Source: Eutreptiella sp. 'Long Island Sound 2002'
Lineage: Eukaryota > Euglenozoa > Euglenophyceae > Eutreptiales > Eutreptiaceae
DNA: 64,000 bases
Direction of reading: 5' to 3'
NCBI GenBank assembly: GCA_964036045.1
Contig: OZ038378.1
Coordinates: forward strand, 165,826,549-165,890,548
Shown here: piece after piece, positions 1-64,000 of the stretch
How the letters are laid out: every line of letters begins with the position of its first letter
Numbering within the stretch: the stretch's first letter is position 1
The notes under the pieces: model-generated
Told to the model about the DNA's origin: nothing
Database searches by the model: none
The model's input: the letters and a program-made list of their open reading frames with translations, nothing else
Made by a program: the position numbers and the translations under genes

Positions 1-3000
1 TACCCAAGCATGGATCAAGACTACGTCTCCACAAACGTGTTGGAGGCAATCGAGGAGGCTTGGGACTGGGAAGAACAAACTGCAAAGGAGGACAAGGATG
101 GGGAAGAGGAGGAAGAGCTACGGGTCGGAAAAGACGGTTGGTGGCTTGGACGAAAGGGGGAGGAACCCCAAGCTGACAGCTGGAGCAAGAGAGAAGTGTA
201 GGAGATAGTGCAGTGGGTACTAAACAACGGATATGTCAAGCAAGGGGGTGTGGTGTACAGGCAAAAGAAAGGTTTCGGAATGGGACTGAAATGTGCCGTC
301 TTCTTGGCGAACTTGGCGTGTTATGGGACGGAGAAGAGGTTCGCGGAAGAAGAAGGAAGGAGGCCGGAGCAAGTGGAACACAACTATCGCTTTGTGGATG
401 ACATGTTTTCCTTGACCGGCGTCGTCCCTGGGGAGGAAGCATACAAACTCAAAAGGACGGTCCGAAGAGCCGCTGATGGAGGCCACCTTGTCTTCTTGGG
501 GGCTGACTTGTGGTGGAGAGAGGATGAGAAAGGGCGCATCAAGTTTGAAACCGGAGTGCATTGGAGAGAGAAGGACTATCCCATAAAAATAAGGCGATAT
601 CCAGTGAGGGATAGCATGATCTTGGACGCCCAAAGGTTGGGAGTATTGACAGGGCAATACATCAGAGCATTGAGGTTGTGCTCAGTTTTGCGATTATTCA
701 AGGAGGCGATCCAAACCATCACCAAAACGGCCACACAGCGAGGCTATGGGACACACGAGCAAAAGAAACAATGGGGCAAGTTCTTGCGAGTGTGGTGGGG
801 TGGACAAGACATCACCATGGGGGAGATGCACGTGTGGTTTGGACGGATGCAACGGTGGGTAAGGAAGGAGATCTCAAAAGAAGAGAGGAGAAAGAAGAGA
901 TGTTGGTACGGGTGGAGGTGTCGGAGAAAGAGCTGCCCGTTTGAGCACGTACCACCGCCACCGAAAGTGTGGACACCGCCGGAAGGCGGGCTGGAACCCC
1001 AAAGGAGGGAAGCCAAAAATCCGCACCCACAAGGGGTGAGAACAACTGAGATCGTCGGAGAGGAAGAGGAGATGCCGAACTGTGGTGTGTGGCGGGAGAC
1101 GGTGGTGGTTGTGGACTTGAGGGAACCACCGTTGGTGGCGCCAACGCAAAGCGACAACCGCAAAGTTGGGTGCGCCGAGACCACGGAGGCTGCAAGCACC
1201 AACAAAAGCCTGACAAATGATGTTGAGAGACAACAAAAGGAAGAACAAGCGAAGCGGCAGGAGAGGGAGAGCCAAGACGACAAAGGAACAAAAGAAGTGG
1301 AAGACGGTGACACCGACAGTGACGTATCAATCTTGACATGGCTGCAAGGCTTGAAGATAAGGGGCGAAGGAGGGCAAATGGAGGGACACAAGGACTTGCG
1401 GCCGGAGGTGGTGGACGATGAGGCGACCGTGGAGCAACAAAGGCAACAGAGGAAGAGCCACACCGAAGACCATGGAGGGCCTCGTCCATCACCACAAGTG
1501 GGGCTAGAGGTGGGGGAGAAGGAGGAGAAGGAAGAAGACCACAAGCAAAAGGAGAAGAGCGAAATCCAAAGCCACAAGGAACAATATCCACCGCAGCGGC
1601 AAGAGGATGAGCAGCAAGGTGAAGAAAGCGGAGGACATGGAGAAGATAGTGACACCAACAGTGACATATCAATCTTGAGATGGTTGCAAGGGCTGAGGAA
1701 AGAGGAAGCGGGAGGCCAAAGCCAGGAGAACCCAGAGCTAGACGTGGTGGAAGAAGAAGAGACAAAGAAACAACCAAGGCAGGAGGAGAGAAGAAATGCC
1801 CCTGGCCAGGGAGAGCCAGAACCATCTCGAGAAGTGGCAGTGGATGGGGTGGAGAAGGGGGTGTTGGACGAACAACCGGGTCCAAAAGCGACAAAGAACA
1901 AGGACCGCAGCAAGGTACAACACCCAACAGGAGTGGGAAACCACGGGTTGAAGGAAGCCGAAGAGAGGGGGCCGACAGAAGAGAAGGTGACCTCGGAGGA
2001 GGCGAAATCAAGACGAACAAAGCCACAACCAAGAAAGGGTGAATGGCAAGTGGAGCTCCCCAAGGACATATTGGAGACATGGAACCAAGCAGTCCGGGAA
2101 GCGGCAAGCCAAGGGAAAGAGACCATGGGATTGTTGTGGGGGACAAGGACCGAAAATGGGGTCAAAATAGGGGGTCTACACATACCAAGACACGACGTAC
2201 AAACAAGCCACCACTGTGCAGTGGGAGATGAGGCGCTCACAGAGGCGGTCAGTTGGGGCGCATCCTTGGGAGGAAAATTGGTTGGTTGGATACACACGCA
2301 TCCAGGACATGTGCCGGTGCTATCAGCCTTGGACGTGTGCACCCCAACACAATTGGCCAAACGCTATGGTCAATTATACCGGAAGGAGGCCCAGCAGTTG
2401 GAGTGGTGCAAAGTTGGACCTCTCCAGCGGATGAAGTGGCGTGTGCCCCACTGAAGGGGGGTCTAAAGGCCTACACAATGTCCATCTTGGGCATGGAGGT
2501 GGCAAACAGATGTGCCGCAATCCGCCGAAAGAAACCGGGAGTGGATCACCTATATCATGAACATCTTGCTGGAGTCTGGGATGATGATGACCCTCACCCG
2601 GTTGGGAGGGAGCAGGAGGAAGTGCCGGTGGTCCTCGTGGAGGCCGAGGATGGTGGTTGTATGGACATGGGAAACAACAGGTGGTGGACCAAATGGTTGG
2701 GAGCAGGAAGCACACCTAAGGAAAAGGAGAACACCAAGCCCGACAACAATGAGGAGAGTGATAGCAGCAGGTCACCGTCTCCCAGGCGAAGAAGGTGTTC
2801 CGCAGCAACAGGGTGTTCCAGTGTAGGTGCAGAAAGGCAAGGCCAGCCAAATGGTTGCGGGAGGAAAGAGAGAGGCACAAGCAGAGGAGGAGAGAACAAC
2901 GCAGCAAAGCGAGGAAGGCAGGGGTGGCGCTGGAGGAACAACCCCCCAAGCCACAAGCACGGGCCGAACCACAGCAAAGTGACTCCGAGAGACCGGAAGT

Positions 3001-4354
3001 GGTTGGAGTGGATGGCCATCGCATTGTTCTCGGGGGAAGAGTAGCACTAACAGGCACGAAGAAAAAGATGGAATTGGAGGGGAAGACAGGTGAGGTTGAA
3101 AGCATCATCGAGGAACAAGGAAAAGTAAGACTCCGAATGGACTGTGGCAGAAGGGTTTTGGTGTCATTGGATAGGGTCAGGGTGCAAGAGGTGGAGCACA
3201 TGGGAGGCGCCGAGGACTCAAAAGCTGCCCAACCACAACAGCACGGGGAAGAAACAAAAGGACGCGGGGTGGCGGGAGACAATGAACCGCACGGAAGAAA
3301 GGAGGAAAGGAGTGAAGAAGGAGAGATGGGAGGGCAGGAAGAAACATTTGAACTATGGAATGGGGTGAGGCTAGTAGGGATGAGACAACCGGAGTTGGAG
3401 GGCCACAAGGGGGTGTTGGAGGAGATCTACAAGGACAAAGTGCAAGTGTTGTTAGTGGGAGGGATGCGCCGAGTAAAAGTGGACAAGAAGAAGGTGGTCC
3501 CGGAGGTAGTTGAGCCCGTTGAGGTGCTGCCCCCGGGTTTTGAAGGATGGAGCTTTCTTGAACAGATTGGAGTGGGTAGTGCACCCACCATGGATGAAGT
3601 GAAGGCCGCATACAAAAAGTGGGTGTTGCGGTTACATCCGGACAAGAACATGAACAACATTGCCAAAGCCACCCACCTGTTCAAAAGGTTGACCTCCGGC
3701 TACGAGGGATGGAAAAGTGCGCCCGGGGTGACACCGCCAAGGCCGGCGGAGGAACCACCCAACTACCAGTTCAACCCCACATACTTTCGATCCAATTTCT
3801 GCAACAGCTCAAGTTCGGCGGGGCAAACAGCCCCGGAGGAAGCGCCACCAAGTGCCAAAAACCCAGAAACGGAGGGCGATGGAGAGGGTTTTTGGTCTTT
3901 CTTGTGGGGAAGCAAAAGGCCCGGTCGTTCCGAACATGCGAGTGGAATGGGGGCTAGCCACGGTGAGGGTACACCGAAGGGCGCACCGCCACCGGGGTCG
4001 GGAACGCAACGGACCCGCCGCCTCTTGTTCCATGAGAAGTTCCGGTGGCACACGCACCACGTCCGCGCCATCCAAGCGGACCGGATCCTCGCGGAGAAAA
4101 GGAGGAGAGGGTGGTTCTCCGACTACCCCGAGGCAGGAAGCAACATGTACTTATTGGCACTAGACCAGGTGTACAAAGTGCGAGTGCTAGCCTCAACGGT
4201 ATGGGTGCCGGAGGTGAGACGTTGGGAGCCGGAGGTGTTCATCATCGGGGAGGGCATCAACTTCACAGTGGAGGACACAACCAGGTTGATGCAAAACTTG
4301 CACAGGGCAAACGTGATTGCCGAGCAAGTAGGCATCCGGCTGTACAAGGAGTAG
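1..4354 (+). pseudogene. PLE polyprotein remnant (RT to C-terminus), broken in three places
   Basis: The window opens on the YPSM of RT motif A. A TAG at 199-201 interrupts the frame where copies 2 and 3 have a lysine codon. The frame then continues through the RT palm (YRFVDDM near 385), the CCCH finger, the acidic low-complexity region and a JAMM motif (HTHP near 2291). A 1-bp loss near 2348 (cacccc for caccctc) shifts the frame just after the JAMM motif. Near 2770 a 157-bp deletion removes the first part of the PHD-like finger. The last piece (2795-4354) reads to the normal stop and contains the two SH3/KOW-like modules, the J-domain with LHPDKN and the conserved C-terminal domain. The product cannot be made as one protein, but the pieces are recently decayed and collinear with copy 3. 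Confidence 0.85.
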
Positions 4355-5968
4355 AAGATGGAAGCCAAGTGAGAAGCGGAAAAGCCCCACCCGCGGGTGA
4401 CAAGAGGGCGTGGCAGCGCACGGTCGCACAAATCTGACGGCGTCAAGGTGACGGGGTGCAACTTGTTCAGCGCAGTGCCGAGCACAAAGGCGCGACCCGG
4501 AACGCACCATGGCATGGCCTAGGCCTTGAAGCAAGAGGGACTGAGACCGGGCGCCAAGCGACCCAGGAACCCAAGGGACGGGCAACCCGGCGCCGGGAGG
4601 AGAAGGAAGAACAATGAAAGCAAAAAGCCTGATGGAAAGGAGAGTCTCACACCATCAACATGGCTCTGCTGGGGAGGAGAAGATCCTCCAGCCACCGAGA
4701 CTCACACTGGGGAGCCGCGGCCCCCAGTGATACAGCAACAAGGCACAACGATGTGGTCTAAGGTACGGCCGTGGACGGGCCTCTGGACCCATGCCCAACG
4801 GAGACGGCGCCGCAGTCTCCATTGGATGCGCCCCGGCTACCACAACGCGCAGCGAGCTTTCTCGCCGGCGGAGTAGGGGGCAAGGCCAAACAACAGGCAG
4901 GGGGAAGGCAACCCCCGCACTTTTTTAGCCAGGGTGGTGACCAACACCGACCAAAACAAAACAATGAACTCTACACGTGCACCGAGTTCTTCTCGGGGGG
5001 TCCAATGGGGCCTCAGCGAGATGCCCGATGTGGCAACGCAAGCCCACCGGGGGCCGCGCTCTCAAGGGAGTGACCACGGCAGTAAGTCCCAGCGTGCTGG
5101 CACTGAGAAGCGAGCAGGGGAGAGACTCCTTCCCTCGCGTAGCAACTCAACCAGAAAAGGGACGCACCACGTCGTCAAGCGCCCGGACCAAGCCGGGAGA
5201 AGGGGGCCAGCAAGGGGCCCTACGCACCTCCATCCAACACGGGACACCACCGTCAACCCAACAACAACTCGCTCCTATGTTGAGGTGGTCCGGGGAGTCG
5301 CGCAACGAAGTGGGCGGCCAGCGACGGTAAGAGGCCCACCCCACGTCACCCGCTACATCCTACTCCCCCGTGCACCCACGCATCCCCCACAACCCCCGTC
5401 CGCGCAGCAAAGGCATGAAGGAGAGGGTAGGGGGTTTGTGTTGCGCTCGCCAAAGGATGGACTGAGCGCAGGAACTTGGAGGAGAAAGGTTGTTATGTGC
5501 CCCCGTCGGGGAAACGACCCCGCAAGTGGCCATCCCAGGGCCCACCAGCCGCCGTTGGGGAGAGGTACCTCACCGCCGGCTTGGGATGGCCGCTTGGACG
5601 CACCTGGCCAACGGCGAAGGCATTTGCCTTCCTCTGCGTGGACTCGACGCAGAGAAGTGAAACAGGGCAAGTCCGGGGGCTCCGTTGGCACAACCGACCA
5701 AGGGAAAGGGAAGGGAAGGAGTGTGGTGAGGCCGATGGGCACGGTGGCCTACAGAGGGAAAGGCCAAGGGAAGGGAAAGGGGAGGGGAGAGGGAAAGTTA
5801 GGGCAAGGAGGAAGAGGAAGGTCAAAGGGTGGTGAGAAGCTGATGGGCACCACCGCCTATGGAGGGAAAGGGTCCAAGGGAAGGGCAGCGAATGGCGATC
5901 GGCCAGTAGGCGCCGCCAGCTGCAGACGAGATCATCACACCATGGCGTCATGCCAAAACCCCCCCCCC
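1..5968 (+). mobile_element. Penelope-like element, copy 1 (5' part outside window)
   Basis: This is the 3' two thirds of the same element seen intact at 26608-35245. It enters the window inside RT motif A, runs through the polyprotein and the 3' region, and ends in the element's typical tail, a CCAAAA stretch followed by ten Cs at 5959-5968. Differences from copy 3 include a nonsense codon, a 1-bp deletion and a 157-bp deletion, so this copy is dead. Its 3' region carries the same tail ORF (4934-6019) as the other copies. Confidence 0.85.
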
Positions 5969-6284
5969 AAACATAAACACCTAGTGCAACCCCCCCACCC
6001 CCCACCCCATCGCCACTAGACTTAGGTTCCTGCACGTTCGTTTCCTGCTAGCATCACAATTCAACACCCACCCAAACAATCACTTGTATGCGCCACCCAG
6101 CACCACCCATCTCCCACCCACCAAATCGCCCGTGCGTCCCACCCTACAGCGGGTATCACGCTTTTGGGTTTTTGTGGGAGCATCCCTCGATGCTTTGACA
6201 GACGAGGGGGGCAAACCAAAGGAAGCAACACGATCTATTTGAGATCAGCGATAGGGCATTCTGGTTGGAATTTGGGGGCCAATA
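5969..6284. other. Non-coding flank of PLE copy 1
   Basis: This is C- and A-rich sequence with several C runs and repeated CCACCCA-type words directly after the element tail. I see no credible coding frame or RNA gene here. Confidence 0.4.
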
Positions 6285-6470
6285 TTGAAGAAGGGCAAAC
6301 GAGTCACACACTAACAACCCCAACAACAGCCTGTTGTCCCATCTCCACGAAGCATGCATTGCTTTTGATAACCTGCCATTGATAACGTCACCCCGGGGCA
6401 CCCTGACTGTCTCGTCCTTTACGTGAGTCCCGGAAGATATTGCACAGTTCTTCTAGGGAATGACAAGCAG
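6285..6470. repeat. Imperfect direct repeat, copy 1 (partner 7010-7195)
   Basis: The block starts at GAAGAAGGGCAAAC and runs through ATCTCCACGAAGCA, AACCTGCCATT and GGGGCACCC to a GGGAATGACAAG end. The same words occur in the same order at 7010-7195 with small indels. Neither copy has a convincing reading frame. It looks like an old dispersed repeat. Confidence 0.6.
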
Positions 6471-6849
6471 GGCTGCAGCAGTGGAGCAAGTGACCTCCCA
6501 AAGATGGGGGGAAACATTGCATTGCATCACCTGACAAAAGGAGCATGACAAAACCCCCAAATGGTCAGACCTTGACATTGTGATTCAGTAGTCCTACCTA
6601 CCTACCTACACTTCAGCCCACCTGCACAGGTCCCTAGACAACCTGAGTGCATGGCTCTCTACCGCTGTGTACCAGGGTACAATACAACGGTGTGGCATGC
6701 AAATGTTGTTGCTTGTTACCCTCTCCCTCCCTCTCCCCTCCCAATGGCTTCTAATGCATGGCTGGGGCTTGTGAAGGCAGATTACGACCATCTGGTTGGC
6801 AGGCAAAGAACGCATCCATGCCCAAACTCCCACAAACAGTGAGAGCGGC

Positions 6850-6875
6850 TTTTTTTGGGGGGGGGGGGGGGGGGG
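6850..6875. repeat. T7-G19 homopolymer tract
   Basis: Seven Ts are followed by nineteen Gs (6857-6875). It is one of the few G runs on this strand, since most homopolymers in the window are C runs. Length is likely to be unreliable in the assembly. Confidence 0.8.
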
Positions 6876-7009
6876 TTGCAAAGCTCTGTGAATTGCGAAC
6901 AGCGGGCTCTGGGCATGGTGGTCGGACCCCCACAACTTGTTGGGGGAATACAGACAATGCTCCTCACAGGTGGGGAACGAAGGTACCGAACTCCGTTGCA
7001 CCATCGGTA

Positions 7010-7195
7010 CTCAAGAAGGGCAAACAAGTGACACACTACTGTCCACTCGACCCCCACAACACCCCCTGTTGCACCATCTCCACGAAGCAACAATGGCATG
7101 CATTGCCTTTGCTAACCTGCCATTAATAATTAAGGTCACTCCGGGGCACCCCGAGAGACAATGCACAGTTCTTCTCGGAGGGAATGACAAGTGCC
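7010..7195. repeat. Imperfect direct repeat, copy 2 (partner 6285-6470)
   Basis: Second copy of the repeat at 6285-6470. It shares the AAGAAGGGCAAAC start, the ATCTCCACGAAGCA core, the AACCTGCCATT and GGGGCACCC words and the GGGAATGACAAG end. No coding capacity is apparent. Confidence 0.6.
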
Positions 7196-7299
7196 AAGGT
7201 CCCACCGGAGACTGGCAAATACGATGCCCTGCGGGTTAGGGAAAGTACATAACAACGCTGGTGGAGATTCAACATAATTTGCCCCCACCCCCCCCACCC

Positions 7300-7560
7300 C
7301 ACCCTCAGTTCAGCAGCTTGGTCACCCGCAACACTTTCTTGATGCTGTGTTGTATGCAAAAAGCACTGTCCAAAGCATCAATGCAGTGGGCTCTCTTTCG
7401 CTCTGACAGTGTGTTTCATTCCTCACACCAATTTGCATCGTCTTTCCTTCCCGCTCCTTTTTGAAGTCATGTGCCTTTGAGTGGGTGCAATCTAGTAGCT
7501 CTTGGGTGGTGGCGGTGTTGAACAGGCGCTTAGCTCACCTTAATGAGCCCCCCACACGCC
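7300..7560. repeat. Diverged member of a dispersed repeat family ending in C runs
   Basis: It shares GCTTGGTCACCCGCAACAC, CAATTTGCATCGTCTTTCC, TTTTTGAAGT and AGTAGCTCTTGG in the same order with the sequences at 42604-42967 and 52842-53283. It is more diverged than those copies are from each other. No protein-coding signal is seen. Confidence 0.55.
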
Positions 7561-8321
7561 CGCCCATCCCCTGGACTCTCTGTTGAATTGCCCTTGCTCC
7601 AATCATCTATCAGTGCCATGATACGCATCAGCCTCACGGTGTTGTTTGTAGGCGGCTGTCATCGCGTGCGCGGATGCGGCTGGAACCGCTGCGATGGATC
7701 TTATGCAGATATTGGTATGACTATTGCACGCGTGCACGCACACACACACATTTTTCCATCTTCTCTCGTTCAACAACGCCGATGTAGTCCGTCAGCAATG
7801 CACCAATTGTTTCGCAGCGGAGTTCTAGTTTGACGGAGCCTTAGCGCATTGCATCTTGTGTTTTCTTCACCATGTCTTTTCCCTCCTGACTACGTACATC
7901 TCATTGTTCCGTGTCTCCTCTCTTGTCTCTGCCCTCTATCCCTTGTCTTCACTTCCTCATTTCTGTCCTCCCTCACCTTCCAACATTTCTTGGAAAACCG
8001 CCGTATTTCATACTTTTCCGCACCCATCTGATTTCACAATTACGGAAAATTATGAAGTTCATCATCAAGCTCGAGCTGGACAACCTGCTAAGCAATTCTA
8101 TCTCTTGGGTTAATGAGGAGTTGAAGGGTGTGTGCATGCGTGCGTGCTTGTCCCTTGTTGCAAGTCCTGTCCCAACCCAATTTCACTTTCCAAGTCGACA
8201 CCATCTGAGACATCAGCTTCAAGCAGCTCACGGAGTTCACGCAACTACAACATCCTACCCCATCAAAGCCCCCTTCCCATTTTTTGGGGGCAATTTGCAC
8301 TATGCCCCCTCCCCCCCCTTC
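7561..8321. other. Region without a clear gene
   Basis: There is a short GT/CA-rich stretch near 7735-7750 and a pyrimidine-rich stretch at 7910-7990. The segment 8030-8129 reads like a possible exon (frame with KFIIKLELDN and SWVNEELKG, followed by a GTGTGT donor-like sequence), but I cannot assign it to any family. Confidence 0.25.
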
Positions 8322-8432
8322 GCAGCGAATGGCGATCGGCCAATTGACGCCGTCAGCTGCAGAAGACAACAACAGCCCCACCCCCACACACAACACACAC
8401 CCAGGCGACAGGCCAAAACCCCCCTGTTTGGA
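8322..8432 (+). repeat. Detached tail of a PLE relative
   Basis: It contains GCGAATGGCGATCGGCCAAT followed by a GTCAGCTGCAGA-type word and ends in GGCCAAAACCCCCC, the same order as in the last 80 bp of each PLE copy. Only the tail is present, consistent with a strongly 5'-truncated insertion. Confidence 0.65.
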
Positions 8433-8649
8433 CGATTTTGCTTATGCTTTATTGGGGAGATCTGGCGTCTCATTCGATGCCAACTCTCGACACATGTGTG
8501 CAGTAGTGCACGCACGGTGAAGCCGGGCTCCATCCTGCTTATGCAGCGAGGTGAGCATCCCATCTAAATGTGTTTGCGCTGCCCCCTCCCCCCGCTAAGG
8601 GGGGCTTGGGTTGCTGTTTATTTTCCCTCACAGAGGTGCCCACTACGTC

Positions 8650-8735
8650 CTTGGGGGAAATGTCTCCCACTTTGGCCTTGGGAGACAAATGTCTCCGACC
8701 ATGCCCTTGGGAGACATATGTCGCCACCGGGCTCA
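8650..8735. repeat. Three imperfect copies of a ~28-bp palindromic unit
   Basis: The unit is CCTTGGGAGACAYATGTCTCC with variations, repeated three times in a row. Each unit is close to an inverted repeat around ACATATGT. No surrounding gene explains it. Confidence 0.6.
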
Positions 8736-8801
8736 GGTTAGTTCAACCGCCACCCTCTCCACCCACAGTTGGCCCAAATTTAACAATTTGCAATTTTCAG
8801 A

Positions 8802-8936
8802 TCCACCTTTTGAGGCATTTTCCTATGCACTCGCTGATTGCCGGTATATTTTTCGATGTCACTCCCAAATCTCAGGAGGTCATCAAGGTCAGTCCAGACC
8901 TGAAGCAGATGGTTCAGCGGACAAAAGATGACACTG
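8802..8936 (+). CDS. Candidate internal exon, unknown protein
   Basis: A pyrimidine-poor but canonical acceptor (AATTTTCAG) precedes an open segment with normal amino-acid composition, including FFDVTPKSQEVIKVSP and QRTKDDTA. It is followed by a GTATGT donor. The segment is 135 bp, typical of the short exons found elsewhere in the window. I do not recognise the protein and cannot link it to a neighbour. An alternative donor (GTCAGT, near 8886) would shorten it. Confidence 0.3.
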
Positions 8937-9689
8937 CGTATGTTATTTGCATCTTGGATTGTTGGTATCGAGCCTGACGTTGACTGCACTGCTGTTGTAT
9001 TCTTGTGGAGGTACAGGGCCACGGAAGAGGGTTTGAACTCCGCTGGAGTATTGCCGTGTGGATCCTTCAAGGAATTGGTGCTACGACCCCCCACCAATGG
9101 AGAAGCAGAAAATGGCGGGTCAACACAGCAGCTTTAGTGGGTTTTCGTTAGTGGTGAGAAGTCAATTGACGCTGCCCACTGCCCGTGATGGCAGCAACAT
9201 CTCAAGCCTCCCCCCCCCCCCCCCTCGGCGCACGTGGACAACCTGGCAGGTTGCAGACTGTGTGCGGCATCATGCCAGAAGCAATCCTTTCTTGAGTGTA
9301 CCCTGAGGTTCACTGTGTGAGCAATATGACTGCTTTGCTTTTCTGAATGCTTACAGTGGTTCAGTCTTGCCTGCTTGCTAGTCAATGCCCAGTAATGAAT
9401 GTTCTGGTGCAGTGACCTAATGCGTTCATGACATGGTAGCTTCACCTCACTATTGTATCTTTGTACGTCAATGATGAAAGGGTTTTCTTGTTCCCGAGGG
9501 TGATGTACTCCAATGCTCACTGCCTTGTTTTCCCGCTTCCTGCAGCAGTTGTGACCTGTACCTGCCTTTGCAACCCCCCTCCCCCGTACGGGAATCCCGT
9601 ATTTCCCATACAGCACCGAACAGTCGCCCGCACAGTGGGTTCTTAGAACTAGAGCACAGAAATAGGCAATATTAGGAGGGTGCCTACCC
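8937..9689. other. Region without a clear gene
   Basis: It contains a C14-type run near 9210 and fragments of sequence also seen near 57840 and 58440 (words such as CAGCGGCTTGGTGGACC, here diverged). No exon with both splice signals and a recognisable product was found. Confidence 0.3.
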
Positions 9690-9736
9690 CGCGTCCCCCC
9701 TGCATCCTCCCCCGCGTCCCCCCCGCGTCCCGCTGA
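9690..9736. repeat. CCCCGCGTCC minisatellite, cluster 1
   Basis: Several copies of CCCCGCGTCC, spaced by extra Cs, are preceded by GGGTGCCTACCC. The same unit recurs at 10658-10716, where it is followed by GGCACCCTCTAGGCACCC. Confidence 0.7.
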
Positions 9737-9867
9737 ACCGGGTTTTGCCCCCAAAACCCACATTCAATAGAAATGTCTAAAAGAACATCTTTTCAATTGA
9801 AGCATCACTTCTTTGCGTTGTATTTGCATGTCACACCTTGAACAATTTTTTTGTAGATGCAAAATTC

Positions 9868-9970
9868 GTGTTGTGTTGTGTTGCGTTGTGTTGCGTTGTG
9901 TTGTGCTGTGTTGTGTTGTGTTGTGTTGTGTTGTGTTGTGTTGTGTTGTGTTGTGTTGTGTTGTGTTGTG
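9868..9970. repeat. (GTGTT)n pentanucleotide microsatellite
   Basis: About twenty copies of a five-base GTGTT unit, with a few GCGTT or GTGCT variants at the left end and a perfect array at the right end. The variants on one side suggest that the array grows from the other. Confidence 0.95.
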
Positions 9971-10023
9971 TCCATCCAAAGTTGGTGTGAAGAGATGTTG
10001 TTCCTACTTACTCACAGCTTGGA

Positions 10024-10764
10024 ATGATGAAGCTCTTGAAGCCATTGCTCTTTCTTTACTTCTTCTTTGTTACCGAAGCAGAACCTCAAAATGGTACCAA
10101 CGCCACTTTGGTTTGGTGGCCACCGGATTCATCTTCACTTGTCCTTGGCGTCCATTTTGGTGCACCGGGGGGAGGAGGTGGCCCCGGTGCTGCAAGTGCT
10201 GATGTGTTCATCTCACTTCGTTTGGATGTTCCTGACAATTGGGGAGGTGCTGCCAGTTTGGACGCCCTTACCACCTTAGTTTCGCAAGAAGTTGAGGTTG
10301 CAACTAGGCACCAGGTCATTGATGTTCTTTCCGAACTTAAGCCTCAAGCCCCTTATACGATTACCATGGCCGGCTCTTTGTTTGGGGGTGCCCCGGATTG
10401 TCCATTCTATCATGAGACACAGGTTCCATGTAAAGCACTTGTACCATGGAGTATCAATAGCATGTTGCAAGACTTGTTGCTTTTATGTGGTACTGCAAAC
10501 CCGCACCGGTCGCCGGGGGGTGCCTTGGGCAACTCATGTGCGTGCAAGGGCCTATCTTGTAGTTTTTCACGAGTAGTTCAAAGAGACATGGGGCTGTGGG
10601 GGTTTAGGGCCCCGAAAAGGGCTGCAAAATGGGCTACAAAAAACTCCCCGTTCCGTTCCCTCCCCGCGTCCCCCCCCGCGTCCTGTCCCCGCGTCCCCCC
10701 CGCGTCCCAGGCACCCTCTAGGCACCCATTTGTCTCTTTTTCCCGCCCTCCCCTATGCTCTTGA
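10024..10764 (+). CDS. Candidate secreted protein or first exon, unknown family
   Basis: The frame opens with MMKLLKPLLFLYFFF, a plausible signal peptide, followed by EAEPQNGT with a potential N-glycosylation site. A further segment of normal composition follows, with a Gly-rich loop near residue 45 and Cys pairs near residues 120-135 and 170. From about 10640 the frame runs into the CCCCGCGTCC minisatellite, so the last third is unlikely to be genuine protein. Downstream splice sites are possible. I do not recognise the family. It could instead be an internal exon preceded by the TTACTCACAG acceptor at 10009-10018. Confidence 0.3.
   Translation: MMKLLKPLLFLYFFFVTEAEPQNGTNATLVWWPPDSSSLVLGVHFGAPGGGGGPGAASADVFISLRLDVPDNWGGAASLDALTTLVSQEVEVATRHQVIDVLSELKPQAPYTITMAGSLFGGAPDCPFYHETQVPCKALVPWSINSMLQDLLLLCGTANPHRSPGGALGNSCACKGLSCSFSRVVQRDMGLWGFRAPKRAAKWATKNSPFRSLPASPPASCPRVPPASQAPSRHPFVSFSRPPLCS
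10658..10716. repeat. CCCCGCGTCC minisatellite, cluster 2
   Basis: Repeats the CCCCGCGTCC unit seen at 9690-9736, here followed by an inverted GGCACCC pair. The two clusters lie about 970 bp apart and could mark the ends of an unrecognised insertion that includes the microsatellite and the ORF between them. Confidence 0.65.
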
Positions 10765-10771
10765 CCAGACT

Positions 10772-11187
10772 ATGCCTTGTAATGTATGCCACTCCAAGAA
10801 TGCTGAAACTGTTGCTTTTTTGTTTTTGGCCGAGTTGGATTGTTGTACCCTTCGACAGAAGCATTCTGATTGTGACGATTGGGTTATTTGTGAACCGTGG
10901 GACAAGCCCTGCCAAACCCTTTTTGGGGGGGGTCAAGGTCCAGTCGGTCTGCTACTTCAACCAGTACTACTACTGCCGCTACTACTGCTACTGCTACTGC
11001 AACAAGTTCAGCCACTACTACTGCCACGCGTGCTGGACCAGTGAAACCAGTGAAACCTTTGCGCAAAGCAAAGAAACCAAAGACATTGAACCGCCGGGGC
11101 ATGTCTCATGACACGCAAATTGGATACCTTTTGACCATGGTGAATGGGGATGTCAATCACCGCATCCCACAATGGGCCCTTGTGTAG
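10772..11187 (+). CDS. Candidate Cys-rich then Thr/Ala-repeat coding segment, frameshifted at a G run
   Basis: The first half reads MPCNVCHSKN, then CCTLRQKHSDC and CEPWDKPC, a spacing of cysteines that could bind zinc. At 10923-10930 a run of Gs separates this frame from a second one. The second encodes a Thr/Ala tract made by TAC/TGC-type triplet repeats (10965-11030), a basic KPVKPLRKAKKPK segment and a normal stop at 11187. The change of frame at a homopolymer suggests a length error or a recent slippage. The family is not recognised. Confidence 0.3.
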
Positions 11188-11373
11188 TGTTGCACTTTGT
11201 GCCTCTGGGTACACTACCCAGCCGGCGAGTGGCTGGATTCAAAGATTTCTGGTACCCAGCTTTTTTTTGTTGTTTGCGATTGTGTCCCATGCATGTCATC
11301 TGCACTTGTAATGCTGAGAAAAAAGCACTAGAAAAAGTGCCAGAAGCGCCAGAAAAAGCGCCAAAAAAGGCTC

Positions 11374-11449
11374 CAGAAACGGGAATTGGACTCACGACCT
11401 TTCAGGTGTGAGCGCATGCATGTACCAACTCGGGTATGACATGTTTCTG
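11374..11449 (-). tRNA. tRNA-Val(CAC)-like sequence, probably a pseudogene or tRNA-derived repeat
   Basis: Read on the minus strand, 76 nt form a perfect 7-bp acceptor stem (CAGAAAC with GTTTCTG) and a 4-bp D stem (ATGT/ACAT) enclosing the D-loop word AGTTGGT. The anticodon-loop sequence CTCACAC carries anticodon CAC, and a T-arm remnant contains TCCAATT. A T6 run lies five bases past the acceptor stem, as in a pol III terminator. The anticodon and T stems pair poorly and the B box is off consensus. It is therefore probably not a working tRNA. It may be a pseudogene or the head of a SINE. Confidence 0.4.
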
Positions 11450-11699
11450 CTGACATGATGCTTATTGGTGGTATACATTCTGAACATATTTTGGTGTTTG
11501 GAGTCACCACGCAATGCCCTGCTGAGGGTTTTTTACCAAAAAAGGTCCGCCCCGCACAGTGGCCCGTACAGTGGCAAAATTTTGCCCCGAACAGGGGAGG
11601 GTTGCCTTTGTGTTTCAGACTCCAGCCCAACGAGTTCAAGGAGTTCCAGGAGAGGTTGGCGTTGGAGTTCGAGGAGCGCGGCCGGAACAGAGTCATCTT

Positions 11700-12430
11700 G
11701 GGCCCTTTAATCGGCCAGGGGTGTGTTCTCGTCGTGCGTGCATCTTGTTGTGGACCATTTCATGCAATGGCACATCCTCCTGCATACACCAGTGTCGCAA
11801 TTGGTTCCCTGCCCCCCAAAGGCGCACAATTTGGAGTGGCTTCTGTTTATTGATGTTCAGGCTTTGCAACTCTGAGCCCCATCATCCGGCAACCCTTTGC
11901 TATTCGTTGCAACAATGTTAACATGCACATCATACCACTGCACTGCACGCCATCACCAGGGTAACCGGTGTTGCAGGCACACGTGAGCGGGGCTTGCATA
12001 TTGGTGCAGGTGGCATCAGCATGACAGTTGTCATATTGATGTCTAGTTGTCATATTGATGTCTGCAAAAACGATGAAAGGCATGGAGGTTTTATTCGGAA
12101 ACTCACACAGGGCTCCTCACTTTTCAGGGGGGGCTATGCTTCTGAGCACCCTCTGGGTGACCATTTTCTTTGGTTAATGATTTGAATACAGGGGTCCAGG
12201 AAACCCCTCTTTGTTGGGGGGTACAATGTGGGACCTCGCATCACCATCTGGCGTTAGGTTGCTGAGGGTTGGGGATTTTCCCTTGTTTTCCCCTGTGAAG
12301 ACCCACCCAGACCTCCAGTTGGTCCAGCAGCTGTTTCGCTTGGGCCTTGGGGCGGGGGCTGGTGGCCTGATGGGAAACCTTTGCAAACAATGCTATTGGT
12401 GGGGGTCGGTGGGGGGTCCTGGGTGGAGGA
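11700..12430. repeat. ~730-bp duplicated segment, copy 1 (partner 61510-62227)
   Basis: It begins at GGGCCCTTTAATCGGCC and ends at GGTCCTGGGTGGAGGA, and matches 61510-62227 nearly base for base over its whole length. Differences are a 19-22-bp tandem duplication near 12035-12056 in this copy, length changes in G runs and scattered substitutions. It contains an EGF-like exon on the minus strand. Confidence 0.9.
11936..12061 (-). pseudogene. EGF-like domain exon (degenerate)
   Basis: On the minus strand a TTTTTGCAG acceptor is followed by an open segment with DNCHADATCTN, TCACNTGYPGDG and a final QCSG, then a GTATGA donor. The cysteine spacing and the NTGYPGDG end are those of calcium-binding EGF modules, extracellular protein-interaction domains. 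The start of the module (the usual DINEC with two cysteines) is lost and replaced by a short tandem duplication, so the fold would be incomplete. A second EGF-like exon lies upstream on the same strand (12670-12780), suggesting the remnant of a multi-EGF gene. Confidence 0.55.
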
Positions 12431-12669
12431 GGGGGGCGCTTCCCCCCTCCCCCCTCTCTGGTGGTGCTGAGTTTTTCAAACAGGGAAACCAAGGTGACTG
12501 AACAATCTAGCAATTCGTCCTCAGGTTAATCCAAAAAATTTCATGGCAGCATGACACAGGAGCACCCACACACATCGTGACATCTGTTCAATGGCCTATG
12601 ATCTTGATGGAAAGCTGGGACCCCACCGACCCAGAGGTGCGCACAAAACCAGCCAACACATCCCATTAC

Positions 12670-12780
12670 AGCTGACTCCATCAGACACATGTCCCGTGTT
12701 ACACAAAGAAGAAGATGAGCCAACGAAAGTTTTACAACTGTGTTCACAACCACATTTGTTCGCTTCACAGTTGTTCACAT
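12670..12780 (-). pseudogene. Second EGF-like exon (degenerate)
   Basis: After an ATTGCAG acceptor on the minus strand the frame reads DVNNCEANKCG, then CEHSCKTFVGSSSSLCN and TGHVSDGVSCNG. The pattern resembles a calcium-binding EGF module with at least one expected cysteine replaced (SSSSLC where CxC is usual). It is upstream of the exon at 11936-12061 in the same orientation. The 3' boundary is uncertain, with a GTAATG donor at the end. The interval 12781-13560 beyond it holds no recognisable gene. Confidence 0.4.
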
Positions 12781-13565
12781 CTGCAATGAAAACAATGGCC
12801 AACAGGCACCCCCAACAAGAAGCTGCTGACCACCGCCACAGGGGACTCAGATGCTATTGTCGAAACTCCACCAATCAGGCCTTATAGGCTCTTAAGCCCG
12901 ACACTCATTCTGTGGTAAACCGAACACAAAACACCGTTGGTTTGTCTTATTGGCTCTTCCGGGCGGAAGGGAGACTAAGGCACAACATGGGTTACATGAC
13001 AGTGAAAAAGACTGAAGTTGTACAAGAAGCTTGGTTTACATGGGGGAAACAGAGACACATAGAGAGGGACAATGAGGTCCAGTCACCTTTCTTGTGTTTC
13101 TGTCAGGTATTTCGGTTCAGTTTACTTTGGGCATGAGGACAGACAGCCCTCGAGCGATAAAAGCGATTCCCGTCGACGGTCCTTGGGCGAGCAGAGAGCC
13201 CAAGCACATGATCGGATGTATGATTCCAGTGCTTCAATTGTGATTGGAAAGGGGATCGGAGTGGGGACCTCGAATTGGTTTTAGCAAGGCGTCCAGCCCA
13301 GCCAAGCCCTGCCCTGCCCTACATAGGCTAGCACTGCAAGTTCAATTCAGTCTGTGCCTGTATTTGTGACGTGTTTGTACAACTTAGGGTGACGGTTAAT
13401 ACAGTCAATTGATTTTCCAATAGGGGCGCAAGTAGATACATCACGGTGCACATTGCAGGGGGGCACAGAATTTGTAGCAAATGAGCGTACAGCACAGGGG
13501 AGGGCTGGGCTGGGCCTTGCCAGAACCAAAGTTTTCCATACAAAACTGAGGTTTGGGACGAGGGT

Positions 13566-13604
13566 CTGTGTCTATGTTTGTGTCCGTGTCTGTGTCTGTG
13601 TCAG
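13566..13604. repeat. Imperfect (TGTGTC)n array
   Basis: Six to seven copies of TGTCTG/TGTGTC-type hexamers. The flanking region (12800-13790) shows no supported gene. A minus-strand frame near 13640-13740 (with LDDIFYVGHDTDR) looks protein-like but lacks clear splice sites. Confidence 0.6.
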
Positions 13605-14109
13605 AGCCAATGACAGAACCCAGCCCCCCCTTTCTCTTGTGCCGCCACTTCAGCAGTGACATGTGCTACCCGATCAGTGTCATGGCCAACGTAGAAGATG
13701 TCATCGAGGACCTCTAAACGATGCCAACTGCTCAATGTCCAAGTCTCGAGTAGGCCGGCAATGAAGGAGTGGACTGGGCTGCACACCGCATAAGTGCCAG
13801 ACAGCTCAGCCCATCTGCACGGAGACTCATGGCACCGCCCCCAAATGCCACTACCGTGTGTGTGTCAATATTCCCTAAAAGAAATAAACACAGTACATGG
13901 ATACATCCCTTATCATGTGGCTGGGGTGACTATACCATTGCCCCCCTATCCCTCGCAATTCGGCGTTGGGCCAAAGGGATGCTATGCGGATAGGTCAGGA
14001 CACTTCGGGACCTTGGACCCGAGGCATTTAGCCGATACCTTGTGTGTCAGGCAGCGCTTGGACCCTAGCCATTGTAGCTGCCAGGCTCCTCCCCTGACGT
14101 TGCTCTCCA

Positions 14110-14174
14110 GGGAGCTGTTCACCCCCCCCCCCCCCATGCTGTTCACCCCCCCCCCCCAACAGGGGGGGGTGGGG
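14110..14174. repeat. Poly-C / poly-G target region left of PLE copy 2
   Basis: Two units of TGTTCA followed by long C runs lead to CAACAGGGGGGGGTGGGG, immediately before the truncated left end of copy 2. It is probably the insertion target of the array. Confidence 0.7.
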
Positions 14175-14982
14175 AAAGGGACGCACCACGTCGTCAAGCG
14201 CCCGGACCAAGCCGGGAGAAGGGGGCCAGCAAGGGGCCCTACGCACCTCCACCCAACACGGGACACCACCGTCAACCCAACAACAACTCGCTCCTATGTT
14301 GAGGTGGTCTGGGGAGTCGCGCAACGAAGTGGGCGGCCAGCGACGGTAAGAGGCCCACCCCACGTCACCCGCTACATCCTACTCCCCCGTGCACCCACGC
14401 ATCCCCCACAACCCCCGTCCGCGCAGCAAAGGCATGAAGGAGAGGGTAGGGGGTTTGTGTTGCGCTCGCCAAAGGATGGACTGAGCGCAGGAACTTGGAG
14501 GAGAAAGGTTGTTATGTGCCCCCGTCGGGGAAACGACCCCGCAAGTGGCCATCCCAGGGCCCACCAGCCGCCGTTGGGGAGAGGTACCTCACCGCCGGCT
14601 TGGGATGGCCGCTTGGACGCACCTGGCCAACGGCGAAGGCATTTGCCTTCCTCTGCGTGGACTCGACGCAGAGAAGTGAAACAGGGTAAGTCCGGGGGCT
14701 CCGTTGGCACAACCGACCAAGGGAAAGGGAAGGGAAGGAGTGTGGTGAGGCCGATGGGCACGGTGGCCTACAGAGGGAAAGGACAAGGGAAGGGAAAGGG
14801 GAGGGGAGAGGGAAGGTTAGGGCAAGGAGGAAGAGGAAGGTCAAAGGGTGGTGAGAAGCTGATGGGCACCACCGCCTATGGAGGGAAAGGGTCCAAGGGA
14901 AGGGCAGCGAATGGCGATCGGCCAGTAGGCGCCGCCAGCTGCAGACGTGATCATCACACCATGGCGTCATGCCAAAACCCCC
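14175..14982 (+). repeat. Left pseudo-LTR of PLE copy 2
   Basis: It corresponds to the last ~810 bp of the monomer (22880-23692) and ends at CCAAAACCCCC, joined directly to the monomer head. It contains a GTAAGA word (14345) and a GGGTAAGT word (14685), both resembling splice donors. An open frame runs through it into the polyprotein. Confidence 0.85.
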
Positions 14983-15503
14983 ACATACCACGCCTGACGT
15001 GGAGTGCCCCCACACGGGGGCTGTATGGCGCGAAAGGCGCTCTACGTGCAGAAGAAGAGGCACGACAACAACCCCGTTGGTCACAAAGCCATGGAGCGGA
15101 AGCGTCGGAGCAGTGGAGAGAAGTGAGGTGTGGAAAAGGACAGGGCACGAGATGGAGCAAGGGTGGAAAGGGAACATGGCTGCCAGAAGAAGGATTGAAG
15201 GTGACCAACTATTGGGGTGCTCTATATAGGAGGACGGCCCAAAAAGGAAAAGGCAAGGGAACCCTCGGAAGGGGAGGAACGGTTGACCCAGGTTGGGTGA
15301 ATGATGAGGAGGGCGGAGGAGTTCGCTTGCAGAGCCAAACACCGGAATTGGAAAGGAGAAAAGGGATAGGGAAGGGGAAGGGAGGAAAAGGCAAAGGGAA
15401 GGGAGGAAAAGGCAAAGGGAAGGGGAGACAACACGTGGAACACACAGAAGCAAGGAGTGGAAGAGGAATCCGGCTGAGGATCCAGCATCAGCATCACCAA
15501 GGA

Positions 15504-18500
15504 ATGGAACGCACCGAGGAAAGGAGAAGTAGGGGAATGGAAAGGAGGATGCACTATCCATGGTACAAAGAGAAGGTACCACTACAACGAACAACAGTGG
15601 AAGGAGAGGTGAGATGGACATGGCAGCAGCATTTCGAGGATTGCCGCAGAGTATGGCAAGAAGGTCCCAAAACACAAAAGTTGCGTCGATTGTGGCAATT
15701 AATAAAGGAAGAACAATGGAAATGGAAGACAAGTGGACAAGAACATCGGATCCCAAGATGGAAAGAGGAAGGAGTGGCGGAAGCATACATGATGTACCAC
15801 AAGCCGACAGGCAAAGCGTACGCGGGAGTAGCGTACAATGGACACCAAGCACGGTTAAAGAAGAGATGGAGCAACCGTTGGGGGGATGAAGACTTGGTAA
15901 GTAGGGTGATGAGAACAAGTGAATCAATGGCGGATTGGATAGTATGGCCTGTGGAGAGGTTTCCCGGACAACGAAGAGGGCACATGGTGTTTTGGAGGAG
16001 GTCAAGCATGAGGGAGGGGTTTTGGGCCACACACTTGGAAAGTTGGTGGCCAAAAGGGTTCAATGAGGGAACGACAGGAGGGGAGCACAGGGAAGGGCCA
16101 AGAAGGGATTGGGCACACAGAAGGTACACATTCCAGAGGGCGCACAGGGAAGGTTTGGAAGAAAGGTGGGGGGAGACGAGGAAAAGCCTCAAGAGAACGT
16201 TGGAAAAGATTCACAACAGGGAGACCACAGTGGCGGAGGTGGTCAAAAAGATGTTGGTGCAGGAAGCAAAGAAGTTCTTGCAAGTGATATATGGAGATGG
16301 AGTCACCGGACAAGACGTACAACAACTCGAGAGAGCATTGAGGACCAAGATAAACACCCAAAAGGAGGAAAAGAGAAAGCCCATGGGTGACTACATCAAG
16401 CTCTTGATCACGCACAAGGCTTGGGGTAAAGTGAGAATCAGGGATGTCCTCAGAGACCCTGAAGTAGTCCATAGGCACCCGGAGCCTGAGGTCGCAGAAA
16501 CCATGTGGGTGTGTGAGAAGAATGTCCCGCCAATTTCCACGTGGTTGTTGAACTACACGGACATCGACAAGGAAGAAGGATTGACAGAGGAGGAAAAGGG
16601 TCTTTGTGAAATGGGATGAGCAATTTGGGCATCTCAAGACAGAAGAACAACCATGGGTGACATCGTGCAACTGTTTCAAGCATGTGCCGTATCCAAGGAA
16701 GGAGGAAGTATGGAGGGGCCATGTGGTCGTGACAGAGATGGCGGGCTTCAATAGTCCAATAATGGAAGACGTGGAGAAAAAAGGATACAAATTCAAGCAG
16801 CAAGAGCCAGAATGGAAGGTGCTCCACAACTTGGAAGAGGGGTTAACGGAGTACATCGAGTACAAAGTCCGAAGTGGAGCAGGGCAAAGAGAGGACTACG
16901 AAGGCTGGAAAGACTTGATCAAGAAAAAAGTGATGTGGCAAGTGGACAAGGAGGTGCACACGTTGCCACAAGGGACGGAAGGGATGCAAAAAGTGAAGGA
17001 CATAAAGAAAGATTTTGCATTCTTGAAGGAGGATAGGGGTCCGCACAACTGGGTTGGCGTATGTAAGCGACTATACAAGCACCGGAGGGACATATACCTC
17101 CAAAGTGATGGGTTTGAGGTCGCGCCGGAAAGTGAGGAGGCCATCCTACAACGCCACGAAGACTACCACGCGGAGAGGCTCCTCGCAGTCAACAGAAGGT
17201 TGCCGTACATATATGGAATATGGAAGGCCCAGAAAGAAAACATACGATGGATTAGTGGAGCAAGGAAACAAACCGAAGAAGAGAAAGACAAGCCGGAAGC
17301 AAGCATAGCAGGAGTCGGAGAGGTCTTGGTGCAAGCATTAACGCAAGTATGCAGAAGCTTGAAACGCAAGGATGTGGAATGGAGGAAGAAAGGGAACCCG
17401 AAGAGGGTGTGGTGGATAGATAGTGTGGAGGAGTTCATGCAGCCGGTCCGATTTGAGGAGGAATTGATAGCGCAATGTAAAGCTTCGGCGGAAGTGGGAG
17501 ATTTCGTGGCGATGTACCCAAGCATGGATCAAGACTACGTCTCCACAAACGTGTTGGAGGCAATCGAGGAGGCTTGGGACTGGGAAGAACAAACTGCAAA
17601 GGAGGACAAGGATGGGGAAGAGGAGGAAGAGCTACGGGTCGGAAAAGATGGTTGGTGGCTGGGACGAAAGGGGGAGGAACCCCAAGCTGACAGCTGGAGC
17701 AAGAGAGAAGTGAAGGAGATGGTGCAGTGGGTACTAAACAACGGATATGTCAAGCAAGGGGGTGTGGTGTACAAGCAAAAGAAAGGTTTCGGAATGGGAC
17801 TGAAATGTGCCGTCTTCTTGGCGAACTTGGCGTGTTATGGGACGGAGAAGAGGTTCGCGGAAGAAGAAGGAAGGAGGCCGGAGCAAGTGGAACACAACTA
17901 TCGCTTTGTGGATGACATGTTTTCCTTGACCGGCGTCGTACCTGGGGAGGAAGCATACAAACTCAAAAGGACGGTCCGAAGAGCCGCTGATGGAGGCCAC
18001 CTTGTCTTCTTGGGGGCTGACTTGTGGTGGAGAGAGGATGAGAAAGGGCGCATCAAGTTTGAAACCGGAGTGCATTGGAGAGAGAAGGACTATCCCATAA
18101 AAATAAGGCGATATCCAGTGAGGGATAGCATGATCTTGGACGCCCAAAGGTTGGGAGTATTGACAGGGCAATACATCAGAGCATTGAGGTTGTGCTCAGT
18201 TTTGCGATTATTCAAGGAGGCGATCCAAACCATCACCAAAACGGCCACACAGCGAGGCTATGGGACACACGAGCAAAAGAAACAATGGGGCAAGTTCTTG
18301 CGAGTGTGGTGGGGTGGACAAGACATCACCATGGGGGAGATGCACGTGTGGTTTGGACGGATGCAACGGTGGGTAAGGAAGGAGATCTCAAAAGAAGAGA
18401 GGAGAAAGAAGAGATGTTGGTACGGGTGGAGGTGTCGGAGAAAGAGCTGCCCGTTTGAGCACGTACCACCACCACAGAAAGTGTGGACACCGCCGGAAGG

Positions 18501-21500
18501 CGGGCTGGAACCCCAAAGGAGGGAAGCCAAAAATCCGCACCCACAAGGGGTGAGAACAACTGAGATCGTCGGAGAGGAAGAGGAGATCAAGAACTGTGGT
18601 GTGTGGCGGGAGACGGTGGTGGTTGTGGACTTGAGGGAACCACCGTTGGTGGCGCCAACGCAAAGCGACAACCGCAAAGTTGGGTGCGCCGAGACCACGG
18701 AGGCTGCAAGCACCAACAAAAGCCTGACAAATGATGTTGAGAGACAACAAAAGGAAGAACAAGCGAAGCAGCAGGAGAGGGAGAGCCAAGACGACAAAGG
18801 AACAAAAGAAGTGGAAGACGGTGACACCGACAGTGACGTATCAATCTTGACATGGCTGCAAGGCTTGAAGACAAGGGGCGAAGGAGGGCAAATGGAGGGA
18901 CACAAGGACTTGCGGCCGGAGGTGGTGGACGATGAGGCGACCGTGGAGCAACAAAGGCAAGAGAGGAAGAGCCACACCGAAGACCATGGAGGGCCTCGTC
19001 CATCACCACAAGTGGGGCTAGAGGTGGGGGAGAAGGAGGAGAAGGAAGAAGACCACAAGCAAAAGGAGAAGAGCGAAATCCAAAGCCACAAGGAACAATA
19101 TCCACCGCAGCGGCAAGAGGATGAGCAGCAAGGTGAAGAAAGCGGAGGACATGGAGAAGATAGTGACACCAACAGTGACATATCAATCTTGAGATGGTTG
19201 CAAGGGCTGAGGAAAGAGGAAGCGGGAGGCCAAAGCCAGGAGAACCCAGAGTTAGACGTGGTGGAAGAAGAAGAGACAAAGAAACAACCAAGGCAGGAGG
19301 TGAGAAGAAATGCCCCTGGCCAGGAAGAGCCAGAACCATCTCGAGAAGTGGCAGTGGATGGGGTGGAGAAGGGGGTGTTGGACGAACAACCAGGTCCAAA
19401 AGCGACAAAGAACAAGGACCGCAGCAAGGTACAACACCCAACAGGAGTGGGAAACCACGGGTTGAAGGAAGCCGAAGAGAGGGGGCCGACAGAAGAGAAG
19501 GTGACCTCGGAGGAGGGGAAATCAAGAAGAACAAAGCCACAACCAAGAAAGGGTGAATGGCAAGTGGAGCTCCCCAAAGACATATTGGAGACATGGAACC
19601 AAGCAGTCCGGGAAGCGGCAAGCCAAGGGAAAGAGACCATGGGATTGTTGTGGGGGACAAGGACCGAAAATGGGGTCAAAGTAGGGGGTCTACACATACC
19701 AAGACACGACGTACAAACAAGCCACCACTGTGCAGTGGGAGATGAGGCGCTCACAGAGGCGGTCAGTTGGGGCGCATCCTTGGGAGGAAAATTGGTTGGT
19801 TGGATACACACGCATCCAGGACATGTGCCGGTGCTATCAGCCTTGGACGTGTGCACCCTCAACACAATTGGCCAAACGCTATGGTCAATTATACCGGAAG
19901 GAGGCCCAGCAGTTGGAGTGGTGCAAAGTTGGACCTCTCCAGCGGATGAAGTGGCGTGTGCCCCACTGAAGGGGGGTCTAAAGGCCTACACAATGTCTGT
20001 CTTGGGCATGGAGGTGGCAAACAGATGTGCCGCAATCCGCCGAAAGAAACCGGGAGTGGATCACCTATATCATGAACATCTTGCTGGAGTTTGGGATGAT
20101 GATGACCCTCACCCGGTTGGGAGGGAGCAGGAGGAAGTGCCGGTGGTCCTCGTGGAGGCCGAGGATGGTGGTTGTATGGACATGGGAAACAACAGGTGGT
20201 GGACCAAATGGTTGGGAGCAGGAAGCACACCTAAGGAAAAGGAGAACACCAAGCCCGACAACAATGAGGAGAGTGATAGCAGCACGAGCAGCAACGGGAC
20301 AGCGAGCACGGTTGGACCCGAAGCTTGGTCGCAAAAGCGTGGTCCCAAGCACGCATGTGGGCTATGCTGCAGACCGTTGAGGGCCAAGGAGGGAGCAGTG
20401 AGGTGCAGCCAGGGGCACTGGATGCACTTGAAGTGTGCTGGGGTCACTGTCTCCCAGGCGAAGAAGGTGTTTCGCAGCAACAGGGTGTTCCAGTGTAGGT
20501 GCAGAAAGGCAAGGCCAGCCAAATGGTTGCGGGAGGAAAGAGAGAGGCACAAGCAGAGAAGGAGAGAACAACGCAGCAAAGCGAGGAATGCAGGGGTGGC
20601 GCTGGAGGAACAACCCCCCAAGCCACAAGCACGGGCCGAACCACAGCAAAGTGACTCCGAGAGACCGGAAGTGGTTGGAGTGGATGGCCATCGCATTGTT
20701 CTCGGGGGAAGAGTAGCACTAACAGGCATGAAGAAAAAGATGGAATTGGAGGGGAAGACAGGTGAGGTTGAAAGCATCATCGAGGAACAAGGAAAAGTAA
20801 GACTCCGAATGGACTGTGGCAGAAGGGTTTTGGTGTCATTGGATAGGGTCAGGGTGCAAGAGGTGGAGCACATGGGAGGCGCCGAGGACTCAAAAGCTGC
20901 CCAACCACAACAGCACGGGGAAGAAACAAAAGGACGCGGGGTGGCGGGAGACAATGAACCGCACGGAAGAAAGGAGGAAAGGAGTGAAGAAGGAGAGATG
21001 GGAGGGCAGGAAGAAACATTTGAACTATGGAATGGGGTGAGGCTAGTAGGGATGAGACAACCGGAGTTGGAGGGCCACAAGGGGGTGTTGGAGGAGATCT
21101 ACAAGGACAAAGTGCAAGTGTTGTTAGTGGGAGGGATGCGCCGAGTAAAAGTGGACAAGAAGGTGGTCCCGGAGGTAGTTGAGCCCGTTGAGGTGCTGCC
21201 CCCGGGTTTTGAAGGATGGAGCTTTCTTGAACAGATTGGAGTGGGTAGTGCACCCACCATGGATGAAGTGAAGGCCGCATACAAAAAGTGGGTGTTACGG
21301 TTACATCCGGACAAGAACATGAACAACATTGCCAAAGCCACCCACCTGTTCAAAAGGTTGACCTCCGGCTACGAGGGATGGAAAAGTGCGCCCGGGGTGA
21401 CACCGCCAAGGCCGGCGGAGGAACCACCCAACTACCAGTTCAACCCCACATACTTTCGATCCAATTTCTGCAACAGCACAAGTTCGGCGGGGCAAACAGC

Positions 21501-22023
21501 CCCGGAGGAAGCGCCACCAAGTGCCAAAAACCCAGAAACGGAGGGGGATGGAGAGGGTTTTTGGTCTTTCTTGTGGGGAAGCAAAAGGCCCGGTCGTTCC
21601 GAACATGCGAGTGGAATGGGGGCTAGCCACGGTGAGGGTACACCGAAGGGCGCACCGCCACCGGGGTCGGGACCGCAACGGACCCGCCGCCTCTTGTTCC
21701 ATGAGAAGTTCCGGTGGCACACGCACCACGTCCGTGCCATCCAAGCGGACCGGATCCTCGCTGAGAAAAGGAGGAGAGGGTGGTTCTCCGACTACCCCGA
21801 GGCAGGAAGCAACATGTACTTATTGGCACCAGACCAGGTGTACAAAGTGCGAGTGCTAGCCTCAACGGTATGGGTGCCGGAGGTGAGACGTTGGGAGCCG
21901 GAGGTGTTCATCATCGGGGAGGGCATCAACTTCACAGTGGAGGACACAACCAGGTTGATGCAAAACTTGCACAGGGCAAACGTGATTGCCGAGCAAGTAG
22001 GCATCCGGCTGTACAAGGAGTAG
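15504..22023 (+). pseudogene. PLE polyprotein, copy 2, single frameshift after the GIY-YIG domain
   Basis: The frame is open from 13794, through the left pseudo-LTR, to 16619. The first ATG inside the monomer is at 15504. This part holds the GIY-YIG nuclease (AYMMY near 15783, YAG near 15820). At 16593 an A run has four As where copy 3 has six, which shifts the frame. The rest (16606-22023, 1805 codons) is open. It contains RT (DFVAMYPSM near 17500, FVDD near 17905), CCCH finger, two SIM-like motifs, JAMM (HTH near 19807), PHD-like finger (20350-20505), two SH3/KOW-like modules and J-domain (HPD near 21305). It lacks one Lys codon in the second SH3/KOW-like module. Apart from the 2-bp change it is close to copy 3. 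Confidence 0.88.
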
Positions 22024-22500
22024 AAGATGGAAGCGAAGTGAGAAGCGGACAAGCCCCACCCGCGGGTGACAAGAGGTCGTGGAAGCGCACGGTCCCACAG
22101 TTCCGACGGCGTCAAGGTGACGGGGTGCAAATTGATCAGCGCAGTGCCGAGCACAAAGGCGCGACCCGGAACGCACCATGGCATGGCCTAGGCCTTGAAG
22201 CAAGAGGGACTGAGACCGGGCGCCAAGCGACCCAGGAACCCAAGGGACGGGCAACCCGGCGCCGGGAGGAGAAAGAAGAACAAGGAAAGCAAAAAGCCTG
22301 ATGGAGAGGAGAGTCTCACACCATCAACATGGCTCTGCTGGGGAGGAGAAGATCCTCCAGCCACCGAGACTCACACTGGGGAGCCGCGGCCCCCAGTGAT
22401 ACAGCAACAAGGCACAACGATGTGGTCTGAGGTACGGCCGTGGACGGGCCTCTGGACCCATGCCCAATGGAGACGGCGCCGCAGTCTCCATTGGATGCGC

Positions 22501-22610
22501 CCCGGCTACCACAACGCGCAGCGAGCTTTCTCGCCGGCGGAGTAGGGGGCAAGGCCCCGGCTACCACAACGCGCAGCGAGCTTTCTCGCCGGCGGAGTAG
22601 GGGGCAAGGC
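22501..22610. repeat. 55-bp tandem duplication private to copy 2
   Basis: A 55-bp unit starting CCCGGCTACCACAACGCGC is present twice in a row in the 3' region of copy 2 and once in copies 1, 3 and the partial copy. It arose after copy 2 separated from the others. Confidence 0.9.
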
Positions 22611-22879
22611 CAAACAACAGGCAGGGGGAAGGCAACCCCCGCACTTTTTTAGCCAGGGTGGTGACCAACACCAACCACAACAAAACAATGAACTCTACAC
22701 GTGCACCGAGTTCTTCTCGGGGGGTCCAATGGGGCCTCAACGAGATGCCCGATGTGGCAACGCAAGCCCACCGGGGGCCGCGCTCTCAAGGGAGTGACCA
22801 CGGCAGTAAGTCCCAGCGTGCTGGCACTGAGAAGCGAGCAGGGGAGAGACTCCTTCCCTCGCGTAGCAACTCAACCAGA

Positions 22880-23692
22880 AAAGGGACGCACCACGTCGTC
22901 AAGCGCCCGGACCAAGCCGGGAGAAGGGGGCCAGCAAGGGGCCCTACGCACCTCCACCCAACACGGGACACCACCGTCAACCCAACAACAACTCGCTCCT
23001 ATGTTGAGGTGGTCCGGGGAGTCGCGCAACGAAGTGGGCGGCCAGCGACGGTAAGAGGCCCACCCCACGTCACCCGCTACATCCTACTCCCCCGTGCACC
23101 CACGCATCCCCCACAACCCCCGTCCGCGCAGCAAAGGCATGAAGGAGAGGGTAGGGGGTTTGTGTTGCGCTCGCCAAAGGATGGACTGAGCGCGGGAACT
23201 TGGAGGAGAAAGGTTGTTATGTGCCCCCGTCGGGGAAACGACCCCGCAAGTGGCCATCCCAGGGCCCACCAGCCGCCGTTGGGGAGAGGTACCTCACCGC
23301 CGGCTTGGGATGGCCGCTTGGACGCACCTGGCCAACGGCGAAGGCATTTGCCTTCCTCTGCGTGGACTCGACGCAGAGAAGTGAAACAGGGTAAGTCCGG
23401 GGGCTCCGTTGGCACAACCGACCAAGGGAAAGGGAAGGGAAGGAGTGTGGTGAGGCCGATGGGCACGGTGGCCTACAGAGGGAAAGGACAAGGGAAGGGA
23501 AAGGGGAGGGGAGAGGGAAGGTTAGGGCAAGGAGGAAGAGGAAGGTCAAAGGGTGGTGAGAAGCTGATGGGCACCACCGCCTATGGAGGGAAAGGGTCCA
23601 AGGGAAGGGCAGCGAATGGCGATCGGCCAGTAGGCGCCGCCAGCTGCAGACGTGATCATCACACCATGGCGTCATGCCAAAACCCCCCCCCC
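22880..23692 (+). repeat. Right pseudo-LTR equivalent of PLE copy 2
   Basis: Matches 14175-14982 and ends in CCAAAA plus ten Cs. The terminal C run is longer than the five Cs found at the internal tail-head junctions (14978-14982 and 26603-26607). Confidence 0.85.
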
Positions 23693-24998
23693 AACAGGCA
23701 TGAAGAAAAAGATGGAATTGGAGGGAAAGACAGGTGAGGTTGAAAGCAACATCGAGGAACAAGGAAAGGTAAGACTCCGAATGGACTGTGGCAGAAGGGT
23801 GTTGGTGTCATTGGATAGGGTCAGGGTGCAAGAGGTGGAGCACATGGGAGGCGCCGAGGACTCAAAAGCTGCCCAACAACGACAGCACGGGGAAGAAACA
23901 AAAGGACGCGGGGTGGCGGGAGACAATGAACCGCACGGAAGAAAGGAGGAAAGGAGTGAAGAAGGAGAGATGGGAGGGCAGGAAGAAACATTTGAACTAT
24001 GGAATGGGGTGAGGCTAGTAGGGATGAGACAACCGGAGTTGGAGGGCCACAAGGGGGTGTTGGAGGAGATCTACAAGGACAAAGTGCAAGTGTTGTTAGT
24101 GGGAGGGATGCGCCGAGTAAAAGTGGACAAGAAGAAGGTGGTCCCGGAGGTAGTTGAGCCCGGTGAGGTGCTGCCCCCGGGTTTTGAAGGATGGAGCTTT
24201 CTGGAACAGATTGGAGTGGGTAGGGCACCCACCATGGATGAAGTGAAGGCCGCATACAAAAAGTGGGTGTTACGGTTACATCCGGACAAGAACATGAACA
24301 ACATTGCCAAAGCCACCCACCTGTTCAAAAGGTTGACCTCCGGCTACGAGGGATGGAAAAGTGCGCCCGGGGTGACACCGCCAAGGCCGGCGGAGGAACC
24401 ACCCAACTACGAGTTCAACCCCACATACTTTCGATCCAATTTCTGCAACAGCACAAGTTCGGCGGGGCAAACAGCCCCGGAGGAAGCGCCACCAAGTGCC
24501 AAAAACCCAGAAACGGAGGGCGATGGAGAGGGTTTTTGGTCTTTCTTGTGGGGAAGCAAAAGGCCCGGTCGTTCCGAACATGCGAGTGGAATGGGGGCTA
24601 GCCACGGTGAGGGTACACCGAAGGGCGCACCGCCACCGGGGTCGGGACCGCAACGGACCCGCCGCCTCTTGTTCCATGAGAAGTTCCGGTGGCACACGCA
24701 CCACGTCCGTGCCATCCAAGCGGACCGGATCCTCGCTGAGAAAAGGAGGAGAGGGTGGTTCTCCGACTACCCCGAGGCAGGAAGCAACATGTACTTATTG
24801 GCACCAGACCAGGTGTACAAAGTGCGAGTGCTAGCCTCAACGGTATGGGTGCCGGAGGTGAGACGTTGGGAGCCGGAGGTGTTCATCATCGGGGAGGGCA
24901 TCAACTTCACAGTGGAGGACACAACCAGGTTGATGCAAAACTTGCACAGGGCAAACGTGATTGCCGAGCAAGTAGGCATCCGGCTGTACAAGGAGTAG
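23693..24998 (+). pseudogene. PLE polyprotein C-terminal fragment in the truncated copy
   Basis: It encodes the end of the first SH3/KOW-like module, the second module, the J-domain (LHPDKN) and the C-terminal domain up to the normal stop. An ATG upstream in the tail of copy 2 (23652) is in frame with it, giving a 448-codon chimaeric ORF. It lacks nuclease, RT and protease parts. Confidence 0.85.
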
Positions 24999-26607
24999 AA
25001 GATGGAAGCGAAGTGAGAAGCGGACAAGCCCCACCCGCGGGTGACAAGAGGTCGTGGAAGCGCACGGTCCCACAGTTCCGACGGCGTCAAGGTGACGGGG
25101 TGCAAATTGATCAGCGCAGTGCCGAGCACAAAGGCGCGACCCGGAACGCACCATGGCATGGCCTAGGCCTTGAAGCAAGAGGGACTGAGACCGGGCGCCA
25201 AACGACCCAGGAACCCAAGGGACGGGCAACCCGGCGCCGGGAGGAGAAAGAAGAACAAAGAAAGCAAAAAGCCTGATGGAAAGGAGAGTCTCACACCATC
25301 AACATGGCTCTGCTGGGGAGGAGAAGATCCTCCAGCCACCGAGACTCACACTGGGGAGCCGCGGCCCCCAGTGATACAGCAACAAGGCACAACGATGTGG
25401 TCTGAGGTACGGCCGTGGACGGGCCTCTGGACCCATGCCCAATGGAGACGGCGCCGCAGTCTCCATTGGATGCGCCCCGGCTACCACAACGCGCAGCGAG
25501 CTTTCTCGCCGGCGGAGTAGGGGGCAAGGCCAAACAACAGGCAGGGGGAAGGCAACCCCCGCACTTTTTTAGCCAGGGTGGTGACCAACACCAACCACAA
25601 CAAAACAATGAACTCTACACGTGCACCGAGTTCTTCTCGGGGGGTCCAATGGGGCCTCAGCGAGATGCCCGATGTGGCAACGCAAGCCCACCGGGGGCCG
25701 CGCTCTCAAGGGAGTGACCACGGCAGTAAGTCCCAGCGTGCTGGCACTGAGAAGCGAGCAGGGGAGAGACTCCTTCCCTCGCGTAGCAACTCAACCAGAA
25801 AAGGGACGCACCACGTCGTCAAGCGCCCGGACCAAGCCGGGAGAAGGGGGTCAGCAAGGGGCCCTACGCACCTCCACCCAACATGGGACACCACCGTCAA
25901 CCCAACAACAACTCGCTCCTATGTTGAGGTGGTCCGGGGAGTCGCGCAACGAAGTGGGCGGCCAGCGACGGTAAGAGGCCCACCCCACGTCACCCGCTAC
26001 ATCCTACTCCCCCGTGCACCCACGCATCCCCCACAACCCCCGTCCGCGCAGCAAAGGCATGAAGGAGAGGGTAGGGGGTTTGTGTTGCGCTCGCCAAAGG
26101 ATGGACTGAGCGCGGGAACTTGGAGGAGAAAGGTTGTTATGTGCCCCCGTCGGGGAAACGACCCCGCAAGTAGCCATCCCAGGGCCCACCAGCCGCCGTT
26201 GGGGAGAGGTACCTCACCGCCGGCTTGGGATGGCCGCTTGGACGCACCTGGCCAACGGCGAAGGCATTTGCCTTCCTCTGCGTGGACTCGACGCAGAGAA
26301 GTGAAACAGGGCAAGTCCGGGGGCTCCGTTGGCACAACCGACCAAGGGAAAGGGAAGGGAAGGAGTGTGGTGAGGCCGATGGGCACGGTGCCCTACAGAG
26401 GGAAAGGCCAAGGGAAGGGAAAGGGGAGGGGAGAGGGAAGGTTAGGGCAAGGAGGAAGAGGAAGGTCAAAGGGTGGTGAGAAGCTGATGGGCACCACCGC
26501 CTATGGAGGGAAAGGGTCCAAGGGAAGGGCAGCGAATGGCGATCGGCCAGTAGGCGCCGCCAGCTGCAGACGAGATCATCACACCATGGCGTCATGCCAA
26601 AACCCCC
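23693..26607 (+). repeat. Left pseudo-LTR of copy 3 (2.9 kb, 5'-truncated copy)
   Basis: Equivalent to 32337-35245. It begins at the first SH3/KOW-like module and includes the C-terminal coding part, the 3' region and the tail. Its length (2915 bp) differs from the 808-bp pseudo-LTR of copy 2, as expected if the left repeat is a variably truncated upstream copy and not a fixed LTR. Confidence 0.85.
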
Positions 26608-29600
26608 ACATACCACGCCTGACGTGGAGTGCCCCCACACGGGGGCTGTATGGCGCGAAAGGCGCTCTACGTGCAGAAGAAGAGGCACGACAACAACCCC
26701 GTTGGTCACAAAGCCATGGAGCGGAAGCGTCGGAGCAGTGGAGAGAAGTGAGGTGTGGAAAAGGACAGGACACGAGATGGAGCAAGGGTGGAAAGGGAAC
26801 ATGGCTGCCAGAAGAAGGATTGAAGGTGACCAACTATTGGGGTGCTCTATATAGGAGGACGGCCCAAAAAGGAAAAGGCAAGGGAACCCTCGGAAGGGGA
26901 GGAACGGTTGACCCAGGTTGGGTGAATGATGAGGAGGGCGGAGGAGTTCGCTTGCCGAGCCAAACACCGGAATTGGGAAGGAGAAAAGGGATAGGGAAGG
27001 GGAAGGGAGGAAAAGGCAAAGGGAAGGGGAGACAACACGTGGAACACACAGAAGCAAGGAGTGGAAGAGGAATCCGTCCGAGGATCCAGCATCAGCATCA
27101 CCAAGGAATGGAACGCACCGAGGAAAGGAGAAGTAGGGGAATGGAAAGGAGGATGCACTATCCATGGTACAAAGAGAAGGTACCACTACAACGAACAACA
27201 GTGGAAGGAGAGGTGAGATGGACATGGCAGCAGCATTTTGAGGATTGCCGCAGAGTATGGCAAGAAGGTCCCAAAACACAAAAGTTGCGTCGATTGTGGC
27301 AACTAATAAAGGAAGAACAATGGAAATGGAGGACAAGTGGACAAGAACATCGGATCCCAAGATGGGAAGAGGAAGGAGTGGCGGAAGCATACATGATGTA
27401 CCACAAGCCGACAGGCAAAGCGTACGCGGGAGTAGCGTACAATGGACACCAAGCACGGTTAAAGAAGAGATGGAGCAACCGTTGGGGGGATGAAGACTTG
27501 GTAAGTAGGGTGATGAGAACAAGTGAATCAATGGCGGATTGGATAGTATGGCCTGTGGAGAGGTTTCCCGGACAACGAAGAGGGCACATGGCGTTTTGGA
27601 GGAGGTCAAGCATGAGGGAGGGGTTTTGGGCCACACACTTGGAATGTTGGTGGCCAAAAGGGTTCAATGAGGGAACGACAGGAGGGGAGCACAGGGAAGG
27701 GGCCAGAAGGGATTGGGCACACAGAAGGTACACATTCCAGAGGGCGCACAGGGAAGGTTTGGAAGAAAGGTGGGGGGAGACGAGGAAAAGCCTCAAGAGA
27801 ACGTTGGAAAAGATTCACAACAAGGAGACCACAGTGGCGGAGGTGGTCAAAAAGATGTTGGTGCAGGAAGCAAAGAAGTTCTTGCAAGTGATATATGGAG
27901 ATGGAGTCACCGGACAAGACGTGCAACAACTCGAGAGAGCATTGAGGACCAAGATAAACACCCAAAAGGAGGAAAAGAGAAAGCCCATGGGTGACTACAT
28001 CAAGCTCTTGATCACGCACAAGGCTTGGGGTAAAGTGAGAATCAGGGATGTCCTCAGAGACCCTGAAGTAGTCCATAGGCACCCGGAGCCTGAGGTCGCA
28101 GAAACCATGTGGGTGTGTGAGAAGAATGTCCCGCCAATTTCCACGTGGTTGTTGAACTACACGGACATCGACAAGGAAGAAGGATTGACAGAGGAGGAAA
28201 AAAGGGTCTTTGTGAAATGGGATGAGCAATTTGGGCATCTCAAGACAGAAGAACAACCATGGGTGACATCGTGCAACTGTTTCAAGCATGTGCCGTATCC
28301 AAGGAAGGAGGAAGTATGGAGGGGCCATGTGGTCGTGACAGAGATGGCGGGCTTCAATAGTCCAATAATGGAAGACGTGGAGAAAAAAGGATACAAATTC
28401 AAGCAGCAAGAGCCAGAATGGAAGGTGCTCCACAACTTGGAAGAGGGGTTAACGGAGTACATCGAGTACAAAGTACGAAGTGGAGCAGGGCAAAGAGAGG
28501 ACTACGAAGGCTGGAAAGACTTGATCAAGAAAAAAGTGATGTGGCAAGTGGACAAGGAGGTTCACACGTTGCCACAAGGGACGGAAGGGATGCAAAAAGT
28601 GAAGGACATGAAGAAAGATTTTGCATTCTTGAAGGAGGATAGGGGTCCGCACAACTGGGTTGGCGTATGTAAGCGACTATACAAGCACCGGAGGGACATA
28701 TACCTCCAAAGTGATGGGTTTGAGGTCGCGCCGGAAAGTGAGGAGGCCATCCTACAACGCCACGAAGACTACCACGCGGAGAGGCTCCTCGCAGTCAACA
28801 GAAGGTTGCCGTACATATATGGAATATGGAAGGCCCAGAAAGAAAACATACGATGGATTAGTGGAGCAAGGAAACAAACCGAAGAAGAGAAAGACAAGCC
28901 GGAAGCAAGCATAGCAGGAGTCGGAGAGGTCTTGGTGCAAGCATTAACGCAAGTATGCAGAAGCTTGAAACGCAAGGATGTGGAATGGAGGAAGAAAGGG
29001 AACCCGAAGAGGGTGTGGTGGATAGATAGTGTGGAGGAGTTCATGCAGCCGGTCCGATTTGAGGAGGAATTGATAGCGCAATGTAAAGCTTCGGCGGAAG
29101 TGGGAGATTTCGTGGCGATGTACCCAAGCATGGATCAAGACTACGTCTCCACAAACGTGTTGGAGGCAATCAAGGAGGCTTGGGACTGGGAAGAACAAAC
29201 TGCAAAGGAGGACAAGGATGGGGAAGAGGAGGAAGAGCTACGGGTCGGAAAAGATGGTTGGTGGCTGGGACGAAAGGGGGAGGAACCCCAAGCTGACAGC
29301 TGGAGCAAGAGAGAAGTGAAGGAGATGGTGCAGTGGGTACTAAACAACGGATATGTCAAGCAAGGGGGTGTGGTGTACAGGCAAAAGAAAGGTTTCGGAA
29401 TGGGACTGAAATGTGCCGTCTTCTTGGCGAACTTGGCGTGTTATGGGACGGAGAAGAGGTTCGCGGAAGAAGAAGGAAGGAGGCCGGAGCAAGTGGAACA
29501 CAACTATCGCTTTGTGGATGACATGTTTTCCTTGACCGGCGTCGTCCCTGGGGAGGAAGCATACAAACTCAAAAGGACGGTCCGAAGAGCCGCTGATGGA

Positions 29601-32600
29601 GGCCACCTTGTCTTCTTGGGGGCTGACTTGTGGTGGAGAGAGGATGAGAAAGGGCGCATCAAGTTTGAAACCGGAGTGCATTGGAGAGAGAAGGACTATC
29701 CCATAAAAATAAGGCGATATCCAGTGAGGGATAGCATGATCTTGGACGCCCAAAGGTTGGGAGTATTGACAGGGCAATACATCAGAGCATTGAGGTTGTG
29801 CTCAGTTTTGCGATTATTCAAGGAGGCGATCCAAACCATCACCAAAACGGCCACACAGCGAGGCTATGGGACACACGAGCAAAAGAAACAATGGGGCAAG
29901 TTCTTGCGAGTGTGGTGGGGTGGACAAGACATCACCATGGGGGAGATGCACGTGTGGTTTGGACGGATGCAACGGTGGGTAAGGAAGGAGATCTCAAAAG
30001 AAGAGAGGAGAAAGAAGAGATGTTGGTACGGGTGGAGGTGTCGGAGAAAGAGCTGCCCGTTTGAGCACGTACCACCGCCACCGAAAGTGTGGACACCGCC
30101 GGAAGGCGGGCTGGAACCCCAAAGGAGGGAAGCCAAAAATCCGCACCCACAAGGGGTGAGAAACACTGAGATCGTCGGAGAGGAAGAGGAGATCAAGAAC
30201 TGTGGTGTGTGGCGGGAGACGGTGGTGGTTGTGGACTTGAGGGAACCACCGTTGGTGGCGCCAACGCAAAGCGACAACCGCAAAGTTGGGTGCGCCGAGA
30301 CCACGGAGGCTGCAAGCACCAACAAAAGCCTGACAAATGATGTTGAGAGACAACAAAAGGAAGAACAAGCGAAGCAGCAGGAGAGGGAGAGCCAAGACGA
30401 CAAAGGAACAAAAGAAGTGGAAGACGGTGACACCGACAGTGACGTATCAATCTTGACATGGCTGCAAGGCTTGAAGACAAGGGGCGAAGGAGGGCAAATG
30501 GAGGGACACAAGGACTTGCGGCCGGAGGTGGTGGACGATGAGGCGACCGTGGAGCAACAAAGGCAAGAGAGGAAGAGCCACACCGAAGACCATGGAGGGC
30601 CTCGTCCATCACCACAAGTGGGGCTAGAGGTGGGGGAGAAGGAGGAGAAGGAAGAAGACCACAAGCAAAAGGAGAAGAGCGAAATCCAAAGCCACAAGGA
30701 ACAATATCCACCGCAGCGGCAAGAGGATGAGCAGCAAGGTGAAGAAAGCGGAGGACATGGAGAAGATAGTGACACCAACAGTGACATATCAATCTTGAGA
30801 TGGTTGCAAGGGCTGAGGAAAGAGGAAGCGGGAGGCCAAAGCCAGGAGAACCCAGAGTTAGACGTGGTGGAAGAAGAAGAGACAAAGAAACAACCAAGGC
30901 AGGAGGAGAGAAGAAATGCCCCTGGCCAGGAAGAGCCAGAACCATCTCGAGAAGTGGCAGTGGATGGGGTGGAGAAGGGGGTGTTGGACGAACAACCAGG
31001 TCCAAAAGCGACAAAGAACAAGGACCGCAGCAAGGTACAACACCCAACAGGAGTGGGAAACCACGGGTTGAAGGAAGCCGAAGAGAGGGGGCCGATAGAA
31101 GAGAAGGTGACCTCGGAGGAGGGGAAATCAAGACGAACAAAGCCACAACCAAGAAAGGGTGAATGGCAAGTGGAGCTCCCCAAGGACATATTGGAGACAT
31201 GGAACCAAGCAGTCCGGGAAGCGGCAAGCCAAGGGAAAGAGACCATGGGATTGTTGTGGGGGACAAGGACCGAAAATGGGGTCAAAGTAGGGGGTCTACA
31301 CATACCAAGACACGACGTACAAACAAGCCACCACTGTGCAGTGGGAGATGAGGCGCTCACAGAGGCGGTCAGTTGGGGCGCATCCTTGGGAGGAAAATTG
31401 GTTGGTTGGATACACACGCATCCAGGACATGTGCCGGTGCTATCAGCCTTGGACGTGTGCACCCTCAACACAATTGGCCAAACGCTATGGTCAATTATAC
31501 CGGAAGGAGGCCCAGCAGTTGGAGTGGTGCAAAGTTGGACCTCTCCAGCGGATGAAGTGGCGTGTGCCCCACTGAAGGGGGGTCTAAAGGCCTACACAAT
31601 GTCTGTCTTGGGCATGGAGGTGGCAAACAGATGTGCCGCAATCCGCCGAAAGAAACCGGGAGTGGATCACCTATATCATGAACATCTTGCTGGAGTTTGG
31701 GATGATGATGACCCTCACCCGGTTGGGAGGGAGCAGGAGGAAGTGCCGGTGGTCCTCGTGGAGGCCGAGGATGGTGGTTGTATGGACATGGGAAACAACA
31801 GGTGGTGGAGCAAATGGTTGGGAGCAGGAAGCACACCTAAGGAAAAGGAGAACACCAAGCCCGACAACAATGAGGAGAGTGATAGCAGCACGAGCAGCAA
31901 CGGGACAGCGAGCACGGTTGGACCCGAAGCTTGGTCGCAAAAGCGTGGTCCCAAGCACGCATGTGGGCTATGCTGCAAACCGTTGAGGGCCAAGGAGGGA
32001 GCAGTGAGGTGCAGCCAGGGGCACTGGATGCACTTGAAGTGTGCTGGGGTCACTGTCTCCCAGGCGAAGAAGGTGTTTCGCAGCAACAGGGTGTTCCAGT
32101 GTAGGTGCAGAAAGGCAAGGCCAGCCAAATGGTTGCGGGAGGAAAGAGAGAGGCACAAGCAGAGGAGGAGAGAACAACGCAGCAAAGCGAGGAATGCAGG
32201 GGTGGCGCTGGAGGAACAACCCCCCAAGCCACAAGCACGGGCCGAACCACAGCAAAGTGACTCCGAGAGACCGGAAGTGGTTGGAGTGGATGGCCATCGC
32301 ATTGTTCTCCGGGGAAGAGTAGCACTAACAGGCATGAAGAAAAAGATGGAATTGGAGGGAAAGACAGGTGAGGTTGAAAGCATCATCGAGGAACAAGGAA
32401 AAGTAAGACTCCGAATGGACTGTGGCAGAAGGGTGTTGGTGTCATTGGATAGGGTCAGGGTGCAAGAGGTGGAGCACATGGGAGGCGCCGAGGACTCAAA
32501 AGCTGCCCAACAACAACAGCACGGGGAAGAAACAAAAGGACGCGGGGTGGCGGGAGACAATGAACCGCACGGAAGAAAGGAGGAAAGGAGTGAAGAAGGA

Positions 32601-33632
32601 GAGATGGGAGGGCAGGAAGAAACATTTGAACTATGGAATGGGGTGAGGCTAGTAGGGATGAGACAACCGGAGTTGGAGGGCCACAAGGGGGTGTTGGAGG
32701 AGATCTACAAGGACAAAGTGCAAGTGTTGTTAGTGGGAGGGATGCGCCGAGTAAAAGTGGACAAGAAGAAGGTGGTCCCGGAGGTAGTTGAGCCCGTTGA
32801 GGTGCTGCCCCCGGGTTTTGAAGGATGGAGCTTTCTGGAACAGATTGGAGTGGGTAGTGCACCCACCATGGATGAAGTGAAGGCCGCATACAAAAAGTGG
32901 GTGTTACGGTTACATCCGGACAAGAACATGAACAACATTGCCAAAGCCACCCACCTGTTCAAAAGGTTGACCTCCGGCTACGAGGGATGGAAAAGTGCGC
33001 CCGGGGTGACACCGCCAAGGCCGGCGGAGGAACCACCCAACTACCAGTTCAACCCCACATACTTTCGATCCAATTTCTGCAACAGCACAAGTTCGGCGGG
33101 GCAAACAGCCCCGGAGGAAGCGCCACCAAGTGCCAAAAACCTAGAAACGGAGGGCGATGAAGAGGGTTTTTGGTCTTTCTTGTGGGGAAGCAAAAGGCCC
33201 GGTCGTTCCGAACATGCGAGTGGAATGGGGGCTAGCCACGGTGAGGGTACACCGAAGGGCGCACCGCCACCGGGGTCGGGACCGCAACGGACCCGCCGCC
33301 TCTTGTTCCATGAGAAGTTCCGGTGGCACACGCACCACGTCCGTGCCATCCAAGCGGACCGGATCCTCGCTGAGAAAAGGAGGAGAGGGTGGTTCTCCGA
33401 CTACCCCGAGGCAGGAAGCAACATGTACTTATTGGCACCAGACCAGGTGTACAAAGTGCGAGTGCTAGCCTCAACGGTATGGGTGCCGGAGGTGAGACGT
33501 TGGGAGCCGGAGGTGTTCATCATCGGGGAGGGCATCAACTTCACAGTGGAGGACACAACCAGGTTGATGCAAAACTTGCACAGGGCAAACGTGATTGCCG
33601 AGCAAGTAGGCATCCGGCTGTACAAGGAGTAG
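25578..33632 (+). CDS. PLE polyprotein: GIY-YIG, RT, CCCH, JAMM, PHD-like, SH3/KOW x2, J-domain
   Basis: An uninterrupted frame of 2684 codons. Residues 1-343 come from the tail of the truncated upstream copy. The first ATG inside the monomer is residue 511 (27108), giving 2174 aa. Order: RG/KG-rich basic N-terminus; GIY-YIG nuclease ~595-705 (AYMMY 604, YAG 616, Glu661, Asn697); RT ~1150-1430 (motif A Asp in DFVAMYPSM 1177, GFGMG ~1275, FVDD 1312-1315, FLGAD, QRGYG end); CCCH finger 1482-1497 (C-x5-C-x4-C-x3-H); acidic, coiled-coil-like region with VSIL 1623 and ISIL 1737; JAMM (Glu1888, HTH 1946-1948, Ser1956, Asp1959); PHD/RING-like finger 2129-2177; SH3/KOW-like ~2240-2300 and ~2349-2402; J-domain ~2412-2475 (HPD 2446-2448); novel C-terminal ~200 aa. 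RT and N-terminal GIY-YIG place it with Chlamys/Naiad-type PLEs. The downstream domains are shared by every copy that covers them, so they belong to the element. Confidence 0.88.
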   Translation: MVTNTNHNKTMNSTRAPSSSRGVQWGLSEMPDVATQAHRGPRSQGSDHGSKSQRAGTEKRAGERLLPSRSNSTRKGTHHVVKRPDQAGRRGSARGPTHLHPTWDTTVNPTTTRSYVEVVRGVAQRSGRPATVRGPPHVTRYILLPRAPTHPPQPPSAQQRHEGEGRGFVLRSPKDGLSAGTWRRKVVMCPRRGNDPASSHPRAHQPPLGRGTSPPAWDGRLDAPGQRRRHLPSSAWTRRREVKQGKSGGSVGTTDQGKGKGRSVVRPMGTVPYRGKGQGKGKGRGEGRLGQGGRGRSKGGEKLMGTTAYGGKGSKGRAANGDRPVGAASCRRDHHTMASCQNPHIPRLTWSAPTRGLYGAKGALRAEEEARQQPRWSQSHGAEASEQWREVRCGKGQDTRWSKGGKGTWLPEEGLKVTNYWGALYRRTAQKGKGKGTLGRGGTVDPGWVNDEEGGGVRLPSQTPELGRRKGIGKGKGGKGKGKGRQHVEHTEARSGRGIRPRIQHQHHQGMERTEERRSRGMERRMHYPWYKEKVPLQRTTVEGEVRWTWQQHFEDCRRVWQEGPKTQKLRRLWQLIKEEQWKWRTSGQEHRIPRWEEEGVAEAYMMYHKPTGKAYAGVAYNGHQARLKKRWSNRWGDEDLVSRVMRTSESMADWIVWPVERFPGQRRGHMAFWRRSSMREGFWATHLECWWPKGFNEGTTGGEHREGARRDWAHRRYTFQRAHREGLEERWGETRKSLKRTLEKIHNKETTVAEVVKKMLVQEAKKFLQVIYGDGVTGQDVQQLERALRTKINTQKEEKRKPMGDYIKLLITHKAWGKVRIRDVLRDPEVVHRHPEPEVAETMWVCEKNVPPISTWLLNYTDIDKEEGLTEEEKRVFVKWDEQFGHLKTEEQPWVTSCNCFKHVPYPRKEEVWRGHVVVTEMAGFNSPIMEDVEKKGYKFKQQEPEWKVLHNLEEGLTEYIEYKVRSGAGQREDYEGWKDLIKKKVMWQVDKEVHTLPQGTEGMQKVKDMKKDFAFLKEDRGPHNWVGVCKRLYKHRRDIYLQSDGFEVAPESEEAILQRHEDYHAERLLAVNRRLPYIYGIWKAQKENIRWISGARKQTEEEKDKPEASIAGVGEVLVQALTQVCRSLKRKDVEWRKKGNPKRVWWIDSVEEFMQPVRFEEELIAQCKASAEVGDFVAMYPSMDQDYVSTNVLEAIKEAWDWEEQTAKEDKDGEEEEELRVGKDGWWLGRKGEEPQADSWSKREVKEMVQWVLNNGYVKQGGVVYRQKKGFGMGLKCAVFLANLACYGTEKRFAEEEGRRPEQVEHNYRFVDDMFSLTGVVPGEEAYKLKRTVRRAADGGHLVFLGADLWWREDEKGRIKFETGVHWREKDYPIKIRRYPVRDSMILDAQRLGVLTGQYIRALRLCSVLRLFKEAIQTITKTATQRGYGTHEQKKQWGKFLRVWWGGQDITMGEMHVWFGRMQRWVRKEISKEERRKKRCWYGWRCRRKSCPFEHVPPPPKVWTPPEGGLEPQRREAKNPHPQGVRNTEIVGEEEEIKNCGVWRETVVVVDLREPPLVAPTQSDNRKVGCAETTEAASTNKSLTNDVERQQKEEQAKQQERESQDDKGTKEVEDGDTDSDVSILTWLQGLKTRGEGGQMEGHKDLRPEVVDDEATVEQQRQERKSHTEDHGGPRPSPQVGLEVGEKEEKEEDHKQKEKSEIQSHKEQYPPQRQEDEQQGEESGGHGEDSDTNSDISILRWLQGLRKEEAGGQSQENPELDVVEEEETKKQPRQEERRNAPGQEEPEPSREVAVDGVEKGVLDEQPGPKATKNKDRSKVQHPTGVGNHGLKEAEERGPIEEKVTSEEGKSRRTKPQPRKGEWQVELPKDILETWNQAVREAASQGKETMGLLWGTRTENGVKVGGLHIPRHDVQTSHHCAVGDEALTEAVSWGASLGGKLVGWIHTHPGHVPVLSALDVCTLNTIGQTLWSIIPEGGPAVGVVQSWTSPADEVACAPLKGGLKAYTMSVLGMEVANRCAAIRRKKPGVDHLYHEHLAGVWDDDDPHPVGREQEEVPVVLVEAEDGGCMDMGNNRWWSKWLGAGSTPKEKENTKPDNNEESDSSTSSNGTASTVGPEAWSQKRGPKHACGLCCKPLRAKEGAVRCSQGHWMHLKCAGVTVSQAKKVFRSNRVFQCRCRKARPAKWLREERERHKQRRREQRSKARNAGVALEEQPPKPQARAEPQQSDSERPEVVGVDGHRIVLRGRVALTGMKKKMELEGKTGEVESIIEEQGKVRLRMDCGRRVLVSLDRVRVQEVEHMGGAEDSKAAQQQQHGEETKGRGVAGDNEPHGRKEERSEEGEMGGQEETFELWNGVRLVGMRQPELEGHKGVLEEIYKDKVQVLLVGGMRRVKVDKKKVVPEVVEPVEVLPPGFEGWSFLEQIGVGSAPTMDEVKAAYKKWVLRLHPDKNMNNIAKATHLFKRLTSGYEGWKSAPGVTPPRPAEEPPNYQFNPTYFRSNFCNSTSSAGQTAPEEAPPSAKNLETEGDEEGFWSFLWGSKRPGRSEHASGMGASHGEGTPKGAPPPGSGPQRTRRLLFHEKFRWHTHHVRAIQADRILAEKRRRGWFSDYPEAGSNMYLLAPDQVYKVRVLASTVWVPEVRRWEPEVFIIGEGINFTVEDTTRLMQNLHRANVIAEQVGIRLYKE

Positions 33633-35245
33633 AAGATGGAAGCGAAGTGAGAAGCGGACAAGCCCCACCCGCGGGTGACAAGAGGTCGTGGAAGCGCACG
33701 GTCCCACAGTTCCGACGGCGTCAAGGTGACGGGGTGCAAATTGATCAGCGCAGTGCCGAGCACAAAGGCGCGACGCGGAACGCACCATGGCATGGCCTAG
33801 GCCTTGAAGCAAGAGGGACTGAGACCGGGCGCCAAACGACCCAGGAACCCAAGGGACGGGCAACCCGGCGCCGGGAGGAGAAAGAAGAACAAAGAAAGCA
33901 AAAAGCCTGATGGAAAGGAGAGTCTCACACCATCAACATGGCTCTGCTGGGGAGGAGAAGATCCTCCAGCCACCGAGACTCACACTGGGGAGCCGCGGCC
34001 CCCAGTGATACAGCAACAAGGCACAACGATGTGGTCTGAGGTACGGCCGTGGACGGGCCTCTGGACCCATGCCCAATGGAGACGGCGCCGCAGTCTCCAT
34101 TGGATGCGCCCCGGCTACCACAACGCGCAGCGAGCTTTCTCGCCGGCGGAGTAGGGGGCAAGGCCAAACAACAGGCAGGGGGAAGGCAACCCCCGCACTT
34201 TTTTAGCCAGGGTGGTGACCAACACCAACCACAACAAAACAATGAACTCTACACGTGCACCGAGTTCTTCTCGGGGGGTCCAATGGGGCCTCAGCGAGAT
34301 GCCCGATGTGGCAACGCAAGCCCACCGGGGGCCGCGCTCTCAAGGGAGTGACCACGGCAGTAAGTCCCAGCGTGCTGGCACTGAGAAGCGAGCAGGGGAG
34401 AGACTCCTTCCCTCGCGTAGCAACTCAACCAGAAAAGGGACGCACCACGTCGTCAAGCGCCCGGACCAAGCCGGGAGAAGGGGGTCAGCAAGGGGCCCTA
34501 CGCACCTCCACCCAACATGGGACACCACCGTCAACCCAACAACAACTCGCTCCTATGTTGAGGTGGTCCGGGGAGTCGCGCAACGAAGTGGGCGGCCAGC
34601 GACGGTAAGAGGCCCACCCCACGTCACCCGCTACATCCTACTCCCCCGTGCACCCACGCATCCCCCACAACCCCCGTCCGCGCAGCAAAGGCATGAAGGA
34701 GAGGGTAGGGGGTTTGTGTTGCGCTCGCCAAAGGATGGACTGAGCGCGGGAACTTGGAGGAGAAAGGTTGTTATGTGCCCCCGTCGGGGAAACGACCCCG
34801 CAAGTAGCCATCCCAGGGCCCACCAGCCGCCGTTGGGGAGAGGTACCTCACCGCCGGCTTGGGATGGCCGCTTGGACGCACCTGGCCAACGGCGAAGGCA
34901 TTTGCCTCTCTCTGCGTGGACTCGACGCAGAGAAGTGAAACAGGGCAAGTCCGGGGGCTCCGTTGGCACAACCGACCAAGGGAAAGGGAAGGGAAGGAGT
35001 GTGGTGAGGCCGATGGGCACGGTGCCCTACAGAGGGAAAGGCCAAGGGAAGGGAAAGGGGAGGGGAGAGGGAAGGTTAGGGCAAGGAGGAAGAGGAAGGT
35101 CAAAGGGTGGTGAGAAGCTGATGGGCACCACCGCCTATGGAGGGAAAGGGTCCAAGGGAAGGGCAGCGAATGGCGATCGGCCAGTAGGCGCCGCCAGCTG
35201 CAGACGAGATCATCACACCATGGCGTCATGCCAAAACCCCCCCCC
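32337..35245 (+). repeat. Right pseudo-LTR equivalent of copy 3
   Basis: Matches 23693-26607. It differs at a few sites, for example GCCTCTCTCTGC near 34905 against GCCTTCCTCTGC on the left. It ends in CCAAAA plus nine Cs at 35237-35245. Confidence 0.85.
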
Positions 35246-35261
35246 ATTGTGCACCCGCTAG
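34212..35261 (+). CDS. Tail ORF of the PLE 3' region
   Basis: An open frame starting MVTNTNHNKTMNSTRAPSSS runs through the 3' region to just beyond the element end. It is rich in Pro, Arg, Gly and KGKGK/GRG repeats and has no recognised domain. The same frame is open in copy 1 (4934-6019), copy 2 (22658-23737) and the truncated copy, where it continues straight into the next monomer's polyprotein. It may be a genuine upstream coding part used only in tandem arrays, or open by composition. The region between the polyprotein stop and this ATG (33633-34211) shows no other gene. Confidence 0.35.
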   Translation: MVTNTNHNKTMNSTRAPSSSRGVQWGLSEMPDVATQAHRGPRSQGSDHGSKSQRAGTEKRAGERLLPSRSNSTRKGTHHVVKRPDQAGRRGSARGPTHLHPTWDTTVNPTTTRSYVEVVRGVAQRSGRPATVRGPPHVTRYILLPRAPTHPPQPPSAQQRHEGEGRGFVLRSPKDGLSAGTWRRKVVMCPRRGNDPASSHPRAHQPPLGRGTSPPAWDGRLDAPGQRRRHLPLSAWTRRREVKQGKSGGSVGTTDQGKGKGRSVVRPMGTVPYRGKGQGKGKGRGEGRLGQGGRGRSKGGEKLMGTTAYGGKGSKGRAANGDRPVGAASCRRDHHTMASCQNPPPLCTR

Positions 35262-35490
35262 TTGCTCACAAGGAGCTGGGCCGGGGCTGGCCCCAACGAA
35301 AGCTGGCCGGAACAAACTACAGCACTGGGCATGGCCCCCTAACGGCCTAATGGTTTCAGCCACAACAGAAACAAGGGGACAGAAATAGGGGTGGGGTGGG
35401 TGTAGGGCGGCGGGTATGTGGCGTTTTGGAAGGTGAATAGTGCTCCTATGATATTGATCTGAAAATGTCTTCCTAGGCTTTGGCTGCAGG
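35246..35490. other. Short flank between PLE array and 10-kb duplication
   Basis: Unique sequence with a GGCCGGGGCTGGCC-type inverted word and G-rich stretches. No gene or exon is seen. Confidence 0.4.
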
Positions 35491-35531
35491 GGGAGAATTA
35501 TGCTTGAGAGCTTTCTTTTCTTCTGCTCCAG

Positions 35532-35596
35532 GCCGTGGTGATGGAGTCGTGGAGCCCTACTCTGTATACTACAACAACGACACCGATTCCTTGTGG
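35532..35596 (+). CDS. Pseudokinase exon, strands beta-4/beta-5 (unit A copy)
   Basis: A pyrimidine-rich acceptor (TTTCTTTTCTTCTGCTCCAG) precedes 65 bases encoding RGDGVVEPYSVYYNN and DTDSLW, followed by a GTGTGC donor. The pattern VVEPYSVYY plus DSLW matches kinase strands beta-4 and beta-5, just before the hinge. It begins in phase 1 and ends in phase 0, matching the exon at 55980. It is duplicated at 45726-45790. Confidence 0.6.
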
Positions 35597-36175
35597 GTGT
35601 GCCTCTTCCAATTGTAGCTTTTGCATTTTGGGATGAGTGTCATAAAAAATGCATGCACACTACAGGGCATAGGGCATAGGGCATGACATTGTTGCGAACA
35701 TCCATGATAGTGGTGCTCAAAATAGCCAGAATTGTGTAAACCATCCGTGTAAATGCCCCACTTCATTGCTACATCAGCCTCAAACACCACAATGTTGAAC
35801 GGAAATGCCCAGTGGCCATGTTTCATACTGCTGTTGAGATCAGCCAGTAGCGACGGCATGCCCCATGTTCAGCTTTTTTCTGCTATAGTGAAGCCCCACA
35901 TACCAAATCCTTCTGAAACCTGCTCCACCCCAAAATTGCAGGAGGTCACACCTTTTTGCACCAGCAATAATTGTGGTAGTGATTGTACATATACTCACCC
36001 CAGTAATTGCTGCTTGTGTGGCTTGCGACTGTGTACCATCATCTGCATCGTGAAAGCATCTTGAACAGTTGAAAAAAGACGGTCCAAATATCCCCCAAAT
36101 CAGCCCCCCCGCCCCCTACTCTGTGCGCTGTCAGCTGTAGCTTGCACCGCTAGGCAGTGCCCTGTCGCCTCTGAG
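35597..36175. other. Start of the large kinase intron, unit A
   Basis: Contains a triple GGGCATA word (35660-35682) and no supported gene. A 96-codon minus-strand frame (35569-35859) is open in both units, but has no recognised domain and overlaps the kinase exon. The same sequence occurs at 45791-46369 in unit B. Confidence 0.35.
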
Positions 36176-36312
36176 ATGGCGTGTCAACCTTGGGAAGTCC
36201 TGAGGGGAAGGGGTGTACAAGCGCAAGCAACGGCCGCGGTGGCCGCCCCCACCCCCCCTACGCTCGCCAGTCACCAATCCAGCGACGCGTTCCCTCCCAC
36301 CCTCCACCCCTG

Positions 36313-36438
36313 CACGTCAGTCGGCGATCCGGCGGTGCAACTTCCCCCACTCCTCCTCCCGCTCACGTCAGTCGGCGATCCGGCGGTGCAGCTACCCGCC
36401 ACTCCTCCTCCCGCGCACGTCAGTCGGCGATCCGGCGG
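36313..36438. repeat. 51-bp minisatellite, 2.5 copies (unit A)
   Basis: The unit starts CACGTCAGTCGGCGATCCGG and ends in CTCCTCCCGC. Two full copies and a partial third are present, with equivalents at 46507-46632 in unit B. Confidence 0.85.
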
Positions 36439-36702
36439 CCCTCCTCTGCACTCCTCCCAGCCACACTTGTCCAGCACTCCTGAGAACGTTATGCTGGACC
36501 CTACGGGCCCAGACACCGATCCCTCACCCCTGCCCCACTCCCTCAACCCCCCCCTCACATCCCACAGGGCGACGCTCCGTCCAGTTCGGGCTCGTCTCGG
36601 TGAATTGGCTGGCCAGTATATGGCGTCCGAGGCGACCTTTCAACCCCTTTCCTCGCCCTCTTCGTTCAGTCACCATGCCTCCGGCTGCAGCAGTGGTCCC
36701 AG

Positions 36703-38385
36703 ATGTCACAGCGGATGCCTTCTGCGCTCTTTCTCCGCCAGATCGCCTTGCGGCCGTCACCCCCAGAGATAGCCTCCCCTGCACTGGGCCGCCTGGAATC
36801 CGCTGGCCCGCGAACTGCTGCTGACCCTCCACCACCATCCCTCAGGCGTCCTATGCGCAGGCGCCCTGCTGATGACGCGTTCCTGGGGTCCGTATGCCTC
36901 ATGTGGGCAGCAGCCACTGACTCCCTGGCGCATCTTGACATGGAGTCGCTGCGCAACCACGCGGGCAAGACATTGTGGCTCACCTACATCATGGCCATCG
37001 ACACCCTGGTGGCATTCCACGCACAGGCGACGCCGGCCCAGTTAACTGACCTGCACTCCGAGGCCTCTCTTTTCGCTGCACGTTATGGGGACCAGAGCCT
37101 ATGCACGCTCAGCCAAGACGAATTCCTGATGGTCCTGTCGGGAGAGCATGATCTGAAGCCCCCTGTAATGAGACTCCCTGTGATATACTGGCTGCTCAGC
37201 TGGGCAGCCAAGCAATCTGGATCCGCACTGGCGTGCCCAGACCTACTACCTGCGGACCCCCCCGACGCCTGTACCCACCAACTGCGTCCTCACGTCCGCT
37301 CAATGGGTCAAGGAGCTGCGCGCCCACGGCCCTGATGGCGATGGCAAGCTGTGTCACCCAGGTCTCCTGATGCGGCTGTACGCCTCCAAAGAGCGCTCGT
37401 GAGACATCGGAGGATCCATGGCTGCTTCAGCTCCGTTCCCTGTCGTCAGCCGACTCTTCGGATTTCCTCTAAAGCGGAAGAGCATGCCCAGCCATTGCTG
37501 ACATTGGCGCGTGGTCATCAACTCGGCTCCAAAGCGTACGGCCACATCAACGGGGTACGGACTACGGCAGCATTGGTGGGTGTGGCCAAGTCCCTGTGGC
37601 TCACCTGCCCTTCGTACCGCCAACCGATGTTGCGCGCAGATTTGGCCCGCTACGTTGAGATTGTCGAGGAGCACTACGAGAACAACAACCTGCAGGACCT
37701 GAAGACGAAATCCATGGAGGAAATCGTACAGCTAATCGAACAGCCTGGCTCCCGGACCCTGCTCTTTGGCGACGTCGCCCGCCAGCTGGCGATGCACGAC
37801 GCAGTGTTTGACCGAGTCTCCCAGAGTCTCCTAGTCGTCTCGTCCGAAGACACGTTCCGCCAGGCCCTGGTTCAGACATACCGCGGCATCGAGACCAAAG
37901 CGGGCGTGACGCAGATCACGCAAACCCTCAAGAAGGAGCTCACGAGCCGTGTCTCCGACGCGGCCTTTGACTGGGTGCTCCGTCGTGGCGCCACTTCAGC
38001 CAGCCCGTCGTCTGGGCCCCCCTCCACCGCCCCGCAGCAACCGGTTCCTCGCCTCGTCGCACCCGGCCTTCAGGACGCCTTGCTCCCCCCAGCATCCAAG
38101 ACCGCAGCCACGACGCCCCGCCCTACCCCTCCAGGTCGCCGCCTGATCATGCTTCGGGACCTTGATTCCATCGGGGAAGCTCACCTCATGGCTGCCAGCG
38201 TGCAACTCACGCACCTCCTCCTCACACCCATCGCCCTCACACCCCATATGATTCATCGCCGGGTTGCTGTCGCCACCATAGACGAGTCCGTACGGGCCTC
38301 CCTCTTTACCTCCAGCGCAGATCGTACATACCTGGACACCAGCACCGTCCCGCCCCAGTGGTCGGTGACCTTGGCCAGCACTTAG
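36703..38385 (+). pseudogene. ORF1-like region of the RT/RNase H element (unit A)
   Basis: Two adjacent open stretches in one frame (36703-37335 and 37351-38385) are separated by a TGA. The first has a helical segment with LAHLDMESLRNHAGKTLWL. The second has KAYGHINGVRTTAALVGVAK and a helix-rich block around LTSRVSDAAFDWVL, then a Pro-rich linker. Between about 37262 and 37400 another frame (with WVKELRAHGPDGDGK) looks more protein-like, indicating a frameshift at the seven-C run near 37257. I recognise no family. Its position upstream of an RT suggests an ORF1 role, but that is inference. Confidence 0.4.
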
Positions 38386-38754
38386 CGCGACGGCTCCCCG
38401 GTTGTGATGTCCAGCGACATGTGCGATGCCTCAAGGACCGCCCCCTCGTCTTCCCAGTCCACTCCAAAGGACAATCCCAGGAAGAACAACAAGCGCCAGC
38501 TCCCGGCGGACCTCCCCGACGCCCGACGGACACGTCCGCCCCAGTGGGACCCGGCTGGTGAAGCCGTCGTCGTCGCACGGCCCGGCCAGTGGCATCCCCA
38601 ACTCCCTACGCCGTGGCCTCAGACGGCTCCGCCTCCAGCACCAGGGGGTGCCCGTGGGGTTGACATTGCCCCTTTCGACGGCACTACGCGCCGCTGACTG
38701 CACCTCCCCAGAGTTCTCCCACGCGCAGTCACCCCCTTTACCCTGCTCTTACGT

Positions 38755-41700
38755 GTGGCTTCGTCCGTGGCGGAAACCCACATGCTCCATCATGCGACCA
38801 CCCAACTACCAGACCGTCTCCGCACTTTCCTGTCCTCCCTTCCTTCAGAGCAGTCAGGATCAATCGAGGTTGCAGGCCCGTGGACGGCATGCTGGGCCTG
38901 TGGCACCCTCTTTGCTTCCCCTCCCGACTACCCACCCCCCCAATGCTCCCACTGCTCCGTCCGTGGCGGACTCGCTCTCCTGCAACCCCCCCTCCTCTCT
39001 CCCACGCATGAGGCTCAGCTTCGTGTCAACGCGCGCGCCCGCCTCCCACACGCTGTCTGGCGCCCACTGCTGATAACCCCCCCATCCCTGTGGCATATGG
39101 TCCTCACCTGCACACTTCAATGGCTGTCGGACACTCACACCCACCTGCACCGCCATCAGGAGGTAGCGCTTGTATCTCCCCCTTTCTTCGCCCCCCAGGG
39201 CAGCCTGCTCTGGTTTTTGGACGCGCAGCGACAGCTTCCTTCGGCGCCGTCGGGCGTGCTCAGCTACGCGCGCCGAGGGAATGAATGGTTCCCGGACTGC
39301 AACCTCCCCCCCCCCTGACGTTTACATCATTGCCCCCCATTGTCCCCACTGTGGCCGGCCCGAGCGCCCTGCAGCAGTCGTGCATGGCCCGGCAGGCCCC
39401 ACCCACTTCCCGGCATTATTCTGCTCCTCCCCCCGACCCCTTAGCGCGACCTGCCGCGCGGAAGTGGCGAGAAGCCCTGCCACAGGTTCAGAAGCGCATG
39501 CAGCCAAGACCAAACTCGACCGCACGCTCGAGGCATCGGCGCTGTACCCACCCGAGCTCCGAGCGGCCGAACTTGCCCTGGTCAGTCGCGCCGCTTGCAC
39601 TTCCTCTTTAGAAGTCTACGGATCCGTGGCCCGCTGCGGGTGGGACGAATCCGACGCTTACTTGCGAAAGCAGAGGGACCACGTCCAGCCCCTGTGCACC
39701 AGACTCAGTCCCGCATGGAACTATGGGGAGTGGGCGGCGGGCTTCTACTCACAGCTCCGCATACGAGTAGTGTCCGCGGACGGTCTTACGCAGGGATACA
39801 CACCAGAGGAGGGTTACGCACAGGGCAACACCTTCTCAGCTAATGGGTACCAGGGAGGTTCCGTCCTCGCCTCCTCAGCCCTCCCCTTCCCCCGGCACAT
39901 CCACATCCCCCCATGGCCCTCACCCGCAGCCATACCCGTCAACAGGGTGAGCTACAGCGACGACGGAGCCTTTTTCGAGCCCACAATAGCGCTCGTATCG
40001 GACGTTGCAACGGAGTGTGTCCGCGCGACACTACACACCGACGGTGTCCCCAACATGGACAAGCTGGAGTTCAGCTACCACACCCTCAGCGCCGCGGGAC
40101 TCCCACGTCCTGAAATCGTGGACGTGCCCAGGTTCAAGACACGCACCCTCCCCATCCCCCCCCTGATAGTAGGCATACCCATTTTCCACACACTCAAACC
40201 CACGGACAAGCTCAACGACCTGCTGCGAGCGTTTCGCACGGTGTACCACTTCATATGTGACAAGTCCATGGCCCCCCTCTTGATGATTCGCTCCTTTATT
40301 GCATTTGCCCTGTCCCGCTGGGACTTTGTTTTCTCCGGTTTGCTGGCCAGTCCAGACTGGCTCCAGGATATGCACGTCTATGCACGCAGAGCGTATCGCA
40401 CGGCCTTCTCTCTACCCCTGTGGACATGCAACGCCTTCCTCCACCTCCCGCTTCACGCCGGTGGTGTCGGCTGCCCATCACTCCCCCTGCGCAACCTATG
40501 CCTCCTCACCCTGACCTACCTGCATGCGTCGGTCAGCCGCAACCCCCTGTCGCCTGCGTCTGCAGCGTATCTGCTGGCCACCCATGCGCCGTTTTCAAAA
40601 GGCCAGGCCTTGCGCACAAGCCTAGCAACTCTGCACACTCGCGTCCACACACACCCCTTCCCTCACCTCCATGACATGCGCGTCCATACGCACATCGCCT
40701 CCGACCTCCCCATGCCAGGCGACCTGTGGATTGTCACAGATGGGGCCCTGACCGGCCACAGGCTGGGAGGGGGCATCGTCTTCTTTCACCCCCAACTAGG
40801 CGTGCTCAAGTCGTTCAGCTTTGGCATTCACGTGGTCGCGGCCACATCCGCTGATGCTGAATGGCTGGCCAAGTTGGTCGCCCGCGACCTCCTACAAGAC
40901 TGGGATGGCCAAGCCTTTTTCTTGGCAGATGACACCGCATCCATGCACTGCGCGTTCACTAAAGCCCCCCCCCCCCTTGCCACACTCCTCAACCACCTCT
41001 TCCGCCAAGTGATCACGGCCACTGTGGGAGCCCACGAGTTTTGGGTACGTGCACAGCACGACACGGGACACACTCACACGTTGGCCTTGCTCCAGCGAGA
41101 AGCACACCACCTCGCAGCGAAAGGGGCCTCCCAGGCGCTACCTTTCACTGCACCACTCCTCCCCCTGTTGGGCAGGGCGGCTCTGGCAACCTACAGGGGA
41201 CGGCTTCTCTTAAATGCTCAGTACAGCATAGCGCTACTCCATGACCAGACACTGGTCCGAGACGCGTCACTCAGTGCATCATGGGACACATCAATCCGGA
41301 GCGCGGCGACGTTTGCGGCCATGATCCTGAACTCCTCCCTCCCCAGGGCTCCCCTTGTCCTGGCCTTGCGCCTGAGAGCGCTGTTGTTCAGCCCGCCACC
41401 TGCCACAGTTCACTATTACACCTGCGACTACTGTGACGCGCACGTGGATCACCCCTGGTTCCACGTGACACACACCCGCCCCTCATTTCTCTTGCGCAGC
41501 CAGTGGGCGTTTGTCCGAGTCCTCTCGACCCTACCCAAGCTGGCAGGTTCCTTCCCGCCCGACGGGACCACGGTGGTTATGCCGAGCATCAACACTTCGG
41601 TCTCCGTGGCCCTGGAGACCGACCAGCGACTGCCCTCCCCCCTCCCGACCCACAGATGGACAGTTTTTTCGCCCACGGGCCTTGTGAAGCACGTCCGCCC

Positions 41701-42225
41701 TCCCTCCCCTCAACCAGAGGGTACCAGCGACCGGGTTCGTGCTGTTCTCGAGTCCATGACCGACCCCTCCCCCTCGCTCACCGACCTGTTGATGGTACTA
41801 GATAAGCTGGAATGGCCCACCAGACCGAGCTCGGACCTCAGTCCGCATGTGTCTGTGCAATGCCCACAGGTGGTACTGCCCCTGTCAGTGGTGTTCCTTA
41901 CGCGTTGGACCACGTGCCATGTACAGAGCTGGCGCATGCTGGCACGTGGCCGCCTACCATTGCGAATGCCCCCCCCCCCCCCCCCACCGCGCGCTGGGCC
42001 CCCACGGTGACCTTCCTGGTCCACCCCAACCTCCGGGACCCAACTATGGCTCACCTAGTACAGGTGCAACCAGGCCCGCTGATCGTTCTGACCATGGCCT
42101 CTGAGTTGCATCCCCTGCTTCAGTGGCTCCCTCGACCCATGAATACGCTTGCCATCCGACACCATGTGCTCCTGTGGGATCCAGCAGTGGTCCACACCTT
42201 ACCAACACAGTACCACTTCCAGTAA
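38755..42225 (+). pseudogene. Non-LTR-type RT / RNase H protein, frame broken at two C runs (unit A)
   Basis: Three frames join into one protein. The first (38755-39315) carries a zinc ribbon (CWACG ... CSHC). At the C run 39306-39315 the frame changes and continues with CPHCGR, a second CxxC site. Next come RT motif B (YAQGNTFSANGYQGG), the catalytic YSDDG at ~39953, a GIPIF segment and a thumb ending HAGGVGCPSLPL. RNase H follows with Asp (TDGAL, 40739), Glu (DAEWLAKL, 40859), Asp (LADD, 40928) and a degenerate last motif (HDTGHTHTLALL). A CDYC...H...H finger lies near 41425. A second C run (41969-41985) breaks the frame again before a plausible C-terminus ending at 42225. RT motif A is not obvious. 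An upstream stretch (38404-38697) is in frame but cut off by a TGA. Relative to unit B, 21 bp are missing near 39554. Confidence 0.7.
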
Positions 42226-42603
42226 ATCGACACGCCACGCTTTGCATGCATGTACGCCTGCCTGCCTTGCCTCGTTGTTCCGACCCCTTCCGGCACCAGC
42301 ACACGCACAACTGCACTAGGAGGTGTATGCCCCGCTCCCAGACCGCGTGGTATGGGAGTGAGTGAGGTGCGCCAGAGCCTGACCTCCCCAGAGCAAGGCA
42401 CTCCATGGGCCCCTAAAGCCCTCTTCGGATCGGGAAGACAAGCTCAAAGCCCAAAGCCCCCACTCTGTGCGCGTGGAGCCTCTGGCAACCAGTTCCCATC
42501 AACAGCAGACAACCCTGTAACAAAAAGAAGAACAACCACATACATGTGGAAGTACTAACCAGCATATTCACCTAACCTTTGTTGCCAAAGCCCCCCCCCC
42601 CCC
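42226..42603. other. Probable 3' region of the RT/RNase H element (unit A)
   Basis: There is no long conserved frame. It ends at a long C run (42591-42603), a plausible 3' end of the element. Equivalent to 52460-52841 in unit B. Confidence 0.4.
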
Positions 42604-42757
42604 TCATTCCTGCTCTTTTTGAAGTTATGTGTTTTTGAGTGGTTGCAATGCAGTAGCTCTTGGTAGGTGGCTGTGTTAAACAAGGTTAGTCTACCAAAGG
42701 TTCCACCTACACTTTCTCTCGGCTCACTTTAATTAGATCTCAAACCCCCCCCCCCCT
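42604..42757. repeat. Dispersed C-run-terminated repeat, first copy (unit A)
   Basis: Contains CTTTTTGAAGTTATGTGTTT, AGCTCTTGGTAGGTGGCTG, CCAAAGGTTCCACCTACAC and TTAGATCTCAA, ending in a C run. A second copy in tandem follows at 42775-42967. Relatives are at 7300-7560 and in unit B. Confidence 0.8.
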
Positions 42758-42774
42758 GCTGACAGTGGCTCTGA

Positions 42775-42967
42775 CAGTGTGTGTTTTGTTTTCTCACGCC
42801 AATTTGCATCGTCTTTCCTTCCTGCTCTTTTTGAAGTTATGTGTTTTTGAGTGATTGCAATCCAATAGCTCTTGGTAGGTGGCTGTGTTAAACAAGATTA
42901 GTCTGCCAAAGGTTCCACCTACACTTTCTCTCAGCTCATTTTAGTTAGATCTCAACCCCCCCCCCCC
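42775..42967. repeat. Dispersed C-run-terminated repeat, second copy (unit A)
   Basis: Same word order as 42604-42757, preceded by a CTCTGACAGTG word and CAATTTGCATCGTCTTTCC. Compared with unit B, about 90 bp upstream of it are missing here. Confidence 0.8.
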
Positions 42968-43052
42968 ACCCAGTAGATTGTCGCGGCCAAGTGCCATCGG
43001 CAGCAACATCTCAGGCTTTTGTCCATCCCCCCCCCCCTCACTCACCCCAAAT

Positions 43053-43146
43053 ACTTTTGTCCCTTGTTGTTAGAAGCAAATGAACCCATATGTGAAAACA
43101 TTCGTTTGCAGAGGATGGGAGGCAAATGAACGGGAGTCAGTATTTA
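43053..43146. repeat. 94-bp direct repeat, left copy (unit A)
   Basis: Includes AATGAACCCATATGTGAAAA, GAGGATGGGAGGCAAATGAA and CGGGAGTCAGTATTTA. The matching copy is at 44726-44819, so the pair brackets 1.6 kb holding two ORFs. Confidence 0.88.
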
Positions 43147-43164
43147 AGAACCCTAGTGCCCAGA

Positions 43165-43380
43165 CGATGCCGCCGGTATGCTTTGGGAACGGGATACGCT
43201 AGGAAGTCCGGTGAGCCCCTAGGGTTCTGCCCAAAGGAGGGGCCGTGCGCAAGCACGGGGGCACATCCTCCCGGCGTGAGACGTTCTTCACGCTGGCGGC
43301 GATCAGCCCTCCCGGTGTTGTCCGGGGCCGCTTTGTTGGGGGCCACCAGCGGCATGTAAGCCGCCTCCCCTCTTGAAGCG
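43165..43380 (+). other. Possible structured RNA region (unit A)
   Basis: A GC-rich block with nested complementary segments. CCGTGC-GCAA-GCACGG (43243-43258) is a perfect stem with a GNRA loop, enclosed by GGAGG (43236) and CCTCC (43267). GCGTGA and TCACGC (43274-43293) form a second stem. CTAGG and CCTAG pair upstream. No known RNA family is recognised. Unit B has the same sequence at 53481-53696. Confidence 0.25.
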
Positions 43381-43410
43381 CAGAGCCTCTTCCTGTACCG
43401 TCATAGGCTA

Positions 43411-44241
43411 ATGGTCTGCACACAGCAGCCAGATTTTTCTGCAGCCCTGTCCATTCAAAGCACGTTCCCTGTGAACAGTGCAGTTACATACTTGCCTAAG
43501 GAGAAGTCTGCTGAGTCATTTGTTACGGATTTGAGGGCTGCCGTGTCGAACTGCGATACTGTGGCACCAATCCAGTGGGAACGAGTGTGTGAAGACCTTG
43601 CAGATGGTTTTCCAGTAGATTGTACGGGAAGGAGGTATGTAGATCAAGAAGAGGAGGCCACCCAACCAGAGGAAGAGGACGGTGAGTCCCAGAACCCCCC
43701 CCCCCCCCAAAAGTCAACCGGCAAGCAGGGGGACGGCACCCCCGCCAAGGCCAAGAAATCAAAGGCTGGAGCAAGCCCCTCACAGCAAAGCCCCAAGCCT
43801 GGATCAACGCCTCCACCCAACAAGGCGTTGGGCACGTTTGTGGCCCATTTCACACCGTGCCAGCAGACACAGAATGGACGTGGTGTCACTAGTGGTGCTA
43901 ACAGTGAGATGCCTGGTGACTAGGCACCACAAGCAAATGGTGGGCAGTTTATTGGTAAGGGTGCCAAACCAAAGGCACCTGGCCTGAGGAAGCGGCGCGA
44001 GAGTGACAGTGGTGTGTGCTCTGACTGCTGTGATGTATGTTTTCCTTGTTACACGTCTGAATGTCGTTCTGAATTGTCTCTGCAGGTACTATTGACGTTT
44101 TGCGCACTGCTTTTTTGTGTTTTACTAAAGCTGCAAGAACTTTCCCCCACGTTAAGGTATTTCCCGGAATACACGGTTCGTTTTTACATTTTTGTAAAGC
44201 TGGAAGAAATTTCGCCCAGAGGTCTCAACAATGGCAAATAG
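43411..44241 (+). CDS. Candidate protein: acidic, Pro/Lys-rich, Cys-rich end; in-frame TAG (unit A)
   Basis: The frame opens MVCTQQPDFSAAL and contains a globular-looking stretch (LPKEKSAESFVTDLRAAVSN), an acidic segment (QEEEATQPEEEDGE) and a Pro/Lys/Ser-rich linker. A TAG at 43921-43923 interrupts it, yet the same frame stays open with matching composition (GKGAKPKAPGLRKRRES) into a Cys-rich motif, CSDCCDVCFPCYTSEC. A CTGCAG|GTACTA donor-like site follows at ~44085. Both units carry the TAG, so it predates the duplication. The family is not recognised. Confidence 0.35.
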
Positions 44242-44259
44242 AGACTTCGATTATGATGC

Positions 44260-44802
44260 ATGAATTTGAGTGACTGTCAATTGACAGTTATTGGGCACAC
44301 ACATGGTGCATCAACCTTTGCCAAGTGTGTGCTACCCTACTTCTTGCACTGCATTGCCTCGGTGGATGATACATTTGTGTGTAACACTGGAAAGGTTTGT
44401 TGTATTCCAGAAACCAGGTTTCTGTCTTCCTCTGCTTTTTCAGTATGCATGCATGCTTATTGTGTTTTGACAACTGGGGTGTGGTTACATGAGAATAGCA
44501 TTTTAGATAAACAGAGATACTCATTTTTTCCTACCAGGTGCAAGGAGTCCCCTAGGTGCAGAATTCATACCCTGTTTTTCGGTGTACTCACAAGGGGCCA
44601 GTATGGCTCCGCGGAGCCCAGCCTGTGGGTAGAGGGGTGGGCAGTTAGCGTGGCCGAAGTAGAGGCGATGCCACGGGGAACCATGGGGCGCCTCTCCACG
44701 ACCGAGTGCACCTACCTACCTACCTACTTTTCTCCCCTGTTGTCAGACGCGAATGAACCCATATGTGAAAACATTTGTTTGCAGAGGATGGGAGGCAAAT
44801 GA
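44260..44802 (+). CDS. Candidate ORF, 180 codons, unknown (unit A)
   Basis: Opens MNLSDCQLTVIGHTHGAST, is Cys-rich, and ends inside the right 94-bp repeat. It is nearly identical in unit B (54576-55118), which only reflects the recent duplication. No domain is recognised. Some of it may be intronic sequence. Confidence 0.2.
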   Translation: MNLSDCQLTVIGHTHGASTFAKCVLPYFLHCIASVDDTFVCNTGKVCCIPETRFLSSSAFSVCMHAYCVLTTGVWLHENSILDKQRYSFFPTRCKESPRCRIHTLFFGVLTRGQYGSAEPSLWVEGWAVSVAEVEAMPRGTMGRLSTTECTYLPTYFSPLLSDANEPICENICLQRMGGK

Positions 44803-44819
44803 ACGGGAGTCAGTATTTA
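44726..44819. repeat. 94-bp direct repeat, right copy (unit A)
   Basis: Partner of 43053-43146, with a few substitutions (for example ACATTTGTTTGC for ACATTCGTTTGC). It is preceded by a (CTAC)4 run. Confidence 0.88.
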
Positions 44820-45663
44820 GGGTTTTTTGTTTCAAAGCCGCTCAAGACAATCACATGCACACATACGTGTCACACGTACATGGGGTTGCAGCAGATGCGT
44901 TGTATGTTGCTCAGAACCTTTGCTGAAGTCATGGTTGCCCCAATGGTCATCGGCTCAGCTCTTCGCTGCTGTAGGGTACCAAGCTCCAGCATACTCTAGC
45001 ATACTCTGGTAATTGTGCCTTGGTGGCAAGCAATCTTTGCCATGCAACTGCTAACACGAAGATTGCGCAACAACACATCAAAGGGATACAAAGGGTCCAT
45101 TCAACAGGACACAAAAAGTAACGACAAATAGGGCAGTGACAATACAATCAAATCGAAATCATTGCATGTATGTTGGGTCAGAGCTTGAATTACAGTTTGC
45201 AACTGGCCCCTGACTGCTAGTGGCAAATCCCGTCGGTTATTTACTGCCAACTGCTTTCCTTCGCAGACTGCCATCAATTACACCTGTGTTGCCAATGGCC
45301 AACTCTCTACAACCTTGAACCAACCCTGCACAACCCTCACTCACATTTATTCCCCGCCAATGCTATGCACATCCCCGACAGCCCTCATCAGTCTCATCAG
45401 CCCCTAACAGACTGTATGAACTCTCAGCAATCTGTACCTGCACTTTCACAAACCTCATCACTCCTCTACGACACTCATCAGACCACATCAACCTTCACCA
45501 ATCTTCATCAATCCTCCCCGACAACTTTTTACATTGCACGGCCATCCATGCGGCCCAAGCATGCAAAACTGATCAACACAAATACACATCAGATGCGAAC
45601 CGCAATACAATCGTTTGCTTTGCCAATAGCAACACAACGCAGATTTGCTGGTCGCTATCACAG
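44820..45663. other. Intron-like sequence before the truncated kinase exon (unit A)
   Basis: CA-rich with many CATCA words (45380-45520). It has no supported gene. Equivalent to 55136-55979 in unit B. Confidence 0.4.
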
Positions 45664-45684
45664 CTGACGAAGGAGCTGATGGAC
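45664..45684 (+). pseudogene. Truncated kinase hinge exon at the duplication breakpoint
   Basis: After the CTATCACAG acceptor only seven codons (LTKELMD) remain before unit B begins. The full exon is at 55980-56069. No donor follows closely, so this copy cannot be spliced normally. Confidence 0.65.
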
Positions 45685-45725
45685 GGGAGAATTATGCTTG
45701 AGAGCTTTCTTTCCTTCTGCTCCAG

Positions 45726-45790
45726 GCCGTGGTGATGGAGTCGTGGAGCCCTACTCTGTATACTACAACAACGACACCGATTCCTTGTGG
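45726..45790 (+). CDS. Pseudokinase exon, strands beta-4/beta-5 (unit B copy)
   Basis: Same 65-base exon as 35532-35596 with the same acceptor and GTGTGC donor. This copy lies upstream of the intact next exon (55980) and is the more likely one to be used in a full transcript. Confidence 0.6.
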
Positions 45791-46506
45791 GTGTGCCTCT
45801 TCCAATTGTAGCTTTTGCATTTTGGGATGAGTGTCATAAAAAATGCATGCACACTACAGGGCATAGGGCATAGGGCATGACATTGTTGCGAACATCCATG
45901 ATAGTGGTGCTCAAAATAGCCAGAATTGTGTAAACCATCCGTGTAAATGCCCCACTTCATTGCTACATCAGCCTCAAACACCACAATGTTGAACGGAAAT
46001 GCCCAGTGGCCATGTTTCATACTGCTGTTGAGATCAGCCAGTAGCGACAGCATGCCCCATGTTCAGCTTTTTTCTGCTATAGTGAAGCCCCACATACCAA
46101 ATCCTTCTGAAACCTGCTCCACCCCAAAATTGCAGGAGGTCACACCTTTTTGCACCAGCAATAATTGTGGCAGTGATTGTACATATACTCACCCCAGTAA
46201 TTGCTGCTTGTGTGGCTTGCGACTGTGTACCATCATCTGCATCGTGAAAGCATCTTGAACAGTTGAAAAAAGACGGTCCAAATATCCCCCAAATCAGCCC
46301 CCCCGCCCCCTACTCTGTGCGCTGTCAGCTGTAGCTTGCACCGCTAGGCAGTGCCCTGTCGCCTCTGAGATGGCGTGTCAACCTTGGGAAGTCCTGAGGG
46401 GAAGGGGTGTACAAGCGCAAGCAACGGCCGCGGTGGCCGCCCCCACCCCCCCTACGCTCGCCAGTCACCAATCCAGCGACGCGTTCCCTCCCACCCTCCA
46501 CCCCTG

Positions 46507-46632
46507 CACGTCAGTCGGCGATCCGGCGGTGCAACTTCCCCCACTCCTCCTCCCGCTCACGTCAGTCGGCGATCCGGCGGTGCAGCTACCCGCCACTCCT
46601 CCTCCCGCGCACGTCAGTCGGCGATCCGGCGG
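46507..46632. repeat. 51-bp minisatellite, 2.5 copies (unit B)
   Basis: As at 36313-36438. Here it is followed by 20 bp (TGCTGCTCTTGAATCCCCTG) missing from unit A. Confidence 0.85.
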
Positions 46633-46916
46633 TGCTGCTCTTGAATCCCCTGCCCTCCTCTGCACTCCTCCCAGCCACACTTGTCCAGCACTCCTGAGAA
46701 CGTTATGCTGGACCCTACGGGCCCAGACACCGATCCCTCACCCCTGCCCCACTCCCTCAACCCCCCCCTCACATCCCACAGGGCGACGCTCCGTCCAGTT
46801 CGGGCTCGTCTCGGTGAATCGGCTGGCCAGTATATGGCGTCCGAGGCGACCTTTCAACCCCTTTCCTCGCCCTCTTCGTTCAGTCACCATGCCTCCGGCT
46901 GCAGCAGTGGTCCCAG

Positions 46917-48599
46917 ATGTCACAGCGGATGCCTTCTGCGCTCTTTCTCCGCCAGATCGCCTTGCGGCCGTCACCCCCAGAGATAGCCTCCCCTGCACTG
47001 GGCCGCCTGGAATCCGCTGGCCCGCGAACTGCTGCTGACCCTCCACCACCATCCCTCAGGCGTCCTATGCGCAGGCGCCCTGCTGATGACGCGTTCCTGG
47101 GGTCCGTATGCCTCATGTGGGCAGCAGCCACTGACTCCCTGGCGCATCTTGACATGGAGTCGCTGCGCAACCACGCGGGCAAGACATTGTGGCTCACCTA
47201 CATCATGGCCATCGACACCCTGGTGGCATTCCACGCACAGGCGACGCCGGCCCAGTTAACTGACCTGCACTCCGAGGCCTCTCTTTTCGCTGCACGTTAT
47301 GGGGACCAGAGCCTATGCACGCTCAGCCAAGACGAATTCCTGATGGTCCTGTCGGGAGAGCATGATCTGAAGCCCCCTGTAATGAGACTCCCTGTGATAT
47401 ACTGGCTGCTCAGCTGGGCAGCCAAGCAATCTGGGTCCGCACTGGCGTGCCCAGACCTACTACCTGCGGACCCCCCCGACGCCTGTACCCACCAACTGCG
47501 TCCTCACGTCCGCTCAATGGGTCAAGGAGCTGCGCGCCCACGGCCCTGATGGCGATGGCAAGCTGTGTCACCCAGGTCTCCTGATGCGGCTGTACGCCTC
47601 CAAAGAGCGCTCGTGAGACATCGGAGGATCCATGGCTGCTTCAGCTCCGTTCCCTGTCGTCAGCCGACTCTTCGGATTTCCTCTAAAGCGGAAGAGCATG
47701 CCCAGCCACTGCTGACATTGGCGCGTGCTCATCAACTCGGCTCCAAAGCGTACGGCCACATCAACGGGGTACGGACTACGGCGGCATTGGTGGGTGTGGC
47801 CAAGTCCCTGTGGCTCACCTGCCCTTCGTACCGCCAACCGATGTTGCGCGCAGATTTGGCCCGCTACGTTGAGATTGTCGAGGAGCACTACGAGAACAAC
47901 AACCTGCAGGACCTGAAGACGAAATCCATGGAGGAAATCGTACAGCTAATCGAACAGCCTGGCTCCCGGACCCTGCTCTTTGGCGACGTCGCCCGCCAGC
48001 TGGCGATGCACGACGCAGTGTCTGACCGAGTCTCCCAGAGTCTCCTAGTCGTCTCGTCCGAAGACACGTTCCGCCAGGCCCTGGTTCAGACATACCGCGG
48101 CATCGAGACCAAAGCGGGCGTGACGCAGATCACGCAAACCCTCAAGAAGGAGCTCACGAGCCGTGTCTCCGACGCGGCCTTTGACTGGGTGCTCCGTCGT
48201 GGCGCCACTTCAGCCAGCCCGTCGTCTGGGCCCCCCTCCACCGCCCCGCAGCAACCGGTTCCTCGCCTCGTCGCACCCGGCCTTCAGGACGCCTTGCTCC
48301 CCCCAGCATCCAAGACCGCAGCCACGACGCCCCGCCCTACCCCTCCAGGTCGCCGCCTGATCATGCTTCGGGACCTTGATTCCATCGGGGAAGCTCACCT
48401 CATGGCTGCCAGCGTGCAACTCACGCACCTCCTCCTCACACCCATCGCCCTCACACCCCATATGATTCATCGCCGGGTTGGTGTCGCCACCATAGACGAG
48501 TCCGTACGGGCCTCCCTCTTTACCTCCAGCGCAGATCGTACATACCTGGACACCAGCACCGTCCCGCCCCAGTGGTCGGTGACCTTGGCCAGCACTTAG
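46917..48599 (+). pseudogene. ORF1-like region of the RT/RNase H element (unit B)
   Basis: Copy of 36703-38385 with the same in-frame TGA (47547-47549) and the same apparent frameshift near the seven-C run. The breaks therefore predate the duplication. A few amino-acid changes separate the units. Confidence 0.4.
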
Positions 48600-48968
48600 C
48601 GCGACGGCTCCCCGGTTGTGATGTCCAGCGACATGTGCGATGCCTCAAGGACCGCCCCCTCGTCTTCCCAGTCCACTCCAAAGGACAATCCCAGGAAGAA
48701 CAACAAGCGCCAGCTCCCGGCGGACCTCCCCGACGCCCGACGGACACGTCCGCCCCAGTGGGACCCGGCTGATGAAGCCGTCGTCGTCGCACGGCCCGGC
48801 CAGTGGCATCCCCAACTCCCTACGCCGTGGCCTCAGACGGCTCCGCCTCCAGCACCAGGGGGTGCCCGTGGGGTTGACATTGCCCCTTTCGACGGCACTA
48901 CGCGCCGCTGACTGCACCTCCCCAGAGTTCTCCCACGCGCAGTCACCCCCTTTACCCTGCTCTTACGT

Positions 48969-51900
48969 GTGGCTTCGTCCGTGGCGGAAACCCACATGCT
49001 CCATCATGCGACCACCCAACTACCAGACCGTCTCCGCACTTTCCTGTCCTCCCTTCCTTCAGAGCAGTCAGGATCAATCGAAGTTGCGGGCCCGTGGACG
49101 GCATGCTGGGCCTGTGGCACCCTCTTTGCTTCCCCTCCCGACTACCCACCCCCCCAATGCTCCCACTGCTCCGTCCGTGGCGGACTCGCTCTCCTGCAAC
49201 CCCCCCTCCTCTCTCCCACGCATGAGGCTCAGCTTCGTGTCAACGCGCGCGCCCGCCTCCCACACGCTGTCTGGCGCCCACTGCTGATAACCCCCCCATC
49301 CCTGTGGCATATGGTCCTCACCTGCACACTTCAATGGCTGTCGGACACTCACACCCACCTGCGCCGCCATCAGGAGGTAGCGCTTGTATCTCCCCCTTTC
49401 TTCGCCCCCCAGGGCAGCCTGCTCTGGTTTTTGGACGCGCAGCGACAGCTTCCTTCGGCGCCGTCGGGCGTGCTCACCTACGCGCGCCGAGGGAATGAAT
49501 GGTTCCCGGACTGCAACCCCCCCCCCCCCTGACGTTTACATCATTGCCCCCCATTGTCCCCACTGTGGCCGGCCCGAGCGCCGTGCAGCAGTCGTGCATG
49601 GCCCGGCAGGCCCCACCCACTTCCCGGCATTATTCTGCTCCTCCCCCCGACCCCTTAGCGCGACCTGCCGCGCGGAAGTGGCGAGAAGCCCTGCCACAGG
49701 TTCAGAAGCGCATGCAGCCAAGACCAAACTCGACCGCACGCTCGAGGCATCGGCGCTGTACCCACCCGACTACTTCGCGTACCGGGATGAGCTCCGAGCG
49801 GCCGAACTTGCCCTGGTCAGTCGCGCCGCTTGCACTTCCTCTTTAGAAGTCTACGGATCCGTGGCCCGCTGCGGGTGGGACGAATCCGACGCTTACTTGC
49901 GAAAGCAGAGGGACCACGTCCAGCCCCTGTGCACCAGACTCAGTCCCGCATGGAACTATGGGGAGTGGGCGGCGGGCTTCTACTCACAGCTCCGCATACG
50001 AGTAGTGTCCGCGGACGGTCTTACGCAGGGATACACACCAGAGGAGGGTTACGCACAGGGCAACACCTTCTCAGCTAATGGGTACCAGGGAGGTTCCGTC
50101 CTCGCCTCCTCAGCCCTCCCCTTCCCCCGGCACATCCACATCCCCCCATGGCCCTCACCCGCAGCCATACCCGTCAACAGGGTGAGCTACAGCGACGACG
50201 GAGCCTTTTTCGAGCCCACAATAGCGCTCGTATCGGACGTTGCAACGGAGTGTGTCCGCGCGACACTACACACCGACGGTGTCCCCAACATGGACAAGCT
50301 GGAGTTCAGCTACCACACCCTCAGCGCCGCGGGACTCCCACGTCCTGAAATCGTGGACGTGCCCAGGCTCAAGACACGCACCCTCCCCACCCCCCCCCTG
50401 ATAGTAGGCATACCCATTTTCCACACACTCAAACCCACGGACAAGCTCAACGACCTGCTGCGAGCGTTTCGCACGGTGTACCACTTCATATGTGACAAGT
50501 CCATGGCCCCCCTCTTGATGATTCGCTCCTTTATTGCATTTGCCCTGTCCCGCTGGGACTTTGTTTTCTCCGGTTTGCTGGCCAGTCCAGACTGGCTCCA
50601 GGATATGCACGTCTATGCACGCAGAGCGTATCGCACGGCCTTCTCTCTACCCCTGTGGACATGCAACGCCTTCCTCCACCTCCCGCTTCACGCCGGTGGT
50701 GTCGGCTGCCCATCACTCCCCCTGCGCAACCTATGCCTCCTCACCCTGACCTACCTGCATGCGTCGGTCAGCCGCAACCCCCTGTCGCCTGCGTCTGCAG
50801 CGTATCTGCTGGCCACCCATGCGCCGTTTTCAAAAGGCCAGGCCTTGCGCACAAGCCTAGCAACTCTGCACACTCGCGTCCACACACACCCCTTCCCTCA
50901 CCTCCATGACATGCGCGTCCATACGCACATCGCCTCCGACCTCCCCATGCCAGGCGACCTGTGGATTGTCACAGATGGGGCCCTGACCGGCCACAGGCTG
51001 GGAGGGGGCATCGTCTTCTTTCACCCCCAACTAGGCGTGCTCAAGTCGTTCAGCTTTGGCATTCACGTGGTCGCGGCCACATCCGCTGATGCTGAATGGC
51101 TGGCCAAGTTGGTCGCCCGCGACCTCCTACAAGACTGGGATGGCCAAGCCTTTTTCTTGGCAGATGACACCGCATCCATGCACTGCGCGTTCACTAAAGC
51201 CCCCCCCCCCCTTGCCACACTCCTCAACCACCTCTTCCGCCAAGTGATCACGGCCACTGTGGGAGCCCACGAGTTTTGGGTACGTGCACAGCACGACACG
51301 GGACACACTCACACGTTGGCCTTGCTCCAGCGAGAAGCACACCACCTCGCAGCGAAAGGGGCCTCCCAGGCGCTACCTTTCACTGCACCACTCCTCCCCC
51401 TGTTGGGCAGGGCGGCTCTGGCCACCTACAGGGGACGGCTTCTCTTAAATGCTCAGCACAGCATAGCGCTACTCCATGACCAGACACTGGTCCGAGACGC
51501 GTCACTCAGTGCATCATGGGACACATCAATCCGGAGCGCGGCGACGTTTGCGGCCATGATCCTGAACTCCTCCCTCCCCAGGGCTCCCCTTGTCCTGGCC
51601 TTGCGCCTGAGAGCGCTGTTGTTCAGCCCGCCACCTGCCACAGTTCATTATTACACCTGCGACTACTGTGACGCGCACGTGGATCACCCCTGGTTCCACG
51701 TGACACACACCCGCCCCTCATTTCTCTTGCGCAGCCAGTGGGCGTTTGTCCGAGTCCTCTCGACCCTACCCAAGCTGGCAGGTTCCTTCCCGCCCGACGG
51801 GACCACGGTGGTTATGCCGAGCATCAACACTTCGGTCTCCGTGGCCCTGGAGACCGACCAGCGACTGCCCTCCCCCCTCCCGACCCACAGATGGACAGTT

Positions 51901-52459
51901 TTTTCGCCCACGGGCCTTGTGAAGCACGTCCGCCCTCCCTCCCCTCAACCAGAGGGTACCAGCGACCGGGTTCGTGCTGTTCTCGAGTCCATGACCGACC
52001 CCTCCCCCTCGCTCACCGACCTGTTGATGGTACTAGATAAGCTGGAATGGCCCACCAGACCGAGCTCGGACCTCAGTCCGCATGTGTCTGTGCAATGCCC
52101 ACAGGTGGTACTGCCCCTGTCAGTGGTGTTCGTTGCGCGTTGGACCACGTGCCATGTACAGAGCTGGCGCATGCTGGCACGTGGCCGCCTACCATTGCGA
52201 ATGCCCCCCCCCCCCCCCCACCGCGCGCTGGGCCCCCACGGTGACCTTCCTGGTCCACCCCAACCTCCGGGACCCAACTATGGCTCACCTAGTACAGGTG
52301 CAACCAGGCCCGCTGATCGTTCTGACCATGGCCTCTGAGTTGCATCCCCTGCTTCAGTGGCTCCCTGGACCCATGAATACGCTTGCCATCCGACACCATG
52401 TGCTCCTGTGGGATCCAGCAGTGGTCCACACCTTACCAACACAGGACCACTTCCAGTAA
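48969..52459 (+). pseudogene. Non-LTR-type RT / RNase H protein, frame broken at two C runs (unit B)
   Basis: Copy of 38755-42225 and more complete: it keeps the seven codons (DYFAYRD) lost in unit A. The first frame break lies at the C run near 49517. The RT part (YAQGN, YSDDG), RNase H (TDGAL, DAEWLAKL, LADD) and the CDYC finger are intact in the long frame 49384-52338. The second C run (52204-52219) has one C fewer than in unit A, so the frame after it differs between units. The likely C-terminus is the frame ending at 52459. Confidence 0.7.
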
Positions 52460-52841
52460 ATCGACACGCCACGCTTTGCATGCATGTACGCCTGCCTGCC
52501 TTGCCTCGTTGTTCCGACCCCTTCCGGCACCAGCACACGCACAACTGCACTAGGAGGTGTATGCCCCGCTCCCAGACCGCGTGGTATGGGAGTGAGTGAG
52601 GTGCGCCAGAGCCTGACTTCCCCAGAGCAAGGCACTCCATGGGCCCCTAAAGCCCTCTTCGGATCGGGAAGACAAGCTCAAAGCCCAAAGCCCCCACTCT
52701 GTGCGCGTGGAGCCTCTGGCAACCAGTTCCCATCAACAACAGACAACCCTGTAACAAAAAGAAGAACAACCACATACATGTGGAAGTACTAACCAGCATA
52801 TTCACCTAACCTTTGTTGCCAAAGCCCCCCCCCCCCCCCCT

Positions 52842-52980
52842 CATTCCTGCTCTTTTTGAAGTTATGTGTTTTTGAGTGGTTGGAATGCAGTAGCTCTTGG
52901 TAGGTGGCTGTGTCTACCAAAGGTTCCACCTACACTTTCTCTCGGCTCACTTTAATTAGATCTCAACCCCCCCCCCCCCC
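52842..52980. repeat. Dispersed C-run-terminated repeat, first copy (unit B)
   Basis: Equivalent to 42604-42757, with about 17 bp missing around TGTGTCTACC. It ends in a C16-type run. Confidence 0.8.
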
Positions 52981-53283
52981 GGTTGTGCGGCTTGGTCACC
53001 CGCAACACTTTCTTGATGCCGTGCTGTATACGGACATCGCTCCGAAAAGCATAAATGCATTAGGTTCTTGCTCTGACAGTGGCTCTGACAGTGTGTGTTT
53101 TGTTTTCTCACGCCAATTTGCATCGTCTTTCCTTCCTGCTCTTTTTGAAGTTATGTGTTTTTGAGTGATTGCAATCCAATAGCTCTTGGTAGGTGGCTGT
53201 GTTAAACAAGATTAGTCTGCCAAAGGTTCCACCTACACTTTCTCTCAGCTCATTTTAGTTAGATCTCAACCCCCCCCCCCCCC
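52981..53283. repeat. Dispersed C-run-terminated repeat, second copy with longer left part (unit B)
   Basis: Includes GGTCACCCGCAACACTTTC, shared with 7318-7350 but lost from unit A. It shows that unit B is closer to the ancestral state here. Confidence 0.8.
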
Positions 53284-53368
53284 ACCCAGTAGATTGTCGC
53301 GGCCAAGTGCCATCGGCAGCAACATCTCAGGCTTTTGTCCATCCCCCCCCCCCTCACTCACCCCAAAT

Positions 53369-53462
53369 ACTTTTGTCCCTTGTTGTTAGAAGCAAATGAA
53401 CCCATATGTGAAAACATTCGTTTGCAGAGGATGGGAGGCAAATGAACGGGAGTCAGTATTTA
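53369..53462. repeat. 94-bp direct repeat, left copy (unit B)
   Basis: Equivalent to 43053-43146. Confidence 0.88.
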
Positions 53463-53480
53463 AGAACCCTAGTGCCCAGA

Positions 53481-53696
53481 CGATGCCGCCGGTATGCTTT
53501 GGGAACGGGATACGCTAGGAAGTCCGGTGAGCCCCTAGGGTTCTGCCCAAAGGAGGGGCCGTGCGCAAGCACGGGGGCACATCCTCCCGGCGTGAGACGT
53601 TCTTCACGCTGGCGGCGATCAGCCCTCCCGGTGTTGTCCGGGGCCGCTTTGTTGGGGGCCACCAGCGGCATGTAAGCCGCCTCCCCTCTTGAAGCG
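53481..53696 (+). other. Possible structured RNA region (unit B)
   Basis: Equivalent to 43165-43380 with the same GCAA-capped stem. Confidence 0.25.
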
Positions 53697-53726
53697 CAGA
53701 GCCTCTTCCTGTACCGTCATAGGCTA

Positions 53727-54557
53727 ATGGTCTGCACACAGCAGCCAGATTTTTCTGCAGCCCTGTCCATTCAAAGCACGTTCCCTGTGAACAGTGCAGT
53801 TACATACTTGCCTAAGGAGAAGTCTGCTGAGTCATTTGTTACGGATTTGAGGGCTGCCGTGTCGAACTGCGATACTGTGGCACCAATCCAGTGGGAACGA
53901 GTGTGTGAAGACCTTGCAGATGGTTTTCCAGTAGATTGTACGGGAAGGAGGTATGTAGATCAAGAAGAGGAGGCCACCCAACCAGAGGAAGAGGACGGTG
54001 AGTCCCAGAACCCCCCCCCCCCCCAAAAGTCAACCGGCAAGCAGGGGGACGGCACCCCCGCCAAGGCCAAGAAATCAAAGGCTGGAGCAAGCCCCTCACA
54101 GCAAAGCCCCAAGCCTGGATCAACGCCTCCACCCAACAAGGCGTTGGGCACGTTTGTGGCCCATTTCACACCGTGCCAGCAGACACAGAATGGACGTGGT
54201 GTCACTAGTGGTGCTAACAGTGAGATGCCTGGTGACTAGGCACCACAAGCAAATGGTGGGCAGTTTATTGGTAAGGGTGCCAAACCAAAGGCACCTGGCC
54301 TGAGGAAGCGGCGCGAGAGTGACAGTGGTGTGTGCTCTGACTGCTGTGATGTATGTTTTCCTTGTTACACGTCTGAATGTCGTTCTGAATTGTCTCTGCA
54401 GGTACTATTGACGTTTTGCGCACTGCTTTTTTGTGTTTTACTAAAGCTGCAAGAACTTTCCCCCACGTTAAGGTATTTTCCGGAATACACGGTTCGTTTT
54501 TACATTTTTGTAAAGCTGGAAGAAATTTCGCCCAGAGGTCTCAACAATGGCAAATAG
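53727..54557 (+). CDS. Candidate protein with in-frame TAG (unit B)
   Basis: Copy of 43411-44241. The TAG is at 54237-54239 and the Cys-rich CSDCCDVCFPC motif follows in the same frame. Confidence 0.35.
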
Positions 54558-54575
54558 AGACTTCGATTATGATGC

Positions 54576-55118
54576 ATGAATTTGAGTGACTGTCAATTGA
54601 CAGTTATTGGGCACACACATGGTGCATCAACCTTTGCCAAGTGTGTGCTACCCTACTTCTTGCACTGCATCGCCTCGGTGGATGATACATTTGTGTGTAA
54701 CACTGGAAAGGTTTATTGTATTCCAGAAACCAGGTTTCTGTCTTCCTCTGCTTTTCCAGTATGCATGCATGCTTATTGTGTTTTGACAACTGGGGTGTGG
54801 TTACATGAGAATAGCATTTTAGATAAACAGAGATACTCATTTTTTCCTACCAGGTGCAAGGGGTCCCCTAGGTGCAGAATTCATACCCTGTTTTTCGGTG
54901 TACTCACAAGGGGCCAGTATGGCTCCGCGGAGCCCAGCCTGTGGGTGGAGGGGTGGGCAGTTAGCGTGGCCGAAGTAGAGGCGATGCCACGGGGAACCAT
55001 GGGGCGCCTCTCCACGACCGAGTGCACCTACCTACCTACCTACTTTTCTCCCCTGTTGTCAGACGCGAATGAACCCATATGTGAAAACATTTGTTTGCAG
55101 AGGATGGGAGGCAAATGA
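54576..55118 (+). CDS. Candidate ORF, 180 codons, unknown (unit B)
   Basis: Copy of 44260-44802 with three or four amino-acid changes (for example KVYCIPE for KVCCIPE). Confidence 0.2.
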   Translation: MNLSDCQLTVIGHTHGASTFAKCVLPYFLHCIASVDDTFVCNTGKVYCIPETRFLSSSAFPVCMHAYCVLTTGVWLHENSILDKQRYSFFPTRCKGSPRCRIHTLFFGVLTRGQYGSAEPSLWVEGWAVSVAEVEAMPRGTMGRLSTTECTYLPTYFSPLLSDANEPICENICLQRMGGK

Positions 55119-55135
55119 ACGGGAGTCAGTATTTA
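55042..55135. repeat. 94-bp direct repeat, right copy (unit B)
   Basis: Equivalent to 44726-44819. Confidence 0.88.
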
Positions 55136-55979
55136 GGGTTTTTTGTTTCAAAGCCGCTCAAGACAATCACATGCACACATACGTGTCACACGTACATGGG
55201 GTTGCAGCAGATGCGTTGTATGTTGCTCAGAACCTTTGCTGAAGTCATGGTTGCCCCAATGGTCATCGGCTCAGCTCTTCGCTGCTGTAGGGTACCAAGC
55301 TCCAGCATACTCTAGCATACTCTGGTAATTGTGCCTTGGTGGCAAGCAATCTTTGCCATGCAACTGCTAACACGAAGATTGCGCAACAACACATCAAAGG
55401 GATACAAAGGGTCCATTCAACAGGACACAAAAAGTAACGACAAATAGGGCAGTGACAATACAATCAAATCGAAATCATTGCATGTATGTTGGGTCAGAGC
55501 TTGAATTACAGTTTGCAACTGGCCCCTGACTGCTAGTGGCAAATCCCGTCGGTTATTTACTGCCAACTGCTTTCCTTCGCAGACTGCCATCAATTACACC
55601 TGTGTTGCCAATGGCCAACTCTCTACAACCTTGAACCAACCCTGCACAACCCTCACTCACATTTATTCCCCGCCAATGCTATGCACATCCCCGACAGCCC
55701 TCATCAGTCTCATCAGCCCCTAACAGACTGTATGAACTCTCAGCAATCTGTACCTGCACTTTCACAAACCTCATCACTCCTCTACGACACTCATCAGACC
55801 ACATCAACCTTCACCAATCTTCATCAATCCTCCCCGACAACTTTTTACATTGCACGGCCATCCATGCGGCCCAAGCATGCAAAACTGATCAACACAAATA
55901 CACATCAGATGTGAACCACAATACAATCGTTTGCTTTGCCAATAGCAACACAACGCAGATTTGCTGGTCGCTATCACAG

Positions 55980-56069
55980 CTGACGAAGGAGCTGATGGAC
56001 GGTTCGTTGAACAACGTGATTAAGTTGCAACCAGTTACTGAGGCCCGAGCTGCCAAATGGTGTATGCAA
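55980..56069 (+). CDS. Pseudokinase exon: hinge, helix D, start of helix E
   Basis: After CTATCACAG come 30 codons encoding LTKELMDGSLNNVIK and TEARAAKWCMQ, followed by a GTGTGT donor. The pattern E-L-M-D-G-S-L is the kinase hinge, and AAKWCMQ fits the start of helix E. Phase 0 at both ends matches the exons at 45726 and 56514. The unit A/B breakpoint lies after its seventh codon. An earlier acceptor (CAACGCAG) would add ICWSLSQ. Confidence 0.65.
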
Positions 56070-56513
56070 GTGTGTTCCCTGCATGCTATCTGCCTAGTGA
56101 GGTTTGAGACAGTGATGTGTTGGTTGGAGCAGCAGGTCATTTGTGCAGCCACATGAAATCAGACACCATTTGCAAGCACAAATCATGGCAACAAATGGCA
56201 GTGCTCCCACAGACTAGGACTACCTAAGGACTTTGCACAACTGGGTTTGGGCTGCTCCTGCGATTGCATGGTCCAACCAACGTTGACAAGAGGAGGAGGA
56301 ACCAAGTTGCGAAAATTGCAAACATGGGTGCAATATCTAAACTGAGTGCAGCAGCAACAATAGCAATAAGCATTAATATGATATACTCAATGATAAATGA
56401 TAATAGCAATCATAACAACAACAGTAGCAAGGACGTCAAATGTTGTAAATAGCAAGCATAGATATGGGGGTTTGGGTGGTGGGCTGATTAGACATATGTT
56501 CATGTGTGTTTAG
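56070..56513 (+). other. Kinase intron (between hinge and catalytic-loop exons)
   Basis: 444 bp, GT-AG, with an AT-rich stretch of ATAATGATAATAGC and AACAACAACAG words (56380-56430). No other feature is seen. Confidence 0.5.
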
Positions 56514-56622
56514 ATTCTGTCTGTCGTTGTGCGCTTTGCCGATTTGGGCAAAGCGCACAACGACATCAAGCCAGAACACATCTTCTACACGGTGCAACAA
56601 GGAGAAGAGGTGGTCAAAATAG
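56514..56622 (+). CDS. Pseudokinase exon: helix E end and catalytic loop
   Basis: After TGTGTTTAG the exon encodes ILSVVVRFADLGK, then AHNDIKPEHIF and GEEVVKI, and ends in phase 1 before GTGTGC. HNDIKPEH is the catalytic loop (HRDxKxxN): the Asp and Lys are kept, but the final Asn, which binds metal, is His. Joined to the previous exon it reads KWCMQ-ILSVVV without a break. A 19-bp perfect inverted repeat covers codons for VVVRFA and GKAHND. Confidence 0.75.
56522..56565. repeat. Perfect 19-bp inverted repeat, 6-nt loop, inside the kinase exon
   Basis: TGTCGTTGTGCGCTTTGCC is followed by GATTTG and then its exact reverse complement. The right arm encodes the conserved GKAHND and the left arm encodes VVVRFA. 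Confidence 0.95.
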
Positions 56623-57299
56623 GTGTGCATGTTGCTTCTTTCACGTGCTCTGCTGCGTAGATTGAAAGCCTGGGCTATGAAGAATGCCCTGTGAGTGTTG
56701 GCTTGGATTGCACCACGCGGTGGTCCATGTACTCCTAGTGGCTGCCCATGGTTCTTTCTTTCGACTTTGTCAATGTTGATGTTTCAAGATGGCTCAGCAG
56801 TTGTTGTTGATATGTTTCAAGATTGCAAATGCCAACACATTGGTCACGTCGCTCAGGGGTCATTGAGCCTTGATGTGCACCACTGGTAGCTGCACAGCCA
56901 TCCTACAAGGCCGAGCCCCAAGCCGTGACCTTACCGGGAAACCTCCTCGGGGAGGGAGGGGTCCGCGGGGAGGTGGCGGGGCCGGGCTTGTTTGTGCGGT
57001 GCACCAGGGGTACCACCGGGCCTTATGGCCTCTCCGGGTATGCCTCCCTGGGAGAGGGGGAAGCCACTTGTGCTGGGCACTGTCGGGGCACCTGCTCCCC
57101 AATCGTCTCTCGTCGCCTGAACGTGTAGAGCAAGCCGGGCACAGAGTGGGGGGGGGGGGTGAGTGTTTCGTGCCCAAGGCACTTACACCCATCGCCGGGG
57201 GGGAGGAGTGGCAAAAAGCCGCACTCCCGGTTTCCTGGTCCCTAATGGGGGGCCAGCCGACCCTTCACCCTCGCTTTGTGGTGACCAAAATTTGGGCCG

Positions 57300-58130
57300 A
57301 CAGGGAGGGTGAGAGGGTTGGGGGTTTGGGGTGGGGGGCAACCAAAAGCACCCGCCAAAGGGAGGGCTGTGCGGGGTAAGGGAGACATGAAGGTGGTTAT
57401 GGGCCTGTGTCGGGGTATTGACCCTGCAAGTGGAAATCCTAGGGCCCAGAAGTCGTTGTTGGAGAGGGTCCCACCACTGCTAGTGTGGGATGTCTACTTG
57501 GATGCTAGTGAAAGGCAAGGGCAGGTGCCCTCCTCTGCGTGAACTTGGCCTACAGCCATGAAACAGGATAGCCTATCCTGGGGGCTTTGTTGGCACCTAC
57601 CAAAGAAAGGGAAGAGTGTGGAGGGAGGGAAGGATGTGCCAGGCAGGGATAGGGAGGGCGATAGGTGGTGAGATGCCGATGAGACCTGCCGTCTACGGAG
57701 GAAAAGGATTCAAGGAGAGGACAAGGGGACGTGGTGAGCGACCAATAGGCGTAGCTAGCTTTAGACGGCAATACATCCATTCGTTATCCTGACACCCCCC
57801 CCCCCCCTCATGGTGGTGGGTCGCGGGTTGATGCGACCCGCCGCTATGGAGAAAGAGAAATGGTAGACCAAAACAGCGGCTTGGTGGACCTTCATTCCAA
57901 GAAAGGGAAGGGAAGGGAAGGGCAACGAATGGCGATCGGCCAATAGGCGCTACTGGCAGCAGAAGACAACAACCAACCTAGGCGACATGCCAAAACCCCC
58001 AAATCCCATGCATGACGTGCACTGCCCCCACACAGGGGCTATTGGGCGTGGAATGTGCCAAGCGTGCGCAAGAGAAGGCACATCAATTACCCCGCGAGTC
58101 ATGCAGTGCTCCCAGATACCAAGATTTGGT
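57300..58130 (+). mobile_element. Diverged PLE relative: tail joined to head
   Basis: Follows the PLE pseudo-LTR in order: GGTTATG...TGTCGGGG, GACCCTGCAAGTGG, GGGCCCA, GGGGGCTTTGTTGGCAC, GGCGATCGGCCAATAGGCGC and ACATGCCAAAACCCCC. It continues directly into a sequence like the monomer head (GACGTGCACTGCCCCCACAC). Divergence from copies 1-3 is high and no frame is intact. It shows that the tail-to-head tandem organisation is old in this family. Confidence 0.7.
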
Positions 58131-58512
58131 GCAGTGAGAGTGCCCGCCATGACTCCGAAGCTCTGCATCGCCGGGGGTATGGCACGTAGTGGACTGTTGA
58201 GCATGTGCCGGAGGTGTTCAGGATGGTCTAGCAGCTTGGACCGGGCACCGCTGATGACACTCCTATTGAGCTGTGAAAGTGTGATGGTGATAGTTGTGCC
58301 GCGCTTTCGCAGCTCACCCACACACGCGATGGAAGCACTCCACCATGAGCATTGCTGCACTCTTGGAGGTGAAGGGTGGGGCCGTATGGATCCTTATTGT
58401 TTTTGGTCGACGTGCCCTGCCACCATGGAGAGACATGAAGGGCAGAAAAAAACAGCGGCTTGGTGGACCTTCGTTCAAGAACACAGTAGCAAAGCACGAG
58501 CAAGTGTCAAGG

Positions 58513-58610
58513 AAAGGGAAGGGAAGGGCAGCAAATGGCGATTGGCCAATAGGTGCCGCAAACTGCAGAATACCACAACCAACCCAGGCAACACATCACC
58601 CCCCCCCCCC
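58513..58610 (+). repeat. Detached tail of a PLE relative
   Basis: AAAGGGAAGGGAAGGGCAGC, then AATGGCGATTGGCCAATAGG and a final C run. Same order as other PLE tails, with no upstream coding part. Confidence 0.65.
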
Positions 58611-58667
58611 TCCCATGTGCCTGCCAACAAACTGTTGGCGTGGGCGGGGGGGGGCACACATAAGACG

Positions 58668-58735
58668 TCATAGGTATGTCATATGACATGTCATACGTGT
58701 AAGATTGTCATACCCATATGACAGTGCATATGTGT
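58668..58735. repeat. Cluster of TGTCATATGACA-type palindromes
   Basis: GTCATA, TGTCATATGACATGTCATA and CATATGACAG words are packed into 70 bp. A second cluster lies at 59435-59490. Confidence 0.55.
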
Positions 58736-59239
58736 CGGGGTGCAGGGGCCGCATTACAAAGCATGATTAAGATCGATGCAGACAATGGACCCCCCCCCCC
58801 CCCCAAGCACGCTCTTATTGCTTTGGAGGTTGCGTGATCATGCAGACATGTGCAGCATGCTTCATGCCGCAGTAGTTGAGACATGATTGTGGATGGGTAA
58901 TCAGGCTTTCCTCTTTCGTTGTGCCAATATGCATACCCCGGGCAAGACCATGTGCTGTGCTGTGAATCCCAAAAGGGGGGACATGGGAAATGAACGGGGG
59001 CTTTGGCTTCAGAGAAGGCTGCAGGCTATCCTTTTCAGTGGTCCCCACACGTGCATCCTGGGATCAGACCAACTTCTGTTCCACTCATATACATTCTTAC
59101 AGCTGGGGCATAGTCATGGGCTCTGAAAGGGGCATTGTACCGCCACTTGCCCCCTCTCTAGTACAGATTGATGCATAATTAGAGGTATATAGCAAGTCAC
59201 GCCTCGTGCCACACTCATGCATCTCCCTTGTTTAGTGTG

Positions 59240-59276
59240 TTTCTTGGTGGTGGTGGTGGTGGTGGTGGTGGTGATG
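59240..59276. repeat. (TGG)n trinucleotide array
   Basis: About eleven TGG units ending in TGATGATGG. Confidence 0.95.
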
Positions 59277-60166
59277 ATGGCACGCCCCATCCGCACTTGA
59301 CATGCCTTCTGATTATGACGTTGTCAAACATGTATGGCAATGTTATGCGTCATGTTATGTGCGCTTTGTATGGCCTGTGTATACTGTGCACATTTTGTGA
59401 GATTCGCAATGTTGCATATGTGGAAAACACATCATACATATATGACACGGGATATGAGGCTGTCATGCACATATGACAACGTCATATGCCACAACACCAC
59501 ATTGTAAGGCTGCACAGTGGCAGTGTTGGCAGCGTGCAAGGCAATCCCATTGTGTAGACAGTGACAGTGAGCAGCTTGAGCAGGAAGTTCTGCAATTGGT
59601 AGATGCGAAGAGGTAATCTCGAGGAAGGTGGGCCAAAGCCTCCTTCTAAAGAACAATTTGCCCATGCACATTTGCCCATGCACACACCACCGTATATGCG
59701 GCACGAATCGTTGTACTGCATGTGAGGGCCGTAATGTGTGCTGTTTATGAGGCATGAAGCGCTAATTTTCCCCCCTCCACCTGTGCGCCAACACCCTGTT
59801 GGTGTAAAGGGCCGGAGGGGAAGAGGGGACTGGCGGGCAGACCTGTGCTCAATTTTGGCATGGACCCCCCCCCCCCCCCGAGACCAAAGCGACCACAGTG
59901 GGAAAAGGCAAAAACTGTGCTAGGGAAAATGTGGTCAGGCCATTGGTGGGTACACAAAATCTTGGGTCCCAGACACCCCTCCCCCCAAAACATCCCCTTT
60001 AAGCATAGCCCTGTGGACAGGGGTTGCCGTGCTGTTGGTGCAGGGGCTGGCATGGATGGCACACTGTTGGAGTGTGAACCCCCCCCCCTTTGCGCCAACA
60101 GGTTTGGTGCAAAAAAACGGTGAAACACTGGCTGTTCCTCAAGATATTTGTCCCCTTGTTATGCAG

Positions 60167-60240
60167 GGAATTACGGCGCCATGACGAACGTCACAGATGC
60201 CACCGAGCCCCGAGGAGATTTCAACTACATGTCTCCAGAG
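60167..60240 (+). CDS. Pseudokinase exon: activation segment with NYG in place of DFG
   Basis: After GTTATGCAG the exon starts in phase 1 (GG), so the joining codon with the previous exon is GGG (Gly). It reads NYGAMTNVTDATEP, then RGDFNYMSPE, and stops in phase 0 before GTACTG. RGDFNYMSPE is a typical end of a kinase activation segment (APE motif). Joined to VVKI-G, the DFG position reads NYG, so the Mg-binding Asp is Asn. An alternative donor (GTAATG at 60252) would extend it by VLAG, but the downstream exon fits phase 0. Confidence 0.75.
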
Positions 60241-60473
60241 GTACTGGCAGGGTAATGAGAGAATGAGGGGAGGGTGAGATGGGTAAGGAATGGACGGAGA
60301 CAGGAAGTTTTGCAGGGAATAGTGTGATGTTCAGCTGCCAGCATCTGATGCTCTGGTTGTACATCTTGTGGATCCACTGGCCTGTGGGTCATCGTTGAGT
60401 GGAAGCAATGTTGTAGCAGGTTGCCGATTTACCACAATTTCCTTGAAACCATAACTCCTTGCTGCACACATGC

Positions 60474-60505
<32 letters not shown>

Positions 60506-60839
60506 GTACACCACCACCAGGGGTTCTCTGAAATTGTACTGCAAATGGGCAATTTGATAGGGATCTTTGGTGCAACGCAATTCACTTGATCCCGAGTGTT
60601 TTGGGGTATTGTGCCCAACACAACAGCACCCCTTAAAGATCTAAGGCACATTGCAGAGCCACACTGCACACTCACACCAGGCTACAATTTGTTTTTACCA
60701 CAAGCCACAGCAATTCATAGCAAAATAGCAGCAACTCAGCAGCTGGTCCTGAAAGATGATCAAGAATCAAAGCAGTGTTGAATATGTTCTGCATGACACA
60801 ATCAAATGCCAGAATGGCACTGGAAAACTGTGTGTGCAG
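60241..60839 (+). other. Kinase intron with (CA)n microsatellite
   Basis: 599 bp, GT-AG, containing a CA array at 60474-60505. No other gene is seen. Confidence 0.5.
60474..60505. repeat. (CA)n dinucleotide array
   Basis: Uninterrupted alternating CA of about 30 bp within the kinase intron. Confidence 0.95.
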
Positions 60840-60936
60840 GTTTTCTTGGCAAACGGTGAACAGCAGTGCAACGTCCTCACGGATATCTGGATGACCAGCT
60901 CTTTGCTTGTGGCGATCCTCCCCTGGAGGGAGGCAG
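60840..60936 (+). CDS. Pseudokinase exon: helix F
   Basis: After TGTGTGCAG it encodes VFLANGEQQCNV, then LTDIWMTSSLLVAIL and PWREA, ending in phase 1 before GTGCTG. Joined to the previous exon it reads NYMSPE-VFL. TDIWMTSSLL corresponds to helix F (DxWSxG), with the Asp and Trp kept and the Gly replaced by Ser. Later exons (helices G-I) were not found. Confidence 0.65.
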
Positions 60937-61509
60937 GTGCTGAAGACAGGCAGCATCGCACTCAGAGGACTTTCCCATGAGCTGCACATTGGATAGGTCC
61001 ATGTTGTTGCTATCGCTAATTCTTTCTGTAATTGTTGCTGATGCTGGTGCTGTTCATGTTGGTGTGATTAGTGTTGTTCATGTTGGTCTGATTGTGGCTA
61101 TGGCTATGGCTATGGCTATTGCTGTTACTGCAAGATCATAGAACAAGAACCTCTGTGACATCAATGTCAAATATTGCTACATATGCATACCAAGACCCGC
61201 ATGTGTGGTTCATTTTGTGGCCTGCTTGTGGCCCTGGTAGCAACAAGCGTCCAAAAGCCTCCTGCAACCATTAGGGGTCAGGGTGCATCGAAAAGGGGCA
61301 GCCCCCTCGCACGACTACGGGCTAGGTGGTTTGAGCTGGTGGATGCAGCGCCCTTCCCTAAGGGGGGTGGCACTGTGCTTTGAGGTATGATTATTGGAAT
61401 TTATGTGTGAGGTCATTTGGTGAGCCCAGCCCCGAGAGCCCAATAAGAGGGGGGGGAGTGTGGGAAATAGGCTTGAAGGGCCCCCCCACCCGGAGTTGCA
61501 ATGGAACCC
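60937..61509. other. Region after the last recognised kinase exon
   Basis: It holds a (TGGCTA)n hexamer array and G-rich stretches at 61447-61457. No exon is supported. Confidence 0.4.
61093..61122. repeat. (TGGCTA)n hexanucleotide array
   Basis: Four to five units of TGGCTA. A similar but degenerate GCTATTGCCATTGCTACC stretch lies near 62370. Confidence 0.8.
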
Positions 61510-62227
61510 GGGCCCTTTAATCGGCCAGGGGTGTGTTCTCGTCATGCGTGCATCTTGTTGTGGACCATTTCATGCAATGGCACATCCTCCTGCATACACC
61601 AGTGTCGCAATTGGTTCTCTGCCCCCCAAAGGCGCACAATTTGGAGTGGCTTCTGTTTATTGATGTTCAGGCTTTGCAACTCTGAGCCCCATCATCCGGC
61701 AACCCTTTGCTATTCGTTGCAACAATGTTAGCATGCACATCATACCACTGCACTGCACGCCATCACCAGGGTAACCGGTGTTGCAGGCACACGTGAGCGG
61801 GGCTTGCATATTGGTGCAGGTGGCATCAGCATGACAGTTGTCAGATTGATGTCTGCAAAAACGATGAAATGCATGGAGGTTTTATTCGGAACCTCACACA
61901 GGGCTCCTCACTTTTCAGGGGGGGCTATGCTTCTGAGCACCCTCCGGGTGACCATTTTCTTTGGTTCATGATTTGAATACAGGGGTCCAGGAAACCCCTC
62001 TTTGTTGGGGGGTACAATGTGGGACCTCGCATCACCATCTGGCGTTAGGTTGCTGAGGGTTGGGGATTTTCCCTTGTTTTCCCCTGTGAAGACCCACCCA
62101 GACCTCCAGTTGGTCCAGCAGCTGTTTCGCTTGGGCCTGGGGGGGGGGGGGGGGGCTGGTGGCCTGGTGGGAAACCTTTGCAAACAATGCTATTGGTGGG
62201 GGTCGGTGGGGGGTCCTGGGTGGAGGA
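61510..62227. repeat. ~720-bp duplicated segment, copy 2 (partner 11700-12430)
   Basis: Nearly identical to 11700-12430 from GGGCCCTTTAATCGGCC to GGTCCTGGGTGGAGGA, in the same orientation about 50 kb away. It lacks the 19-22-bp tandem duplication of the other copy and has a longer G run (62139-62154). Confidence 0.9.
61746..61852 (-). pseudogene. EGF-like exon, second copy
   Basis: Minus strand, TTTTTGCAG acceptor, DNCHADATCTN and CNTGYPGDG, then a GTATGA donor. The start of the EGF module is deleted and the reading frame before DNC does not continue the usual DIN start, so this copy is more damaged than the one at 11936-12061. Confidence 0.5.
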
Positions 62228-64000
62228 TTAAATAGTGATACCAAGTCATTCACACGGTCAACATTGCTAATCCGGGCGTCGGAAAAATGCTGTCTGATGT
62301 GTGTAACAACGACCAAATTATTGGCCTCACATCGCACCTCGGAATGTTGAAAAAGAGGTAATGTCTACCGCTATTGCCATTGCTACCGCCATTACTGTGT
62401 TGTGCAACCGGGTGTGCAGTGTGTGCAAGCGCCTAGATGCACAATGTACAACAGATATGGTCCACTCACCTTGTATTCCATGGGAGTCATCCTAGCCCCA
62501 CAAGCATGTATGACACCCACTTGCAGAATAAAACAAGCCAATAACACCAGTTCACGCAAGGGTTCGTTATACTCCTTGCCTCCTCTATGCCAAAATGGTG
62601 TGCAAGTGGGCTGTTGCACAACTTGCACATAACTTGCGTGCATGCAACCGCAAACGAACCCAACGTTGCTATGGTCATCAACCGCAACACATTGTTATGT
62701 TCCGTGGTGCAACAATCTTAGTAAGTAGGTGACGAAACTTCACAGCCGGAAGCAGTCAATGGAGCCTGTGAATCGGTTACTGTGTGGTGTATCTTTGGTG
62801 CTCATGGTTTCCATTTTGCATCTCCAAGCCGTTGGGTGTTGTTGGATGCACAGACTCAACATGGCTGCCCGAGCTGACATCTGCGGTGTCCGTGGTGCGC
62901 TCATTTGCGTTGGGCAACGTCTCTGCGCCTTTGGATTTTGTCGACCAATGTCAGCGAGGGTTGCAGCAGCTTAAGTTGGGTTCGTCCTCGTCACAGTGTG
63001 CACTTTGGGATTTGGGAGCATGTGCCTTGCCCAAGACCTCCATCTGGCCTGAGGTTTTCGGAGATTTTGGAAGCTGCGGGCAAGCCGCATTGTTGCACTG
63101 TTGCGAGTCCTGTCCGGCAACACATGTTGGCGGCATCTTTGGCGCTGAAGGTCTCCATCCTCCTTTGCAGCGTGCTCATGGGAAACGGTGAGCTCCGCAG
63201 CCACCTCTTTTTTAGTTAATGCCCCTCAATTGTCGTACTGCTTGGATGTGTGCATTTGCCGGCGAGCGGAACTGAGTTCGGACACGTCCTTTGTCCTTCA
63301 CTTGGGCTTTGCGTGCTGTTTGCACAAGTGTGCTATGCAGATGCATAAATACTTTTTTTGGGAAGTATCAATGCTTAGGTCGTCCATTTGTGTTTCTGCA
63401 AGTGTTGTGCAACCGCTGTGCAACCTGTGCAAGTGGTCAGTTTCACGCATTTTCACACACTTGCACAGCAGTCACACACGGTGCGCTACTGACCACTGCA
63501 TGTAGTGATGCGCTGTCCCCTTCTTCTTGTTGTTTGCTGGTCAAATGGGCCTTTATTTGAGTATCAATTGGTCAGTTGTTGGCCCCCCAGCCCTACTTTG
63601 AGGGTGCCGGACTAAAAACCGCATGTATGTTATCATTTTCATCGTTTTGAAGCCGGATAACAAGTGTTTCAGGCCCGCCAGCACCAAAAAACACATTTTT
63701 CACTCGGTGGGGAGGGAGGAGCACATGGGGACGCTTGGTTGATGCACGAGCTAGCGTTGTCTTCAATGTGTGCCATTCGCATGGACCTGTTCAATGCTGA
63801 CCATTTGCATGGACCCGCTCATTGGAGTGGGAATCGTTATGCGATTGTATGATGTACAAATGCATCCTAGGCACGTGTGCACGCGGGCGTCCGACGCGGA
63901 CTCTTTGAAATGGGGTTCCATTGTGGTGAAGACATGTGATTCCAGTGAAGGAACATGTGTACCTTCTTGTTTCATGTGTGTTTTGCATTGGATGGTGTGC
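62228..64000. other. Right end of the window without a supported gene
   Basis: Some stretches look protein-like: minus strand near 62340-62230 (EANNLVVVTHIRQHFSDAR), and plus strand 63002-63190 (FGIWEHV, EILEAAGKPHCC, HMLAASLALKVS). No pair of splice sites, start or domain makes a case for either. CTTGCAC/GTGCAA words recur between 63310 and 63480. Confidence 0.3.

Follow-up and report, generated by a model that had tools for sequence, protein, structure and literature searches.

Does the long open frame at positions 25578..33632 of a 64,000-nt stretch of the Eutreptiella sp. 'Long Island Sound 2002' genome (the window) encode one selected protein of a mobile element, in which a nuclease and a reverse transcriptase (RT) are joined to a JAMM protease and a J-domain, and what could such a combination do? 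The explanation that we favor, and regard as fairly probable as a whole, is that of a recently active Penelope-like retrotransposon (PLE) with a selected JAMM–J cassette, whose relatives carry an OTU domain and for which we infer a mechanism involving ubiquitin and chaperones. All features of the window described below lie on the forward (+) strand, and Pfam matches were judged against the curated cut-offs.

A young family of tandemly arranged elements

The full tandem unit of the element is 8634 nt long (25474..34107), and the same spacing of 8634 was found in the self-BLAST of the window and in the genomic copies. It begins with a left pLTR of 1134 nt (25474..26607), which is identical at 1132 of 1134 positions to 34108-35241; this right pLTR (34108..35241) contains the element end, ...CATGCCAAAACCCCC, running into a C tract. 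A second copy (14175..22556) is 5′-truncated, has a 2-nt deletion at aa 874, and is followed by a pLTR (22554-23691), and a third (1..5970) is cut by the window edge, with its right pLTR at its end and its frame broken by one stop and frameshifts within 0–4.4 kb. A fragment of a further copy, from KOW through J to the C-terminus, occupies 23693..25473. In these other copies, Pfam detected JAB at 208-2454, DnaJ at 2795-4354, both at 16606-22023, and DnaJ at 23652-24998. The initial annotation described three full or near-full copies sharing one domain order; the order is kept, but only 25578-33632 is intact.

Throughout the 2.28-Gb genome, the family scored at 73 places, with a median identity of 99.3% among 23 aligned copies. 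By hand count, 29 of the 73 have a frame of at least 2000 aa whose matched segment is free of stops. The 10-kb surroundings were studied for 20 of the 73 places, and because these were the best-scoring after the window's own copy, the copies studied lean toward the young and intact. The tandem/pLTR junction was present in 19 of these 20. The extent of 5′ truncation varied among the genomic copies, and a fixed 3′ end was observed at three ends in the window only. The element is thus mobile and recently active, and the family is young. A chance fusion or an assembly artefact was ruled out by the 73 places, the long open frames at 29 of them, and the same order in the copies. That the combination is the element's own architecture, as proposed at the outset, is borne out by the order kept in genomic copies, by constraint on the C-terminal part, and by parallel domain sets in relatives; the domains downstream of the RT are present in other copies.

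Extent of the encoded protein

The frame comprises 2684 aa without a stop, with GTG at its start and its first ATG at aa 11. Its N-terminal part (aa 1-510; 25578..27107) lacks coding constraint (S3 N9, ratio 1.26, for variants shared among copies at aa 1-507) and is probably a leader rather than protein. Because the first ~510 codons show no such constraint, the protein probably starts near 27108, at the ATG at aa 511, giving a likely coding region of 27108..33632. The match to P0004, one of six relatives (P0004–P0009) whose RTs are 44-47% identical, starts at window position 27141, that is, aa 522 (C1:165853689). The view that all 2684 aa form one polyprotein is accordingly not supported. The accompanying statement that the listed domains share one intact frame holds for the frame itself and for the RT, CCCH finger, JAMM, and J-domain, whereas the GIY-YIG region is recognized by motif and homology only and the PHD/RING-like finger by eye.

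Reverse transcriptase and classification of the element

The RT (27945..30017) has a telomerase-like N-terminal extension and thumb, the catalytic residues D1177, D1314, and D1315, and the motifs GFGMG at 1272 and VDD at 1313-1315. When aa 585-1500 were modeled with AlphaFold2, telomerase RT (TERT) was the best match: it took ranks 1-10 in VIA, and in Foldseek all of the top 13 places. Although the window protein gave no Pfam match to an RT, and a PDB profile search with the RT alignment returned no RT, the model match and the A/B/C motifs uphold the original call of a Penelope-type RT. Upstream, a GIY-YIG-like endonuclease region (27375..27677) contains six signature residues (Y605, Y616, G618, R627, E681, and N697) that are invariant in the alignment of three sequences, the window protein and two relatives. 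The proposed GIY-YIG domain N-terminal to the RT is suggested by this motif and by homology, but not by a profile match in the window protein: Pfam returned none there, the region had no nuclease match in the PDB, and a weak Pfam GIY-YIG match (E 0.0052) occurred only in a segment of P0009, one of these two relatives. The shared variants in GIY-YIG/RT (S21 N8) indicate purifying selection.

Hammerhead ribozymes are common, but not universal, in the pLTRs of PLEs. Here, none was detected with Rfam or with a strict core pattern, searches that diverged motifs could escape. This result would suit another TERT-like retroelement lineage of euglenozoans that is not a PLE; such an origin is nevertheless highly improbable, given that the GIY-YIG signature, the pLTR structure, and a telomerase-like RT together mark PLEs (PMC11167929). 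That the element is a PLE is strongly indicated by features of its sequence, the class being set by the RT, the pLTR, and the GIY-YIG signature, and the tandem pLTR structure and 5′ truncation agree with the initial assignment.

Chlamys/Naiad PLEs have an N-terminal GIY-YIG before the RT, a pLTR tandem structure, and 5′ truncation, the N-terminal GIY-YIG having reportedly been described by Craig et al. in 2021. The element resembles them in its GIY-YIG-like region before a telomerase-like RT, its pLTR tandems, and its 5′ truncation, and the domain order fits a placement with Chlamys/Naiad, provided that the GIY-YIG call holds. Beyond these, it adds a CCCH finger, JAMM, a further finger, two KOW/SH3-like modules, and a J-domain in a unit of 8.6 kb in which no hammerhead was found. 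Among papers screened by title and the start of the abstract, a search outside which the key Chlamys/Naiad paper fell, none describes a JAMM or J-domain in a PLE. Canonical PLEs (Penelope/Poseidon) have the same single ORF, telomerase-like RT, and tandem/pLTR arrangement (PMC11167929), but their GIY-YIG is C-terminal. Terminons, giant rotifer PLEs that are EN-deficient and telomeric, also carry accessory functions, but of other kinds (exonuclease, esterase, Rep, and others; PMC6431247).

Domains downstream of the reverse transcriptase

Alignments with relatives identified a CCCH finger (C1482-x5-C1488-x4-C1493-x3-H1497; 30021..30068), which aligns with similar fingers in P0004–P0006 (three of the six relatives) and is absent in P0007 and P0009, though both extend beyond the RT. 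A CCCH pattern search gave no match because a wider first spacing was asked for. An acidic, unconstrained linker follows (aa 1498-1850; 30069..31127), the shared variants at aa 1491-1850 being S7 N16 (ratio 0.84).

The JAMM/MPN metalloprotease named in the initial annotation (31167..31538) is predicted from Pfam matches above the curated cut-offs (Prok-JAB and JAB at aa 1864-1987, E 6e-6 and 2.5e-5) and a complete set of catalytic residues (E1888, H1946-x-H1948, S1956, and D1959), none of which is substituted in 23 copies. Its shared variants (S9 N2) indicate purifying selection, as for GIY-YIG/RT. AMSH-like proteases were the best PDB matches to the region (1.5e-5). The same E and HxH-x10-D core occurs in the AMSH/sst2 JAMM deubiquitinases, but the alignment with AMSH ends at aa 1962, so the comparison covers the core and not the second zinc site of AMSH; the element's JAMM also differs in its fusion to an RT. 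For the JAMM–J part, the AlphaFold model (pLDDT 38.8) was too poor for a fold search.

A cross-brace (PHD/RING-like) finger (C2129, C2132, C2145, H2149, H2152, C2155, C2175, and C2177; 31962..32108) was recognized by eye and had no profile match in the window protein. The two KOW/SH3-like modules claimed originally (32313..32465 and 32625..32792) are weakly similar to each other; Pfam offered KOW for the second with a weak E of 0.7, and firmer support comes from L041, another locus of the same genome, with which both modules and the J-domain are collinear (22% identity, E 9.6e-10). The J-domain (32829..32987) is confirmed by Pfam DnaJ above the curated cut-off (aa 2424-2469, E 6.9e-7) and by the HPD at aa 2446-2448, kept in 23 of 23 copies.

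These domains might act on chromatin: the finger and KOW/SH3-like modules would bind nucleosomes or the nicked site, the DNA-damage response during integration would be muted by JAMM as it strips K63-linked or histone ubiquitin, and the J-domain would be secondary. The closeness of AMSH-like enzymes as the nearest solved relatives, a PHD finger above the cut-off in the relative P0006 (E 2.7e-5), and PHD-like fingers seen by eye ahead of the KOW-like modules in L041 are consistent with such a role; however, it appears unlikely, because the finger of the window protein matches no profile and nothing ties it to histones. It is very unlikely that JAMM and the J-domain are functionless passengers captured from host genes. 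Gene capture by elements is known (PMC6431247), the public relative P0003, 93% identical, has lost JAMM and the finger through an internal deletion, and J and the C-terminus alone are without significant constraint (S5 N4, p 0.07); yet the constraint on JAMM equals that on the RT among shared variants, and relatives have an unrelated deubiquitinase (DUB) fold as its counterpart. Sequence comparison strongly indicates that JAMM, the zinc finger, the two KOW/SH3-like modules, and the J-domain are part of the element's own selected protein.

An OTU-type domain at the JAMM position in relatives

In P0004–P0006, an OTU-type domain occupies the JAMM position, followed by a J-domain in two of these three; P0004 has OTU without J. 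Their alignment shows an invariant D, G, and C and an HY, fitting DGxC and the catalytic His. With whole proteins, Pfam OTU was above the cut-off in P0006 (1.4e-9), below it in P0004 (0.0047), and absent in P0005, and when cut segments were used, all three matched at E up to 1 (best P0006, 4.9e-11). Neither a DUB nor a J-domain was found in the other three relatives, where P0008 is cut within the RT, the P0007 frame ends after the RT, and the tail of P0009 is of low complexity. With aa 1851-2684 as the query, P0003 alone was recovered and no JAMM-bearing relative, and no relatives were confirmed in viral contigs or prokaryote genome contigs. Two P0004-like places in the element's own genome match up to P0004 residue 1038, short of the OTU, with identity at best 49-51%. 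L041 contains weak OTU-like pieces (E 0.11), fingers, two KOW-like modules, and a J-domain; this OTU–J set and the neighboring RT are on opposite strands, the set has an in-frame stop, and no RT of its own was seen.

We read these arrangements as an OTU cysteine deubiquitinase-type domain replacing JAMM in relatives, that is, as an exchangeable deubiquitinase and J cassette. The OTU-type domain at the same place makes a deubiquitinase role for JAMM more likely, and because the relatives carry an unrelated DUB type there, the elements are suggested to need to handle the host ubiquitin system. JAMM or OTU could instead be the element's processing protease, which would separate the RT from the accessory parts of the polyprotein and have no ubiquitin role. 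Viral OTU proteases cut their polyproteins, all domains lie in one frame, and the long unconstrained linker directly precedes JAMM. However, where the function of a JAMM enzyme is known, it cleaves isopeptide or ubiquitin-like tails, and no polyprotein protease is known among these enzymes; the exchange of OTU and JAMM, moreover, would leave ubiquitin, not a cleavage site, as the only obvious common substrate. We consider processing rather improbable, even though a plant RNA virus has an OTU domain with both activities (PMC5695851).

Putative role of the deubiquitinase and J cassette

OTU domains also occur in other mobile elements, among them the Dualen/RandI non-LTR elements; we know of no established purpose for these domains. 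Helentrons carry OTU as well (PMC6431247). Both place a deubiquitinase-type protease in a mobile-element protein, but they are of other classes and have OTU only, whereas the element has JAMM and J.

In the mechanism that we favor, the protein would bind the element's own RNA through the CCCH finger and KOW modules, GIY-YIG would nick a C/G tract, and target-primed reverse transcription would start once the G-rich primer end has annealed to the RNA end, ...AAAACCCCC. The AMSH-like JAMM would strip ubiquitin, perhaps K63-linked, from the element's RT particle or, alternatively, from host factors that would destroy the particle or flag the nick. The J-domain would draw in host Hsp70, by which the RT–RNA particle would be assembled or remodeled; chaperones act likewise for other RTs. 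We tentatively suggest that a DUB and Hsp70-recruiting cassette may be integral to retrotransposition in a euglenid-type PLE lineage, and that OTU and JAMM may have replaced each other at one position, a sign that host ubiquitin control and a telomerase-like RT particle have long been in conflict. The natural exchange of OTU and JAMM next to a J-domain, with an RT that is a telomerase cousin, argues that ubiquitin removal is the selected function. Two enzymes of unlike chemistry are available to probe that function, and chaperone recruitment built into a TERT-like RT particle becomes a testable question.

C tracts flank the 5′ junctions in 10 of 14 cases, versus 6%, whereas a tested Poseidon element prefers AT-rich DNA (PMC11167929).

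Domain content of the open frame

The frame of the Penelope-like element (PLE) at 25578–33632 on the forward strand runs for 2,684 codons without a stop, and its Pfam matches to DnaJ and to JAB/Prok-JAB both lie above the curated cut-offs. The initial annotation, which had described a single intact frame with a JAMM protease and a J-domain and had proposed a Pfam check, was thus confirmed for both domains. The JAMM core residues are all present (E1888, H1946-x-H1948, and D1959 after a ten-residue gap), as is S1956, and the HPD motif of the J-domain occupies residues 2446–2448. The nearest solved structures were AMSH-like proteases and DnaJB proteins, respectively.

Copies of the element in the genome

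Comparison of the window with itself gave a unit of 8,634 nt (25474–34107), whose first 1,134 nt, the terminal repeat (pLTR), recur after it (34108–35241) with 1,132/1,134 identities. A 55-bp tandem duplication lies at a boundary between element body and pLTR (22499–22611). A search of the 2.28-Gb genome with the RT segment scored 73 places among 435 candidates, many 98–100% identical, and the 20 best-scoring after the window's own copy were studied as 10-kb pieces. The body/pLTR junction was present in 19 of these 20, with a variable 5′ start; the join fell after unit position 8692 in 11 copies and after 8699 in two, and the boundary continued as in the window copy in six, and was not shown by L040. 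Clustered copies occurred at C18:13.16–13.36 Mb, C22:16.08–16.25 Mb, C25:12.48–12.59 Mb, and C4:23.4–23.6 Mb. When the three window copies were added, the median identity over the 253 pairs of 23 copies was 99.3% (98.6–99.95%), and 11 copies were free of stops and frameshifts across the covered part (hand count).

Selection on the downstream cassette

Variants seen in at least two of the 23 copies were sorted in frame as silent or replacing; because the near-identical copies L034 and L037 have one common junction, part of these variants are not independent, the expected rates were derived from the same variants, and the copies are those with the best scores. Silent variants exceeded replacing ones in the GIY-YIG-like region plus RT (21 to 8, p = 1.7e−7), JAMM (9 to 2, p = 3e−4), finger plus KOW (8 to 4, p = 0.005), and, at p = 0.07, J plus C-terminus (5 to 4). 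Over residues 1851–2684 together, the pattern was that of purifying selection (22 to 10, p = 1.4e−6), which supports the earlier claim that the domain order is the element's own architecture. No constraint was seen in the linker (residues 1491–1850; 7 silent, 16 replacing) or in the first 507 codons (3 silent, 9 replacing), so that the protein probably starts near residue 511; the proposal of one polyprotein over the whole frame is not supported for this first part. The ratio over residues 600–2684 was 0.23 in frame versus 4.97 and 1.07 in off-frame controls, and that of variants seen once was 0.55, a value that post-insertion decay of many copies would be expected to give. We consider it highly likely that the element is of PLE type and that its JAMM cassette is under selection.

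OTU-type proteases in place of JAMM in relatives

Among six relatives (RT 44–47% identical), the CCCH finger is followed in three (P0004, P0005, and P0006) by an OTU-type cysteine protease segment, at the place of JAMM in the window. Cut out as segments, all three were matched by Pfam OTU within an E limit of 1, the best value being 4.9e−11; as whole proteins, P0006 was above the cut-off (1.4e−9), P0004 reached 0.0047, and P0005 gave no match. The active-site D, G, C, and H are invariant across the three, and their profile matched 6dx3 (2.7e−8), deposited as a polymerase chain, which we take to be a viral OTU. Behind the OTU, a J-domain was found in P0005 (E = 1.6e−8, above cut-off) and P0006 (E = 1.8e−5, slightly below), the latter also with a PHD finger. 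OTU, J, and PHD were absent from P0007, which ends past the RT, P0008, which is broken off inside it, and P0009, whose tail is low-complexity. P0003, whose identity to the window family is 93%, lacks both JAMM and finger owing to an internal deletion and retains the J-domain.

The same genome holds a second family on C24 and C10, 49–51% like P0004, whose matches end at P0004 residue 1038, ahead of the OTU. Adjoining the C24 place, a 3.6-kb locus (L041, C24:3421001–3424600), read on the other strand from the RT beside it, encodes a set that includes a pair of KOW/SH3-like modules followed by a J-domain (Pfam E = 4.8e−17); its KOW-KOW-J stretch aligns collinearly with that of the window protein (E = 9.6e−10). 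Its order over positions 1–3600 is OTU-like C-terminal half, OTU-like N-terminal half, fingers (PHD-like by eye), KOW-like modules, and J, with one in-frame stop; the 3.6 kb showed no RT belonging to the set. The OTU-like pieces, matched by Pfam at E = 0.11 only, could reflect permutation or duplication of an OTU, or breakage of an array. The OTU relatives and the L041 collinearity suggest that the downstream set is common to the families and that the deubiquitinase type differs.

Insertion sites and proposed function

Each of the window's three 3′ ends reads CCAAAACCCCC and continues as a C tract. C runs of at least 7 occurred upstream of 10 of 14 5′ junctions versus 6.0% of 1,411 background windows (p = 5e−10, a rough value because these windows overlap), and G runs at 0 of 14 versus 3.6%. 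The count left out six of the 20 loci: L035, L037, and L038 (junction in a microsatellite, duplicate, or rearranged), and L027, L028, and L033, absent from the junction list; L036 has a further element fragment nearby. These observations fit priming by a G-rich end, which would anneal to the C-rich RNA end.

PLEs are already known as a class, as are those with an N-terminal GIY-YIG (Chlamys/Naiad). JAMM or J inside a PLE was not found in the titles and abstract openings listed by searches of an open-access library, a set outside which the Chlamys/Naiad-defining paper falls. Accessory functions in terminons and an OTU in Helentrons are described in PMC6431247. Our favoured reading is that the element supplies its own putative deubiquitinase and J-domain, which would keep and assemble its RT particle. 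Judged from sequence, ubiquitin is the somewhat favoured substrate of the putative deubiquitinase, and a specifically protective role of the predicted pair is a more tentative suggestion.

Other features of the window and genome

A second element of approximately 10.2 kb forms a head-to-tail pair (35491–45686 and 45685–56002, 98.8–99.7% alike). By eye, its ORFs (39170–42010 and 49384–52338) contain stretches that resemble RT (YSDDG) and RNase H, and Pfam RT or RNase H was not found in them. A 0.73-kb repeat, 95% alike, lies outside the element copies (11700–12430 and 61510–62227). COX1 gave 86 matches in the genome, most of them free of stops; many lie on small contigs as fragments or almost identical copies, a picture that resembles the euglenid mitochondrial genome. 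Taken with the presence of P0004 among the relatives, this points to a euglenid as the probable host, and one different from the published E. gracilis assembly. The COX1 best fitting the family (C42:17856–19199) has, unlike the many others, seven TGA codons and may belong to another organism or follow another code.
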